From Micrococcaceae bacterium (GTDB taxonomy: Bacteria; Actinomycetota; Actinomycetes; Actinomycetales; Micrococcaceae): DNA of 46,424 nt. Below the pieces are notes generated by a model. The model was not told the DNA's origin, ran no database searches, and saw only the letters and a list, made by a program, of their open reading frames with translations. Below, piece after piece: positions 1 to 46,424 of this stretch. Location of the stretch: contig JAODMR010000156.1 of assembly GCA_025465475.1 (NCBI GenBank), positions 1-46,424 on the forward strand. Direction: 5' to 3'. Numbering within the stretch: position 1 is the first letter of the stretch; the number at the start of each line of letters is the position of its first letter. The translations under genes were made by a program, and so were the position numbers.

Positions 1-394
1 TGGAAGTGCGGTTTTGCACGCTGGCCACCGAGCCAGCCCCCAGCCGCACCATCGCCACAGCCTCCGCGGCGGTGGCCAGCGCGTTGCCCGCGCGGGAAAG
101 AGCGCGGTGAAGTTCGTTCAGGTACCCGCCGGGGCTGCCGGGAATGTCCAGTCCGTTGCTGGGCCCGATGGCCTGGGCGGCTGCACAGATGGTGCGGACC
201 CGCGGCTGCAGGTCGGCAAGGCCGTTGGCCAGGGGCACCAGGTCCGCGTAGAGCTGCTGGTCCTCGACGCCCTCCAGCATCTGGTGGAACCGGTCCAGGC
301 CGCGGTGGAACCGGTCATGGGCGCGCCGCCAAACCCCCTGGCCCAATTCGGCGTCGTCCCGGCGGCCCTGCCGGGCAGCAGCGAAAAACCTCAC
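1..394 (-). CDS. Conserved hypothetical protein downstream of bpa, C-terminus cut by window edge
   Basis: An open frame runs off the left edge. The only plausible start is a GTG at 394-392, nine bases after the bpa stop, so the two are probably co-transcribed. The 131 visible residues are strongly helical, with segments such as LDRFHQMLEGVEDQQLYADL and an Ala-rich end (ALATAAEAVAMVRL). I see no signal peptide, membrane segment or known catalytic motif. I do not recognise the family. Its position right after the proteasome activator is the only functional hint. The reading frame is continuous with the bpa frame across its stop codon, so a sequencing error at the stop would fuse them, but the GQYL end of Bpa argues that the stop is real. 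Confidence 0.6.
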   Translation of the reverse strand, partial: MRFFAAARQGRRDDAELGQGVWRRAHDRFHRGLDRFHQMLEGVEDQQLYADLVPLANGLADLQPRVRTICAAAQAIGPSNGLDIPGSPGGYLNELHRALSRAGNALATAAEAVAMVRLGAGSVASVQNRTS

Positions 395-403
395 CGACGT
401 GGG

Positions 404-1090
404 CTACAGGTACTGGCCCGGGCCGTGGCCGCGGTCCCGATCCTGGTCGTGGAGCCCCGGACCGCCCGAGGGCATGCCGTCCGCGCGCTGCGGTTCACCG
501 TTTTCACCGATAACCACACCAGGGGCGATGACCGTGCCCGGCGGAAGCTGCCGGAGCTGCTGCTGGACGGCATTGTGCTGGTTGGCGAGCTGTTGGGCCG
601 CCATGGCCGTCTGGATGCCGTGGAACAAGCCCTCCAGCCAGCCGACCAGCTGCGCTTGGGCGATCCTCAGTTCAGCGTCGGACGGGGCTTCCTGGTCGAA
701 GGGAAGATGGATGCGGCGCAGTTCCGCGACGAGTTCCGGCGACAGCCCATCCTCCAGTTCCCGGATGGACCGTTCATGGATCTCAGCCAGCCGCTCACGG
801 GCTGCTTCATCCAGCGGAGCCGCCTTCACCTCTTCAAGAAGCTGCCGGATCATGGTGCCGATCCGCATGACCTTTGCCGGTTCGTCCACCAGGTCCCGCA
901 GGGCCGTGTGCCTCGGCTTTCCGGCGGATGCCCCGTCCCCGGCCGGTGCGGATCCTTCCGGGGCCAGGTCCGGTGCGCCGACGCCGCTGGTCGGGTCCGG
1001 TGCGGTCAGTCCCGGTAGGGATCCGGAGCCAGGCAGGGAACCGGGCTCGACGGGCGTGCCTTCTACGGGAACGTCGGAATCGTTGCTCAT
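404..1090 (-). CDS. bpa: Bacterial proteasome activator Bpa/PafE (DUF2587)
   Basis: ATP-independent ring activator that docks on the 20S proteasome and feeds it unfolded proteins (known for Mycobacterium Bpa/PafE). The 228-residue protein has a disordered Pro/Gly/Ser-rich N-terminus (about residues 1-60), a helical core starting near HTALRDLVDEPAKVMRIGTM, and ends in GQYL, the C-terminal motif that inserts into the alpha-ring pockets. A GACGAT hexamer lies six bases upstream of the ATG, which fits a leaderless transcript. No proteasome subunit, Mpa/ARC or Pup gene is in the window, so the partner must be encoded elsewhere. The Pro/Gly repeats near the N-terminus (GSLPGSGSLPG) are a local expansion. 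Identification rests on the core sequence and the GQYL tail. Confidence 0.9.
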   Translation of the reverse strand: MSNDSDVPVEGTPVEPGSLPGSGSLPGLTAPDPTSGVGAPDLAPEGSAPAGDGASAGKPRHTALRDLVDEPAKVMRIGTMIRQLLEEVKAAPLDEAARERLAEIHERSIRELEDGLSPELVAELRRIHLPFDQEAPSDAELRIAQAQLVGWLEGLFHGIQTAMAAQQLANQHNAVQQQLRQLPPGTVIAPGVVIGENGEPQRADGMPSGGPGLHDQDRDRGHGPGQYL

Positions 1091-1096
1091 TTTGTC

Positions 1097-1102
1097 ATCG
1101 TC
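1097..1102 (-). promoter_or_regulatory. Possible -10 hexamer (GACGAT) of leaderless bpa
   Basis: On the minus strand GACGAT is separated from the bpa ATG by exactly six bases (GACAAA). It is a weak match to TANNNT, but the spacing equals that of ten other genes in the window. Confidence 0.35.
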
Positions 1103-1112
1103 TCATGCCGGA

Positions 1113-1142
1113 ACGGGCGCCCGCAGAAATGCGGACGCCCGT
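1113..1142 (-). terminator. Hairpin after the cstA/DUF466 operon
   Basis: Twelve-base arms (1113-1124 and 1131-1142) with one mismatch and a six-base loop lie between the DUF466 stop and the bpa promoter. There is no clear U-tract, so intrinsic termination is uncertain. A smaller hairpin (GGTTCC/GGAACC) lies at 1153-1170. Confidence 0.4.
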
Positions 1143-1181
1143 GCCGTAGGCCGGTTCCGATGGCGGAACCTGCTCTGCCGT

Positions 1182-1382
1182 TCAGCAGCAGCGTCCTTGG
1201 GGATTATGGTCCTGGCGGTCCATGCGGTCCCGCCAGAACTCCCGTTCGGTCAGCAGCGGCTCGTCGCAGTGCGTTGCTTCCCGATGCTGCAGGTATTTCC
1301 GGTAGGCGTCCTCGCCGAGCACGCCCTGGACGTAGGCGGTGAAGGCGCGCGCGCCGGCCGCCAGCGTGGCTGCGGCGTCCAT
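1182..1382 (-). CDS. Small CstA partner, YbdD/YjiX family (DUF466)
   Basis: A 66-residue soluble protein beginning one base after the cstA stop (TGA-G-ATG), so translation is coupled. The family hallmark is visible: YRKYLQHREATHCDEPLLTEREFWRDR followed by a cysteine-pair C-terminus (GRCC). In E. coli the homologues YbdD and YjiX are needed for pyruvate uptake by CstA and BtsT. It probably has the same accessory role here. A longer in-frame extension upstream overlaps cstA and reads as low-complexity antisense-like sequence, so the ATG at 1382 is preferred. Confidence 0.85.
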   Translation of the reverse strand: MDAAATLAAGARAFTAYVQGVLGEDAYRKYLQHREATHCDEPLLTEREFWRDRMDRQDHNPQGRCC

Positions 1383-1383
1383 C

Positions 1384-3657
1384 TCAGTGACCTGACCGTG
1401 CGGGAGTGCGTCCCGCCGGGCGGCCGGCCCACTGGGCACGGATGGCTTTTTCCTCCGCGGTGGCCAGGAAGCCTGCGGGAGCGAAAATGCGCGACGGCAC
1501 TGCCGGGTCTTCATTGCTGGTCCCGCCACCATTGCGGAACGCCCGCCAGGTGACCAGCAGGGCGGCGATGATGACGACAATGGAGAGCACCACGAAGATG
1601 ATGGACAGGGTTCCCTGCACCGTGGTGTTGCGGACCACCGCTTCCATGGCCGCGGTGGTCTTGGCGGTTCCGAACTCTGTCTTGCCTGCGTCCAGCGCTC
1701 CCTGGAAGGCGTTGTGCTGTGCCCAGTACCCCACGGCCGGGACCGGGGAGAAGATCTTCTGGAACGAGGCCGTGATGGTTACCACGGCCACGAACGCCAG
1801 CGGCAGCGCCACCATCCACAGGTACTTGAAGGAGCCCCGCTTGGCCACGATGGCCAGGCAGACGGCCAAGGCGATGGAAGCCAGCAGCTGGTTGGCGATG
1901 CCGAACAGGGGGAACAGGGTGTTGATGCCTCCCAGCGGGTCGGTGACGCCCATGATCAGGATGGCACCCCAGCCGGCCACCATGACGGCGGTGCAGAGCC
2001 AGGAGCCAACGCGCCAGGACGTGTCCTTGAACCGGGGCACAAAGTTCCCGATCGAGTCCTGCAGCATGAAGCGCGCCACCCGGGTGCCGGCGTCGACGGC
2101 GGTCAGGATGAACAGCGCCTCGAACATGATCGCGAAGTGGTACCAGAAGCTCATCATGGCCGTGCCGCCGATGAGCTGGTGCATGATGTGGGACAGGCCG
2201 ACGGCCAGGGTCGGTGCACCACCGGTGCGGGAAACGACGGTTGTTTCACCGACGTCGCTGGCTGTTTGCGCCAGGGTGGACGGATCGAGGTGCACGCCGG
2301 TGAGCCCCAGGGAGTTGACGAACGCCGCGGCCCCCTCGATGGTGCCGCCGGTCGAAGCCGCGGAGGCGTTCATGGCGAAGTAGATGCCCCGGTCGATGGA
2401 GACCGCAGCGACCAGCGCCATGATCGCCACGAAGGATTCCATCAGCATGCCGCCGTACCCGATGAAGCGGGTCTGGCGTTCCTTCTCGATGAGCTTGGGG
2501 GTGGTGCCCGAGGAGATCAGGGCGTGGAAGCCGGACAAGGCTCCGCAGGCGATGGTGACGAAGAGGAACGGGAAGAGTGCCCCGGCGAAAACCGGACCGT
2601 TTTCCTTACCGGCGAACTCGCTGAAGGCCGGAACGGTGATTTCGGGGCGGACCACGATGATCGCCACGGCGAGCATCACGATGGTGCCGATCTTCATGAA
2701 GGTCGAGAGGTAGTCGCGGGGGGCGAGGAGCAGCCAGACCGGCAGGACAGCGGCGATGAAGCCGTAGATGATGATGCCCCAGGCGATCGTGGTCCGGTCG
2801 AGGTGGAAGAAGGCGGAGCCCCAGTCAGTGCCGGCCACCATGCCGCCGCCGATGATGGCCGCGATCAGCAGCACGAAGCCGATGATGGAGACTTCGGTGA
2901 CCTTGCCCGGGCGCCAGAAGCGCAGGTAGCAGCCCATGAAGAGGGCGATCGGAATGGTCATGGAGACGGAGAAGACGCCCCAGGCGCTCTCACCGAGGGC
3001 GTTCACCACCACCAGGGCCAGGATGGCCACGATGATGATCATGATGAGCAGGGTCGCAACCAGGGCAGCGGTGCCGCCGATCACGCCGAGCTCTTCGCGG
3101 GCCATCTGGCCCAGGGAACGGCCGCCGCGGCGCATGGAGAAGAACAGCACCAGGTAGTCCTGCACGGCTCCCGCCAGCACGACGCCGACGATGATCCAGA
3201 TGGTGCCGGGGAGGTAGCCCATCTGGGCGGCGAGCACGGGTCCAACCAATGGTCCGGCTCCGGCGATGGCGGCGAAGTGGTGGCCGAACAGCACGTTACG
3301 GTCCGTGGCGACGTAATCCTTGCCGTCGGCCTTGTACTCAGCGGGGGTGGCGCGGACGTCGTTGGGCTTGAGCAGGAACTTCTCGATCACCTTGGAATAG
3401 AACCGGTAACCGATCAGGTAGGTGCATACCGCGGCAAAGACGAACCAGACCGCGTTGACCGTCTCGCCGCGGACCACTGCCAGCACCACCCACGCAACAC
3501 CGCCCAGCAGGGCGATGGCCACCCAGAGCGCTATTTTGGCCGGTGTCCAGCGGCCCGCCCGCTCGACAGCTGCCGGCTCGACTGCAACCGGCGGCAACTG
3601 CGGATCCTGCACCAGGACGTCGGTCCCGGTCGTATTGTTTCTGCGTTTCTGGTTCAT
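1384..3657 (-). CDS. cstA: CstA-family carbon-starvation pyruvate/peptide carrier
   Basis: Polytopic inner-membrane carrier. E. coli CstA and BtsT import pyruvate, and CstA has also been linked to peptide use. The 757-residue protein has about 50 hydrophilic residues, then many membrane segments from WTPAKIALWVAIALLGGVAW (residues 37-56) to the C-terminus. The family signature GHHFAAIAGAGPLVGP lies at 125-140, followed by LAAQMGYLPGTIWIIVGVVLAGAVQDY. It is somewhat longer than E. coli CstA (about 700). The start at 3657 is chosen because GGAAGAG sits just upstream of the ATG; the open frame extends to 3813 but that part has no family character. Induction by carbon starvation is known in E. 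coli; no CRP-like site was found directly upstream here. Confidence 0.93.
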   Translation of the reverse strand: MNQKRRNNTTGTDVLVQDPQLPPVAVEPAAVERAGRWTPAKIALWVAIALLGGVAWVVLAVVRGETVNAVWFVFAAVCTYLIGYRFYSKVIEKFLLKPNDVRATPAEYKADGKDYVATDRNVLFGHHFAAIAGAGPLVGPVLAAQMGYLPGTIWIIVGVVLAGAVQDYLVLFFSMRRGGRSLGQMAREELGVIGGTAALVATLLIMIIIVAILALVVVNALGESAWGVFSVSMTIPIALFMGCYLRFWRPGKVTEVSIIGFVLLIAAIIGGGMVAGTDWGSAFFHLDRTTIAWGIIIYGFIAAVLPVWLLLAPRDYLSTFMKIGTIVMLAVAIIVVRPEITVPAFSEFAGKENGPVFAGALFPFLFVTIACGALSGFHALISSGTTPKLIEKERQTRFIGYGGMLMESFVAIMALVAAVSIDRGIYFAMNASAASTGGTIEGAAAFVNSLGLTGVHLDPSTLAQTASDVGETTVVSRTGGAPTLAVGLSHIMHQLIGGTAMMSFWYHFAIMFEALFILTAVDAGTRVARFMLQDSIGNFVPRFKDTSWRVGSWLCTAVMVAGWGAILIMGVTDPLGGINTLFPLFGIANQLLASIALAVCLAIVAKRGSFKYLWMVALPLAFVAVVTITASFQKIFSPVPAVGYWAQHNAFQGALDAGKTEFGTAKTTAAMEAVVRNTTVQGTLSIIFVVLSIVVIIAALLVTWRAFRNGGGTSNEDPAVPSRIFAPAGFLATAEEKAIRAQWAGRPAGRTPARSGH

Positions 3658-3760
3658 GTCTCTTCCTTGAGCTGATGTTTCTGCGCGGTGCGGCCGGGTC
3701 CGCTTCGACGCACGGCTGCCCACTCTTTGACGATAGCAATGGAAGGCCGTCCCGGAGAGG

Positions 3761-4744
3761 TTAGAGCAGGAGCAGGACCTTGCCCATGTGTTCGCCTGAG
3801 TCAAAGTATTCATGGGCCTTGGCCGCCTCGGCGAGCGGAAAGGCCTTGTCGACGAGGGCGCGAACCTTGCCTTCGGTGAGCAACGGCCAGACGTGTTCGC
3901 GGACCTCGCTCATGATGGCTCCCTTTTCGGACACGGGCCGGGCGCGCAGCGTGGTGCCGATAATGGCGGCCCGCTTGCTGACCAGTTGGCCCAGGTTGAG
4001 TTCGGCCGTCGTGCCGCCCTGCATGCCGATGATGACCAGCCGACCGTAGTTGGCCAGCGCATCGACGTTGCGTTGCAGGTATTTGGCACCGACGACGTCG
4101 AGGATCACGTCAGCGCCATGCCCTCCGGTGTGCCGGCGCAGTTCCTCGACGAAGTCCTGCTCGTTGTAGTTGATGGCGATATCTGCTCCGAGGAAGGCCT
4201 TCAGCGTGGCGATCTTCTCGGCGTTGCCGCTGGTCGCGGCGACCGTCGCGCCAAGCGCCTTGGCCAGCTGCACGGCCATCGCCCCGATGCCACCGGTCCC
4301 GCCGTGGATCAGGACGGTCTCACCGGGCTGCAGCTGCGCGGTCATGAACAGGTTGGAGTAGACGGTGGCGGCGACTTCGGGCAGGCTGGCCGCGGTGACC
4401 AGGTCGATGCCGTCCGGGATGCGCAGCACCTGTTCGGCGGGTACCGCCACTTGCTGGGCGTAACCGCCGCCGGACAGCAGGGCCACCACCTTGTCGCCCT
4501 TGGCGAAGGGCCGGGCGACATTGCTGCCGAAGCCGGAGATCCGGCCCGAGACTTCCAGGCCCGGAATGTCCGAGGCGCCGGGGGGCGGCGGGTACAGTCC
4601 GCGGCGCTGCTGCACGTCCGCGCGGTTGATGCCGGCCGCGACGACGTCGATGACGACCTCACCCGGTCCAGGTACGGGCGGAGGAACTTCCTGCAATTCC
4701 AGCATCTGCGGGCCGCCTGCCGCCCGAATACCGATCGCCTTCAT
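3761..4744 (-). CDS. NAD(P)H:quinone oxidoreductase, PIG3-type zinc-independent MDR protein
   Basis: Cytosolic medium-chain dehydrogenase/reductase, 327 residues, that likely reduces quinones with NADPH. The N-terminal GroES-like domain contains INRADVQQRRGLYPPPPGAS (residues 39-58), typical of PIG3-type quinone reductases and without zinc-binding cysteines. The Rossmann dinucleotide loop HGGTGGIGAMAVQLAKALGA starts at residue 147. The ATG at 4744 follows GGGAGAGGGTGC, a good ribosome site. An upstream open extension runs through tRNA-Ser(TGA) and cannot be coding. It stands alone between cstA and a divergent tRNA. The physiological substrate is unknown. Confidence 0.85.
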   Translation of the reverse strand: MKAIGIRAAGGPQMLELQEVPPPVPGPGEVVIDVVAAGINRADVQQRRGLYPPPPGASDIPGLEVSGRISGFGSNVARPFAKGDKVVALLSGGGYAQQVAVPAEQVLRIPDGIDLVTAASLPEVAATVYSNLFMTAQLQPGETVLIHGGTGGIGAMAVQLAKALGATVAATSGNAEKIATLKAFLGADIAINYNEQDFVEELRRHTGGHGADVILDVVGAKYLQRNVDALANYGRLVIIGMQGGTTAELNLGQLVSKRAAIIGTTLRARPVSEKGAIMSEVREHVWPLLTEGKVRALVDKAFPLAEAAKAHEYFDSGEHMGKVLLLL

Positions 4745-4820
4745 CGCACCCTCTCCCGCCTTACCTCGCCTGCCGCCTTTTTTGTGGCAGTCCGGACCAT
4801 ATGAAAGACTACAAGCGTCA

Positions 4821-4908
4821 GGAAGGTTGTCCGAGCGGCCGATGGAGCTGGTCTTGAAAACCAGTGTGCGGTAACCCCGTACCAAGAGTTCGAATCTCTT
4901 ACCTTCCG
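4821..4908 (+). tRNA. tRNA-Ser(TGA)
   Basis: Class II tRNA of 88 nt with a seven-base acceptor stem (GGAAGGT/ACCTTCC), a long variable arm (GTGCGGTAACCCCGTAC region) and T-loop TTCGAAT. The anticodon TGA is at 4855-4857 in the loop CTTGAAA, closed by CTGGT/ACCAG. The 3' CCA is not encoded. It is divergent from the quinone reductase gene. Confidence 0.96.
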
Positions 4909-4913
4909 CACCC

Positions 4914-4943
4914 AGTGCCCCCGCCAGCGGCGGGGGCACTTTT
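4914..4943 (+). terminator. Rho-independent terminator of tRNA-Ser(TGA)
   Basis: Perfect 12-bp stem (4914-4925 with 4929-4940), three-base loop AGC, then TTTT. It lies immediately after the tRNA and faces the 3' end of the minus-strand flavoprotein gene. Confidence 0.85.
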
Positions 4944-4981
4944 GCGTTCTGGCCGGGCTGAAGCCGACCGCAGGGCAACTC

Positions 4982-6910
4982 CTATCCGGGCGCTGCTGCG
5001 AGGATGTCGCGGGCGATCCGGTCGGCGTCGAGCAGCGTCCGGTAACCGCTGGGGTACTCGGCTGCAGCCTGCGCGGCGATGGCCGTCCCCCACTGCACGG
5101 AGGATAACTGCAGGCCCAGGACGTAGAGTCCGGCCTGGACCGAGCCGTCCCGGTGCACGGCCCGGTAGGGCGGCAGGGTGACATCCACGCCACTGGTGGG
5201 AACTGCCGCACCATCGGCAGCGAGCATGGTTCGTGGCCGCACCAGCCCCTCGGCGAGCAGCTGGCCCAGCAGCGGTGAGCCTGCCTGCAGCAGCCGGTTG
5301 GCCGGCGCCATGGCCTCGATCAGGTGCCGGGCCCGCCACGGCGGGGCCTCCACCCAGGGGGACGCGGCGGTGAAGGTTCCGCGGTCCTCGTCCACACCGA
5401 AGACCGGGTCGGGGCCGACGAACTGCACGACACCGGCCCGCACCAAGGCAGCCAACTGCTCCATGCGGAGGGCCGGCGGCCCGCTGGCCAGCCCCTCCAC
5501 AAAACCTTCAAACCAGCCGCGGAGCTCCCCCAGCCAGGATTCGTCCGGAATGCCGCCGTCGGCCACGGCCTCCTTGATCACGGCGCGGCCGGCGTTCAGG
5601 GCACCGATGGCCATCTTCAACGGGTCCCGCTCGCCCGCGGCAGAGCTGCGGGCGTCCGACTGCAGATACTCCTGCACAGCCTGGGCCACGTGGTTCGGGC
5701 TTTCAAAATGCCGCCCGGCGAGGGGCCGCGCCAGTCCCTCCAGATCCAACTGGAGGGCCGGCGTCACGGCGTCCCGCGTCAGGTTCCGCACCCGGTCCGG
5801 CCAGTCGGGCGCATCCGAGGCCAGCACCTCGTCCAGGCGGTCCAGGAAGGCCGGGTCCCGGACGTGCTCGGGCTGAAACCGGACCAGGGTGGAGTAGTAA
5901 GCCCACAAGGCATCACGCCGCAACAGTGGCCACAGGTCGTGGTCGAAACCAGGCCGGTCGGTGCCGGCGATCAGCTCAGCCACCCTGTCCCGGGTGAGGA
6001 ACCGCAGCCGAACCGAGCGTGGATAGTAGCTGTCCAGCTCCGCTTTGGCGCGGTAGGGCACCCCGCGGCGGGACGCCGCGACCACGAGCGGTTCCCGGCC
6101 GGAGGGCAGATACCGGAAAGCTTCGCCTAGCGACCCGCCGGTGGTTTCGAAGCGGCCGCCACGGCCCTCCGTCAGTTGGCCCAGGACGTCAAAGAAGTTC
6201 AATCCCATGCCCCGGATCAGGACCGGTTCACCGGCCGGCACCCTGGTCCAATCCACGTCGTTGGGAACCGCCGGCGGCCAATAACCCAGATCCAGCAGGG
6301 CCGCCGCATCGGCGAGCCGCTGCTGCTCGCTGCTGAGGACCGAGTCCACGTGGCCAAGGGCCAGCACTGCCCGATCCACGCTGAGGACCGTTCCGTCGGC
6401 CAGCGACACCTCGTAGCCGCCGTCAGGCCCGGGTCGGAGTTGGTGCGCTTCCGTCCGGTGCTGGTGCACGGTCATTCCGTCCGGCAACCGGTCCATCAGC
6501 TGCTCGAAGGTCCAGCGAAGGTAGCGTCCATACAGCGCTCGGCTGGGGAATCCGGTGGCCCCCAGGGCTGCCAGTTCCGAGCGCTCCTCCCTGGACAGGC
6601 CGCCGTCGGGCGTGGCGCGCTGCAATTGCCGCCATTGTTCAAAGCTCAGTCCGGTCGCCGAGGGGGCGGGCAGTTCGCCATCGGGGACGAGGGTCGGGTA
6701 AAAGGACTGCGTGTTCATGAGGTACAGCCGGGACTGGTCGGTGCGCCACACATGCCCGGGCCCGGCCGGATAGGGGTCCACCAGGTGCACGTCAAGCTGT
6801 GGGGCGCCGCCGTCTTCTGCCACGACATTCGCGATCAGCCGCTCCAGTACCGAGGTTCCGCGTGGGCCCGCACCCAGGATTGCCACTCGCACGGAGCCCC
6901 TATTCGCCAT
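4982..6910 (-). CDS. FAD/NAD(P)-binding protein (NAD_binding_9-like flavoprotein)
   Basis: A 642-residue cytosolic protein. The N-terminal Rossmann loop AILGAGPRGTSVLERL (from residue 10) and the later VDRAVLALGH segment are typical of the FAD-NAD(P)-binding family PF13454. The conserved YLMNTQSFYPTLVPD stretch after GPGHVWRTDQS is characteristic of long actinobacterial members. A second nucleotide-binding-like segment is VLIRGMGLNFFDVLGQL. The substrate of the family is largely unknown, so only a redox role is inferred. The ATG at 6910 is preceded by TAGGCT (6922-6917) with a six-base gap, suggesting a leaderless mRNA. It is divergent from the S9 peptidase gene, with overlapping promoters in 43 bp. 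Confidence 0.82.
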   Translation of the reverse strand: MANRGSVRVAILGAGPRGTSVLERLIANVVAEDGGAPQLDVHLVDPYPAGPGHVWRTDQSRLYLMNTQSFYPTLVPDGELPAPSATGLSFEQWRQLQRATPDGGLSREERSELAALGATGFPSRALYGRYLRWTFEQLMDRLPDGMTVHQHRTEAHQLRPGPDGGYEVSLADGTVLSVDRAVLALGHVDSVLSSEQQRLADAAALLDLGYWPPAVPNDVDWTRVPAGEPVLIRGMGLNFFDVLGQLTEGRGGRFETTGGSLGEAFRYLPSGREPLVVAASRRGVPYRAKAELDSYYPRSVRLRFLTRDRVAELIAGTDRPGFDHDLWPLLRRDALWAYYSTLVRFQPEHVRDPAFLDRLDEVLASDAPDWPDRVRNLTRDAVTPALQLDLEGLARPLAGRHFESPNHVAQAVQEYLQSDARSSAAGERDPLKMAIGALNAGRAVIKEAVADGGIPDESWLGELRGWFEGFVEGLASGPPALRMEQLAALVRAGVVQFVGPDPVFGVDEDRGTFTAASPWVEAPPWRARHLIEAMAPANRLLQAGSPLLGQLLAEGLVRPRTMLAADGAAVPTSGVDVTLPPYRAVHRDGSVQAGLYVLGLQLSSVQWGTAIAAQAAAEYPSGYRTLLDADRIARDILAAAPG

Positions 6911-6916
6911 ACCCTG

Positions 6917-6947
6917 AGCCTATCCGAGCCGTCGCCGTGCCTAGGAT
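6917..6947. promoter_or_regulatory. Overlapping divergent promoters with near-mirror -10 elements
   Basis: TAGGCT (minus strand, 6922-6917) lies six bases before the flavoprotein ATG. TAGGAT (plus strand, 6942-6947) lies six bases before the S9 peptidase ATG. Each -10 falls where the -35 of the opposite promoter would be, so only one polymerase could bind at a time. Confidence 0.55.
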
Positions 6948-6953
6948 GGACGG

Positions 6954-9149
6954 ATGACGCCCAACGCCCCGGATGCTGCCGGAATCGTGCCCGAAACCCT
7001 GCCGGACACCGAAGGCCGGGACGAGTTCCTGTGGCTGGAGGACATCTCCGGTGCAGCACCGCTGGAGTGGGTCAGCGAACATAACGCCCGCAGTGACGCC
7101 CTGCTGGTCACCCCCGATTACTCCGCGCTGGAGAGCCGGGTATTGGAGGTGCTGGATTCCACCGACCGGATTCCCATGGTGACCAAGCGCGGAAGCTGGT
7201 ACTACAACTTCTGGCGGGACCAGGAGCACCCGCGCGGCTTGTGGCGTCGAACCGACTGGGAGAGCTACCGATCGAATCATCCCGACTGGGACGTGCTGTT
7301 GGACCTGGACGGCCTCAGCGCCGGGGAGGGCGTGCCGTGGGTGTGGGCCGGCGCAGCACTCCTGCGGCCCATCGACCCGGATGCTCCCTACGAGCGTGCC
7401 ATGGTGGCCCTCTCCCCCGACGGAGGTGACGCTGTCACCTACCGCGAATTCGCCCTGGAGGACAGGCGTTTCGTGGACCCGGAGGCCGGAGGCTTCGTCC
7501 TGCCCACTGCCAAGACCCGGCTGAGCTGGCTGGACGCGGACACCCTGTATGTGGGAACCGATTTTGGCCCCGGCTCGCTGACAACCTCAAGCTACCCGCG
7601 CAGTTCCCGCATTCTGCGCCGGGGTGGCACGCTATCGGAAGCGGAGCTGTACTTTGAGGTGCCGCCGGAGCATCTGACCGGCTCCGTCGCCCACGATCCG
7701 ACGCCGGGCTTCGAACGGGACCTGGCCTTCGACGTCGTCGACTTCTTTTCCAGCCGCACGTATCTGCGCCGCGGGGACGACTGGGTGCGCGTCGAGGTGC
7801 CGGACACGGTCAACGTGTCGCTGCACCGGCAGTGGCTGTTGCTGCGGCCCCGGGAGGACTGGCAGGTCGGCCAGACCCTGCATCCGGGAGGATCGCTGCT
7901 GGCCATCGAGCTGGAAGCCTTCCTTGCCGGTGACCGGAACCTGGTACAGGCGTTCCTCCCTGACGCGCGCACGTCACTGCAGTCCTGGTCCTGGACAGAG
8001 AATTTCCTGCTGCTGAATCTGCTGGCCGATGTGTCCTCGCAGGTTCGGGTGGTGGAACCCGGAACCTGGTCCGACAGGCCGCTGGAGGGCTGCCCGCCGC
8101 TGCAGACCGTGGACGTTTCCGCCGTCGACGACGAGGACGGGGATGACTACTGGCAGGTTTCCTCGGGCTTCCTGACGCCCAGCACCCTGAGCCGCGGCAC
8201 GCTGGGGCATCCCGACCCGGGAAGCGGCGCGGGGACGGCTGCGGGAAGCGGCGCGGGCGTGGGATCCGGCGCGACGCCGGTCCGGGCGGCGCCGTCGTTT
8301 TTCCCGGAGGACGATTATGAGGTGCAGCAGCACTTCGCGGTGTCGCTGGATGGTACCCGGGTGCCGTATTTTCAGGTCGCGTCGCGGCAACTGGCGCTCG
8401 ACGGCGGTAATCCGACCCTGCTGAGCGGGTACGGCGGATTCGAAATCTCCCGCACCCCGGCCTACAGCGGTGCCGTGGGACGGACCTGGCTGGACAGGCG
8501 TGCACTGGTGGCCGGGAGGGAACGGGGCGGCGTTTACGTCGTGGCCAACATTCGGGGTGGCGGCGAGTACGGGCCCGGCTGGCACCGGGCAGCTCTGCAG
8601 GAAAACCGGCACCGAGCCTACGAGGACTTTGCGGCGGTGGCGGAGGATTTGGTGCGCCGCGGAGTCACGTCCCGCGAACGCCTGGGCTGTGAGGGGCGCA
8701 GCAATGGCGGGCTGTTGGTGGGGAACATGCTCACCCGGTATCCGCAGCTCTTCGGTGCGGTGTCCTGCGGTGTGCCGCTGCTGGACATGCGCCGCTACAC
8801 CAAGCTCTCCGCAGGGTATTCGTGGATCGCCGAGTACGGTAATCCGGACCTGCCGGAGCAATGGGAGTTTATCCGGACCTTCTCGCCGTACCACCTGCTG
8901 CAGGCCGGAACGGACTATCCGCCGGCGTTCATCTGGACGGCAACCTCGGACGACCGTGTAGGACCCGTGCAGGCCCGCAAGATGGTCGCCCGGATGGAAG
9001 ACCTGGGCGTGCCGGATGTCTGGTTTTACGAGTCACTCGAGGGCGGCCACGCCGGAGCCAGCGACAACCGGCAGGCGGCCAGGCTGCACACGGCCAGCCA
9101 CGAGTTCCTGTGGCGGGCGTTGACGGGTTCGCTTCGGCAACCGCTGTAG
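6954..9149 (+). CDS. S9A prolyl oligopeptidase-family serine peptidase
   Basis: Cytosolic oligopeptidase of 731 residues without a signal peptide. An N-terminal beta-propeller region is followed by an alpha/beta-hydrolase domain. The catalytic triad is visible: Ser583 in GRSNGGLL, Asp667 in SDDRVGP and His699 in EGGHAGA. The oxyanion-region segment VVANIRGGGEYGPGWH is also typical. It probably cleaves short proline-containing or other small peptides. A flexible Gly/Ser/Ala linker (GSGAGTAAGSGAGVGSG, near residues 424-440) sits between propeller and hydrolase. The start is supported by TAGGAT six bases upstream and by the divergent neighbour; no Shine-Dalgarno is visible. Confidence 0.92.
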   Translation: MTPNAPDAAGIVPETLPDTEGRDEFLWLEDISGAAPLEWVSEHNARSDALLVTPDYSALESRVLEVLDSTDRIPMVTKRGSWYYNFWRDQEHPRGLWRRTDWESYRSNHPDWDVLLDLDGLSAGEGVPWVWAGAALLRPIDPDAPYERAMVALSPDGGDAVTYREFALEDRRFVDPEAGGFVLPTAKTRLSWLDADTLYVGTDFGPGSLTTSSYPRSSRILRRGGTLSEAELYFEVPPEHLTGSVAHDPTPGFERDLAFDVVDFFSSRTYLRRGDDWVRVEVPDTVNVSLHRQWLLLRPREDWQVGQTLHPGGSLLAIELEAFLAGDRNLVQAFLPDARTSLQSWSWTENFLLLNLLADVSSQVRVVEPGTWSDRPLEGCPPLQTVDVSAVDDEDGDDYWQVSSGFLTPSTLSRGTLGHPDPGSGAGTAAGSGAGVGSGATPVRAAPSFFPEDDYEVQQHFAVSLDGTRVPYFQVASRQLALDGGNPTLLSGYGGFEISRTPAYSGAVGRTWLDRRALVAGRERGGVYVVANIRGGGEYGPGWHRAALQENRHRAYEDFAAVAEDLVRRGVTSRERLGCEGRSNGGLLVGNMLTRYPQLFGAVSCGVPLLDMRRYTKLSAGYSWIAEYGNPDLPEQWEFIRTFSPYHLLQAGTDYPPAFIWTATSDDRVGPVQARKMVARMEDLGVPDVWFYESLEGGHAGASDNRQAARLHTASHEFLWRALTGSLRQPL

Positions 9150-9150
9150 C

Positions 9151-9167
9151 GCCGTCGTTCCGACGGC
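9151..9167. terminator. Short hairpin between convergent genes
   Basis: GCCGTCG-TTC-CGACGGC forms a perfect 7-bp stem directly after the S9 peptidase stop, before the convergent glycosidase end. There is no U-tract. It is probably a weak bidirectional terminator. Confidence 0.4.
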
Positions 9168-9205
9168 TCAGTCGTCGGCGTTCCGAAGGGTCGGCCGTCG
9201 AACCG

Positions 9206-11086
9206 TCAGCGTTCCGGCAGCGCGCCCAAGGCGACGGCGATCGGAACGGCGGAGGCCGCGGCCCAGGCCTGCGGCCGGCATGACGCCGGATAGGGAACGG
9301 GAGGCCCCTGCGCCGCGGGGGCTCCCGAGAACAGTTCGGGCAGGCGCCAGTCGAAGGCTTCGGCGGCGTCCAGCAGAGCGGTGGCCAGCTCCGCTGCCTC
9401 CGCGGTGAAGCCGGCCTGGCGCATGCCAAGCAGGATCAGGGCGGTGTCATGGGTCCAAACGGATCCACCGTGGTACCGGGTGGGCCAGTAGGCGCCGTTA
9501 CTGTGCGACAAGGTCCGGATGCCGTAACCGGAAAACAGGTCGGCGTCCATCAGCCGGCGCACCACAAGGGTTTCCTCCTTGGGGTTCAGCAATCCGGTGC
9601 CCAGCAGGTGGCCCATGTTGCTGGCGATTCCGTCCACCCTGTTCTTGCCGGCGTCCAGGGCGAGTGCCGGATAGGGGCCGGAAGCGTCGGCGCACCAGAA
9701 CTGGGCGCGGAAGCGTTCGTTGAGCCGCCGGGCGTAGTCGCGCCAGAACCCGGCGCCCTCCTGGCCGAAATGGTCCAACAGGGCGGCACCGGCGAGCGCC
9801 GCCCGGTGCGCGTAGCCTTGCACCTCGGCGAGCGCGATCGGGCCCGGAGCCAGGGAACCGTTCTGCCGGCGGATGGCGTCGGCCGAGTCCTTCCATCCCT
9901 GGTTCGCCAGCCCGGAGCCGGACGCGTCCAGGTATTCCAGAAAGCCGTCCCCGTCAGGGTCGGCCCAATCGCGCAACCATCCCAACGCCCGCTTCAACGG
10001 CTCGAGTTGCTGGGCCACCTCCCCGTCCGGCAGTCCGGCGCGCCAGGCTTCGTGCAGCAGGACGATCCATAGCAGGGTTGCGTCGATGGTCCCGTAGTAC
10101 ACCGGGGGCAGCGTGATGGTGGTGCCCCCCTCGCCGAAACTGTTGGCCTCCCGCCGCAGCTCGTGCAGGATCTTTCCGGGCTGCTCTGCCGTGGACACAT
10201 CCGCCTGGGTGCCCTGCCGGGCAGCCAGGGCGCGGAGGGTTCCGCCCGCCAGGCTCAGGTCAATGGGCAGCAGCATCAGGGCCGATATCAGGGCGTCCCT
10301 GCCGAACAGGGTGAAGTACCAGGGCGCGCCGGCGGCCAGGAATCCGTCGCCGGGCGCGTCGACCGGTGCCATCCGCAACGCGTTGACGTCCTGGATGGCC
10401 CGGTCCAGCAGGCGCTGCACCCGCGGTTGGTTGACCGGGGGCACGTCCAGGGGCGCCGTCCGGCAGCCCATCAAGGGGGCGCCGGCGTCGGTAAGGTGAA
10501 GGCGCCAGAACAGCTCCACCGGCTCCCCGGGCGGCAACAGCACCTCCCAGCGCAGATAAACGACGTCGCCGTCGTCCGTCACCGTCGCGGAGCCCGGCTC
10601 AATCCTGGCGGCTGTTCCGTCGTCACGCCACCGCCAGTGCAGGGCCGCAGCACGTTGCGGCGGCTCGCCGGCAACATTGCGGCCGGACTTGATGTCCGCC
10701 ATGGTGCGGTGATTGCGTCGCAGCTGCATCTGCAGGTGCACTGTGGTGGCCCCGTCAAGGGCTGACTCCAGCCGGAGGACTTCACGCACACCGTCACTGG
10801 TCACCCTCCGGGTGTGGAGGAGCTGCACCAGCGGGTCGGCCACCGGGCTGTCGACGCGCAGGAAGTACAGATGCTCGACGGTTCCGGCGTCCTGGGTCCG
10901 CGTGGAGATCCACTCGGGTTCGTTTCCGTTCACGGTCAGCAGCACCTGGTCCAGGACCCGGTCGTCGCCGCAGTAGACGCCCTCGGCGCCGTTCCCGGTG
11001 ACCTGCCCGTCCGGCGCTGCCCAGGCCTGGACGGGGGCGGCCAGCACCGCTGTCAGGTGGTGCAGATAGGGCTGCTGCGGTGCCAT
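9206..11086 (-). CDS. Glycogen-debranching-type amylo-alpha-1,6-glucosidase family protein
   Basis: Cytosolic protein of 626 residues with two parts. An N-terminal beta-domain (about residues 1-220) resembles the glycogen debranching N-terminal domain (EGVYCGDDRVLDQVLLTVNG). A C-terminal (alpha/alpha)6-barrel glycosidase domain contains WYFTLFGRDALISALMLL near residue 250, GWKDSADAIRRQNG, and YHGGSVWTHDTALILLGMR near 535. Family members hydrolyse alpha-1,6 branches or related oligosaccharides; the exact substrate is not shown by sequence. The start is supported by AAGGAG seven bases before the ATG. It is monocistronic, with convergent and terminator boundaries on both sides. Confidence 0.85.
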   Translation of the reverse strand: MAPQQPYLHHLTAVLAAPVQAWAAPDGQVTGNGAEGVYCGDDRVLDQVLLTVNGNEPEWISTRTQDAGTVEHLYFLRVDSPVADPLVQLLHTRRVTSDGVREVLRLESALDGATTVHLQMQLRRNHRTMADIKSGRNVAGEPPQRAAALHWRWRDDGTAARIEPGSATVTDDGDVVYLRWEVLLPPGEPVELFWRLHLTDAGAPLMGCRTAPLDVPPVNQPRVQRLLDRAIQDVNALRMAPVDAPGDGFLAAGAPWYFTLFGRDALISALMLLPIDLSLAGGTLRALAARQGTQADVSTAEQPGKILHELRREANSFGEGGTTITLPPVYYGTIDATLLWIVLLHEAWRAGLPDGEVAQQLEPLKRALGWLRDWADPDGDGFLEYLDASGSGLANQGWKDSADAIRRQNGSLAPGPIALAEVQGYAHRAALAGAALLDHFGQEGAGFWRDYARRLNERFRAQFWCADASGPYPALALDAGKNRVDGIASNMGHLLGTGLLNPKEETLVVRRLMDADLFSGYGIRTLSHSNGAYWPTRYHGGSVWTHDTALILLGMRQAGFTAEAAELATALLDAAEAFDWRLPELFSGAPAAQGPPVPYPASCRPQAWAAASAVPIAVALGALPER

Positions 11087-11142
11087 GGAAAGCTCCTTCG
11101 CGGAATTGTTTCCTCGACCCTAGCCGGACCCTGTCCGTCGGG

Positions 11143-11184
11143 AAAACGCGGAAGGGCCGCGGCCCGGCAGGCCGCGGCCCTTCC
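11143..11184 (-). terminator. Strong terminator of the eight-gene catabolic operon
   Basis: Perfect 15-bp stem (11150-11164 with 11170-11184), five-base loop, followed on the minus strand by CGCGTTTTCC. It lies just after the RraA-like gene stop and closes the minus-strand operon that begins at 19240. Confidence 0.8.
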
Positions 11185-11230
11185 CTGCGCCGCTGGCGGC
11201 GGCGCATCCCCCTCGCCCGGGAATCCCGGG

Positions 11231-11998
11231 TTAGACGTTGGCGAAGTACGCCTCGATGGCGTCAATGTCCACGCTGCTGTCTGGCGTGTAGCCCAGATTG
11301 GCGTAGTGCTTGCGGCGCGAGGCCATGTCCGCCAGCAGGATGGCCCGGGCGTGCACCGCGACTTCCTGGGCGACGTGGGCGGGCACGACCACGACGCCGT
11401 CATCGTCGGCTCCAACAATGTCGCCGGGGTTCACCTGGACACCGCCGCAGGCGATGGTGGTCTGCGTTTCGATGGCCTGGATGCGGCCGGGGATGATGGT
11501 GCGGCCCCGGTGGCGCGCTACGACAGGGCTGCGCTGGGCGGCGATTTCTGCCGTGTCGCGGCAGTAGCCGTCAGTGATGATGCCGACGGCGCCGCCCAGG
11601 ACGGTGGCCATGGCGTTCTCGGAACCCCAGAAGCCCACCTCGGGTCCGCCACCGGCGTCCATGACGACGACGTGGCCGGGGTTCAGGTTTTCCGGCAACC
11701 GGGCGTGGCTGGTCTCAGCGAACCAGCGGCCGTGGGCGGCGACAATGTCCTCAGTGGTTTCCAGCTTCCACATGGGCTTGTTTGAGGGGACGCAACGGAT
11801 CGTTGCCGCTTCTCCCCAGAAGTTCATGCCCAGCCACAGCGGCCGGACTTCAGGGTCCATCAGCCCGATGTTGAAGTAGCCGATGCCATCAAGGGCATCC
11901 ACCACGTCGCAGACGCGAAGGTGCTGGTAGAGGCTGCCCAAAATGGCCGGATCGGCCTGGCTGTAGGAGACCTGCTTGGAGGAGGTGGTGATCGTCAT
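11231..11998 (-). CDS. RraA-like aldolase/decarboxylase family protein
   Basis: Last gene of the minus catabolic operon; 255 residues, larger than RraA itself (about 160). The family core GSENAMATVLGGAVGIITDG followed by YCRDTAEI carries the Arg-Asp pair that in HMG/CHA aldolases binds pyruvate carboxylate and metal. PGDIVGADDDGVVVVP near residue 190 is the other hallmark. Members cleave 4-hydroxy-4-methyl-2-oxoglutarate-type 4-hydroxy-2-oxoacids or decarboxylate oxaloacetate; here it may release pyruvate from a sugar-acid-like intermediate (inference). AAGGAG lies about twelve bases before the ATG. An 85-bp gap separates it from the amidohydrolase gene. Confidence 0.8.
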   Translation of the reverse strand: MTITTSSKQVSYSQADPAILGSLYQHLRVCDVVDALDGIGYFNIGLMDPEVRPLWLGMNFWGEAATIRCVPSNKPMWKLETTEDIVAAHGRWFAETSHARLPENLNPGHVVVMDAGGGPEVGFWGSENAMATVLGGAVGIITDGYCRDTAEIAAQRSPVVARHRGRTIIPGRIQAIETQTTIACGGVQVNPGDIVGADDDGVVVVPAHVAQEVAVHARAILLADMASRRKHYANLGYTPDSSVDIDAIEAYFANV

Positions 11999-12083
11999 TG
12001 CGGAAAAACTCCTTGTTATTGGTGATCATTCGGTGCTGTTGTGCAGCGTGCCGTGTGCTGCCTTATGGTTTCCGGCTTAGGGG

Positions 12084-12992
12084 TCAGATTCCGATGGCGG
12101 AAGAGTTCGCTGTTGCGGCCTGCACCTCCTTGAAAACGCTGGCGGTGCCGCCGGTCAGGCGGTACCAGTTCTCGGCCGTCCCGCCCCGGACCAGGGACCG
12201 GTCCTGCGGGTCGGAAAACACCTCCGCCACGACGGCGGAAAGATCAGACCAGGCCTGGCCGTACCTGCTCTTGAGCAGCACAACCGGCCAGTTGCTCGCG
12301 AGCATGAGCCGGGAGGCGCCGAAACGGGCACCAACCCATTCCACGTAGGGAAGCAGGTCCGGCCCGCGCCACGAATCCCAGGAGGTGAGGACATCAATTC
12401 CCACGGAGACCTTGACCGCCACCGACGGGTTCCCTGCCAACTCCGCGAGGTGACCGGCCCAGGGTTGCCAGGCTCCGGTGTCCAGTGGAGGCCGGCCCAG
12501 GTGGTCAATGACCATGCGCAGTTCCGGTACGGCGTCGGCCAGCTTTCCGACGGCGGTGATCTGTTCGCTGGTGACCGGGACAACGTCCCACGCCAGTCCC
12601 CGTCGGGCGATTTCCCGAAAGAGGTCCAGGGATTCCGGCCGCACCAGCCAGTCCAGTGGGTCGCGGGCGATCAGGGTGCGGACGCCGCTGAGCTTGGGAA
12701 TGGACATCCGGTCGAGTTCGGCGAGCGCCGCAGCCGGATCCGCCAGGGGCAACCAGGCGACCACGCCGGCCACCAGGTCACTCTGCGCGTACGCCGCGAG
12801 CCGGTCATTCTCGGCCGGTTCGTCGACGGACTGGATGAGGACGGTGGCGTCGATTCCTGCAGCGGCCAGTTCCGGACCGAGGTCCTCCGGCCCGAAGTCC
12901 TCCGCGAGGGCCTGGTGGGAACTGTCCCGCCAAGGCTGGTCCTGGGCAGCGGTGCGCCAAAAATGGTGATGGGCGTCGATGGTTCGGGTCAC
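12084..12992 (-). CDS. COG3618 amidohydrolase, sugar-lactonase-like
   Basis: TIM-barrel hydrolase of 302 residues. It begins with the metal-type motif DAHHHFW (His8, His10), and the segment DFGPEDLGPELAAAGIDATV is typical of L-fucono/L-rhamnono-lactonase relatives. VIDHLGRPP is also a family motif. The late motif reads LASNWPV, whereas I recall most relatives having GSDWPV, so the usual catalytic Asp appears to be Asn. The GTG at 12992 is chosen because it lies four bases after the crotonase-family stop with GGAAAGGA upstream. A longer frame into that gene is unlikely. Opening of a sugar lactone is the best guess; a pyrone-dicarboxylate hydrolase is an alternative. Confidence 0.8.
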   Translation of the reverse strand: MTRTIDAHHHFWRTAAQDQPWRDSSHQALAEDFGPEDLGPELAAAGIDATVLIQSVDEPAENDRLAAYAQSDLVAGVVAWLPLADPAAALAELDRMSIPKLSGVRTLIARDPLDWLVRPESLDLFREIARRGLAWDVVPVTSEQITAVGKLADAVPELRMVIDHLGRPPLDTGAWQPWAGHLAELAGNPSVAVKVSVGIDVLTSWDSWRGPDLLPYVEWVGARFGASRLMLASNWPVVLLKSRYGQAWSDLSAVVAEVFSDPQDRSLVRGGTAENWYRLTGGTASVFKEVQAATANSSAIGI

Positions 12993-12996
12993 GCGG

Positions 12997-13866
12997 TCAG
13001 CGTCCTTTCCAGATGGGGTGTCGGTGTTCCAGGAAGGCTGCGACGCCTTCCCGAAAGTCTTCGCTGCCATAACAGCTCCTGAGCAGGTCATCGGAGTCCA
13101 CGGGCGGGGCCGCGGCCTCCACGCGCCTGCCGGTTTCCTTCAGCGCGGCAAGCGTTAGCGGCGCTCCGGTGCGGACACGCTTCAGCAGCAGGGCTAGTTC
13201 GTCGGACAGGTCCTCCGGGGCGAAGACCTTGTGGACAAAGCCGGCAACGGCGGCCTCCTCGGCCGGTACCAGCGTGGCGGTGAGCAGCATTGCGGTGGTC
13301 CGTCCCACGCCCAGCCGGGCGTGCAGCCGGGCGACGACGGCGGCCGGCAGGCAGTTTCCCAGCGTCCGCGCGATGGGGGCACCGAACACGGCGTCGGGGG
13401 TGGCCAGGACGATGTCGCAGCTTGCGGCCACCGCGAGTCCGGCCCCGACGGCGGGGCCGGACACCACGGCGATGGTGGGGATCGCCAGATCAATCAGGCC
13501 CTGCAGCACTGCCGCCACCCGATGTTCATAGGCCAGTCCCTGTTCCGGGGTGGAGAACCGGGTGAACTGGCTGATGTCGGTTCCGGCGGCGAAAGCACCG
13601 CCGGTACCCTGCAGGACCACTGCCCGGACGGCTGGCCGTTGCCGCAAATAGCCGGGCAGGCCTTCCAGCTCGTCGTACATGCGCCAGGTGAAGGCGTTGA
13701 GCCGGCCGGGATTCGTCAGGGTCACCCACGCCACGTCGTCCTGCTCGATGATGGTCACCGAACCGGGGTCGGCAGCTGCTCCCTCGCCCGCCGTGGCGTC
13801 GGCTACCGTCGTGCCTGCCGCCGTCGTGCCTGCCGCCGGTTTTCCCGCCGGTTTTTCCGCCGTCAT
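12997..13866 (-). CDS. Crotonase-fold protein (enoyl-CoA hydratase/isomerase family) lacking both usual glutamates
   Basis: A 289-residue CoA-binding enzyme of the crotonase superfamily. The oxyanion-hole segments are present: GTGGAFAAGTDISQF (residues 87-101) and SGPAVGAGLAVAASCDI (136-152). Where classical hydratases carry Glu in GGGCEL and GxPEI, this protein reads GAGLAV and GAPIA, so a simple hydratase mechanism is unlikely. The ATG at 13866 overlaps the CaiB stop (ATGA), which fixes the start. The first 35 residues are an Ala/Gly/Thr-rich tail with internal repeats (AAGTTAAGTT). It is coupled to CaiB, so it likely acts on the CoA ester made by that transferase. Confidence 0.82.
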   Translation of the reverse strand: MTAEKPAGKPAAGTTAAGTTVADATAGEGAAADPGSVTIIEQDDVAWVTLTNPGRLNAFTWRMYDELEGLPGYLRQRPAVRAVVLQGTGGAFAAGTDISQFTRFSTPEQGLAYEHRVAAVLQGLIDLAIPTIAVVSGPAVGAGLAVAASCDIVLATPDAVFGAPIARTLGNCLPAAVVARLHARLGVGRTTAMLLTATLVPAEEAAVAGFVHKVFAPEDLSDELALLLKRVRTGAPLTLAALKETGRRVEAAAPPVDSDDLLRSCYGSEDFREGVAAFLEHRHPIWKGR

Positions 13867-15074
13867 GCTGATTGATCTGCGGCGGCCGGGAGCGGCCGTC
13901 GCGCTTCGGCGAGCACCTGCTGCGTGTCGGCGCCCAACAGGGGTGGTGCCTTGCGGATGACGGGCGGGGTCCGGTGCAGCCGTATGGGTGAGGACAGCAC
14001 CGGAACCCTCCCTTCCACCGGATGGTCGACGGCGGAGACCATGCCCCGTGCCTTGACGTGCGGGTCGCCGTCGAGGACCTGGGCGTAGTTCCGGATGGGT
14101 CCGGCCGGAACGCCCGCCTCGAGCAGGGCTGCGACCCACTCGTCCGTGTTTCTGCGGGTGAAGATGGGCTGCAATTCCCCGATGAGCTCCGCCCTGTTCG
14201 CCATCCGCCGGTTGTTGTCCAGAAACCGTTCGTCACTGAGCAGGTCCCCGGCGTCAAGCACGGCACAGAGTTTGCGCCACAGCTTTTCGTTGTTCGCCCC
14301 GATGGTGATGTAACCGTCCCGCGTGGCGATGGCCTGGTAGGGCGCCGACATGCGGTTGGCTGACCCCAACGGCTGGGGAACTTCCCCCGTGGCCCAGTAT
14401 TCGGTGGATTCCCACACGGACAGGGCCAGGGCCGTCTCGAACAGGGAAGTTTCGAGGTACTGGCCCAGCCCGTCCTTGGATCGGGCGATGACAGCCGAAA
14501 GGATTCCCACCGCACAGAACAGCCCGGCGCCCAGGTCGGCGACCGGGAGGCCGCACTTGACCGGCGCTCCCCCCGGTTCCCCGGTGATGCTCATGACGCC
14601 CGTCATGGCCTGGGCAACCAGGTCGTAGCCAGGGTAATTCGCGTAGGGCCCGGTCTGGCCGAACCCGGAGATGCTGGCGTAAATCAGGCCCGGATTCAGG
14701 TCCTTGAGGGTGTCGTAGTCGATTCCCAGCCGGGCGGTCACTCCGGGCCGGAAGTTCTCAATCACCACGTCAGCCGTTCGGACCAGGGCGTAGAATTCCG
14801 CGCGGTCCGCCTCGTCCTTGAGGTCGAGACAGACGCTGCGCTTGTTCCGGTTCAGGGACAGGAAGGCACGGCTGTCCTCGCCTTTAACCGCGTAACCCCA
14901 GGACTTGCGGGTCTGGTCGCCGGATTCCGGGTTTTCGATCTTGACGACGTCGGCGCCAAGGTCTCCCAGCATCATGGTGCAGAAGGGGCCCGACATGACC
15001 TGCGTCAGGTCCAGGACGCGGATTCCGGTGAGGGCACCGGGAGGTCCCGGCGGCTGGTTGATAGGGCTTGTCAT
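13863..15074 (-). CDS. CaiB/BaiF family III CoA-transferase
   Basis: A 403-residue enzyme that moves CoA between carboxylic acids through an aspartyl-CoA anhydride. Conserved parts visible: LDLTQVMSGPFCTMMLGDLG (residues 21-40), ADVVKIENP, SLNRNKRSVCLDL, the catalytic Asp180 in GLPVADLGAG (FRC Asp169 equivalent), and GLGQYLETSLFETALAL. It is the first of two coupled CoA genes, its stop overlapping the next start by four bases. It begins 28 bases after the binding-protein gene. The acid activated is unknown; a CoA-ester branch inside a sugar-transporter operon is unusual. Confidence in the family is high, in the substrate nil. Confidence 0.9.
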   Translation of the reverse strand: MTSPINQPPGPPGALTGIRVLDLTQVMSGPFCTMMLGDLGADVVKIENPESGDQTRKSWGYAVKGEDSRAFLSLNRNKRSVCLDLKDEADRAEFYALVRTADVVIENFRPGVTARLGIDYDTLKDLNPGLIYASISGFGQTGPYANYPGYDLVAQAMTGVMSITGEPGGAPVKCGLPVADLGAGLFCAVGILSAVIARSKDGLGQYLETSLFETALALSVWESTEYWATGEVPQPLGSANRMSAPYQAIATRDGYITIGANNEKLWRKLCAVLDAGDLLSDERFLDNNRRMANRAELIGELQPIFTRRNTDEWVAALLEAGVPAGPIRNYAQVLDGDPHVKARGMVSAVDHPVEGRVPVLSSPIRLHRTPPVIRKAPPLLGADTQQVLAEARRPLPAAADQSA

Positions 15075-15102
15075 GGTGAAGTCTCCCTGCTGGTGGTGGT
15101 AA

Positions 15103-16443
15103 CTACTGGCCGAGCTTGGCGTTGGCCTCGGTGAAGAACTTGTCCACCGCCTGATCGATGCTCATGCGGCCATAGGAAACTTCCTGGTAGGCCCGCTTGA
15201 AGGAGTCCTCAAAGACGGACTGGTAGCCCGCGGGGAAGACAATGGTGGGCGGGTTCTTGGCGATGATCTGCTTGTACAGCTCCAGCTCGTGCTTCTTGGT
15301 GGCAGAGAGTGCCGGATCGGCCAGCTGTGCGTCGAGCACCTTCGTGTTCGTGGCGGCACCGTTATCCGAGGCGAAGCTCTTGCCAGCTTCCAAATCGTTG
15401 GTGAAGAAGTTGACGAAGGCGGCGGCTGTCGGAATGTTGTTGCAGTTCGCGGAGATGGCGAAACCGGAGGGGTAGAGCGCGTTGCCCGAGCCCTTGGGTC
15501 CGCTGGGGAACGGGATGGTGGTCATTTCCTGGCCGGGCTTGGCGCCGGTGAGGGTTTTGGTGGCCGGGGTGAGGGCGTTGCCGGGCAGCGTGTCAGTCAT
15601 GCTCTCGCCGTGGGCCAGGTAGCTCTGGTCGGGGGCGGTCGGTTCCTCAGCACTCTTTTGCGCCGAGATGGTGACACCCTTTTGCCGCAGGTCATCCCAC
15701 ATGGCCCAGTACTGCTTCAGGTCGTCCTTGCTGAAGCCCAGCTTGCCGTCCTTGTCGAACAGGGTCTTGCCATTGGCCTGGGTCCAGCCGATGAAGTAGT
15801 TGGGCCGGCCGCCACCAATGTTGGCCGCCGTGACGCCCTCCGGAAGCTTTGCCTGAGCGGTGGTCAGGTACTGGGTGAAGTCGGACCAGTTGTAGCCGTC
15901 CGCCGGCAGGCCTACTCCCGCCTGGTCGGCCAAGGTGGTGTTGACTCCGACGGCGTCGTAGGCGGCACCGTACGGCAGGAAGTAGAGTTTCCCGTCGGTT
16001 CCGCGGCCGGCGTCCACCACGGCCTTGGGGATGTCGCTGATGTCGATGGCGCCGGAGTCGACCATGCCGTCCAGCGGCAGGAGCACGTTGCGCTTGGTGT
16101 AGTCGTTGATCTGGCGGCCCTGCAGCTGTACCACGCACGGGAGGTTCTTGCTGGCGGCCTGGACGTTGAGCTTGTCGAAGTACTTGGCGAAGTCGGCGGA
16201 CTGGCGGTCTACGGTGACCCCCGCGTTCTTTCCGGTGAACATGTCGATCACGGCGTTGGTCTTTTGGTTGCGGGAATCCCCGCCCCACCAGGACACCTGG
16301 ATATCGCCCTTGACGTCTCCCTTACCGTCCGGAGCGGAGGTGCCAGCCTGGTTGGCGGTGACGGAGGTTCCACCGCCGCAGCCGGCCAGCAGGATGGCCG
16401 TTGCAGCAGCGCCGGCGAGGAGGGTGAATCGTGTGCTTTTCAC
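15103..16443 (-). CDS. Sugar-type ABC transporter substrate-binding lipoprotein
   Basis: Secreted lipoprotein of 446 residues that captures the operon substrate outside the membrane. The signal peptide TRFTLLAGAAATAILLAGC ends in a lipobox (LLAGC, Cys22). The mature part is a class I/cluster B-like extracellular solute-binding protein (IQVSWWGGDSRNQKTNAVID at its start). A GTG at 16443 with AAAGG nine bases upstream gives the cleanest signal peptide and lies 19 bases after the permease stop. An ATG at 16461 (six residues longer) is the alternative. No ATPase gene is present nearby, as in many actinobacterial sugar importers that share one MsiK-type ATPase. Confidence 0.9.
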   Translation of the reverse strand: MKSTRFTLLAGAAATAILLAGCGGGTSVTANQAGTSAPDGKGDVKGDIQVSWWGGDSRNQKTNAVIDMFTGKNAGVTVDRQSADFAKYFDKLNVQAASKNLPCVVQLQGRQINDYTKRNVLLPLDGMVDSGAIDISDIPKAVVDAGRGTDGKLYFLPYGAAYDAVGVNTTLADQAGVGLPADGYNWSDFTQYLTTAQAKLPEGVTAANIGGGRPNYFIGWTQANGKTLFDKDGKLGFSKDDLKQYWAMWDDLRQKGVTISAQKSAEEPTAPDQSYLAHGESMTDTLPGNALTPATKTLTGAKPGQEMTTIPFPSGPKGSGNALYPSGFAISANCNNIPTAAAFVNFFTNDLEAGKSFASDNGAATNTKVLDAQLADPALSATKKHELELYKQIIAKNPPTIVFPAGYQSVFEDSFKRAYQEVSYGRMSIDQAVDKFFTEANAKLGQ

Positions 16444-16462
16444 GTGTTGTGCCTTTCGCATT

Positions 16463-17350
16463 TTATTTGAGTCCGGTGGTGGCGACGCCTTCAAGAAGGA
16501 GCCGTTGGGAGACGATGAAGAACCCGACGATCGGTGCCAGGGACAGCACCGACATGGCGAACAGCGCGCCGTAGGAGCTTTCGCCGGTGGCGTCGAGGAA
16601 GGAGTTGAGGCCCAACGGCACTGTCCACAGATCGGTGCGGTTCAGGTACAGCAAGGGGCCCAGGAAGTCATTCCACGTGTTGATGAACGTGAACATGGCC
16701 GTCGTGCCGATGGCGGGCATGGCCAGCGGCATGATGATGCGGCTGAAGATCCGGAAGTGTCCGCAACCGTCCAGTCGGGCGGATTCATCCAATTCCCGCG
16801 GCAGGCTACGAATGAACTGGACCATCAGGAAGATGAAGAAGGCGTCCACGCCGAACCAGTGCGGCACAACGAGCGGAAGGTAGGTGTTGATCCATTCCAG
16901 CTTGTTGAACAGGATGTACTGCGGCACCAGGGTCACCTGGGAAGGCAGCAGCATGGTGCCCAGCAGCAGCGCGAACAGGAATTTCTTACCCGGAAAGGAC
17001 AACCGGGCAAACGCGTAGGCGGTGACGGAGCAGGCCAGCAGGTTGCCGGCGATCGAGAGCACGGTGACCAGGAACGAATTCAGGAAGTAGCGGGAAAAGT
17101 TCAGGCTGCCGGAGGTCCACCCGTTGACGTAGTTGTCCAGGGTGAAGTTGGGCGAGAACAGGCCGAGTCCGTTGAAGATCTCGTTCTCGGGCCGGAACGA
17201 GGCTGAAACCATCCAGATCACCGGGTAAAGCATGATGACCAGGGCGCAGATGATCAGGGCGTGCCGGATCACGGCGGCCAGGACGGGGTTGGTGGTTTTC
17301 CGGCGGGGATAGATCTGCAGGGGTGCTTTGGGCAGGGTGGTGGTAGTCAT
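16463..17350 (-). CDS. MalG-type ABC sugar permease
   Basis: Inner-membrane permease of 295 residues with about six membrane segments. The first is HALIICALVIMLYPVIWMVS and the last LAPIVGFFIVSQRLLLEG. The cytoplasmic EAA loop that contacts the ATPase reads ELDESARLDGCGHFRIFSRI. The C-terminus GVATTGLK is typical of MalG/CUT1 permeases. The ATG shares one base with the stop of the MalF-type gene (TGATG), so the start is firm and translation coupled. Together with the MalF-type partner and the lipoprotein it forms a CUT1-like importer lacking its own ATPase. Confidence 0.92.
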   Translation of the reverse strand: MTTTTLPKAPLQIYPRRKTTNPVLAAVIRHALIICALVIMLYPVIWMVSASFRPENEIFNGLGLFSPNFTLDNYVNGWTSGSLNFSRYFLNSFLVTVLSIAGNLLACSVTAYAFARLSFPGKKFLFALLLGTMLLPSQVTLVPQYILFNKLEWINTYLPLVVPHWFGVDAFFIFLMVQFIRSLPRELDESARLDGCGHFRIFSRIIMPLAMPAIGTTAMFTFINTWNDFLGPLLYLNRTDLWTVPLGLNSFLDATGESSYGALFAMSVLSLAPIVGFFIVSQRLLLEGVATTGLK

Positions 17351-18354
17351 CAGGACTCGTCTCCGTAATGGACCCAGAAGCGGGCCGTCCAGAAAAAGAA
17401 GGCTGAAAAGGCAGCCAGGACAGCGAGCAGGAGCCAGGCCATCGCGGAGGCGTACCCCATGTCGAGCTGGGCGAAGCCACGCTGGTACAGGTAGAGGGTG
17501 TAAAAGAGGGTGGAGTCGGCTGGTCCGCCCGTTCCGCCGCTCACCACGTAAGCGCCGGTGAAGGACTGGAATGCGTGAATGGTGCCCATGAGGGCGTTGA
17601 AGAAGATCAGCGGAGTCATCAGGGGCAGGGTGACGCTGAAGAAGCGTCGCAGGGTGCCCGCCCCATCCATCGCCGCTGCTTCCGAGAGTTCCTTGGGGAT
17701 CTGCTTCAAGCCGGCCAGGAAGATGATCATCGTTGATCCGAAGGCCCACAGGGTCAGGGTGATGATGGTGGTTAAGGCGTCATCGGGGTTACCCACCCAG
17801 CTCCCGTGCTGAATGCCGAACACGGCCAGTGCCTTGTTCAGGATGCCGTCGGCCCCGAACACCAGTCGCCACAGCGCGGCAATGGCGACACTGGCGCCGA
17901 GCAGGGAGGGGACGTAGAACAGCGCCCGATACCCGGTCAGGAACTTCATGCTCTTGTTCAGCAGCAACGCCAGCAGCATGGACACGATCAGCAGCAGCGG
18001 CACGGACACGACAACGTAGATGAGCGTGACGGAGACCGACTTCAGGTAGCGCGGGTCCGCCGTGAACATTTGGACGTAGTTCCGGAATCCGACCCAGCGC
18101 GGGTCACTGAGCAGGTCGTAGCTGGTGAAGGACAGGTAGAGGGAGTAGATCATCGGGCCCAGAGTGAACCCGGCCAGGCCGAGCAGCCAGGGAATCAGGA
18201 ACACGTAGGCCGCGATGGCCTCGCGGGTCTTGCTTTTCATGTTTCGGGTTCCGCGGGCGCCGTGGGCCGGCCGGGCGCCGCCGTCGGACTTGTCCGCCAG
18301 CACCTCCGGTCGGACGGCGTTGGTAAGGGGCCGGGCCACAGGGGCATCACTCAT
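17350..18354 (-). CDS. MalF-type ABC sugar permease
   Basis: Inner-membrane permease of 334 residues. About 45 cytoplasmic residues precede the first membrane segment (AIAAYVFLIPWLLGLAGFTL), and roughly six segments follow. The EAA motif is ELSEAAAMDGAGTLRRFFSV. WVGFRNYVQMFTADPRYLKS is a typical CUT1 signature. Its ATG overlaps the end of the reductase gene by eight bases (GATGAGTGATG). An internal ATG at residue 39 (MKSKTREAI) could give a shorter protein, but the first one fits the overlap. Confidence 0.92.
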   Translation of the reverse strand: MSDAPVARPLTNAVRPEVLADKSDGGARPAHGARGTRNMKSKTREAIAAYVFLIPWLLGLAGFTLGPMIYSLYLSFTSYDLLSDPRWVGFRNYVQMFTADPRYLKSVSVTLIYVVVSVPLLLIVSMLLALLLNKSMKFLTGYRALFYVPSLLGASVAIAALWRLVFGADGILNKALAVFGIQHGSWVGNPDDALTTIITLTLWAFGSTMIIFLAGLKQIPKELSEAAAMDGAGTLRRFFSVTLPLMTPLIFFNALMGTIHAFQSFTGAYVVSGGTGGPADSTLFYTLYLYQRGFAQLDMGYASAMAWLLLAVLAAFSAFFFWTARFWVHYGDES

Positions 18355-19240
18355 CGGTGTTGCCTTTCATCGGGTGTTCGGATGCTGTCGCATCGGCGTG
18401 CTGTTCGACCACCTCTGGAAGGAGCTGGGCGAGCAACGCGGCGAAGGGAACCTCGACGCCGGCGGAACGGGCCGCCATGGTTACTTCCCACAGGTCCTTG
18501 CTCCAGGGGCGCTGCCGTACCGGTGTGCCCAGCCGGTTGTAATCGGCTGCCACGTCGTCAAAGAACCCCCAGTTCCGTGCCACCCAGGTGTCTCCGGTGC
18601 TGCTCTTCACCGCCTCAAGGACCTTGTTGTCGGGGACCCCGTAGGCGGCCGTCAGGCGCAAAGCTTCATGGGTTCCGGCGAGGGCGGCGAACATCATCAA
18701 CTGGTTCGCGAGCTTGGTGGCGGAGCCGCTGCCCGGGGCGCCCAGGTGCAGGACCGAGGACGCCATATCGTCCAGAAGGGGACGTACCTGCTCCAGAACG
18801 TCGGCGGATCCCCCCACCATCAGGGTCAGATCGCCTGTCCTGGCCCGGCCGGCGCCGCCGCTGACCGGCGCGTCGAGGAATCCGACCCCCGCGGCCTCGC
18901 ACTCGGCGGCAAGGTTCTTGGCGGTGGCCGGGAGGATGGTGCTGTGGATGATCACGTGCTGGTCCGCTGACAGCTTCGGCAGCAGACCCTCGGTGCCCAG
19001 CAGCAGGGCTGTCACCGCGTCGTCGTCGGGAACCGCGAGGCAGATGATGCCGCAGCGGGCCAGGTCCAGGGGCTCGGCGGCTATGTCGGCGCCGGCATCG
19101 GCCAGGGCGGTCAGGCGCTCGACCTGGGTGTCATAGACCGTCACCTGCCACTCGTGTTCCAACAGATTCAGTGCCATGCCCTGGCCCAGGTTGCCCACGC
19201 CGATGAAGCCGATACTTCGGCCCTCACCACTCTGCTTCAC
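18347..19240 (-). CDS. NAD(P)-dependent beta-hydroxyacid dehydrogenase (tartronate-semialdehyde reductase/3-hydroxyisobutyrate dehydrogenase family)
   Basis: First gene of the minus operon; 297 residues. The N-terminal Rossmann motif IGFIGVGNLGQGMALNLLE starts at residue 10, the substrate motif DAPVSGG is at 123-129, and the catalytic Lys176 is in GSATKLANQ. Members reduce semialdehydes such as tartronate semialdehyde, or oxidise 3-hydroxyacids. The start is a GTG at 19240 with a perfect GGAGG five bases upstream; the longer open frame runs through the operator region and is rejected. It is divergently placed from gntR, with the operator palindrome between them. The real substrate is unknown. 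Confidence 0.88.
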   Translation of the reverse strand: MKQSGEGRSIGFIGVGNLGQGMALNLLEHEWQVTVYDTQVERLTALADAGADIAAEPLDLARCGIICLAVPDDDAVTALLLGTEGLLPKLSADQHVIIHSTILPATAKNLAAECEAAGVGFLDAPVSGGAGRARTGDLTLMVGGSADVLEQVRPLLDDMASSVLHLGAPGSGSATKLANQLMMFAALAGTHEALRLTAAYGVPDNKVLEAVKSSTGDTWVARNWGFFDDVAADYNRLGTPVRQRPWSKDLWEVTMAARSAGVEVPFAALLAQLLPEVVEQHADATASEHPMKGNTDE

Positions 19241-19323
19241 TGTCCACCTCCTCGTAGTCGTCAAAGCGTTTCCAGCGGTGAATGAACCGTTTGGGCGTTT
19301 CATCCTGAGTACGCTGTGTGACG

Positions 19324-19353
19324 TTGCTAACAAAAAGAACGTCCTGATATTGT
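19324..19353 (+). promoter_or_regulatory. Candidate gntR promoter overlapping the operator
   Basis: TTGCTA (19324-19329), an 18-base spacer and TATTGT (19348-19353). The -10 lies inside the left arm of the palindrome at 19348-19375, so bound GntR would block it. This predicts a leader of about 80 nt before the ATG at 19440. Confidence 0.5.
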
Positions 19354-19375
19354 CTACAGCATCTTGTAGACAATA
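19348..19375. promoter_or_regulatory. GntR/FCD operator palindrome
   Basis: Perfect 11-base arms (TATTGTCTACA and TGTAGACAATA) separated by GCATCT. Each arm contains a TTGTNNACA core resembling GntR-type half-sites. It lies in the shared control region of the reductase operon and gntR, so it very likely controls both directions. Confidence 0.75.
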
Positions 19376-19439
19376 AGCAATAGACTTTTTGGAGAAGTTT
19401 CGGGCAGACTGCCCGAAGGACAGCGAAAGGGATCAACCC

Positions 19440-20162
19440 ATGATCGACAACACCGCCAGCGGCCCCGCGGCAGGTGGAGGCGCCAGCCCGCTGTCCTCCC
19501 TGGTGCATCCGCCCAGCCTCGTCACCCTGGCCGCTGACGCCATCCGCAAGAAAATCCTTTCGGGCGAATACGAACCCGGCGAGCGGCTCCTGGAGGAACG
19601 GCTGACCGAGGAACTGAGCATCAGCAGGCCTCCACTGCGGGAAGCGTTCCGCACCCTGGAAAATGAGGGGCTTATCGTTACCCGCCCGCGGCGTGGGTCG
19701 TTCGTCTCGACGCTGACTGACAAGGATGTGTACGAGATCCTCACCCTGCGTTCCGTGCTGGAGCGGATGGCTTTCGAGTTGGGCATTCCGGTCAAGAACC
19801 CCGCCCTGCTTGAGCCCGCACGGTCCGCCCTGCTGGAAATGGAGCGCTGCGCCGCGGAGAAGGATCGTGGGGCCCTGGTCCTGGCCGGCTACAACTTCCA
19901 CTACGCCCTGGTGGGCATCGCTGATCACCAGCGGCTCAACCATGCCTACGCTTCGGTCCAGCGGCAGCTGCTGCTCTGCATGGCCCGTAACCTGATCGCC
20001 CGGGAAACGTTCTACGAAGACCTCGACCACCATGCGGCCCGGCACCGGCACCTGCTGGAGCTCGTGGAATCAGGGGACCGGGACGCGGCCTTGGCCGAAT
20101 TGGCCGTGCACGGCGAGCGCTCGTTTGAAAGCATGGCCAACAACAGCGCCGAAACCGGTTAG
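19440..20162 (+). CDS. GntR-family transcriptional regulator, FCD subfamily
   Basis: Probable local regulator of the catabolic island; 240 residues. The N-terminal winged helix (about residues 28-95) has the GntR pattern IRKKILSGEYEPGERLLEER followed by LSISRPPLREAFRTLENEGL. The C-terminal FCD ligand domain shows the helical pattern with His residues of a metal/carboxylate site (FHYALVGIADHQRLN; HHAARHRHLLELVESGD). FCD regulators often bind sugar acids or other small carboxylates, which agrees with the neighbouring enzymes. The ATG at 19440 has AAAGGG upstream. It is followed by two enzyme genes on the same strand. Confidence 0.92.
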   Translation: MIDNTASGPAAGGGASPLSSLVHPPSLVTLAADAIRKKILSGEYEPGERLLEERLTEELSISRPPLREAFRTLENEGLIVTRPRRGSFVSTLTDKDVYEILTLRSVLERMAFELGIPVKNPALLEPARSALLEMERCAAEKDRGALVLAGYNFHYALVGIADHQRLNHAYASVQRQLLLCMARNLIARETFYEDLDHHAARHRHLLELVESGDRDAALAELAVHGERSFESMANNSAETG

Positions 20163-20205
20163 CTCCCTGCTCGTTCCCCACCCTCAAACCCTGAAAGGCA
20201 CCCCC

Positions 20206-21396
20206 TTGATATCCTCTGTTCCTCCCTCCGCCCTGCTTCCCGATGACCCGCGGGCGCTCCTGGTCGGGCGCATCTTCGACCCGGCCGAGGACGGACCCAG
20301 CGTCGTCGCCGTCCGCGGCGCCGAACTGGTGGACCTGACCGCCGTCGAGCCGACGGTTTCCGCCCTGCTGGAACGGTCCGACCTGCTCGAACTGGTCCGG
20401 ACCGCCACACCGCGCAAGACCTGGCCGCTGCAGGAAGTACTGGAGGCGACCCTGGAGCAGGACCCGCAGCGGCCCCGACTCCTGGCGCCGGTGGACCTGC
20501 AGGTGCTCAAGGCCGCAGGCGTCACCTTCGTGCACAGCATGCTCGAGCGCGTGATCGAGGAGCGGGCGGCCGGCAACCGCGACCGGGCCGAGCAGATCCG
20601 CGCAGAACTGGACCAGGTCATCGGCGGCGCCATCGGCAACGTCCGCCCCGGCAGCCCCGAGGCCGCTGCGGTCAAGGACGTGCTGATCCGGGAAGGACTG
20701 TGGTCCCAGTACCTGGAAGTAGGCATCGGACCCGACCCGGAGATCTTCACCAAGGCACCGGTGCTCTCAGCTGTCGGTACGGGTGCAGGCATCGGCGTGT
20801 TGTCCCGTTCCACCTGGAACAACCCCGAGCCGGAGCTCGCCCTGGCTGTCACCGCAGCCGGGCAGCCGGTCGGTGCCATGCTGGCCAACGACGTGAACCT
20901 GCGCGACTTCGAGGGCCGCAGCGCCCTGCTTCTGACCGAGGCCAAGGACAACAACGCCTCCTGTGCCCTGGGTCCGTTCATCAGGCTGTTCGACGAACAC
21001 TTCACCCTGGATTCCGCCCGGCAGCTGGACATTCACCTGCAGGTCCATGGGACCGACGGTTTCGAACTGACCGGGGCCAGTTCCATGTCCGCGATCAGCC
21101 GTGACCTTATCGAGCTGGTCCAGCACGCCTGGGGTCCGCATCACCAGTACCCCGACGGCTTTGTGCTGTTGACCGGAACACTGTTCGCGCCCACGCAGGA
21201 CCGCGGGGAGCCCGGCGCCGGTTTCACGCATTCCGACGGCGACACGGTATCGATCGCGACGCCCGCCCTGGGCACCCTGGTCAACACGGTCAGCTCCTCC
21301 GAATCGGCGCCGCCCTGGACCTTCGGCATCGGCGCGCTGATGCGCAACCTCGCGCTGCGCGGACTGCTGACCGCCGGCCAGGAAGCAACAGTATGA
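20206..21396 (+). CDS. FAH-family 2-keto-3-deoxy-pentonate dehydratase-like protein (XylX-like)
   Basis: A 396-residue protein of the fumarylacetoacetate hydrolase superfamily. Segments VDLQVLKAAGVTFVHSMLER, NDVNLRDFEGRSALLLTEAK and DNNASCALGPFIRLFDE closely match, from memory, Caulobacter XylX, the 2-keto-3-deoxy-D-xylonate dehydratase of the Weimberg pathway. Metal ligands are probably in NPEPELALAV and the NDVNLRD region. It would form 2-oxoglutarate semialdehyde or a homologue. No ATG or GTG fits; TTG at 20206 has AAAGG seven bases upstream and lies 43 bases after gntR. A semialdehyde dehydrogenase for the next step is not in the window. Confidence 0.8.
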   Translation: MISSVPPSALLPDDPRALLVGRIFDPAEDGPSVVAVRGAELVDLTAVEPTVSALLERSDLLELVRTATPRKTWPLQEVLEATLEQDPQRPRLLAPVDLQVLKAAGVTFVHSMLERVIEERAAGNRDRAEQIRAELDQVIGGAIGNVRPGSPEAAAVKDVLIREGLWSQYLEVGIGPDPEIFTKAPVLSAVGTGAGIGVLSRSTWNNPEPELALAVTAAGQPVGAMLANDVNLRDFEGRSALLLTEAKDNNASCALGPFIRLFDEHFTLDSARQLDIHLQVHGTDGFELTGASSMSAISRDLIELVQHAWGPHHQYPDGFVLLTGTLFAPTQDRGEPGAGFTHSDGDTVSIATPALGTLVNTVSSSESAPPWTFGIGALMRNLALRGLLTAGQEATV

Positions 21397-22343
21397 GGGT
21401 CGTCGTCACCGATCAGGCCTTCGGAAACGTGGACCGGGAGCACGCCACCGCCCGGGAGCACGGCGCCTCGTTCGCCCACCACCAGTGCAGCACCGAAGCG
21501 GACACCCGCCAGGCGGTGCAGGGAGCCGACGTCGTGCTCGTCAACTTCGCTCCGATTACCGCTGCAGTGCTGCAGGAAATGTCGCCAGGTGGCGTGGTCA
21601 TCCGGTACGGCATCGGCTACGACAACGTGGATCTGGACGCCGCCCGGGAGGCTGGCATCGCGGTGTGCAATGTCCCCGATTACGGGCCTGACACCGTGGC
21701 TGACCATGCCGTCAGTTGCCTGCTGGCCCTGCTACGCAAGCTCAAGGAACTCGACGCGAGGGTCCGCAGCGATGGCTGGCTGCGGCCCAACGACCTGGGT
21801 CCACTGCCCGGCTTCGCGCAAACCACCGTGGGCCTGATCGGAACCGGCCGGATTGGCCGCGCCGTTGCCGCCCGGCTGCGTCCCTTTGGCTTCACCGTGC
21901 TGGCCCACGACCCGTTCGTTCCGGCGGAGGCACTGGAACCCCTGGGCATCGAAGCGGTCAGCCTTGATGAGCTGTTGAGCCGGTCCCACGCCGTATCCCT
22001 GCACGCGCCCCTGACGGAGGGGAACCACCAACTCATCAATGCCGCCACCATCGCAACGATGAAGCCGCGGGCCGTGCTGGTGAACACCTCCCGTGGCGGC
22101 CTGGTCGACCAGGAGGCGCTCGCCGACGCGCTGGAAGGCGGACGGCTGGGTGCTGCCGCATTGGACGTCTTCGACCCGGAGCCCCTGGCGCCAGACTCCC
22201 GGCTCCGCGCCCTGTCCAACGTGCTGCTGACACCTCACGCGGCCTTCTTCTCGGACGATTCCCTGGCCAACCTGCAGCGGCTCGCCGCGGAGGAGGCAGG
22301 GCGCCACCTGACCGGCCAGCCGCTGCGCTGCCGGGTGAATTAG
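21393..22343 (+). CDS. D-isomer-specific 2-hydroxyacid dehydrogenase
   Basis: A 316-residue NAD(P)-dependent enzyme that interconverts 2-ketoacids and D-2-hydroxyacids. The Rossmann motif VGLIGTGRIGRAVAARL begins at residue 146. Catalytic residues are Arg234 (NTSRGGLVD), Glu263 (DVFDPEPL) and His282 (TPHAAFF). It overlaps the XylX-like gene by four bases (ATGA). In the context of the island it may reduce or oxidise a short 2-ketoacid such as glyoxylate or hydroxypyruvate (inference). It is the last gene of the plus operon, closed by the inverted repeat at 22362-22407. Confidence 0.9.
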   Translation: MRVVVTDQAFGNVDREHATAREHGASFAHHQCSTEADTRQAVQGADVVLVNFAPITAAVLQEMSPGGVVIRYGIGYDNVDLDAAREAGIAVCNVPDYGPDTVADHAVSCLLALLRKLKELDARVRSDGWLRPNDLGPLPGFAQTTVGLIGTGRIGRAVAARLRPFGFTVLAHDPFVPAEALEPLGIEAVSLDELLSRSHAVSLHAPLTEGNHQLINAATIATMKPRAVLVNTSRGGLVDQEALADALEGGRLGAAALDVFDPEPLAPDSRLRALSNVLLTPHAAFFSDDSLANLQRLAAEEAGRHLTGQPLRCRVN

Positions 22344-22361
22344 CCCCCCAGAATCGCGATG

Positions 22362-22407
22362 ATGGCCCCGTTGGCGTTCCCTTGACCGGGACCGGCAACG
22401 GGGCCAT
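22362..22407 (+). terminator. Inverted repeat ending the gntR operon
   Basis: Perfect 12-base arms (ATGGCCCCGTTG at 22362-22373, CAACGGGGCCAT at 22396-22407) with a 22-base loop. It follows the dehydrogenase stop. Its right end overlaps the candidate -10 (CATACT, 22405-22410) of the next gene. There is no U-tract. Confidence 0.5.
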
Positions 22408-22410
22408 ACT
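22405..22410 (+). promoter_or_regulatory. -10 hexamer (CATACT) of a leaderless hydrolase gene
   Basis: Six bases separate CATACT from the ATG at 22417. There is no Shine-Dalgarno sequence in between. Confidence 0.4.
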
Positions 22411-22416
22411 TCGGCC

Positions 22417-23907
22417 ATGGGTGAGCGAATTCCCATCATCTACGTGCGGGGCTTCGCCGGCGGCCAGAAGGCCATTGAGTCGGCGGTGGATGACCCGTTT
22501 TATGGCTTCAACGAAGGGTCCAGCCACATCCGGGTGGGAATCAACGGGCTACCGCGCTTCTACCAGTTCGAAGGGAACCTGCTGCGGCTGATCCGCGAGC
22601 ACTCGTACGAACTGGTGGTGGGCGGAAGCCAGCAACAGGTCCTGCTGGACGCCGCCCCGGGCTCACTCCAGCCCGACTGCGTCTGGATTTACCGGTTCTA
22701 CGACGAAAGCAGCGGCACGTTCGGCCGGGAACCCAAGCCCTATGACATTGAGCAGGCCGCGGCCGGCCTGGCAGCCTTCATCGCGTTGGTCCGCGAAAAG
22801 ACGGCCGGCAACCCCCGGGTGAATCTGGTGGCGCACTCCATGGGCGGACTGATCTGCCGCAGCGTCCTGCAAAAACAGCTCGCGGAACCCGAAACGGTGG
22901 TGTCCAAACTGTGCACCATGGGCACTCCGCACGGTGGCATCGACGTCGAACTGGGCGGGAACGTCGGCGACTGGATCCTGGAAACCTTTGGACCGCAGGG
23001 CTCGGACATTTTCACCCGTCCCCGGATGCAGGAGTACCTGCTACCGGCGGCTGCCGCCGAACAGGCCCGGGCCGAGGAAAACTGGGACCCGAGGCGCATG
23101 GTGGGCACCTTTCCTCCCCGGCGGGCGCTGAGCATCGTCGGCACCAACGCCAGGGACTACGACGTCGCCGGCGGCTGGTCCACGCGCGCCATGGGCGTGC
23201 AAAGTGACGGGCTGGTGGCCATCCGCAACGCGTACGTCTTCGGCTCCCCCCGCGCGTACGTGCATCGCTCACACTCGGGCCGCTATGGCCTGGTCAACTC
23301 GGAAGAGGCGTATCAGAACCTGCGCCGGTTCTTCTTCGGCGGCCTCCGGGTGGAGCTGGGACTGAGCGGCATCGACTTTCGCGGCGAGGACGACAGGGTG
23401 TGGCAGGCCGAAACCAGCCTGGCCATCCGCGGACTGCCGGTGGCCATGCATGAGCAACGCGCGGACCACTACTGCCCCATCGACCTCAATGCCGAGGCAC
23501 GCGCCCAGCCCACTCCAATGTCGCCGGTTCCCTTGGTGACCACGTACCTGCTGGCACGTCCGGACGGCAAGCCCTCCCGCTATGCCCTGCACCTAAAGGT
23601 CCTGTCCCTGGAGGAACGTGGCGGCGTATTCGGTCTCTTTGACCACCTGGAACAAATCGCCGACTGGGAAGACAGCCTGATCGTGGACGTCGCCATGGGT
23701 AACGACTCCTCGGTTCAGGAACTGCGGTACTCCTGGAACACCGAGATCCCCCGACGCATCGCTGAAGTATCCGAACTGGAGCATTTGCTGCAATGGGAGC
23801 AACAGAACGACGGCATCTGGCAGGCACCCATTCCGCTCACCCCCGCCGGTAAGAACCTGCTGGGCGCCGATGCGGCGCTCCTGGCCAGCGTCAGCGTCTG
23901 GGACTAG
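22417..23907 (+). CDS. Lipase-like alpha/beta hydrolase
   Basis: A 496-residue protein with no signal peptide. The N-terminal half is an alpha/beta hydrolase related to PGAP1/esterase-lipases: IPIIYVRGFAGG near the start, nucleophile Ser141 in VAHSMGGLICR, then MGTPHGG. The His of the triad may be in YVHRSHSGRYGLV. The C-terminal 180 residues (from about LRRFFFGGLRVELGL) are an extra beta-rich domain that I do not recognise, so the physiological substrate is open. The ATG at 22417 is supported by CATACT six bases upstream (leaderless). The following short hairpin around 23915-23936 may end transcription before tRNA-Ser(GCT). Confidence 0.8.
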   Translation: MGERIPIIYVRGFAGGQKAIESAVDDPFYGFNEGSSHIRVGINGLPRFYQFEGNLLRLIREHSYELVVGGSQQQVLLDAAPGSLQPDCVWIYRFYDESSGTFGREPKPYDIEQAAAGLAAFIALVREKTAGNPRVNLVAHSMGGLICRSVLQKQLAEPETVVSKLCTMGTPHGGIDVELGGNVGDWILETFGPQGSDIFTRPRMQEYLLPAAAAEQARAEENWDPRRMVGTFPPRRALSIVGTNARDYDVAGGWSTRAMGVQSDGLVAIRNAYVFGSPRAYVHRSHSGRYGLVNSEEAYQNLRRFFFGGLRVELGLSGIDFRGEDDRVWQAETSLAIRGLPVAMHEQRADHYCPIDLNAEARAQPTPMSPVPLVTTYLLARPDGKPSRYALHLKVLSLEERGGVFGLFDHLEQIADWEDSLIVDVAMGNDSSVQELRYSWNTEIPRRIAEVSELEHLLQWEQQNDGIWQAPIPLTPAGKNLLGADAALLASVSVWD

Positions 23908-23966
23908 GAGATCCGGCGGCAATCGGACGCCGGTTGGGGTCCCGGGTATGGGTTACTTGACCCGTT

Positions 23967-23996
23967 TTGCGTCTGCCCCCGGTCTCTGGGTACCCT
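23967..23996 (+). promoter_or_regulatory. Candidate promoter of tRNA-Ser(GCT)
   Basis: TTGCGT, an 18-base spacer and TACCCT place a transcription start near 24003, about 16 bases before the tRNA. Confidence 0.4.
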
Positions 23997-24018
23997 TGGT
24001 TGGCTAGCAATAGCCGAT

Positions 24019-24106
24019 GGAGACGTGCCAGAGCGGCCGAATGGGCTTCACTGCTAATGAAGTGTGGGGCACAACTCCACCGGGGGTTCAAATCCCCCCG
24101 TCTCCG
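24019..24106 (+). tRNA. tRNA-Ser(GCT)
   Basis: Class II tRNA of 88 nt. Acceptor GGAGACG/CGTCTCC, anticodon stem CTTCA/TGAAG with anticodon GCT at 24053-24055, long variable arm (TGTGGGGCACAACTCCAC region) and T-loop TTCAAAT. The 3' CCA is not encoded. Confidence 0.96.
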
Positions 24107-24111
24107 CGTTT

Positions 24112-24136
24112 GGCCCCCTCAATGAGGGGGCCTTTT
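24112..24136 (+). terminator. Rho-independent terminator of tRNA-Ser(GCT)
   Basis: GGCCCCCTC-AAT-GAGGGGGCC followed by TTTT: a perfect 9-bp stem. Confidence 0.88.
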
Positions 24137-24202
24137 GCGTTTCCGGGGCCGGACCCAGGGCCCCCGCGTCGGCACCCTACGCCGTCGGTGTCGCGCCGCC
24201 GG

Positions 24203-26359
24203 TCAGCCGGCCTGGGCCAGGACCAGCGGCAGGACGGCGCCAGCGCCAGCGGAACGCACGGCCTTGCCGGCGATTGTGACCGTCCACCGGCTGTCCACCA
24301 GGTCATCGATCAGGAGCACGCTCCGGCCTGCGGCAGGAGCGAGGGCCGCGGCAAGCTCGGGACCCACCACCAGGCGCTCCCAGACCCCTGCCAGCCGGTA
24401 GGCGCTGTTTCCGCCGCGGCCTCCCGTGGGACCACCATGCGCCAGCGACAGTTCCCCCGCGTACGGAATCCGGCCGATCTCCGAAATGCCCTGCGCCAGG
24501 GACTGCACCAGGCGGGGCTTGCTTCGGCTCGGCAGGGAGACGACGGCTGCCGGCCGGCCTTGCCCGGACCACCCTGCCTGCCCCCAGTCCCGCAGCACGC
24601 CAACGCAGGCCTGCAGCAACGCCTGGGTTATTTCGGTGTCCTCCGCTCCGGCAGCGAACACTTCACGCAGGGTCCCGCCCCAGCCCAGGTCTGTCAGCCG
24701 GGCCAGGGCACGCCCCTCAGAGTTCAGGTCCCCGGCGGACAATTTGCCTTTCACCGGCACCCCCAGCCGGTCCATGCCGCTGGGCCATTGCAACCGCGGC
24801 TCCAGGGGGATGCCTGCCCGTTCCAGGGTGGCGCCTGCGGACTGCACGGCACCGGGATCGATGGACTCCTCAAACCACCGGCCGGCGCAGTTGTCGCAGC
24901 GGCCGCAGGGAGCGGCCGTCTCATCATCCAGGGCGGAGGTCAGATACTCCATCCGGCAGCCGCCGGTCTGTTCGTAGACCACCATGGAGTCCTGCTCCTC
25001 GACCCTGGCCGCGGCAATGCGTGCGTACCGCTCCGAGTCGTAGGACCAGGGCTGGCCGGTGGCCCGCCACCCGCCACCGACCCGTTCCACCGCGCCGTCA
25101 ACGGCGAGCACCTTCAGCAGCAGCTCCAAGGGCGTCCGGCGCAGGTCCACCCGTGCTTCCAGTGCGACAGTGGAGAGCGCGCCTCCGGCCTCGGCCAACG
25201 CTGTGAGGACCGCTGAAGCCTTCTCTTCGGATGGCATTGACGCGGTGGCAAAGTACTGCCAGATGTCGCGGTCTTCGCTGCCCGGCAGAAGCAGCACATC
25301 AGCGTTGGCGGAGCCACGGCCGGCACGGCCCACCTGCTGGTAGTAGGCCACCGGTGAGGACGGCGCTCCCAGGTGCAGCACAAAGCCCAAATCCGGCTTA
25401 TCGAAGCCCATGCCAAGCGCCGAGGTGGCAACCAACGCCTTGACCTCGTTGTCCTTGAGCTGCTGCTCCGCCCGTTCCCGGTCGGCCGGGTCGGTGCGCC
25501 CGGTGTAGGCCAGCACGCGGTGTCCGGCGTCGGCCAGCAGGCGCGCCGTATCCTCGGCGGCGGACACGGTGAGTGTGTAGATGATGCCACTGCCGGGCAG
25601 GTCGGCCAGGTGCGTCAGCAACCAGCCCAGCCGGCCCCGGGAATCAGGCAGCCGGAGCACGCCCAGACGCAGGGAGGCCCTCGCCAGCGGTCCGCGGATG
25701 GTGAATACGCCTTCCCCGAGTTGTTCCTCGATGTCCGCGACCACCCGGGAGTTGGCGGTCGCCGTCGTAGCAAGCACCGGCACGGTTTCCGGCAACTGCG
25801 CGATCAGGTCGGCAATGCGCCGGTAGTCAGGCCGGAAGTCGTGTCCCCAGTCGGAAATGCAGTGCGCCTCGTCGATCACCAGCAATCCGGTCCGTCGGAT
25901 CAGTTCCGGCAGCTGGGTCTCGCGGAACGACGGATTGGTCAGTCGCTCGGGCGAGACCAGCAGCACGTCCACCTCGTTCGCTGCGAGCGCGGCGTGGATG
26001 GTGTCCCACTCGGTGGCGTTTGCCGAGTTGATGGCCATGGCCCGCACCCCCGCGCGCTCGGCGGCAGCGACCTGGTCACGCATCAGGGCCAGCAGCGGGG
26101 AGACGATCAGCGTCGGGCCGGCACCCCGCGCGCGCAGCAACAGGGACGCCACGAAGTACACAGCCGACTTGCCCCACCCGGTGCGCTGGACCACCAGGGC
26201 ACGCCGTCCACCGTCAACCAGCGCCTCGATCGCTTCGTACTGGCCGTCGTGAAACTGGGCGTCGGGGGATCCGACCAGGTCCTGCAGCATTCCCCGCGCC
26301 TGCTCGTAGGTGCTGCTGGCGGCAGGGGAAACGGCATTTGAGAGCTGGGGGGATGTCAT
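24203..26359 (-). CDS. recQ: RecQ-family ATP-dependent DNA helicase with C-terminal phosphoribosyltransferase-like region
   Basis: A 718-residue 3'-5' DNA helicase for repair and recombination. Walker A is VQRTGWGKSA (near residue 58) and the box DEAH is at 163-166, followed by CISDWGHDFRPDYRRI. Motif VI is YYQQVGRAGRG. A zinc-binding set CRMEYL...CGRCDNC is present. There is no HRDC domain. Instead the C-terminus carries ISEIGRIPYAGEL and SVLLIDDLVDSRWT (681-693), the PRPP-loop pattern of phosphoribosyltransferases such as ComF. Such RecQ-PRTase proteins are known in actinobacteria, but the role of the extra domain is unknown. The ATG at 26359 is preceded by GATACT with a six-base gap. Confidence 0.92.
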   Translation of the reverse strand: MTSPQLSNAVSPAASSTYEQARGMLQDLVGSPDAQFHDGQYEAIEALVDGGRRALVVQRTGWGKSAVYFVASLLLRARGAGPTLIVSPLLALMRDQVAAAERAGVRAMAINSANATEWDTIHAALAANEVDVLLVSPERLTNPSFRETQLPELIRRTGLLVIDEAHCISDWGHDFRPDYRRIADLIAQLPETVPVLATTATANSRVVADIEEQLGEGVFTIRGPLARASLRLGVLRLPDSRGRLGWLLTHLADLPGSGIIYTLTVSAAEDTARLLADAGHRVLAYTGRTDPADRERAEQQLKDNEVKALVATSALGMGFDKPDLGFVLHLGAPSSPVAYYQQVGRAGRGSANADVLLLPGSEDRDIWQYFATASMPSEEKASAVLTALAEAGGALSTVALEARVDLRRTPLELLLKVLAVDGAVERVGGGWRATGQPWSYDSERYARIAAARVEEQDSMVVYEQTGGCRMEYLTSALDDETAAPCGRCDNCAGRWFEESIDPGAVQSAGATLERAGIPLEPRLQWPSGMDRLGVPVKGKLSAGDLNSEGRALARLTDLGWGGTLREVFAAGAEDTEITQALLQACVGVLRDWGQAGWSGQGRPAAVVSLPSRSKPRLVQSLAQGISEIGRIPYAGELSLAHGGPTGGRGGNSAYRLAGVWERLVVGPELAAALAPAAGRSVLLIDDLVDSRWTVTIAGKAVRSAGAGAVLPLVLAQAG

Positions 26360-26365
26360 GGTTCC

Positions 26366-26371
26366 AGTATC
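26366..26371 (-). promoter_or_regulatory. -10 hexamer (GATACT) of leaderless recQ
   Basis: Minus-strand GATACT ends six bases before the recQ ATG. The recQ and manB promoters share the 121-bp divergent gap. Confidence 0.4.
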
Positions 26372-26467
26372 CCAGCCTCCCCGACAGCCCATCGGAGCGG
26401 AGCTGCACTGTGGAAAAGCGGACCGCGGCGCCGCTTATCCCTCCGCTGCCAAGCGGGTTCCGCACGT

Positions 26468-26473
26468 TAGGCT
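26468..26473 (+). promoter_or_regulatory. -10 hexamer (TAGGCT) of leaderless manB
   Basis: TAGGCT lies seven bases before the GTG at 26481. No ribosome site is visible. Confidence 0.45.
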
Positions 26474-26480
26474 AGGTCCC

Positions 26481-27899
26481 GTGAACAACGCAGCGGAATC
26501 GACCATAGACCTGTCGCCCTCCTTCAAGGCCTACGACGTGCGCGGTATCGTCGGGGAATCCATCACGGCTGACATCGTGCAGGCAGTTGGCGCGGCCTTT
26601 GTGGACGTGCTGTCGTTGTCGGGCCAGCGGGTGCTGGTGGGCGGGGATATGCGACCGTCGTCGCCGGAGTTCCTGCAGGCTTTCGCGCGCGGTGCCACCG
26701 CCCGGGGGGCTGACGTGGTGCTCCTGAACCTGATTTCCACCGATGAGCTGTACTTCGCCTGCGGGTCGATGAATGCTGCCGGCGCCATGTTCACCGCAAG
26801 CCATAACCCGGCCCAATACAACGGCATCAAGATGGCCAAAGCCGGAGCCGTTCCCGTGTCCTCCGAAACGGGGTTGGAGGAGATCCGGATCCAGGCCCAA
26901 AAGTACCTGGCCGAAGGCATCCCGGAGGCCGCTCCTAACGGCACCATCAGCAACCACGACGTGCTCGGCGACTACGCCAGCTACCTTCGTTCGCTGGTGG
27001 ACCTGACCGGCTCCCGGCCGCTGAAGGTCGTCGTCGACGCCGGAAACGGCATGGCGGGCTTGACCACTCCCGCGGTACTCGGGGACCAGCTCCTGCCGGC
27101 CCTGCCGTTCGAGATCGTTCCGCTGTATTTCGAACTTGACGGGTCCTTTCCCAACCATCCGGCCAACCCACTGGAGCCGGAGAACCTGCGGGACCTGCAG
27201 GCCGCCGTCGTCGAGCACGGTGCCGATATTGGGCTGGCCTTCGACGGAGACGCCGACCGGTGCTTCGTCATCGACGAAAAGGGCGATCCGGTCTCCCCCT
27301 CCGCGATCACCGCGCTGGTTGCGCGCCGGGAAATCGCCCGCGTTCGCGCCGCCGGAGAACAAAGTCCCGTGATCATCCACAACCTGATCACCTCCCGCGC
27401 CGTGCCGGAACTGGTGGAGCACGACGGCGGACGGCCGGTCCGCACCCGCGTGGGCCACTCCTTCATCAAGGCTGTGATGGCCAAGGAAGGCGCCGTCTTT
27501 GGAGGCGAGCACTCAGCCCACTACTACTTCCGCGACTTCTACAATGCCGATACGGGCATGCTGGCTGCCATGCACGTGCTGGCCGCCCTCGGGGAACAGA
27601 GCAGGCCGCTATCCGACCTTGGGCGCGAGTACGAGCCCTATTCGTCCTCCGGCGAGATCAACTCCCGCATCCAGGACGTGCCCGCCGCCGTGGCCCGGGT
27701 CCGTGCCTCCTATGATCGCGCCGGCGTGCAGGTGGACGAACTCGACGGGCTTACGTTCCTGGCCGAGGACGGAACCTGGTGGTTCAACCTCCGTGCGTCC
27801 AACACCGAACCCTTCCTGCGCCTGAACGCCGAGGCCGTCGACCGGCGGACCATGGAGCGGGTCCGCGACGACGTCCTGGCCCTGGTCCGGCAGCAGTGA
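26481..27899 (+). CDS. manB: Phosphomannomutase/phosphoglucomutase
   Basis: A 472-residue cytosolic enzyme that moves phosphate between C6 and C1 of mannose (or glucose), supplying GDP-mannose and cell-wall sugars. All four alpha-D-phosphohexomutase elements are visible: FKAYDVRGIVGE, the phosphoserine loop FTASHNP (Ser107), the Mg loop DGDADR (255-260), the sugar loop GGEHSAHYYFRD, and the C-terminal phosphate loop RASNTEPFLRL. The GTG at 26481 is chosen because TAGGCT precedes it and the family begins close to this point. The longer frame toward recQ has no homology character. Its stop overlaps the start of the next gene (GTGA). Confidence 0.93.
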   Translation: MNNAAESTIDLSPSFKAYDVRGIVGESITADIVQAVGAAFVDVLSLSGQRVLVGGDMRPSSPEFLQAFARGATARGADVVLLNLISTDELYFACGSMNAAGAMFTASHNPAQYNGIKMAKAGAVPVSSETGLEEIRIQAQKYLAEGIPEAAPNGTISNHDVLGDYASYLRSLVDLTGSRPLKVVVDAGNGMAGLTTPAVLGDQLLPALPFEIVPLYFELDGSFPNHPANPLEPENLRDLQAAVVEHGADIGLAFDGDADRCFVIDEKGDPVSPSAITALVARREIARVRAAGEQSPVIIHNLITSRAVPELVEHDGGRPVRTRVGHSFIKAVMAKEGAVFGGEHSAHYYFRDFYNADTGMLAAMHVLAALGEQSRPLSDLGREYEPYSSSGEINSRIQDVPAAVARVRASYDRAGVQVDELDGLTFLAEDGTWWFNLRASNTEPFLRLNAEAVDRRTMERVRDDVLALVRQQ

Positions 27900-28441
27900 C
27901 AGACGAGGCACCGGGCACCGACGCTTCCGAAGACGCGGAGGGCGCCGACGCTGCCGGGGACGCACAGCACGCCGAGGCACCCGAACAGCCGCTGGACCGA
28001 CAGGCGGTTCAAGCGGACCTGAATCGGCTGGTGGGAACGGCACTGGGTGTAGCCCAGGAACAGTTGGAGGCGTACGGAGCATTCCTTCCGGTCGCCGTCG
28101 TGCTGGGCAGGAACGGCGAGGATGAGGTTCGATTGCTGGCCGTATCCCCCGACTCTGGTTCGCAGAACCCTGACGATTCTTCCGCTGGGCAGGAACCGGA
28201 CGCGGATTCGATGATCGCCGACCTCTATGAAGCCCTACGCCAGCAGCGAGACCAGCACCGGGCGGCCGCCGTTCTGGTTGATGTCACGCTGCCGGACGAG
28301 GGAACCGATGCGGTTCACGTGGTTGCTGAGCACTGGAAGGGCGTCGCGGTGGCCGCGGTCCAGCCCTACGCCCAAGGAGCGGAGGGCTGGACCTTCCAGG
28401 ATCCGTTCTGGGAAGCCGGCCAGCGCCTGATCTGGGACTAG
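27896..28441 (+). CDS. Conserved hypothetical protein coupled to manB
   Basis: A 181-residue acidic protein whose GTG start overlaps the manB stop by four bases. The first 40 residues are an Ala/Asp/Glu-rich disordered tail. The rest looks like a compact alpha/beta domain ([20 protein letters not shown], then [20 protein letters not shown]). It ends in EAGQRLIWD. There are no membrane segments and no motif I can name. Coupling to manB suggests joint expression, but not necessarily a shared pathway. Its stop shares the palindromic CTAG with the stop of the convergent pckG gene, so there is no intergenic space between them. Confidence 0.75.
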
Positions 28442-30264
28442 GACAGGCGGGCTTTCAAGCCTTCCAGTTCCGCGGTCAGTTCCTCGGGAAGGGAGTCCCC
28501 GAACCGGTCGTACCACTGGCCGATGCTCTCAAGCTCGGCAGCCCACTCATCCGGGTCCACACGCACAGCAGCAGCGACGTCGTCGGCAGTGAGGTCCAGT
28601 CCTGCCACGTCGAGCGAATCAGGGGCGGGAACAAACCCAATCGGGGTCTCGACGGCCCCTGCCTTGCCCTCGATGCGTTCGATGGCCCACTTCAACACGC
28701 GGGCGTTGTCACCGAAGCCAGGCCAGGCGAAGCCGCCGTCGGCACGGCGGCGGAACCAATTGACCAGGAAAATCTTGGGCAGCTTCGCGGGGTCACCGGT
28801 CTTGGACAGCGTCACCCAATGCTTCAGGTAGTCCCCCGCGTCGTAGCCGATGAACGGCAGCATCGCCATCGGATCGCGCCGGACCACGCCGACCTGACCG
28901 GCAGCGGCGGCAGTGGTCTCCGAGGAAAGGGTGGAGCCCATGAAGATGCCGTTGGTCCAGTCACGGGCCTCCACCACCAGGGGAATGGTGGTCTTGCGCC
29001 GACCACCGAACAAGATCGCGGAGACCGGAACCCCATTGGGTTCGGAGTACTCGGGTGCCAGCATGTCGATCTGGTCGATGGGTGTGCAGAAGCGCGAGTT
29101 GGGGTGCGCTGCCGGGTGGTCCGCTTCCGGAGTCCAGGAGTTGCCCTGCCAGTCCGTCAGGTGCGCCGGGGTTTCCTCGGTCATACCCTCCCACCAGACG
29201 CCGCCGTCGTCGGTCAGTGCGACGTTCGTGAAGATGGAGTTGCCCTTGGCGATGGCCCGCATGGCATTGGGATTGGTCCCCCAACCGGTGCCGGGCGCGA
29301 CGCCGAACAGGCCGGCCTCTGGGTTAACTGCCCGCAGTTGCCCATCCGCGCCAAACCGCATCCAGGTGATGTCATCCCCCAGGGTTTCCACCTTCCAGCC
29401 CTTGATCGTGGGATCAAGGAGGGCCAGGTTGGTCTTGCCGCAGGCGGAGGGAAAGGCCGCAGCAACGTAGTAGGTCTTTTGCTCGGGGGAGGTCAATTTC
29501 AGGATCAGCATGTGTTCGGCCAACCAGCCCTCGTCGTGGGCCATGACCGAGGCGATGCGCAGGGCGTAGCACTTCTTGCCCAGCAGGGCGTTGCCGCCGT
29601 AGCCGGAACCGTAGGACCAAATGGACCGCTCCTCGGGGAAGTGCACAATCCACTTATCCGCGTTGCAGGGCCACGCCACGTCCTGCTGTCCCGGTTCCAG
29701 CGGGGCGCCGAGGGAATGCAGCGCCGGAACGAAGAACGCGTCGAGCTCCTCCATCTTGCGCAGGACGTCGGTGCCGATCCGGGCCATGATGCGCATCGAG
29801 GCCACCACGTAGGCGCTGTCGGTGATTTCGACGCCGAACTTCGGATCGTCTGCTTCGAGGTGGCCCATGACGAAGGGAATGATGTACATCGTGCGGCCCC
29901 GCATGGAGCCGGAGAAGAGACCGCGGAGCTTCTCCTTCATCTCCGTCGGTTCCATCCAGTTGTTGGTGAAACCGGCGTCGTGCTTGTTGCGGGAACAGAT
30001 GAAGGTTTGCTCCTCCACCCGGGCGACGTCCTTGGGGTCGGAGAACGCTGCGAAGGAGTGTGGGAAGAGGTCCTGGTTAAGGCGCACCAAGGTTCCTGCC
30101 TCAACCAGTTCTCCGGTGAGGCGCTCGTTTTCCTCCTCCGAGCCGTCCACCCAGTAGATGCTCTCGGGCTGGGTCAGCGCCGCAACCTCGGCAACCCATT
30201 CGTTCAGGCGGCGGTGGGTGGTGGGGGTGGGTTCAACAACAAGCTGGTCCGGCATAACGCCCAT
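28438..30264 (-). CDS. pckG: Phosphoenolpyruvate carboxykinase (GTP)
   Basis: A 608-residue cytosolic enzyme that converts oxaloacetate and GTP to PEP, CO2 and GDP, the entry step of gluconeogenesis. The GTP-type kinase loop [13 protein letters not shown] is at residues 271-283, with the reactive Cys275 and Lys277. Other family segments are [44 protein letters not shown] and [12 protein letters not shown]. Length is typical (about 600-620). GAAGGGACGAG precedes the ATG at 30264; an ATG three codons in is a minor alternative. Upstream lie a CRP/GlxR-like site and two TAGACCGGT palindromes. Confidence 0.96.
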
Positions 30265-30360
30265 GACTCGTCCCTTCGTGGGTCAACGGTGTGCCTAAAT
30301 GGTAGGGGGACGCCGGGAACGGCGATTTGCCCCTGACCTGCGGTTACTTGCGGGTAAGGA

Positions 30361-30388
30361 ATGGTAAAAGACCGGGAACAATGGGCAA
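30361..30388 (-). promoter_or_regulatory. Candidate pckG promoter
   Basis: On the minus strand TTGCCC (30388-30383), a 16-base spacer and TACCAT (30366-30361). It lies just downstream of the palindromes and the CRP-like site, relative to pckG transcription. Confidence 0.4.
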
Positions 30389-30392
30389 AGAC

Positions 30393-30441
30393 TAGACCGG
30401 TCTATCCACTGATAGTGATTGACGTCACATAGACCGGTATA
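30393..30441. promoter_or_regulatory. Paired palindromes TAGACCGGTCTA / TAGACCGGTATA
   Basis: A perfect 12-bp palindrome at 30393-30404 and a copy with one change at 30430-30441, centres 37 bp apart, flank the CRP-like site in the pckG control region. They look like a two-site operator for an unidentified repressor. Confidence 0.45.
30414..30429. promoter_or_regulatory. CRP/GlxR-like binding site
   Basis: AGTGATTGACGTCACA matches TGTGA-N6-TCACA at nine of ten positions. Actinobacterial GlxR and Crp proteins bind this pattern. It lies upstream of the pckG promoter. Confidence 0.5.
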
Positions 30442-30460
30442 GTGGCTGACGACACGTAGG

Positions 30461-30500
30461 CGGCAATTTGGAGCCGGAGGCGGCAATTTGGAGCCGGAGG
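30461..30500. repeat. Perfect tandem 20-bp duplication
   Basis: Two adjacent copies of a 20-bp unit beginning CGGCAATTTGGAGCC. The right copy supplies the TTGGAG used as -35 of tRNA-Arg(ACG). The left copy carries an identical hexamer 20 bp further upstream. Confidence 0.9.
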
Positions 30501-30517
30501 CCTGTTAAGGCTAGAGT
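30488..30517 (+). promoter_or_regulatory. Promoter of tRNA-Arg(ACG)
   Basis: TTGGAG, an 18-base spacer and TAGAGT, giving a start near 30524 and a leader of about 20 nt. Confidence 0.5.
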
Positions 30518-30544
30518 TATTCACGGCCCGAGGGCCGGGAAAAT

Positions 30545-30620
30545 GCGTGCGTAGCTCAACGGATAGAGCATCTGACTACGGATCAGAAGGTTGGGGGTTC
30601 GAATCCCTTCGCGCGCACCA
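30545..30620 (+). tRNA. tRNA-Arg(ACG)
   Basis: A 76-nt tRNA including an encoded CCA (30618-30620). The acceptor stem GCGTGCG/CGCGCGC has one T-G pair. Anticodon ACG (30578-30580) lies in the loop CTACGGA, closed by TCTGA/TCAGA. A34 is the substrate of TadA, also encoded in this window, giving inosine that reads CGU, CGC and CGA. Confidence 0.96.
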
Positions 30621-30624
30621 GCGG

Positions 30625-30658
30625 AAGTCCCGCTGCACAAAGTGCAGCGGGACTTTTT
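30625..30658 (+). terminator. Rho-independent terminator of tRNA-Arg(ACG)
   Basis: Perfect 14-bp stem (30625-30638 with 30642-30655), loop AAA, and TTTTT ending at 30658. Confidence 0.9.
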
Positions 30659-30785
30659 CTTTGTGCCCTGTACAGCGGCCCCGCACCCGCAACCGGCTCC
30701 TGTCCGACCGGCGCCCGGGCTTCACCGTCGTCCAGCTGTCACCCCCTCCCCTGTCGTCCCCTCGCAGGGGACGGAAGCGGACACG

Positions 30786-30791
30786 TAAGCT
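30786..30791 (+). promoter_or_regulatory. -10 hexamer (TAAGCT) of leaderless flavoprotein gene
   Basis: Six bases separate TAAGCT from the ATG at 30798. Confidence 0.45.
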
Positions 30792-30797
30792 CGCCTC

Positions 30798-32216
30798 ATG
30801 AGCGAGCAGAAGATCGTGGACGTAATTGTTATTGGCGCTGGGGCCGTCGGTGAAAACGTGGCCGACCGGGCAGCCCAGGGCGGCCTGTCGGTCGTGCTGG
30901 TGGAAGCCGAACTGGTCGGCGGCGAATGTTCCTATTGGGCATGCATGCCTTCCAAGGCCCTGCTGCGGCCAGGCACCGCGCTGTTGGCGGCCCAGTCCGT
31001 GGCAGGAGCACGCGAGGCCGTTACCCGCACCCTGGACGCCGCAGCAGTGCTCAAGCGCCGGAACTCGTTCACGTCCAACTGGCAGGACGACAGCCAGGCC
31101 AAATGGGTGGCCGACGCCGGCATCGAGCTGGTGCGCGGGCACGCCTGGCTGACCGGTCCCCGGGAAGTTGAGGTGGCGGAGACTGGTGGCTCCTCCGTCC
31201 ACCTCCAGGCCACACACGCCGTCGTACTGGCGACGGGCTCAATGCCGACCCTGCCGCCGCTCCCCGGCTTGGAGGACACGGCGCACTGGGGCACCCGGGA
31301 AGCCACCTCAGCCCAATCCGTGCCGGACCGGCTGGCCGTGCTGGGCGGAGGGGTCGCCGGAGCCGAACTCGCCCAGGCCTTCGCCCGCCTCGGGTCCACT
31401 GTCACCCTCGTGGCCCGCGGTGACCTGCTCTCCATGTATCCCGAGGAAGCACGCCGCCTGGTGGCCGCGGGACTCCGGGCCGACGGCGTGGACCTGCGCC
31501 TCAATACCGGCACCACCAGCGTGTCCCGCAACGACGACGGCGACGTGGAGCTGGTGCTGGAGGGCGGTTACACAGTCGTGGCGGACGAACTGCTGGTCTC
31601 CACCGGACGTCACCCGGCGCTGGAAGGACTGGGCCTGGAAAGCGTCGGGCTGGAACCGAAGAAGCTGCCCACCGATGACAGCGGCCAGGTGCAGGGGCAC
31701 GAATGGCTGTACACCGTCGGGGACGCCGGCGGGCGGGTCATGCTGACCCACCAGGGCAAGTACGAGGCACGGGCCACCGGTGATGCGATTGTGGCCCGCG
31801 CCAACGGTGACCTGCAGGGCAACCCCGCGCCGTGGAGCAAGTACGCGCACACGTCCGACGAGCGGGCTGTCCCGAACGTCGTGTTCACCGATCCCGAGGT
31901 CGCGATGGTCGGCCTGACCGTGGAGAAGGCGCAGAAAGCCGGCATGTCCGTGCGCGAGGTCTCGCTGCCGATCGCCGTCGCCGGATCCTCCCTGTATGCC
32001 GACGACTACAAGGGGTGGGCGCAACTGGTGATCAATGAGGAAAGCCGGACCGTGGTGGGGGCCACCTTTGCCGGACCCGACGTTGCCGAAATGCTGCACG
32101 CGGCCACCATTGCCATTGTGGGTGAGGTGCCGATGGAACGGCTCTGGCACGCGGTGCCTTCCTACCCGACCGTGAGCGAGGTATGGCTGAGGCTGCTGGA
32201 GAAGTACGGCCTGTAG
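30798..32216 (+). CDS. Pyridine nucleotide-disulfide oxidoreductase, class I, unassigned substrate
   Basis: A 472-residue FAD enzyme related to dihydrolipoamide dehydrogenase, mercuric reductase and SthA. The FAD loop VIGAGAVGENVADRA starts near residue 11. The redox-active pair is Cys44/Cys49 in GGECSYWACMPSK. The NAD(P) loop LGGGVAGAELAQAFARLGS and the FAD ribityl motif YTVGDAGG are present. At the C-terminus, where lipoamide dehydrogenases have HPT..E, it reads YPTVSE (Tyr456, Glu461), as in MerA and SthA, so lipoamide is an unlikely substrate. It is monocistronic with TAAGCT six bases before the ATG and is not next to any 2-oxoacid dehydrogenase gene. Confidence 0.87.
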   Translation: MSEQKIVDVIVIGAGAVGENVADRAAQGGLSVVLVEAELVGGECSYWACMPSKALLRPGTALLAAQSVAGAREAVTRTLDAAAVLKRRNSFTSNWQDDSQAKWVADAGIELVRGHAWLTGPREVEVAETGGSSVHLQATHAVVLATGSMPTLPPLPGLEDTAHWGTREATSAQSVPDRLAVLGGGVAGAELAQAFARLGSTVTLVARGDLLSMYPEEARRLVAAGLRADGVDLRLNTGTTSVSRNDDGDVELVLEGGYTVVADELLVSTGRHPALEGLGLESVGLEPKKLPTDDSGQVQGHEWLYTVGDAGGRVMLTHQGKYEARATGDAIVARANGDLQGNPAPWSKYAHTSDERAVPNVVFTDPEVAMVGLTVEKAQKAGMSVREVSLPIAVAGSSLYADDYKGWAQLVINEESRTVVGATFAGPDVAEMLHAATIAIVGEVPMERLWHAVPSYPTVSEVWLRLLEKYGL

Positions 32217-32229
32217 GAGAAACGCCTAT

Positions 32230-32258
32230 TTGAACTGACTGGTCAGTTTTGTTAGTGT
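32230..32258 (+). promoter_or_regulatory. Promoter of the TetR-controlled unit
   Basis: TTGAAC (32230-32235), a 17-base spacer and TAGTGT (32253-32258). The spacer contains the palindrome at 32233-32248. Confidence 0.6.
32233..32248. promoter_or_regulatory. TetR-type operator AACTGACTGGTCAGTT
   Basis: Perfect 7-base arms around TG, placed between -35 and -10. It is the kind of site bound by TetR regulators, and the last gene of the same unit encodes one. Autoregulation is inferred. Confidence 0.7.
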
Positions 32259-32278
32259 GGTGAGTACACCTTCTACCG

Positions 32279-32926
32279 ATGGGTCTTGCCATGCTCTCCG
32301 CCGTTGATCTCTCCGTCGCCGGCCGTTCCGGTCAGCTGCTTCCGCCCACCTCGCTCGAGCTGCTGCCGGGGAATTTGCTGCTGGTGCAGGCTGACAGCCA
32401 GGACATCCGAACGGTCCTGGCACTGACCCTCTCGGGCCGGATGCGGCCCACCTCCGGATCCGTGCAGTGGGGGCACGACGGCGATATCGCCAGGCTCCGC
32501 CGACGCAGCGCCCTGCTGGATGCACCCGGAGTGAACGAGCCTGAACGGCATCTGCGCGTGGTGGACGTGGTCGCCGAGGACCTGGCGCTGCTCCCCCGCG
32601 CGGCGCGGACCCGCCCGCAGCAGTGGCTGGAACAGCATGGCTTCCTGGACCTGGCACGCGCCTGGGTTCAGGAGATCCCCCCGGAAACGCGATTGGTCCT
32701 GCTCACGGAGTTGGCGCTTGCGGATCCCGGCGTCGAACTCCTCATTGTCGATTCGCCCGACCGGCACACCTCCGATCCCGACAACTGGCTGCCGTTCCTG
32801 CAGGACGTAACCGACCGGGGCAGGCACGGCGTGGCCGTTGTCGCCGTCGTCACCCGCGTTCCGGCTGACCATGCCGGCAGCATCGTCGTCACACCTTCCA
32901 CCGCAGAATCGCAGGAACTTCCATGA
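32279..32926 (+). CDS. Degenerate ABC-type ATP-binding protein without Walker A lysine
   Basis: A 215-residue protein with the outline of an ABC ATPase: LSAVDLSVAGRSGQLLPPTS at the N-terminus, TLSGRMRPTSGSVQWG after the P-loop position, and a Walker B-like ELLIVDSPDRH (153-163). The P-loop itself reads VQADSQDIRTVLALT (residues 36-50), with neither the glycines nor the lysine, and no LSGGQ signature is recognisable. Nucleotide hydrolysis is therefore doubtful. It overlaps the YhgE/Pip gene by four bases and lies behind the TetR-type promoter. The start could also be the ATG at 32291, seven bases after GATGGG. I infer a structural or regulatory partner of the membrane protein. Confidence 0.75.
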   Translation: MGLAMLSAVDLSVAGRSGQLLPPTSLELLPGNLLLVQADSQDIRTVLALTLSGRMRPTSGSVQWGHDGDIARLRRRSALLDAPGVNEPERHLRVVDVVAEDLALLPRAARTRPQQWLEQHGFLDLARAWVQEIPPETRLVLLTELALADPGVELLIVDSPDRHTSDPDNWLPFLQDVTDRGRHGVAVVAVVTRVPADHAGSIVVTPSTAESQELP

Positions 32927-34971
32927 CCGTCCTTCGACTGGCCCTGTCCGAGCTCAAGCGCATGACCGGCGGCTTGCTGCCGAAACTGACCATCCTTGCC
33001 CTGACCCTGGTTCCGTTGCTCTACGGCGCCGTCTATCTGTACGCCAACTGGGACCCGTACGGCCACCTGGACGAGCTCAAGGCCGCCCTGGTGGTGGACG
33101 ATCAGGGCGCCACCGCCAAGGACGGCAGCCGTTTGGACGTCGGACACCAAGTCGCCGACACACTGGTCAACGGTCACAGCTTCGATTGGGTACAGGTAGC
33201 CACGGCGGACCAGGCAGATGCCGGAGTCGCTTCGGGCGACTACGCCTTTGCCCTCAAAATCCCCTCGGACTTCTCAGCAAATCTGGTCTCCCCCGAAAAC
33301 TTCGACGCCGCCCGGCAGGCCATCCTTAACGTCACCACCAATGACGCGAACAACTATCTGCTCACTTCGATCGTGGACCGCGTGACCACCCAGGTGCACG
33401 CCTCCGTGGCGCAGCAAGTGGGACAGGCCACAGCCGACACCCTGCTGACCGGCTACGGCACCATCCACGGCCAGATCAGCCAGGCAGCCGGCGGAGCCCA
33501 GCAATTGGCCAGCGGCGCCGCGACCGTGCGGGACGGTGCCGCGAGCCTGCACAGCGGCAGCGGCGAGCTGCTGACGGGAGCCAATGCACTGGTCAACGGT
33601 CAGCAGCAGCTCGTTTCCGGCGCCACGAGCCTCAGCTCCGGTGCCGCAGCGCTGCAGGGCGGTCTTTCCCAGCTGCAGCAGCAAACCAGCACCCTCCCGG
33701 CTGACACGCAGGCCCTGTCCACGGGCGCAGCGCAGGTCGCCGCCGGGGAGGCGGCCCTGAACGCGAAGGTCCAGAGCGCGGCGGGCACCCTGGATCAGCT
33801 CGACGCGGCCGGACAGGGTTTGGTAACTGACAAAGCACGGCCCGGCTTGGATCAGCTGGTGCAACAGGGCGTCCTGACGCAGGCACAGGAAGACTCAGTG
33901 CTGCAGAACCTGCAAAGCTTGCCCTCCAGCCCCGCACTGGACCAGGCCCGCACCCAGTTGCACACCGACGCAGCGCAGGCGCAACAGCTCTCGACGGGAT
34001 CAGCGACCGTAGCGGCGGGTGCTGCAAAGCTCGCGGCCGCCGCCCCCACCCTGAACAACGCCATCGTCCAGGCCGAATCCGGCGCGGCACAGCTGGCTGG
34101 CGGCGCCGGCAACCTGGCCGCGGGTCAGCAGGCGGCCCTCGACGGCGCCACCAGTGTGGCTTCCGGTGCCGCGAGCCTGAATGCTGGAGCGGCTCAGCTA
34201 GACGACGGGACGGCGCGTCTGGCTGATGGGGCCACTGCCCTGGCCGATCAGTTAACAGCCGGGGCCGGCCAGGTGCCGAACCCCAATGACGATCAGAAGA
34301 CCGCTGCGGCCAAGGTCATTTCGGACCCCGTCGCCGTCAACACACTGTCCCAGGCCAAGGCTGCCACCTACGGAGCCGGATTGGCCCCGTTCTTCCTGGT
34401 GCTCGCCCTGTGGATCGGCGCCTTCATGCTGGTTCAGGCGATGCGGCCCATCACCCAGCGCGCCCTGGCCTCCAACGCGCCGTCCTGGAAGATCGCCGTC
34501 GGCGGTTGGTTGCCCTTCCTCACCGTTTCCGTCGCGCAGACCCTGGTGCTGTACGCCGTCGTCCTGTTTGGATTGCGGCTGGAACCGGCGCATCCGGTAT
34601 TGACCCTGGGACTGCTCCTGCTCGCGTCCATGGCGTTCACGGCCCTCATCCAGGGCATCGTGGCTCTGCTCGGAACTCCGGGCAAGTTTGTGGTTCTGGT
34701 GCTGCTGGTCCTGCAGTTGGTCAGCTCGGGCGGCACCTTTCCGTGGCAGACCACGCCCGGCCCGTTGCACGTGATGCATGCGGCGCTGCCGATGGGGCAC
34801 GTGGTGGAGGGCATGCGCCGCCTGGTCTACGGCACCGACCTGGCCGCGCTTGCTCCCGTCGTCGTGGGCCTGATCGGTTACACACTGCTGGGCCTGCTGT
34901 TGTCCCTGCTCGCGGTACGGAAGGGCAAACTATGGACCATGAAGACTCTGCACCCGGAGATCGCGGTATGA
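32923..34971 (+). CDS. YhgE/Pip-family ABC-2-type membrane protein
   Basis: A 682-residue membrane protein. One N-terminal membrane segment (about residues 19-41) is followed by a long extracellular part, and about five C-terminal segments follow (near 487-507, 524-549, 557-583, 588-606, 643-665). The external part, about residues 160-460, is built of repeated LASGAATL/LxxGAxxL units (SGATSLSSGAAALQGGLSQL) predicted to form long helices. This layout is that of YhgE/Pip proteins, known as phage-infection proteins in Firmicutes and related to ABC-2 exporters. Its true cargo is unknown. It overlaps both neighbours by four bases, so the three genes are one unit. Confidence 0.88.
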   Translation: MTVLRLALSELKRMTGGLLPKLTILALTLVPLLYGAVYLYANWDPYGHLDELKAALVVDDQGATAKDGSRLDVGHQVADTLVNGHSFDWVQVATADQADAGVASGDYAFALKIPSDFSANLVSPENFDAARQAILNVTTNDANNYLLTSIVDRVTTQVHASVAQQVGQATADTLLTGYGTIHGQISQAAGGAQQLASGAATVRDGAASLHSGSGELLTGANALVNGQQQLVSGATSLSSGAAALQGGLSQLQQQTSTLPADTQALSTGAAQVAAGEAALNAKVQSAAGTLDQLDAAGQGLVTDKARPGLDQLVQQGVLTQAQEDSVLQNLQSLPSSPALDQARTQLHTDAAQAQQLSTGSATVAAGAAKLAAAAPTLNNAIVQAESGAAQLAGGAGNLAAGQQAALDGATSVASGAASLNAGAAQLDDGTARLADGATALADQLTAGAGQVPNPNDDQKTAAAKVISDPVAVNTLSQAKAATYGAGLAPFFLVLALWIGAFMLVQAMRPITQRALASNAPSWKIAVGGWLPFLTVSVAQTLVLYAVVLFGLRLEPAHPVLTLGLLLLASMAFTALIQGIVALLGTPGKFVVLVLLVLQLVSSGGTFPWQTTPGPLHVMHAALPMGHVVEGMRRLVYGTDLAALAPVVVGLIGYTLLGLLLSLLAVRKGKLWTMKTLHPEIAV

Positions 34972-35723
34972 GCGCCGCCCAGCCTCCCGCCGGGCCGTCC
35001 CCCGCCGGCCCGTCGCCCGCCGGCCCGTCCTCCCCCGGCCCGTCCTCCGCCGGCCAGTCGCCAGACGGGCAGTCTCCCGCCACACGTCGACCGGTCCGAA
35101 CAAACGCCACCCGGCAGAAGCTTTTCGACGCCTCCATGCTGCTCCTGGGTGAACGTGGCCCGGCCAGCGTGACAGTCGATGAGATTGCCGCCGCCGCAGG
35201 GGTCTCCAAGGGCACGGTGTACTACAACTTCGGCAGCAAGTCCGAGCTCATCGGGCAGCTGCTGGAGCATGGCGTGGACATTCTGGAGACGCGGTTGACC
35301 GCCGGTGACGCCGCCGGAATGGCGGACGGTGACGACGTCGCCCGGGACGGGGACGCCGATACCCGGCTGGAGGGGGATGCCGTGGCCCGGCTGGAGGGGA
35401 TCCTTGGCGCGATGCTCGATTTCTTCGCCGACTATCCCTCGTTCGCCCAGCTGCTTGTGAGCGAAATGTGGCGTACTCCGAGTGAATGGCGCGGCACGTT
35501 GACCCTGCTCCGGGAACGGCTCGTCAGTATCGTCGGAGCCGCCGTCGAACGCGTGGGCCAGGAGCGGGACGTCGACCCCGATGTTGCCCCGGCCGGAGTG
35601 GCCGGAGCCATCTTCGGGGCGACCTTCATCATCGGCCTGGACCGGCAGGTCTTTCACCCCGAACGCACCCGCGATCAGGCACTGGCAGCCATCATGACCG
35701 TTATGCGCGGCTACCTCCGCTAA
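34968..35723 (+). CDS. TetR-family transcriptional regulator with a repetitive N-terminal tail
   Basis: A 251-residue regulator. The helix-turn-helix lies at about residues 45-95: RQKLFDASMLLLGERGPASV then VDEIAAAAGVSKGTVYYNFG. The first 40 residues are an unusual Pro/Ala/Gly/Ser repeat (PAGPSPAGPSPAGPSSPGPS), made from a short GC-rich DNA repeat. An acidic insert (GMADGDDVARDGDADTRLEG) lies in the ligand domain. It is the third gene of the unit, overlapping yhgE by four bases (ATGA). It probably binds the operator at 32233-32248. An in-frame start just before the HTH would remove the repeat tail, but coupling favours 34968. Confidence 0.9.
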   Translation: MSAAQPPAGPSPAGPSPAGPSSPGPSSAGQSPDGQSPATRRPVRTNATRQKLFDASMLLLGERGPASVTVDEIAAAAGVSKGTVYYNFGSKSELIGQLLEHGVDILETRLTAGDAAGMADGDDVARDGDADTRLEGDAVARLEGILGAMLDFFADYPSFAQLLVSEMWRTPSEWRGTLTLLRERLVSIVGAAVERVGQERDVDPDVAPAGVAGAIFGATFIIGLDRQVFHPERTRDQALAAIMTVMRGYLR

Positions 35724-35727
35724 CCGC

Positions 35728-35943
35728 CGAGTGTCGACATAAGCACCCCTGATCCCCCCGAGTGTCGACATAAGCACCCCAGGACGCGCGACACACGTGC
35801 GTACCTTGACACTCGACAGGGGAAGAACCTCCACGCCACCTCGAGTGTCGACATAAGCACCCCAGGGGCGCTGTGGCCCACGTGCTTATCTCGACACTCG
35901 GCAGGAAAACGGCCAGCGGCACACGTGCTTATCTCGACACTCG
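35728..35943. repeat. Cluster of six dispersed-type repeats in both orientations
   Basis: Consensus CGAGTGTCGACATAAGCAC. Plus copies lie at 35728-35749, 35759-35780 and 35842-35863, all continuing with CCC. Minus copies lie at 35882-35900 and 35925-35943 (with GTCGAGATAAG) and a degenerate one at 35797-35815. The cluster fills the 242-bp gap between the convergent tetR and phosphatase genes. Opposite copies can pair into long hairpins, as in REP/BIME elements. Confidence 0.9.
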
Positions 35944-35965
35944 GCGGGAAAGGGGTGGGTAGGGG

Positions 35966-36493
35966 TTAGGCGGCGCGGGGGACGGCGAAGTCGACGACCC
36001 GGGCGTCCTGCCCATCCAGGGTCGCCCAGTCGGCGGTGTGTTCGAACACGGCCAGGCCGCTGGTCGGAAAGCTCATGGCCAGATGCGTGTATGCCTCCTC
36101 CTCGGAGTCACGGGATGCGAGCCGAAGCCCCACGTCCTGCAGCCCCGGCAGGTGTCCAACGACCAGCAGCGTCCGCACCGTATCGGGCACGTTGTTGATG
36201 ACCGAAAGAATTTCCGTGGCCGTGGCAGCGTAGAGCCGGTCCTCGAGCTTGGGGGTGGGCGCCTTGTCCCCCAGTTGCTGGCAGACCCACGTGCAGGTCT
36301 GGCGGGCCCGAAGCGCCGTGGAGCAGGCAATGAAGTCAGGAACGACGTCGTGCTCCCGCAGCCACTTTCCGGCGACCGGCGCATCCGAGTGCCCCCGTTT
36401 GGCCAGGGGACGGTCGGAGTCGGGAACGCCAAGTGGGTATGCCGCCTTGGCATGGCGCATCAGCACCAGCCGCTTGGTGGAGGAGTTGGTCAT
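35966..36493 (-). CDS. SixA-type phosphohistidine phosphatase (histidine phosphatase family)
   Basis: A 175-residue cytosolic phosphatase. The catalytic motif LVLMRHAKA (Arg13, His14) replaces the classical RHG with RHA, as in SixA. The second His is in LLVVGHLPGLQD, and the Arg/Glu pair region is STALRARQTCTWV. Length fits SixA-like proteins. In E. coli SixA acts on a phosphohistidine; the target here is unknown. TAGACT lies six bases before the ATG (36505-36500), which suggests a leaderless mRNA. It converges with the tetR unit across the repeat cluster. Confidence 0.87.
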   Translation of the reverse strand: MTNSSTKRLVLMRHAKAAYPLGVPDSDRPLAKRGHSDAPVAGKWLREHDVVPDFIACSTALRARQTCTWVCQQLGDKAPTPKLEDRLYAATATEILSVINNVPDTVRTLLVVGHLPGLQDVGLRLASRDSEEEAYTHLAMSFPTSGLAVFEHTADWATLDGQDARVVDFAVPRAA

Positions 36494-36499
36494 GCGCCC

Positions 36500-36505
36500 A
36501 GTCTA
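36500..36505 (-). promoter_or_regulatory. -10 hexamer (TAGACT) of leaderless phosphatase gene
   Basis: Minus-strand TAGACT ends six bases before the ATG at 36493. Confidence 0.45.
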
Positions 36506-36569
36506 GTGAGGGACCCCAACCAGACACGGGCAACTGGCGGCCGTTCAAAGCGAAAGCTGAAGCAGCGAT

Positions 36570-37538
36570 CTAGATGGAGTATTCCGGCGCCGTCCAGACA
36601 ACGACCTCGGGGTGCTCATAGAACCGGTAGCCTTCGCCCCGGACGGTCCGCACGGTGTTGGCAAGCCGCCCCAGCTTTGAACGGAGTCGGCGGATGTGCA
36701 CGTCGATGGTGCGCTCATTGGGCACCTCGTCGGCATGGCGCCACAGTCCGTCGAGCAGTTCATCGCGCCCGACGGTGCGGCTGCCGTTTTCCACCAGGTA
36801 GTTCAGCAACTCGAATTCCTTGAACGTCAGGTTCAACGTCTCGCCATCCAAGAGCACCTCGCGCCGCGCCAGGTCGATCAGCACGCCGGTGGGCCGAACC
36901 TCCTGCGGAGCCTGGGCACGGGTCGCTTCCGGGCGGGGCCGTCCGGGCACGGTCGGGTCACCGAAGGTTGAACGCACGACGTCGAGGGCCGTTCCGGGCG
37001 CATCAGCCGGAGCGATGGCGACGGCCGCGTAGCTCTGTGCCTGCGGCACCAGACCCTGTGCGTACGCCCGGATGTCCTGCGCCAGCCGGGCCAGGGAGGT
37101 TCCGGCGGCCGCTGCCGTGTCCTCATCCACGCCCACGTACAGCACGAAGCCTCGGGCTGCATTGTCGGACCCGACGCCACGGACACCATCACCGGCGAGC
37201 ACCGGCGTCGGCGCGGTGGCCGGAGCCGCAGACCCGGTGGGAACCGTGTGCAACTGGCCGTAGGAGGTGGCGCCGGCGGACGGCGCGAAACCGTAACCGG
37301 AAGAAGAACCCGGGGCGGTCGCGGAGGCGACCTTCTGGACGGCCTGCTGCTGCTGAACCGGCTGCTGCTGTTGCTGCACCGGCTGCTGCTGCGGGGAGTA
37401 CGGCGACTGCCCATAGGACGAGGGACCGTAGACAGGCCTGGCACCGACGTTCTGGCGGATCCCCCCGCCATTGGTGTTGGCGGCGGCCTTGGTGGCGTTC
37501 CGTACGGAGATGTGGACGTATCCGGATGCTACTGACAT
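36570..37538 (-). CDS. Orphan OmpR-type winged-helix regulator with Gln-rich N-terminus
   Basis: A 322-residue DNA-binding protein. The C-terminal Trans_Reg_C domain (about residues 215-312) is clear: LTFKEFELLNYLVENGSRTV, DELLDGLWRH and RTVRGEGYRFYEHP. There is no receiver domain and no kinase next to it. Residues 48-70 are Gln-rich (SPQQQPVQQQQQPVQQQQ), coded by a CTG-like tract at 37330-37395. A middle domain (RGFVLYVGVDEDTAAAAGTS to STFGDP) is alpha/beta-like and could sense a ligand or bind a partner. GAGGTAGACC precedes the ATG. Control by phosphorylation is unlikely. Direct repeats GTAAC upstream (37778-37805) may be its own site. Confidence 0.85.
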   Translation of the reverse strand: MSVASGYVHISVRNATKAAANTNGGGIRQNVGARPVYGPSSYGQSPYSPQQQPVQQQQQPVQQQQAVQKVASATAPGSSSGYGFAPSAGATSYGQLHTVPTGSAAPATAPTPVLAGDGVRGVGSDNAARGFVLYVGVDEDTAAAAGTSLARLAQDIRAYAQGLVPQAQSYAAVAIAPADAPGTALDVVRSTFGDPTVPGRPRPEATRAQAPQEVRPTGVLIDLARREVLLDGETLNLTFKEFELLNYLVENGSRTVGRDELLDGLWRHADEVPNERTIDVHIRRLRSKLGRLANTVRTVRGEGYRFYEHPEVVVWTAPEYSI

Positions 37539-37777
37539 GGTCTACCTCGGTTGTGAATAGCCGCATGACGCGGCGCGAATGCTCAAGATGGCCCCGGAAA
37601 TATCGGGGTCTAATGCCCTTCCGGGCGGGCCTGATGGCCGAGAGTGCCTGGTGCTTCGGGGTATTAAGTCAGGCCTGCATTCGACAACAACACATGAATG
37701 CGCCAGCGGGTGCGCTGACAGAGTTCGCTGCGGCTGCAGATGCTGTGGTGTTGGTGTTCACATCTGAAGTGTGCAAC

Positions 37778-37805
37778 GTAACAAACCGAACCCGCAAGTA
37801 ACAAA
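37778..37805. promoter_or_regulatory. Direct repeats GTAACAAA, 20 bp apart
   Basis: GTAACAAA at 37778-37785 and 37798-37805, with GAACC at 37788-37792 exactly midway. The alternating GTAAC/GAACC/GTAAC pattern at 10-bp steps resembles OmpR-family (GlnR-like) boxes. Confidence 0.4.
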
Positions 37806-37843
37806 GGGGCTAATCGTCCGTATCCTGAGACGACGCAGCGCAA

Positions 37844-37859
37844 AGTGATCCAAATCACT
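37844..37859. promoter_or_regulatory. CRP/GlxR-like palindrome AGTGATCCAAATCACT
   Basis: Contains GTGA-N6-TCAC with perfect 6-base arms. It resembles the site upstream of pckG. It could control either divergent gene. Confidence 0.4.
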
Positions 37860-38124
37860 CGAACGAATGGCTGATGAGACCGCCCAGCAGCGGTCCTGCT
37901 GCGCGCATAGTCCACGAGAACTCTCAAAAAACTCTGTTTCGTTCGCCGGGCGGCTCCAGTGGCGGCACATACACTGCCTGAGCCGACGTCCACCAACCGG
38001 ACTCCTCTGCTGCCCGGCGCTACGGCCTTAAGCTTGAATTCGGGCTGCACCTATCCGCTCACTTCACAGCTTCGGCACAGGTATCGCCCAGTCCCGTCCT
38101 AACTGGTTCCCAGAGAGTTGAAGC

Positions 38125-38868
38125 ATGGCATCCTCGCGTTCCTTCAATGACAACCTCCCGCAGCTCAGCCACCCGGACGGATCACCGATCCGTGCCCTGG
38201 TGGTCGACGACGAGCCCAGCCTGGCTGACCTGATGCGAATGGGGCTGCAAATGGCGGGCTGGGACGTCCGCGTTGCACACGAGGGAAATGCGGCTGTCCG
38301 GGTTGCCCGGGAGTTCCGGCCGGACGTGCTGGTGCTGGACGTTATGTTGCCGGGGTTCGACGGCGTCGAACTGCTGGGCAAGATCCGCACCTTTGATCCC
38401 ACCGTCCCCGCCCTGTTTCTGACCGCCAAGGATGCGGTCGAGGACCGCGTCACGGGCCTGGCAGCGGGCGGTGACGACTACGTAACGAAACCGTTCAGCA
38501 TGGAAGAAGTACTGTTGCGCCTCCATCGCATCGTCCAGCGGTCGGGTGTGGCCACCGCTGACAGTGCAGAACTTGTGGTCGGCGATCTGACGCTGAACCA
38601 GGACACCCGCGAAGTGACGCGTGGCGGCGAGGACATCAACCTCACGGCCACGCAATTCGAACTGCTTCGGTACCTGATGGAGAATCCGCGCCGCGTCGTC
38701 AGCAAGTCGCAGATCCTGGACCGGGTGTGGAACTACGACTTCGGCGGGCAAGCGAACATCGTCGAGTTGTACATCTCTTATCTGCGCAAGAAAATCGAGG
38801 CAAACCACCCGCCCATGATTCACACCATCCGGGGCGCGGGTTACGTCCTGAAACCGGCTGACCAATGA
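38125..38868 (+). CDS. OmpR-family response regulator
   Basis: A 247-residue two-component regulator. The receiver domain (about residues 22-135) has the acidic pair DDE (28-30), phospho-acceptor Asp72 in VLVLDVMLPG, Thr100 and Lys122 in YVTKPFS. The C-terminal winged helix contains LTATQFELLRYLMENPRRVV and ends HTIRGAGYVLKP. It overlaps the kinase gene by four bases (ATGA), so the pair is one operon. The signal and regulon are not shown by sequence. Only a weak AGAG-type ribosome site precedes the ATG. Confidence 0.94.
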   Translation: MASSRSFNDNLPQLSHPDGSPIRALVVDDEPSLADLMRMGLQMAGWDVRVAHEGNAAVRVAREFRPDVLVLDVMLPGFDGVELLGKIRTFDPTVPALFLTAKDAVEDRVTGLAAGGDDYVTKPFSMEEVLLRLHRIVQRSGVATADSAELVVGDLTLNQDTREVTRGGEDINLTATQFELLRYLMENPRRVVSKSQILDRVWNYDFGGQANIVELYISYLRKKIEANHPPMIHTIRGAGYVLKPADQ

Positions 38869-40391
38869 CTAGGGCCGCCGGCGCGCCCTGGCGCAACAGG
38901 CTGCGTATGCCGGACCCGGGACGCTGGCACCTGAGGACGAAACTAGTGCTGGCCACCATGGTCCTGCTCACCGCCATCTGCTTCATTGTTGGCCTGGTCA
39001 GCTACACGGCCATGAGCGTTTCCCTGAACACGCAACTCGATGCCACTCTGGCTCAGGCAAGCCACCGGACCAATGAGTTCAGCAACGACCAACCGCCGCA
39101 GGGCTCCGGCGGCAACCGGCCCGACCCCCTCAACGCGCGCGGCACCGGTGTCGGACAGCTAAACGCCCGCATTGCGAACGGCGCCGTCGTCAGCGGCGGC
39201 CTGCTGGCCCAGGACCTGACCCGGACCCAGCTCAATGCCGCCGATGCTGCGATTCTTACCGCCATACCGACGACAGGCACACCCGTGGACCGGGATCTGT
39301 CACTGGGCGGCTACCGCCTGGTTGCCGTCACTGCCCCTGATGGCGACGTCATCATCACCGGCCTGCCGCTGACGGAGAAGAACAGCACCCTGGCGGCGCT
39401 GGTGTGGACGATCGTGCTGGTGTCCGCAGCCGGACTGCTGATCCTGGGCCTGGCGGGCACGGTACTGATCCGACGGACCATGCGGCCGCTCGAGCAACTC
39501 TCGGATGTCGCCACCCGGGTTGCCGAATTGCCCCTCGACGCCGGCGAGGTGGCGCTGGCCGTACGGGTACCGGCCCGCTCTGCCCAGTCGGGCACCGAGG
39601 TGGGGAACGTGGGCGTTGCCCTGAACAAGATGCTGGATAACGTTTCCAGCGCCCTGGAGTCGCGGCAGCGCAGCGAGACCAAGGTCAGGCGGTTCGTGGC
39701 GGATGCCAGCCATGAACTGCGCACTCCCCTCACTGCGATCCGCGGCTACACCGAGCTGATGCGCCTGACCGAACACCTCAGCCCCGACGGCGAAAATTCG
39801 TTGGACCGGGTGGAGTCCCAGGCCAAGCGGATGGGTGCGCTGGTCGAGGACCTACTCCTGCTGGCCCGGCTGGACGAGGGCAGGGAGCTGCAGCTGGAGG
39901 AACTGGACGTATCCGAAATTGTGGTTGAAAGCGTCGGAGATATCCGGGTCACGGCCCCTGATCACCGCTGGCAGTTGCAGGTACCCGACGAACCGATCCA
40001 GGTCCGTGGCGACAAGGACCAGCTGCGCCAGGTGATGATCAACCTGTTGACCAACGCCTGCAAGCACACCGAGGCGGGTACTACCGTGACCGCCATCGTG
40101 CGCCGGGCAGCCGACGGCGCCGCCCTGGTGACGGTGGCCGACGACGGACCCGGCATTGATCCGGATTTCCAGGACCGCATTTTTGATCGGTTCGCCCGTG
40201 CGGATGCCGCCCGCTCCGGGACCGCCGGAACCACGGGCCTGGGGCTCTCGATCGTGGACGCGATCATCCAAGCCCACGGAGGACGCGTCGAACTGTCCAG
40301 CCAGCCCGGCCGAACAGAGTTCACCATTCGGTTACCGGCCATCGCCGCAGCACCATTCGTGCCGCAGGGCAGCTCCGCCATCCGCGGCTGA
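38865..40391 (+). CDS. Membrane sensor histidine kinase
   Basis: A 508-residue kinase that should phosphorylate the preceding regulator. Membrane segments at about 26-48 and 177-202 enclose a 125-residue extracellular sensor (rich in Asn, Gly and Pro, with QPPQGSGGNRPDPLNARG). HAMP region about 203-270. Dimerisation box ADASHELRTPLTAIRGY with His283. ATP-binding boxes: NLLTNACKHTEAG (N), VADDGPGID (G1) and TGLGLSIVDAIIQAHGG (G2). The sensor domain is not a family I can name. It is followed by a hairpin and the convergent MFS gene. Confidence 0.94.
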   Translation: MTRAAGAPWRNRLRMPDPGRWHLRTKLVLATMVLLTAICFIVGLVSYTAMSVSLNTQLDATLAQASHRTNEFSNDQPPQGSGGNRPDPLNARGTGVGQLNARIANGAVVSGGLLAQDLTRTQLNAADAAILTAIPTTGTPVDRDLSLGGYRLVAVTAPDGDVIITGLPLTEKNSTLAALVWTIVLVSAAGLLILGLAGTVLIRRTMRPLEQLSDVATRVAELPLDAGEVALAVRVPARSAQSGTEVGNVGVALNKMLDNVSSALESRQRSETKVRRFVADASHELRTPLTAIRGYTELMRLTEHLSPDGENSLDRVESQAKRMGALVEDLLLLARLDEGRELQLEELDVSEIVVESVGDIRVTAPDHRWQLQVPDEPIQVRGDKDQLRQVMINLLTNACKHTEAGTTVTAIVRRAADGAALVTVADDGPGIDPDFQDRIFDRFARADAARSGTAGTTGLGLSIVDAIIQAHGGRVELSSQPGRTEFTIRLPAIAAAPFVPQGSSAIRG

Positions 40392-40413
40392 TTCCAGCCG
40401 TGAAGACGGCGCT

Positions 40414-40439
40414 GCGTCGGCGGTTGCAGGAGCCGACGC
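40414..40439. terminator. Hairpin between convergent kinase and MFS genes
   Basis: GCGTCGGC and GCCGACGC with a 10-base loop. A smaller CGGCTG/CAGCCG hairpin spans the kinase stop at 40385-40400. No U-tract is seen. Confidence 0.4.
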
Positions 40440-40455
40440 GGCTTCCCGGGTGCCT

Positions 40456-41721
40456 TCAACGGGAGGCGATCCTGCCGATGAGTGGAACGTTTAGCTTGCC
40501 CAACTGCTGCCGCAACGTCACCGAGTTTCGCCGGTTGAGCAGCATCAGCGCGGCCATGCCGGCGCCAAGGGCGATGACGGCGCCGATCCCGACGGACCAG
40601 CGGGGTCCAAAGGCGGTGCCGATCCAGCCAATCAGCGGGGCGCCGAAGGGTGTGCCGCCCTGCAGCACCACCATGTACACGGCGAGCACCCGCCCGCGCA
40701 TCACCGGGTCCGTGGACAGCTGGACGGTCGTGTTGCAGGCATTCATGAACGTCAGGGACGCCAGGCCCACCGGCACCAGAGCCGCGGCGTAGAGCCAGTA
40801 GTTGGGCATTACCGCGGCGAGCGCGGCGAACACGCCGAATGCCAGCACACCACCAATGACGTAGAGCATGCGCGTGCCCTTGCGCCTGGCGGCCAGGAGT
40901 GCGGCGGCCAACGTGCCGATCGCCATGATGGAACCCAGCAGGCCGTACTCGCCGGGGCCCTTGCCAAACTCCGCACTGGCCATGAGCGCGTTGGTGATCT
41001 GGAAGTTCATTCCGAAGGTTCCCACCAACGCCACCAGCACCATGATGGTCATCAGGTCGGGCCGTTGGCGGATGTAGTGCAGGCCCTCACGAATCTGCCC
41101 CTTGCCGCGGGCGGCTCGGGCTGAGGGATGCAGTTCGGCGGTCCTCATGTTGAGCAGGGAGATCAGGACAGCAGCAAAGCTGGCCGCGTTGAGCAGGAAG
41201 GCGGGACCGGTGCCCAGCCAGGCAATCAGCAACCCGGCGATACCGGGGCCGGCCAGCCGGGCCAGGTTGAAGGAGGCACTGTTCAGCGCGACGGCGTTGG
41301 GCACGTCCTGCTGGTCCACCACCTCCGAGACGAAGGCCTGGCGGGCAGGGGCGTCGAGGGCGCTTGCCACCCCGAGGGCCAGAGCCAGAGCGTAGACGTG
41401 CCACAGCTGCACCATGTTCGTGACAACCAGCAATCCCAGCAGCAGTGCACAGAATCCCATGGCCGTTTGGGTGCAGAGCAACAGCTTGCGCTTTGATACC
41501 CGGTCGGCGAGGACTCCGGCGTATGGTCCCAGGAAAAGGATGGGAAGGAACTGCAGGCCGGTGGTGATGCCGACGGCGGTTCCCGAGGCGGCGGTCAGGA
41601 CGGTCAGAACCAGCCAGTCTTGGGCTACCCGCTGCATCCAGGTGCCGATGTTGGACACCAGCGCCCCGGTGACCCACAACCGGTAGTTATAGACGCTGAG
41701 CGCGCGGAACATGTTCTTCAT
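40456..41721 (-). CDS. MFS transporter (MFS_3/EntS-like efflux protein)
   Basis: A 421-residue membrane carrier with about 12 segments. It starts FRALSVYNYRLWVTGALVSN, has the MFS loop GVLADRVSKRKLLL (motif A-like), and DAPARQAFVSEVV with NAVALNSASFNLARLAGPGI, which are typical of PF05977 exporters related to EntS. It probably exports a siderophore or drug (inference). The ATG at 41721 overlaps the marR stop by four bases. A longer frame is out of character. The upstream MarR repressor gene suggests substrate-induced expression. Confidence 0.9.
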   Translation of the reverse strand: MKNMFRALSVYNYRLWVTGALVSNIGTWMQRVAQDWLVLTVLTAASGTAVGITTGLQFLPILFLGPYAGVLADRVSKRKLLLCTQTAMGFCALLLGLLVVTNMVQLWHVYALALALGVASALDAPARQAFVSEVVDQQDVPNAVALNSASFNLARLAGPGIAGLLIAWLGTGPAFLLNAASFAAVLISLLNMRTAELHPSARAARGKGQIREGLHYIRQRPDLMTIMVLVALVGTFGMNFQITNALMASAEFGKGPGEYGLLGSIMAIGTLAAALLAARRKGTRMLYVIGGVLAFGVFAALAAVMPNYWLYAAALVPVGLASLTFMNACNTTVQLSTDPVMRGRVLAVYMVVLQGGTPFGAPLIGWIGTAFGPRWSVGIGAVIALGAGMAALMLLNRRNSVTLRQQLGKLNVPLIGRIASR

Positions 41722-42197
41722 TTGGCGCTCATTTCCAGCAGCAGCTGTGCTGCCTGGTGGAGCACGTCCTGGTCCTTGGGCGGAAGGGCCGCCAGCCGTA
41801 CGGCGAGCCACTCGGTACGGCGGCTGCGGGCTGCGGCCAGAACGTCCAGGCCGTCGGACGTAATCTCCACCAGGACCTGGCGGCCGTCGGTCGGGTGCTC
41901 GCGCCGGATGACCAGGTCCATTTCCTCAAGGGCATTCACGATCCGGGTCATCGAGGGCGCCTGAATGTGTTCCCGGTCGGCCAACTGGCGGAGCGTCAGG
42001 GATTGGTGCTGGATACCGGCCAGGACGGAGAACTGGCCGGGGGAAACGGCGTCACCGCTGGCTTCGGTGCGCAGCCGCCGGGACGTCCGCATGATGGCCA
42101 TCCGGAGTTCAACGGGCAGCGGAGGCGCAGTCGGCCCTGGAGTGAGGTCACCCGACGGAGTGCTGGTCGTCGTGGTCGTCGTCGTGTTCTCAGTCAT
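41718..42197 (-). CDS. MarR-family transcriptional regulator
   Basis: A 159-residue regulator coupled to the MFS gene. After a Thr-rich tail (TENTTTTTTTSTPSG) comes the winged helix: SLTLRQLADREHIQAPSMTR, then IVNALEEMDLVIRREHPTDG and RQVLVEITSDGL. This is a standard MarR layout. The ATG at 42197 follows AGGTGGCAGGAAC; a GTG four codons earlier (42209) is possible. It probably represses itself and the exporter, perhaps through the TTAGC/GCTAA site at 42285-42310. Confidence 0.9.
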   Translation of the reverse strand: MTENTTTTTTTSTPSGDLTPGPTAPPLPVELRMAIMRTSRRLRTEASGDAVSPGQFSVLAGIQHQSLTLRQLADREHIQAPSMTRIVNALEEMDLVIRREHPTDGRQVLVEITSDGLDVLAAARSRRTEWLAVRLAALPPKDQDVLHQAAQLLLEMSAK

Positions 42198-42607
42198 TGT
42201 TCCTGCCACCTGGCATGCGTCTTGGGATGTTTCCTGCGGGCGCCGGCCCCGGGATGGTAGACCTCCCGCAGACCAGCCTGCTTATTAGCCTAAGTCATTA
42301 CCTTTGCTAAAGAAAACCCAACGGCACGACACGGGTCCCGTTACCCAAATGTGACTTTCGCGGGATGAGCCGGTACCGTTGACCGGGGCCGGTCCGCCAT
42401 TGAGGCGGCGGCTCTTCATCGGTGGGGCACGTGTCGCCTTGGTGCGACCGCCGGCCGGTGACCACGCCGGAGTGCAATGTGAACTTTCCGGCATGCCGTC
42501 GGGAACATTCCGACGGACCGGTGCCGGCTAGGCGCCTCAAAGCTACTTAGGCGGAACTCGTGGGGAGTCCGCCAATCGACCTCGCATGCCTGAGGAGAGG
42601 GTTCCGC
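42198..42607. other. 410-bp gap between marR and the transglycosylase-like gene
   Basis: The left part is AT-rich and probably holds the marR promoter. The right 240 bases are GC-rich and could be a structured leader of the plus-strand gene: hairpins CCGTCGG/CCGACGG (42496-42516), CGCCT/AGGCG (near 42531-42554) and GGCGGAACTC/GAGTCCGCC (42550-42573). No coding frame is convincing. Confidence 0.5.
42285..42310. promoter_or_regulatory. Possible MarR operator TTAGC...GCTAA
   Basis: Five-base inverted arms at 42285-42289 and 42306-42310 in the AT-rich stretch upstream of marR. The inner part is imperfect. Confidence 0.3.
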
Positions 42608-43228
42608 ATGTCCACGAACGCCAAACACGGCCGCCGAAGCGCCGCACCTGCCCGCCGTTCCGCGGCACACGTCCTGGCCGCGCACCTGTCTGCGCCGTTC
42701 ACCATCCGCCGTCGGATCGCCGTCGTCGGAGTGGCCGCCGCCATTCTGGCCGGTGGCAGCCTGTCCGCCTCGGCGTTGCCTCTTGAAGCGGCAGCGGACG
42801 TGAGCGCCGCCGGGCCCGTTTCCGTATCCCCTGATGCGCCGCTGACCTTTGTGCGCTCCGCGGTCAGCTCGACGGCGGGAGCCCCCGCCGCGCCGACCGG
42901 AGCAAACGGCGGAGCAGTTGATGATCCAGCCGGCGCCCAGGCGTACGCCGCCGGAGAGCTGGCTTCCTTCGGTTGGGGCCAGGACCAGATGAGCTGCCTG
43001 GTGCCGCTGTGGAACCGCGAGTCCGACTGGCGGACGACGGCGGAAAATCCTTCCAGCCTTGCCTACGGCATCGTCCAGTCACTTCCGGCGGAGAAGATGG
43101 ACAGCGTCGGCACTGACTGGAAGACGAATTACCAGACCCAGGTCAAGTGGGGGCTGAAGTACATCCAGGACCGGTACGGCTCCCCCTGCGGCGCCTGGCA
43201 GCACGAACTCTCCGTCGACTGGTACTAA
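42608..43228 (+). CDS. Secreted lysozyme-fold (transglycosylase/aggregation-promoting-factor-like) protein
   Basis: A 206-residue exported protein. A basic N-terminus is followed by the signal segment RIAVVGVAAAILAGGSLSAS and a likely cleavage after SASA (about residue 57). A Ser/Ala/Pro-rich linker leads to a C-terminal domain with QMSCLVPLWNRESDWRTTAE (catalytic-type Glu138), then NPSSLAYGIVQSLPAEKM, and ends GAWQHELSVDWY. Two cysteines (130 and one near 195) may form a disulfide. This is the pattern of soluble lytic transglycosylase relatives that trim peptidoglycan. GAGGAGAGGG precedes the ATG. The long leader hints at post-transcriptional control. Confidence 0.85.
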   Translation: MSTNAKHGRRSAAPARRSAAHVLAAHLSAPFTIRRRIAVVGVAAAILAGGSLSASALPLEAAADVSAAGPVSVSPDAPLTFVRSAVSSTAGAPAAPTGANGGAVDDPAGAQAYAAGELASFGWGQDQMSCLVPLWNRESDWRTTAENPSSLAYGIVQSLPAEKMDSVGTDWKTNYQTQVKWGLKYIQDRYGSPCGAWQHELSVDWY

Positions 43229-43233
43229 GTCGC

Positions 43234-43250
43234 ACGGCGAGTTCGCCGTT
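43234..43250. terminator. Hairpin between convergent genes
   Basis: ACGGCG-AGTT-CGCCGT followed by T, just after the transglycosylase-like stop and before the upp end. Confidence 0.45.
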
Positions 43251-43285
43251 ATTGCCACGACATGACGGGGGAGAACGGCCTGAGG

Positions 43286-43921
43286 CTAGCCGACGACGCC
43301 GTAGAGGCGGTCTCCGGCGTCTCCAAGGCCCGGCACGATGTAGGACTTTTCGTTCAGGCGCTCATCGATGGAAGCCAGCACGATGGTGACGTTCCGGCCC
43401 TCAAGTTCCGCTCGGAGGGTCTCGAGCCCCTCGGGCGCGGCCAGCAGGCAAATGCAGGTGATGTCAGCGGCCCCGCGGTCGAACAGGAACTTGATGGCTT
43501 CCCGCAGGGTGCCGCCGGTGGCGAGCATCGGGTCCAGCACGTACACCTGGCGACCGGTCAGGTCGTCGGGCAGCCGTTCCGCGTAGGTGATGGCCTCCAG
43601 CGTTTCCTCGTTCCGGGCCATGCCCAGGAATCCAACCTCCGCCGTGGGGAGCAGACGCGTCATGCCTTCCAGCATGCCCAAGCCGGCGCGCAGGATCGGC
43701 ACCACGAGTGGGGTCGGCTTCACGAGCCCAGTGCCCACAGTCTTGGTGACAGGCGTCTCAATATTGACCGGCTCGACGCGCACCTCACGGGTGGCTTCGT
43801 ATGCCAGCAGTGTCACCAGTTCCTCCGTGAGCAGCCGGAAGACCGGAGACGGAGTGTTTTTGTCCCGCAGAACGGTGAGTTTGTGGGCAACGAGCGGGTG
43901 GTCCGCAACAAGTACGCGCAT
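43286..43921 (-). CDS. upp: Uracil phosphoribosyltransferase
   Basis: A 211-residue salvage enzyme joining uracil and PRPP to give UMP. The PRPP loop [14 protein letters not shown] (Asp130 to Thr138), [13 protein letters not shown] (76-88) and the uracil-binding C-terminus [16 protein letters not shown] are all present. Length is standard (about 210). On the minus strand TAACTT lies six bases before the ATG, and no ribosome site is visible, so the mRNA is probably leaderless. It is divergent from tadA across 21 bp. Confidence 0.96.
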
Positions 43922-43927
43922 AGGTAA

Positions 43928-43937
43928 AAGTTACCAT
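43928..43937. promoter_or_regulatory. Overlapping -10 elements of upp and tadA
   Basis: TAACTT (minus, 43933-43928) is six bases before the upp ATG. TACCAT (plus, 43932-43937) is five bases before the tadA ATG. They lie within the near-palindrome GGTAAAAGTTACC (43923-43935). Confidence 0.5.
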
Positions 43938-43942
43938 TGAGC

Positions 43943-44440
43943 ATGCTTCCCCCCGCCCGAGCCGGCATGCCCGGACCCCTTCCCAGCGCCCGCCATGAAG
44001 CCTGGATGGATGCTGCGTTGCGGGAGGCCGAGCGGGCGCTCGCGACGGCTGATGTGCCCATAGGCGCCGTCATCGTAGGTCCCAACGGCCAGTTGCTCGC
44101 GACCGGACGGAATGAGCGTGAGGCCGTAGGTGATCCCACCGCCCATGCCGAAGTGGTGGCGATCCGCGCGGCGGCTGCGGCCTTGGGGAGTTGGCGGCTG
44201 GATGGTTGCACACTGGTGGTCACGCTGGAGCCCTGCGCGATGTGCGCCGGCGCCATTGTGCTGGCCCGTATCCCCCGGGTGGTCTTCGGAGCCTGGGATG
44301 AGAAGGCGGGCGCGGCCGGGTCGGTTTTCGATGTCCTGCGCGAGCGCCGTCTGAACCATTGGGTGGAGGTGTTCCCCGGCGTGCGGCAGGTAGAGTCGGC
44401 GGCCCTGCTGCAGCGGTTCTTTAGCGCGCAGCGGGCCTGA
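43943..44440 (+). CDS. tadA: tRNA-specific adenosine deaminase
   Basis: A 165-residue zinc enzyme that deaminates A34 of tRNA-Arg(ACG) to inosine. Zinc and catalytic residues: His68 and Glu70 in PTAHAEVVAI, Cys98 and Cys101 in LEPCAMCAGAI. VVFGAWDEKAGAAGSVFDVL is the TadA-type segment after the active site. The ATG at 43943 is preceded by TACCAT (leaderless); a TTG at 43937 and an ATG at 43967 are alternatives. Its substrate tRNA is encoded at 30545-30620. Confidence 0.94.
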   Translation: MLPPARAGMPGPLPSARHEAWMDAALREAERALATADVPIGAVIVGPNGQLLATGRNEREAVGDPTAHAEVVAIRAAAAALGSWRLDGCTLVVTLEPCAMCAGAIVLARIPRVVFGAWDEKAGAAGSVFDVLRERRLNHWVEVFPGVRQVESAALLQRFFSAQRA

Positions 44441-44486
44441 ACCGGTCGTTCCTTCCGGGGCTCTTGCGCTGCTGCACGGGGCCATT

Positions 44487-44516
44487 TTGGGGAACATGCC
44501 GTCTTGCCGGTAAAGT
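44487..44516 (+). promoter_or_regulatory. Promoter of tRNA-Ser(CGA)
   Basis: TTGGGG, an 18-base spacer and TAAAGT place a start near 44523, just before the tRNA. Confidence 0.5.
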
Positions 44517-44525
44517 AGCGGCGTT

Positions 44526-44612
44526 GGTGACGTGTCCGAGCGGCCGAAGGTGCAACACTCGAAATGTTGTTTAGGTGAGAGCCTAACGTGGGTTCAAATC
44601 CCACCGTCACCG
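44526..44612 (+). tRNA. tRNA-Ser(CGA)
   Basis: Class II tRNA of 87 nt. Acceptor GGTGACG/CGTCACC, anticodon stem CAACA/TGTTG with CGA at 44560-44562, long variable arm and T-loop TTCAAAT. The next three bases (44613-44615) encode CCA. Confidence 0.96.
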
Positions 44613-44621
44613 CCAAAGAAC

Positions 44622-44644
44622 ACCCCCGGGATTCCGGGGGTTTT
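44622..44644 (+). terminator. Rho-independent terminator of tRNA-Ser(CGA)
   Basis: ACCCCCGG-GATT-CCGGGGGT followed by T residues; a perfect 8-bp stem. Confidence 0.85.
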
Positions 44645-44665
44645 CTGCATTGTTAGGACCTTCGT

Positions 44666-44687
44666 GGTGCATTTTCGGTGCATTTTC
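44666..44687. repeat. Perfect tandem 11-bp repeat after the tRNA
   Basis: GGTGCATTTTC occurs twice without a gap, 54 bases after the tRNA end. Direct repeats of this size beside a tRNA 3' end resemble integrase arm-type sites, but no integrase gene is visible. Confidence 0.85.
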
Positions 44688-44767
44688 TCGAGGACTGCCG
44701 CCGGAACAGGATGCCAATGCACGCGCATGAGGCGCGGCGACTGTCCCAGCGGAGGCGCCCAGATCCC

Positions 44768-45088
44768 TCACGTCAGGGATGGAAGCTCTATCTGGGCCAG
44801 CCTCGTCACGGCTTCGGTAGTCACCCAGCCCCGTTCCTTGTCCGAGGCCACCCTCAACTGCGCGGCCAGAATGTTGCGGCGCACATGCAAAGCCAGTTCT
44901 ATGCGAGCCTCCGGATTTCTCCGGAGCTTCCCGTCCGGCGTTCTCAACGTGACGAAGGGTGACGGCAACTCCGGGGGCGTTAGCAGCCGCACCACCGCCT
45001 CCGGCATCTGACGTAGCTGGACCTCGTCCAGGGTAATCCGAAGCTGGGCCGCCCGGATTCCGCGCCGTATACGCAGAATTGTTCCCAT
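44768..45088 (-). CDS. Small protein built of two internal repeats, unknown function
   Basis: A 106-residue basic protein. Two segments align: IRRGIRAAQLRITLDE, continuing to EAVVRLLTPPELPSP, and VRRNILAAQLRVASDKE, continuing to EAVTRLAQIELPS. The shared frame is RR-x-I-x-AAQLR, EAV-x-RL, ELPS. The conservation of this pattern at protein level supports real coding. GGAG lies seven bases before the ATG. No signal peptide or membrane segment is visible, and I do not recognise the family. It sits in the accessory-looking segment after tRNA-Ser(CGA), divergent from the membrane protein gene. Confidence 0.6.
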   Translation of the reverse strand: MGTILRIRRGIRAAQLRITLDEVQLRQMPEAVVRLLTPPELPSPFVTLRTPDGKLRRNPEARIELALHVRRNILAAQLRVASDKERGWVTTEAVTRLAQIELPSLT

Positions 45089-45250
45089 TTGGGCGCTCCG
45101 GCTTCTAGGTCCGCATAAGACATTCCCTCACCCCTTTCAATCCGCTGCAATCATCATTTCTGGGCGGCCCACAACGGCCAAGGGCTTCGCGGCTACGACG
45201 CAGATGAAGGCTAACGGCCGCCGTCGAGGAGCGCATAGGGCTAGAACCCC

Positions 45251-45284
45251 GATCCTCAGCCCGCCGTTCTCACGTGTGAGGATC
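45251..45284. repeat. Inverted repeat GATCCTCA/TGAGGATC
   Basis: Perfect 8-base arms (45251-45258, 45277-45284) with an 18-base loop that itself ends in CTCACGTGTGAG. It lies in the 362-bp gap between the divergent small-protein and membrane-protein genes. Apart from this and the long hairpin at 45297-45360 I see nothing else in that gap except the -10 at 45439. Confidence 0.7.
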
Positions 45285-45296
45285 TCAGGCATTCCG

Positions 45297-45360
45297 AGTT
45301 CTACCAAGTTCTGGGTGGTTCTACGCTTTTTCCTAGAACCACCCGGAACTTGGTAGAACT
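45297..45360. repeat. Long inverted repeat, 27-bp arms with one mismatch
   Basis: Arms 45297-45323 and 45334-45360 (AGTTCTACCAAGTTC... and its complement) enclose CGCTTTTTCC. It would form a 64-nt hairpin in either strand. It is located upstream of both neighbouring genes, so it is not an ordinary terminator for either. Confidence 0.92.
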
Positions 45361-45438
45361 TCCCAGATCAGTCCCTCACGCTGCCGCCGGGCTTATTCGA
45401 CAACATAACCAAAGTCAACGGGCCAGCCACCGATCGCG

Positions 45439-45444
45439 CATAAT
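45439..45444 (+). promoter_or_regulatory. -10 hexamer (CATAAT) of leaderless membrane protein gene
   Basis: CATAAT lies six bases before the GTG at 45451. No clear -35 or ribosome site is seen. Confidence 0.5.
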
Positions 45445-45450
45445 GAACCT

Positions 45451-46272
45451 GTGATTTCGCACGTGCCATGGGCAGATTTCCTCAGCAATGTAGTGGCCCC
45501 TTCCGTCGCAATCGTCGCAACTCTTGTGGGACTCGTGGTGGCCCTCAGCCAGCTGACGGCTGAGGCGCGTCTTCGCAAGCAAGCAGACTACTGGAAGCAG
45601 GAATATCTCGAGGCTGATCTGGCGCAAGACAAGCGTGTCTACCAAAGCATGCACAGACTTGTCGTGGGAAAAATAGTCGCCCGGAATGGTGTGCCGTTTC
45701 GGAGGATTGCCGTCGCAGCCTTCGTACTGATTCCGACTGTGTTTATTCTGGCGGCTGGGACCCAACACCTGGTCTTCCATCCGGGGATCGACGGCTGGAT
45801 CGTGTTTGCCATTGGCGCGGTTGGAGGCCTGATCGGCTTCTTCATCGCCATAGGCGAATATTCTGTACTCAATTTCGCTAGGCGAGATGTGCTTGTCTCA
45901 TTCCTCGACGGAAACCGCATAATGTTTGACTTCAGCGTTTGGCCGGACAGGAGGCGTGCATTCCGGGTGCTTGGCCGGCGTGGCGTGATGGAGGTCTTGA
46001 TCGTCTCCCTCTCTGCTTGTGCAGTTGTTGTGGTCGCCACTGTACAAGTGGTTGCACTATCGAACGACGGCGCAGCGGTTCCGGATTGGGTGACCCCAAT
46101 TGACTACTTGGCTTATCCATCGGTCATCTATTTGCTTTTCGCCTTCGCTGGCTCCAGCAATTTCAGACGATCAGAAGTATGGATACATCCTCGGCCAATT
46201 ACTGAGGCGGCAGGGGTCCTTGCCGAAAAGTCGTCTAAGCAGGCTGACAAGGAAGTCCTTGCGAGCTCCTAA
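45451..46272 (+). CDS. Membrane protein of unknown function
   Basis: A 273-residue protein with about five membrane segments: VVAPSVAIVATLVGLVVALS near residue 14, IAVAAFVLIPTVFILAAGTQ near 86, WIVFAIGAVGGLIGFFIAIG near 116, MEVLIVSLSACAVVVVATVQ near 180, and YPSVIYLLFAFAGS near 225. The first loop is charged and coiled-coil-like (LTAEARLRKQADYWKQEYLE). Base composition is less GC-rich than its neighbours, suggesting transfer. The GTG start is supported by CATAAT six bases upstream. I do not recognise the family. One-segment-plus-coil N-termini of this kind occur in defence-associated and stress membrane proteins, but nothing specific is shown. Confidence 0.7.
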   Translation: MISHVPWADFLSNVVAPSVAIVATLVGLVVALSQLTAEARLRKQADYWKQEYLEADLAQDKRVYQSMHRLVVGKIVARNGVPFRRIAVAAFVLIPTVFILAAGTQHLVFHPGIDGWIVFAIGAVGGLIGFFIAIGEYSVLNFARRDVLVSFLDGNRIMFDFSVWPDRRRAFRVLGRRGVMEVLIVSLSACAVVVVATVQVVALSNDGAAVPDWVTPIDYLAYPSVIYLLFAFAGSSNFRRSEVWIHPRPITEAAGVLAEKSSKQADKEVLASS

Positions 46273-46317
46273 GCAGGGTCGCCGACTGCTTGGTGAGGCA
46301 GCCCGCACTAGCCCCTC

Positions 46318-46424
46318 TCAACCCCACGGGGCCTGGCGCGCGTCTTTCGGGTCTTGGCGGCGCCCACCTGCCATGGTGACGCCGCCGGGATGTGCGCCCT
46401 CGCCGCGGGCTGCCGTCAGGCAGG
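46318..46424 (-). CDS. Possible C-terminal end of a gene extending past the right edge
   Basis: On the minus strand a frame is open from the window edge to a TGA at 46320-46318 and reads ...AARGEGAHPGGVTMAGGRR then QDPKDARQAPWG. The 35 visible codons are too few to name a family or to prove coding. Confidence 0.22.
   Translation of the reverse strand, partial: CLTAARGEGAHPGGVTMAGGRRQDPKDARQAPWG

Follow-up and report, generated by a model that had tools for sequence, protein, structure and literature searches.

Background

The carnitine (cai) operon of Escherichia coli encodes CaiB, CaiD and CaiE, and its logic is that CoA is recycled by CaiB from the product to the next substrate. In non-phosphorylative pentose breakdown, two FAH-superfamily proteins have been shown to dehydrate 2-keto-3-deoxypentonates (PMC6336799, in the portion consulted).

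We describe a gene cluster that carries a CaiB-type CoA-transferase, a crotonase-fold protein and an XylX-like FAH-family protein. It lies in a window of 46,424 nucleotides, the whole stretch of Micrococcaceae bacterium DNA that was analysed. Our best explanation is a tentative one, held at well below even confidence: the CaiB/crotonase pair may replace a missing dehydratase by way of a CoA ester, within a GntR-controlled operon for the uptake and breakdown of a sugar-acid-like compound.

Organization of the cluster

Eleven genes within positions 11231-22343, eight on the minus strand and three on the plus strand, diverge around one palindrome (19348-19375) between the HIBADH and GntR starts. 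Domain-profile matches recovered every family named in the original prediction, and the two divergent operons that it described are present. Beginning beside the palindrome, the minus-strand operon encodes a HIBADH-family beta-hydroxyacid dehydrogenase with a GTG start (18347-19240; PF03446 and PF14833; best solved relatives 3-hydroxyisobutyrate dehydrogenases), CUT1 permease 1 (17350-18354; PF00528; UgpA-like, below the model cut-off), CUT1 permease 2 (16463-17350, ATG at 17350; PF00528), a CUT1-type solute-binding lipoprotein (15103-16461; PF13416/PF01547 on 15103-16458; best solved relative YesO, 5z6b, 103.5 bits), a CaiB-type class III CoA-transferase (13863-15074; PF02515, 451 bits), the crotonase-fold protein (12997-13866; PF00378, 140.7 bits; NF004796, 287.7 bits, cut-off 272), a lactonase-like amidohydrolase (12084-12992, likely GTG start at 12992; PF04909, 114.9 bits; best solved relative 4dlf) and an RraA-like aldolase of 255 aa (11231-11998; PF03737, 97.6 bits). 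The intergenic gaps are, in order, -8, -1, 4, 28, -4, 4 and 85 nt. With the preferred binding-protein start at ATG 16461, the third shrinks to 1 nt, and the negative fifth is a 4-nt overlap between the CaiB and crotonase genes. On the plus strand are a GntR/FCD regulator (19440-20162; PF00392 and PF07729), the XylX-like FAH-family protein with a TTG start (20206-21396; PF01557, 36.1 bits; no NCBIfam model) and a D-2-hydroxyacid dehydrogenase of the phosphoglycerate dehydrogenase/glyoxylate reductase family (21393-22343), placed by TIGR01327 (226.9 bits, below the cut-off of 454) and by solved relatives.

The importer consists of two CUT1 permeases and a binding protein. As predicted, the operon holds no ATPase, and an MsiK/UgpC-type ATPase is encoded elsewhere in the genome (C100:6282-7304; 55% identity to Microvirga UgpC; 475.6 bits with UgpC model NF008653, cut-off 432). 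By gene content, this is an MsiK-type shared-ATPase importer, with the C100 protein as its putative energizer. The term "island", used in the original prediction, was dropped: no attachment-like repeats were found around the cluster, and no flanks were conserved in the same-genus genome stretches compared (three of ~19 kb and one of 4.9 kb), so that no empty site could be read. The idea of a mobile island was rejected on these grounds.

Recurrence in other genomes

With the crotonase as query, the cluster was found in six other actinobacteria, with the same eight families plus GntR, and in rearranged form in Devosia and Microvirga, with eight or nine of the cluster's families. Cultivable carriers include Arthrobacter sp. 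B1805 and Cellulomonas aerilata. Gene-family counts rest on tblastn; gene calling missed or mis-extended overlapping genes. As the crotonase served to retrieve most of the loci, finding it in them is a matter of construction; a search based on RraA is independent of the CoA genes. At E <= 1e-40, RraA matched 5 of 395 genomes of the family (the source itself and four others) and 1 of 394 of the class (the source itself), and CaiB and crotonase lie beside RraA in all four of the other family genomes. One of these four, L158, carries the complete set of eleven genes, arranged as in the window and 63-93% identical. Among 21 plasmid records with any RraA match, a close copy occurs only in two Microvirga records, both of which carry the pair beside it. 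Given this rarity, we rejected the possibility that RraA is simply a common gene found here by chance. A scan of viral contigs gave eight pattern matches and no relatives.

The conserved-cluster search proposed with the original prediction thus found the same gene set elsewhere, and this repeated co-occurrence makes the association of the families, on these comparisons, more than chance. The sequences establish the gene content, conserved linkage, shared operator and family residues. No characterised homologous cluster turned up in full-text searches of part of the open-access literature, as judged by titles and abstract openings.

A conserved candidate operator

The 28-bp palindrome, TATTGTCTACA-GCATCT-TGTAGACAATA, has 11-bp arms and a conserved TTGTAGACAA in its right half. 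This 10-bp sequence precedes the cluster exactly in seven of ten actinobacterial loci (the window, L026, L028, L029, L030, L033 and L158); in L027 and L160 the site departs from it by one mismatch. In L161 nothing resembles the operator, the best match to TTGTAGACAA having three mismatches. The sequence also occurs upstream of CaiB in a Comamonadaceae locus (L060). A chance origin was rejected, as at most 4.2e-5 exact matches are expected per stretch (computed without L158). GntR/FCD genes adjoin the cluster at 61-74% identity in six loci and at 61-85% in three further stretches, one of which is a second copy of L027. With the operator conserved before the cluster, the CoA pair looks co-regulated with the other genes. 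Nothing in the sequence data points to separate regulation of the pair, and neither of the two kinds of counter-evidence named with the original prediction, a characterised homologue or separately regulated CoA genes, came to light.

Sugar-acid enzymes and the dehydratase

RraA has both the fold and the Arg-Asp motif (residues 147-148) that we take to mark RraA-like class II aldolases; the motif is kept by the window's protein and by all 12 RraA copies read from nine loci, and every copy seen with at least 57% identity lies in a cluster of this type. A second RraA of the same genome (C104) was rejected as a pathway member, being an FAH-RraA fusion adjoining an HpaE gene. The amidohydrolase is lactonase-like by membership of its family, cog3618, which presumably comprises sugar lactonases; it scored 125.4 bits with the L-fucono-1,5-lactonase model, below the cut-off of 400. 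The FAH protein matches 9kkt with 398 bits and keeps, as Glu179, the residue aligned with Glu114 of 2q18, presumably catalytic. It is a probable 2-keto-3-deoxypentonate dehydratase of the kind expected in a Weimberg-type cluster. Only distant FAH proteins (29-34% identity) occur in L029 and L030.

An alpha-ketoglutaric-semialdehyde-dehydrogenase-like gene follows the FAH/D-2-hydroxyacid dehydrogenase pair in L033 (below the model cut-off) and L158 (70% identity to the L033 copy). The window contains no alpha-ketoglutarate semialdehyde dehydrogenase, and the best match in its own genome (40%) is HpaE (TIGR02299, above cut-off). Queries of the IlvD/EDD, enolase and DHDPS types matched nothing in the window, and 12 of the 13 distinct clusters related to it were likewise without a match, the DHDPS-type search being a weak net with its single query; thus the window was found to hold no IlvD/EDD- or enolase-type pentonate dehydratase such as a Weimberg-type cluster would have. 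Elsewhere in the genome, the enolase-superfamily C-terminal domain has ten matches and IlvD/EDD has one, and a dehydratase could therefore act in trans. Enzymes that would consume 2-keto-3-deoxy acids appear to be present, although sugar-acid dehydratases were not matched in the cluster.

The CaiB/crotonase pair

The catalytic pair of enoyl-CoA hydratase is Glu144 and Glu164 in the rat enzyme. In the corresponding alignment columns, placed via 5zai, Glu occurs at neither position in any of 96 rows (a set without L158-L161), and the window's protein has neither residue. Judged by the loss of both, the protein falls outside the standard hydratases, and "enoyl-CoA hydratase" would be a misnomer. 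Residues that are invariant or almost invariant in its subfamily are Glu121, Tyr71, Thr175 and Asn178, in a numbering that runs 7 ahead of one starting at 13866. Methylmalonyl-CoA decarboxylase presumably lacks the pair as well, a parallel that would fit a protein decarboxylating or hydrolysing a CoA ester of the hydroxymalonyl type; with only 105.6 bits from the methylmalonyl-CoA decarboxylase model NF008506, far under its cut-off of 257, we regard such a function as improbable. CaiB has the fold of class III (CaiB/BaiF) CoA-transferases and an Asp (Asp180 in the window), which we take to be their catalytic residue, kept in 75 of 75 aligned rows.

We infer what follows, namely the class of substrate, the sequence of reactions and, most of all, what the CaiB/crotonase pair does. 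A sugar-acid-like, lactone-forming compound would be imported under GntR control by the CUT1 ABC system, borrowing the shared MsiK-type ATPase, and its lactone opened by the amidohydrolase. CaiB would load the free acid with CoA, and its crotonase-fold partner would work at C2-C3 of the resulting CoA ester, most likely removing water to give a 2-keto-3-deoxy acid, while CaiB would recycle CoA from product to next substrate as in the carnitine operon. The pair would thereby take the place of the metal-dependent dehydratase for sugar acids that is absent from the cluster. The 2-keto-3-deoxy acid would then undergo aldol cleavage by RraA to pyruvate and an aldehyde, and dehydration by the FAH protein to alpha-ketoglutarate semialdehyde; short products would fall to the two hydroxyacid dehydrogenases. 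The original prediction, supported in part, had a carboxylate intermediate handled as a CoA ester and suggested that the substrate may be a branched, deoxy or methylated sugar acid. Its core, that the pair belongs to the pathway, stood, given the pair's place inside the operon, the conserved operator and its position beside RraA in the other family genomes; the CoA ester could, however, be the entry step and not a late intermediate.

Several observations weigh against this scheme. With both Glu residues absent in 96 of 96 rows, the crotonase would need other residues for dehydration; a dehydratase could act in trans, L161 lacks the operator, the FAH proteins of L029 and L030 are distant, and the window lacks a semialdehyde dehydrogenase. 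CaiB's nearest characterised relatives act on dicarboxylates or small acids, its closest solved ones being formyl-CoA transferase (10uh) and succinate-hydroxymethylglutarate CoA-transferase (9br7). This similarity to dicarboxylate CoA-transferases would suit a pair that handles a late dicarboxylate or hydroxy-dicarboxylate formed by alcohol-end oxidation (lactone to hydroxyacid, semialdehyde, dicarboxylate and CoA ester) and not the sugar acid proper. In keeping with such a route, Fe-alcohol dehydrogenase and SSADH-like genes adjoin the cluster in L029 and L161 (Fe-alcohol dehydrogenase in L026) and accompany the pair on Sphingobium indicum pSRL1 (Fe-alcohol dehydrogenase in Variovorax), and TTT and TRAP genes lie close to many copies of the pair. 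The CUT1 importer with its YesO-like binding protein and the FAH and RraA genes indicate polyhydroxy acids instead, and we consider the dicarboxylate route unlikely, if a serious contender.

A further point against the scheme is that the pair also occurs in other contexts: in 31 group-B loci neither RraA nor the amidohydrolase was found (0/31 each). The cassette is there accompanied by a BhcA-like aspartate-glyoxylate aminotransferase (15/31; 12/43 in group A) and a YdiJ-like 2-hydroxyacid oxidase (15/31; 9/43 in group A), and one Caballeronia crotonase copy lies close to glycolate oxidase genes. These neighbours would suit a crotonase-fold protein that cleaved C2-C3 of a 2,3-dihydroxyacyl-CoA to glycolyl-CoA and an aldehyde or glyoxylate, with CaiB recycling CoA from glycolyl-CoA; hydroxycinnamoyl-CoA lyase performs such a retro-aldol cleavage. 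As cleavage leaves RraA and FAH, taken as 2-keto-3-deoxy acid enzymes, unexplained in the same cluster, we find it rather unlikely. The occurrence in other contexts, together with a crotonase present by construction in most loci, might even suggest that CaiB and crotonase are accidental passengers of a sugar-acid operon. The RraA-based search, which found the pair beside RraA in family genomes and plasmids alike, and the shared operator make this highly improbable. A CaiB match of >120 bits is missing inside 3 kb in 18 of 80 crotonase loci, so the crotonase does not always depend on this CaiB nearby.

Significance

Recurring in unrelated bacteria with a two-gene CoA step absent from the sugar-acid pathways compared, the cluster may mark an undescribed degradation route; no description of the cluster and its CoA step was found in the part of the open-access literature searched. 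If the pair does replace a sugar-acid dehydratase, the chemical logic would be new, with thioester activation in place of metal catalysis, and a function would be gained for a widespread crotonase subfamily annotated as enoyl-CoA hydratase despite its missing catalytic residues. More broadly, and on balance doubtfully, a crotonase subfamily with a new active site may dehydrate or cleave CoA-activated sugar acids in place of the Fe-S and Mg enzymes of known non-phosphorylative routes, with the same CaiB/crotonase cassette serving for other 2,3-dihydroxy acids in several phyla. Should none of this be true, the conserved cluster, operator and portable two-gene cassette are still well-defined targets for a substrate hunt.

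Comparison with known systems

With the Weimberg, Dahms and Herbaspirillum huttiense Route III pathways, as treated in the portion of PMC6336799 consulted, the cluster shares a probable FAH-type 2-keto-3-deoxypentonate dehydratase, the lactonase family and, in L033 and L158, the alpha-ketoglutarate semialdehyde dehydrogenase-like gene. Unlike these non-phosphorylative pentose pathways, it gave no match to any of the three queried types of pentonate dehydratase, and it adds CaiB, crotonase-fold, RraA and HIBADH genes. The amidohydrolase family is common to the L-fuconate and L-rhamnonate lactonase pathways, but the window's protein scores 125 with the model, well short of the equivalog cut-off of 400. 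The importer resembles the MsiK-energized CUT1 importers of Streptomyces (PMC4890002 and PMC6167110, in the portions consulted) in having no ATPase of its own and an MsiK/UgpC-like one elsewhere. As in the cai operon, a CaiB-type CoA-transferase adjoins a crotonase-fold partner, and PaaY/CaiE-like genes lie within 8 kb in L026, L027, L029 and L030. Unlike there, CaiB is distant (108.6 bits with the L-carnitine CoA-transferase model, cut-off 413), the crotonase has no Glu pair and the context is one of sugar acids; by analogy, a cai-like cycling of CoA between product and substrate by CaiB is putative.

Organization of the gene cluster

All eleven genes of the original prediction were found, eight on the minus strand and three on the plus strand. 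The minus-strand operon runs from 19240 to 11231 and encodes a beta-hydroxyacid dehydrogenase (HIBADH), two CUT1 permeases, a binding lipoprotein, a CaiB-type CoA-transferase, a crotonase-fold protein, an amidohydrolase and a RraA-like aldolase, with successive intergenic gaps of -8, -1, 4, 28, -4, 4 and 85 nt (the third is 1 nt if the binding-protein ATG is 16461). The plus-strand genes (19440 to 22343) encode a GntR/FCD regulator, an XylX-like FAH protein and a D-2-hydroxyacid dehydrogenase (D2HDH), and a 28-bp palindrome lies in the divergent promoter region at 19348-19375. Preferred starts are GTG 19240 (minus) for HIBADH, GTG 12992 (minus) for the amidohydrolase and TTG 20206 (plus) for FAH. 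The preferred crotonase start, ATG 13866 (minus), overlaps the CaiB stop (gap -4 nt). The importer has no ATPase gene in the operon; its best partner in the same genome is a UgpC/MsiK-type protein on contig C100, adjoining a trehalose-phosphatase gene.

The window also holds a RecQ-family helicase gene (24203-26392, minus strand; 729 aa; TIGR00614, 224.3 bits against a cut-off of 219.8), whose product has a C-terminal stretch that presumably resembles a phosphoribosyltransferase motif. Four tRNA genes lie within the 46 kb (4821-4909, 24019-24107, 30545-30620 and 44526-44615), three of them tRNA-Ser with differing anticodons.

Recurrence of the cluster

Ten crotonase homologues were aligned and genome_contigs was scanned, giving at least 595 pattern matches; the best 80 of at least 467 relatives were kept, and each of the window's eleven proteins was searched against them by tblastn, the crotonase being present in every locus by construction. 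Within these best 80, six actinobacterial loci, from six families by their taxonomic labels, combine GntR with counterparts of all eight minus-strand genes: Kineococcus indalonis (L026), Arthrobacter sp. B1805 (L027), Pseudonocardia sp. MH-G8 (L028), Cellulomonas aerilata (L029), Phytoactinopolyspora halotolerans (L030; RraA distant, 38%) and a Microbacteriaceae MAG (L033; RraA 87%). The FAH/D2HDH pair is close in L027 and L033 (58-69%); in L029 and L030 the sole FAH is distant (29-34%) and the D2HDH moderately similar (41-43%), and tblastn found neither in the stretches examined of L026 and L028. Outside Actinomycetota, nine cluster families occur in Devosia geojensis (L064), eight each in Microvirga ossetica (L018, with an annotated UgpC-type ATPase gene) and M. 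lotononidis (L022), and HIBADH, amidohydrolase, GntR, CaiB and crotonase with TRAP genes in Roseinatronobacter (L020). Because the amidohydrolase and HIBADH are less conserved across phyla (24-34%) than RraA (57-63%) and CaiB (58-59%), they may have been recruited separately.

The RraA route is independent of the crotonase-fetch bias. At E ≤ 1e-40, RraA was found in the window genome and four others among 395 family genomes, and CaiB and crotonase share the cluster with it in all four. L158 (G749) has the eleven genes in the window order at 63-93% identity, and L160 (G698) has them in the order of L027. L159 (G609) shows identities equal to those of L027, and the two almost certainly represent one genome. 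In L161 (G757) there are matches to amidohydrolase, crotonase, CaiB, the importer, HIBADH and, at 41%, RraA, whereas GntR, FAH and D2HDH gave none within the stretch examined. Plasmid records gave RraA matches in 21, close (60-63%) only in two Microvirga records, both with the CoA pair (CaiB and crotonase). Judged from sequence comparison, this recurrence exceeds chance, and the cluster is real and conserved.

It is also rare. The crotonase was found at E ≤ 1e-60 in one of 197 family genomes (a smaller draw than the 395-genome RraA set), the window's own, and at E ≤ 1e-45 in 11 of 394 class genomes, with >50% identity in one besides the window (G395); RraA at E ≤ 1e-40 was confined to the window's own among 394 class genomes. 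Four other genomes of the same genus had no match to crotonase (E ≤ 1e-60) or RraA (E ≤ 1e-40). This patchy distribution suits horizontal transfer; no junction of a transferred segment was demonstrable.

A shared candidate operator

An exact copy of the 10-mer TTGTAGACAA precedes the cluster in 7 of 10 loci (the window, L026, L028, L029, L030, L033 and L158), and a copy differing at one position does so in 2 of 10 (L027 and L160); L161 lacks it, with a best of three mismatches within 546 nt ahead of RraA. The chance expectation is at most 4.2e-5 exact matches per stretch (first-order model; stretches other than L158). At L028 the site precedes RraA, and an extra gene separates GntR from the operon. 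Across 137 loci, exact copies occur in eight: the window, L026, L028, L029, L030, L033, L018 and L060. The L018 copy is probably no operator, since it falls inside an annotated binding-protein gene. In L060 (Comamonadaceae; CaiB, crotonase, GntR 46%) the 10-mer lies ~90 nt ahead of the CaiB match, which ties the CoA pair to the same GntR type in a second phylum. ATTGTAGACAAT has five sites at one mismatch in the window genome and none exact. The cluster is apparently co-regulated.

The CaiB and crotonase-fold proteins

CaiB belongs to the class III CoA-transferase family, with Asp180 kept in 75 of 75 rows; its top NCBIfam models (succinate-glutarate, mesaconate and oxalate CoA-transferases) all score under cut-off. 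Among 25 NCBIfam models shown, the crotonase-fold protein exceeds the cut-off only for NF004796, an 'enoyl-CoA hydratase' subfamily model without finer assignment. The two catalytic Glu columns were located with 5zai, a 3-hydroxypropionyl-CoA dehydratase carrying both, and none of 96 crotonase rows (the window and 95 homologues >150 bits; one stop-containing row dropped) has Glu in either. Five residues never vary (Glu121, Asn178, Thr175, Asn64 and Arg255), and 95 of the 96 rows share Tyr71. The absence of Glu was not imposed by the fetch, since the genome_contigs search patterns span neither column, although ranking by similarity to A1 does favour sequences resembling it. The reaction should not be read off the family name.

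Genomic settings of the CoA pair

Among the best 80 of at least 467 relatives, a CaiB match lies within 3 kb of the crotonase in 62 loci and is lacking in 18. Loci from this set, plasmids and whole genomes were divided into group A (CaiB ≥50% identical; 43 loci, duplicate L004 removed) and group B (CaiB <50%; 31 loci). Neighbours within 8 kb, counted without a background control and missing low-identity copies such as the Microvirga HIBADH (29-30%) as well as the L028 GntR, which lies beyond 8 kb, were, for A and B respectively, GntR (23/43, 15/31), LysR (12/43, 0/31), amidohydrolase (10/43, 0/31), HIBADH (9/43, 3/31), RraA (9/43, 0/31), CUT1 permease (9/43, 0/31), YdiJ-like oxidase (9/43, 15/31), BhcA-like aminotransferase (12/43, 15/31), TTT binding protein (19/43, 7/31), TRAP (6/43, 9/31), SSADH (2/43, 7/31), Fe-ADH (2/43, 0/31) and PaaY/CaiE-like (7/43, 5/31). 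These counts indicate at least three settings: a sugar-acid type, a YdiJ/BhcA type and a LysR/TTT type. In the CaiB tree (75 rows), seven actinobacterial sugar-type rows cluster (support 97/79; six of these 99/88) and four proteobacterial ones branch basally in the sister clade. Placing the sugar-type label on this tree takes 3 changes; shuffled labels averaged 10.6, and none of 500 shuffles reached so low a count. The grouping partly reflects host relatedness.

Several loci carry further genes. An Fe-containing alcohol dehydrogenase (Fe-ADH) and a second-type RraA occur in L029:10759-16708, L026:10750-14901 and L161:2978-12593, with an SSADH-like gene also in L029 and L161, and a hexapeptide (PaaY/CaiE-like) gene and second crotonase-fold gene in L026 and L029; this suggests that the route has a sub-type or a paralogous branch. 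In many beta-proteobacteria (including L036, L038, L044, L046, L054, L092, L098 and L102), the pair accompanies a YdiJ-like FAD 2-hydroxyacid dehydrogenase, a BhcA-like aspartate-glyoxylate aminotransferase and a TRAP/TTT importer, perhaps another carboxylate pathway. On Sphingobium indicum B90A plasmid pSRL1 (L139, 52318-73412), it neighbours PQQ-dependent dehydrogenase, cytochrome c, Fe-ADH, SSADH, amidohydrolase and GntR genes. In Caballeronia (L017:8860-10768, L023:8877-10768), a crotonase gene of the same subfamily directly follows an annotated tartrate dehydrogenase gene, with no CaiB adjoining. A second locus of the window's genome (contig C104, L128:4767-8769) has an FAH-RraA fusion (PRK12764) near an HpaE gene, likely for homoprotocatechuate breakdown.

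Proposed route

RraA-type aldolases have 4-hydroxy-2-keto acids as substrates. The window FAH protein is presumably a COG3970 member; aligned with the archaeal enzyme 2q18, its Glu179 matches Glu114, which we take to be a functional residue. Two FAH/MhpD-superfamily proteins, one of them COG3970, dehydrate 2-keto-3-deoxypentonates, according to PMC6336799. RraA and FAH would both consume 2-keto-3-deoxy acids. L033 has a gene resembling 2,5-dioxovalerate/alpha-ketoglutaric semialdehyde dehydrogenase (502 bits against a cut-off of 750), with a homologue in L158 (70% identity). Dehydratase queries (one IlvD, seven enolase-superfamily, one DHDPS) found no match in the window; of 13 distinct loci of the window type, 12 were likewise without a match, and only L018 has an enolase-type gene, which is encoded on the opposite strand. 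Because predicted consumers of 2-keto-3-deoxy acids are present and the dehydratase queries otherwise went unmatched, we infer that the CoA pair would supply the missing step on a CoA ester, whose thioester would acidify C2-H and ease departure of the C3 hydroxyl. However, the crotonase-fold protein lacks the Glu pair, ten enolase-type matches lie elsewhere in the window genome, and the pair also occurs in other settings. Nearly as likely as dehydration are C2-C3 cleavage by the pair and its handling of a dicarboxylate, the latter favoured by the genes for Fe-ADH and SSADH-like proteins that adjoin L029 and L161. The joint claim, that this is a co-regulated operon of sugar-acid type in which a CoA-ester step is obligatory, is much safer than any single reaction.

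Going by titles and abstract openings in the open-access full-text literature, no description of the cluster or its CoA esters was found; as far as these searches reach, it is undescribed. It would be a variant of non-phosphorylative sugar-acid catabolism rather than a separate category.
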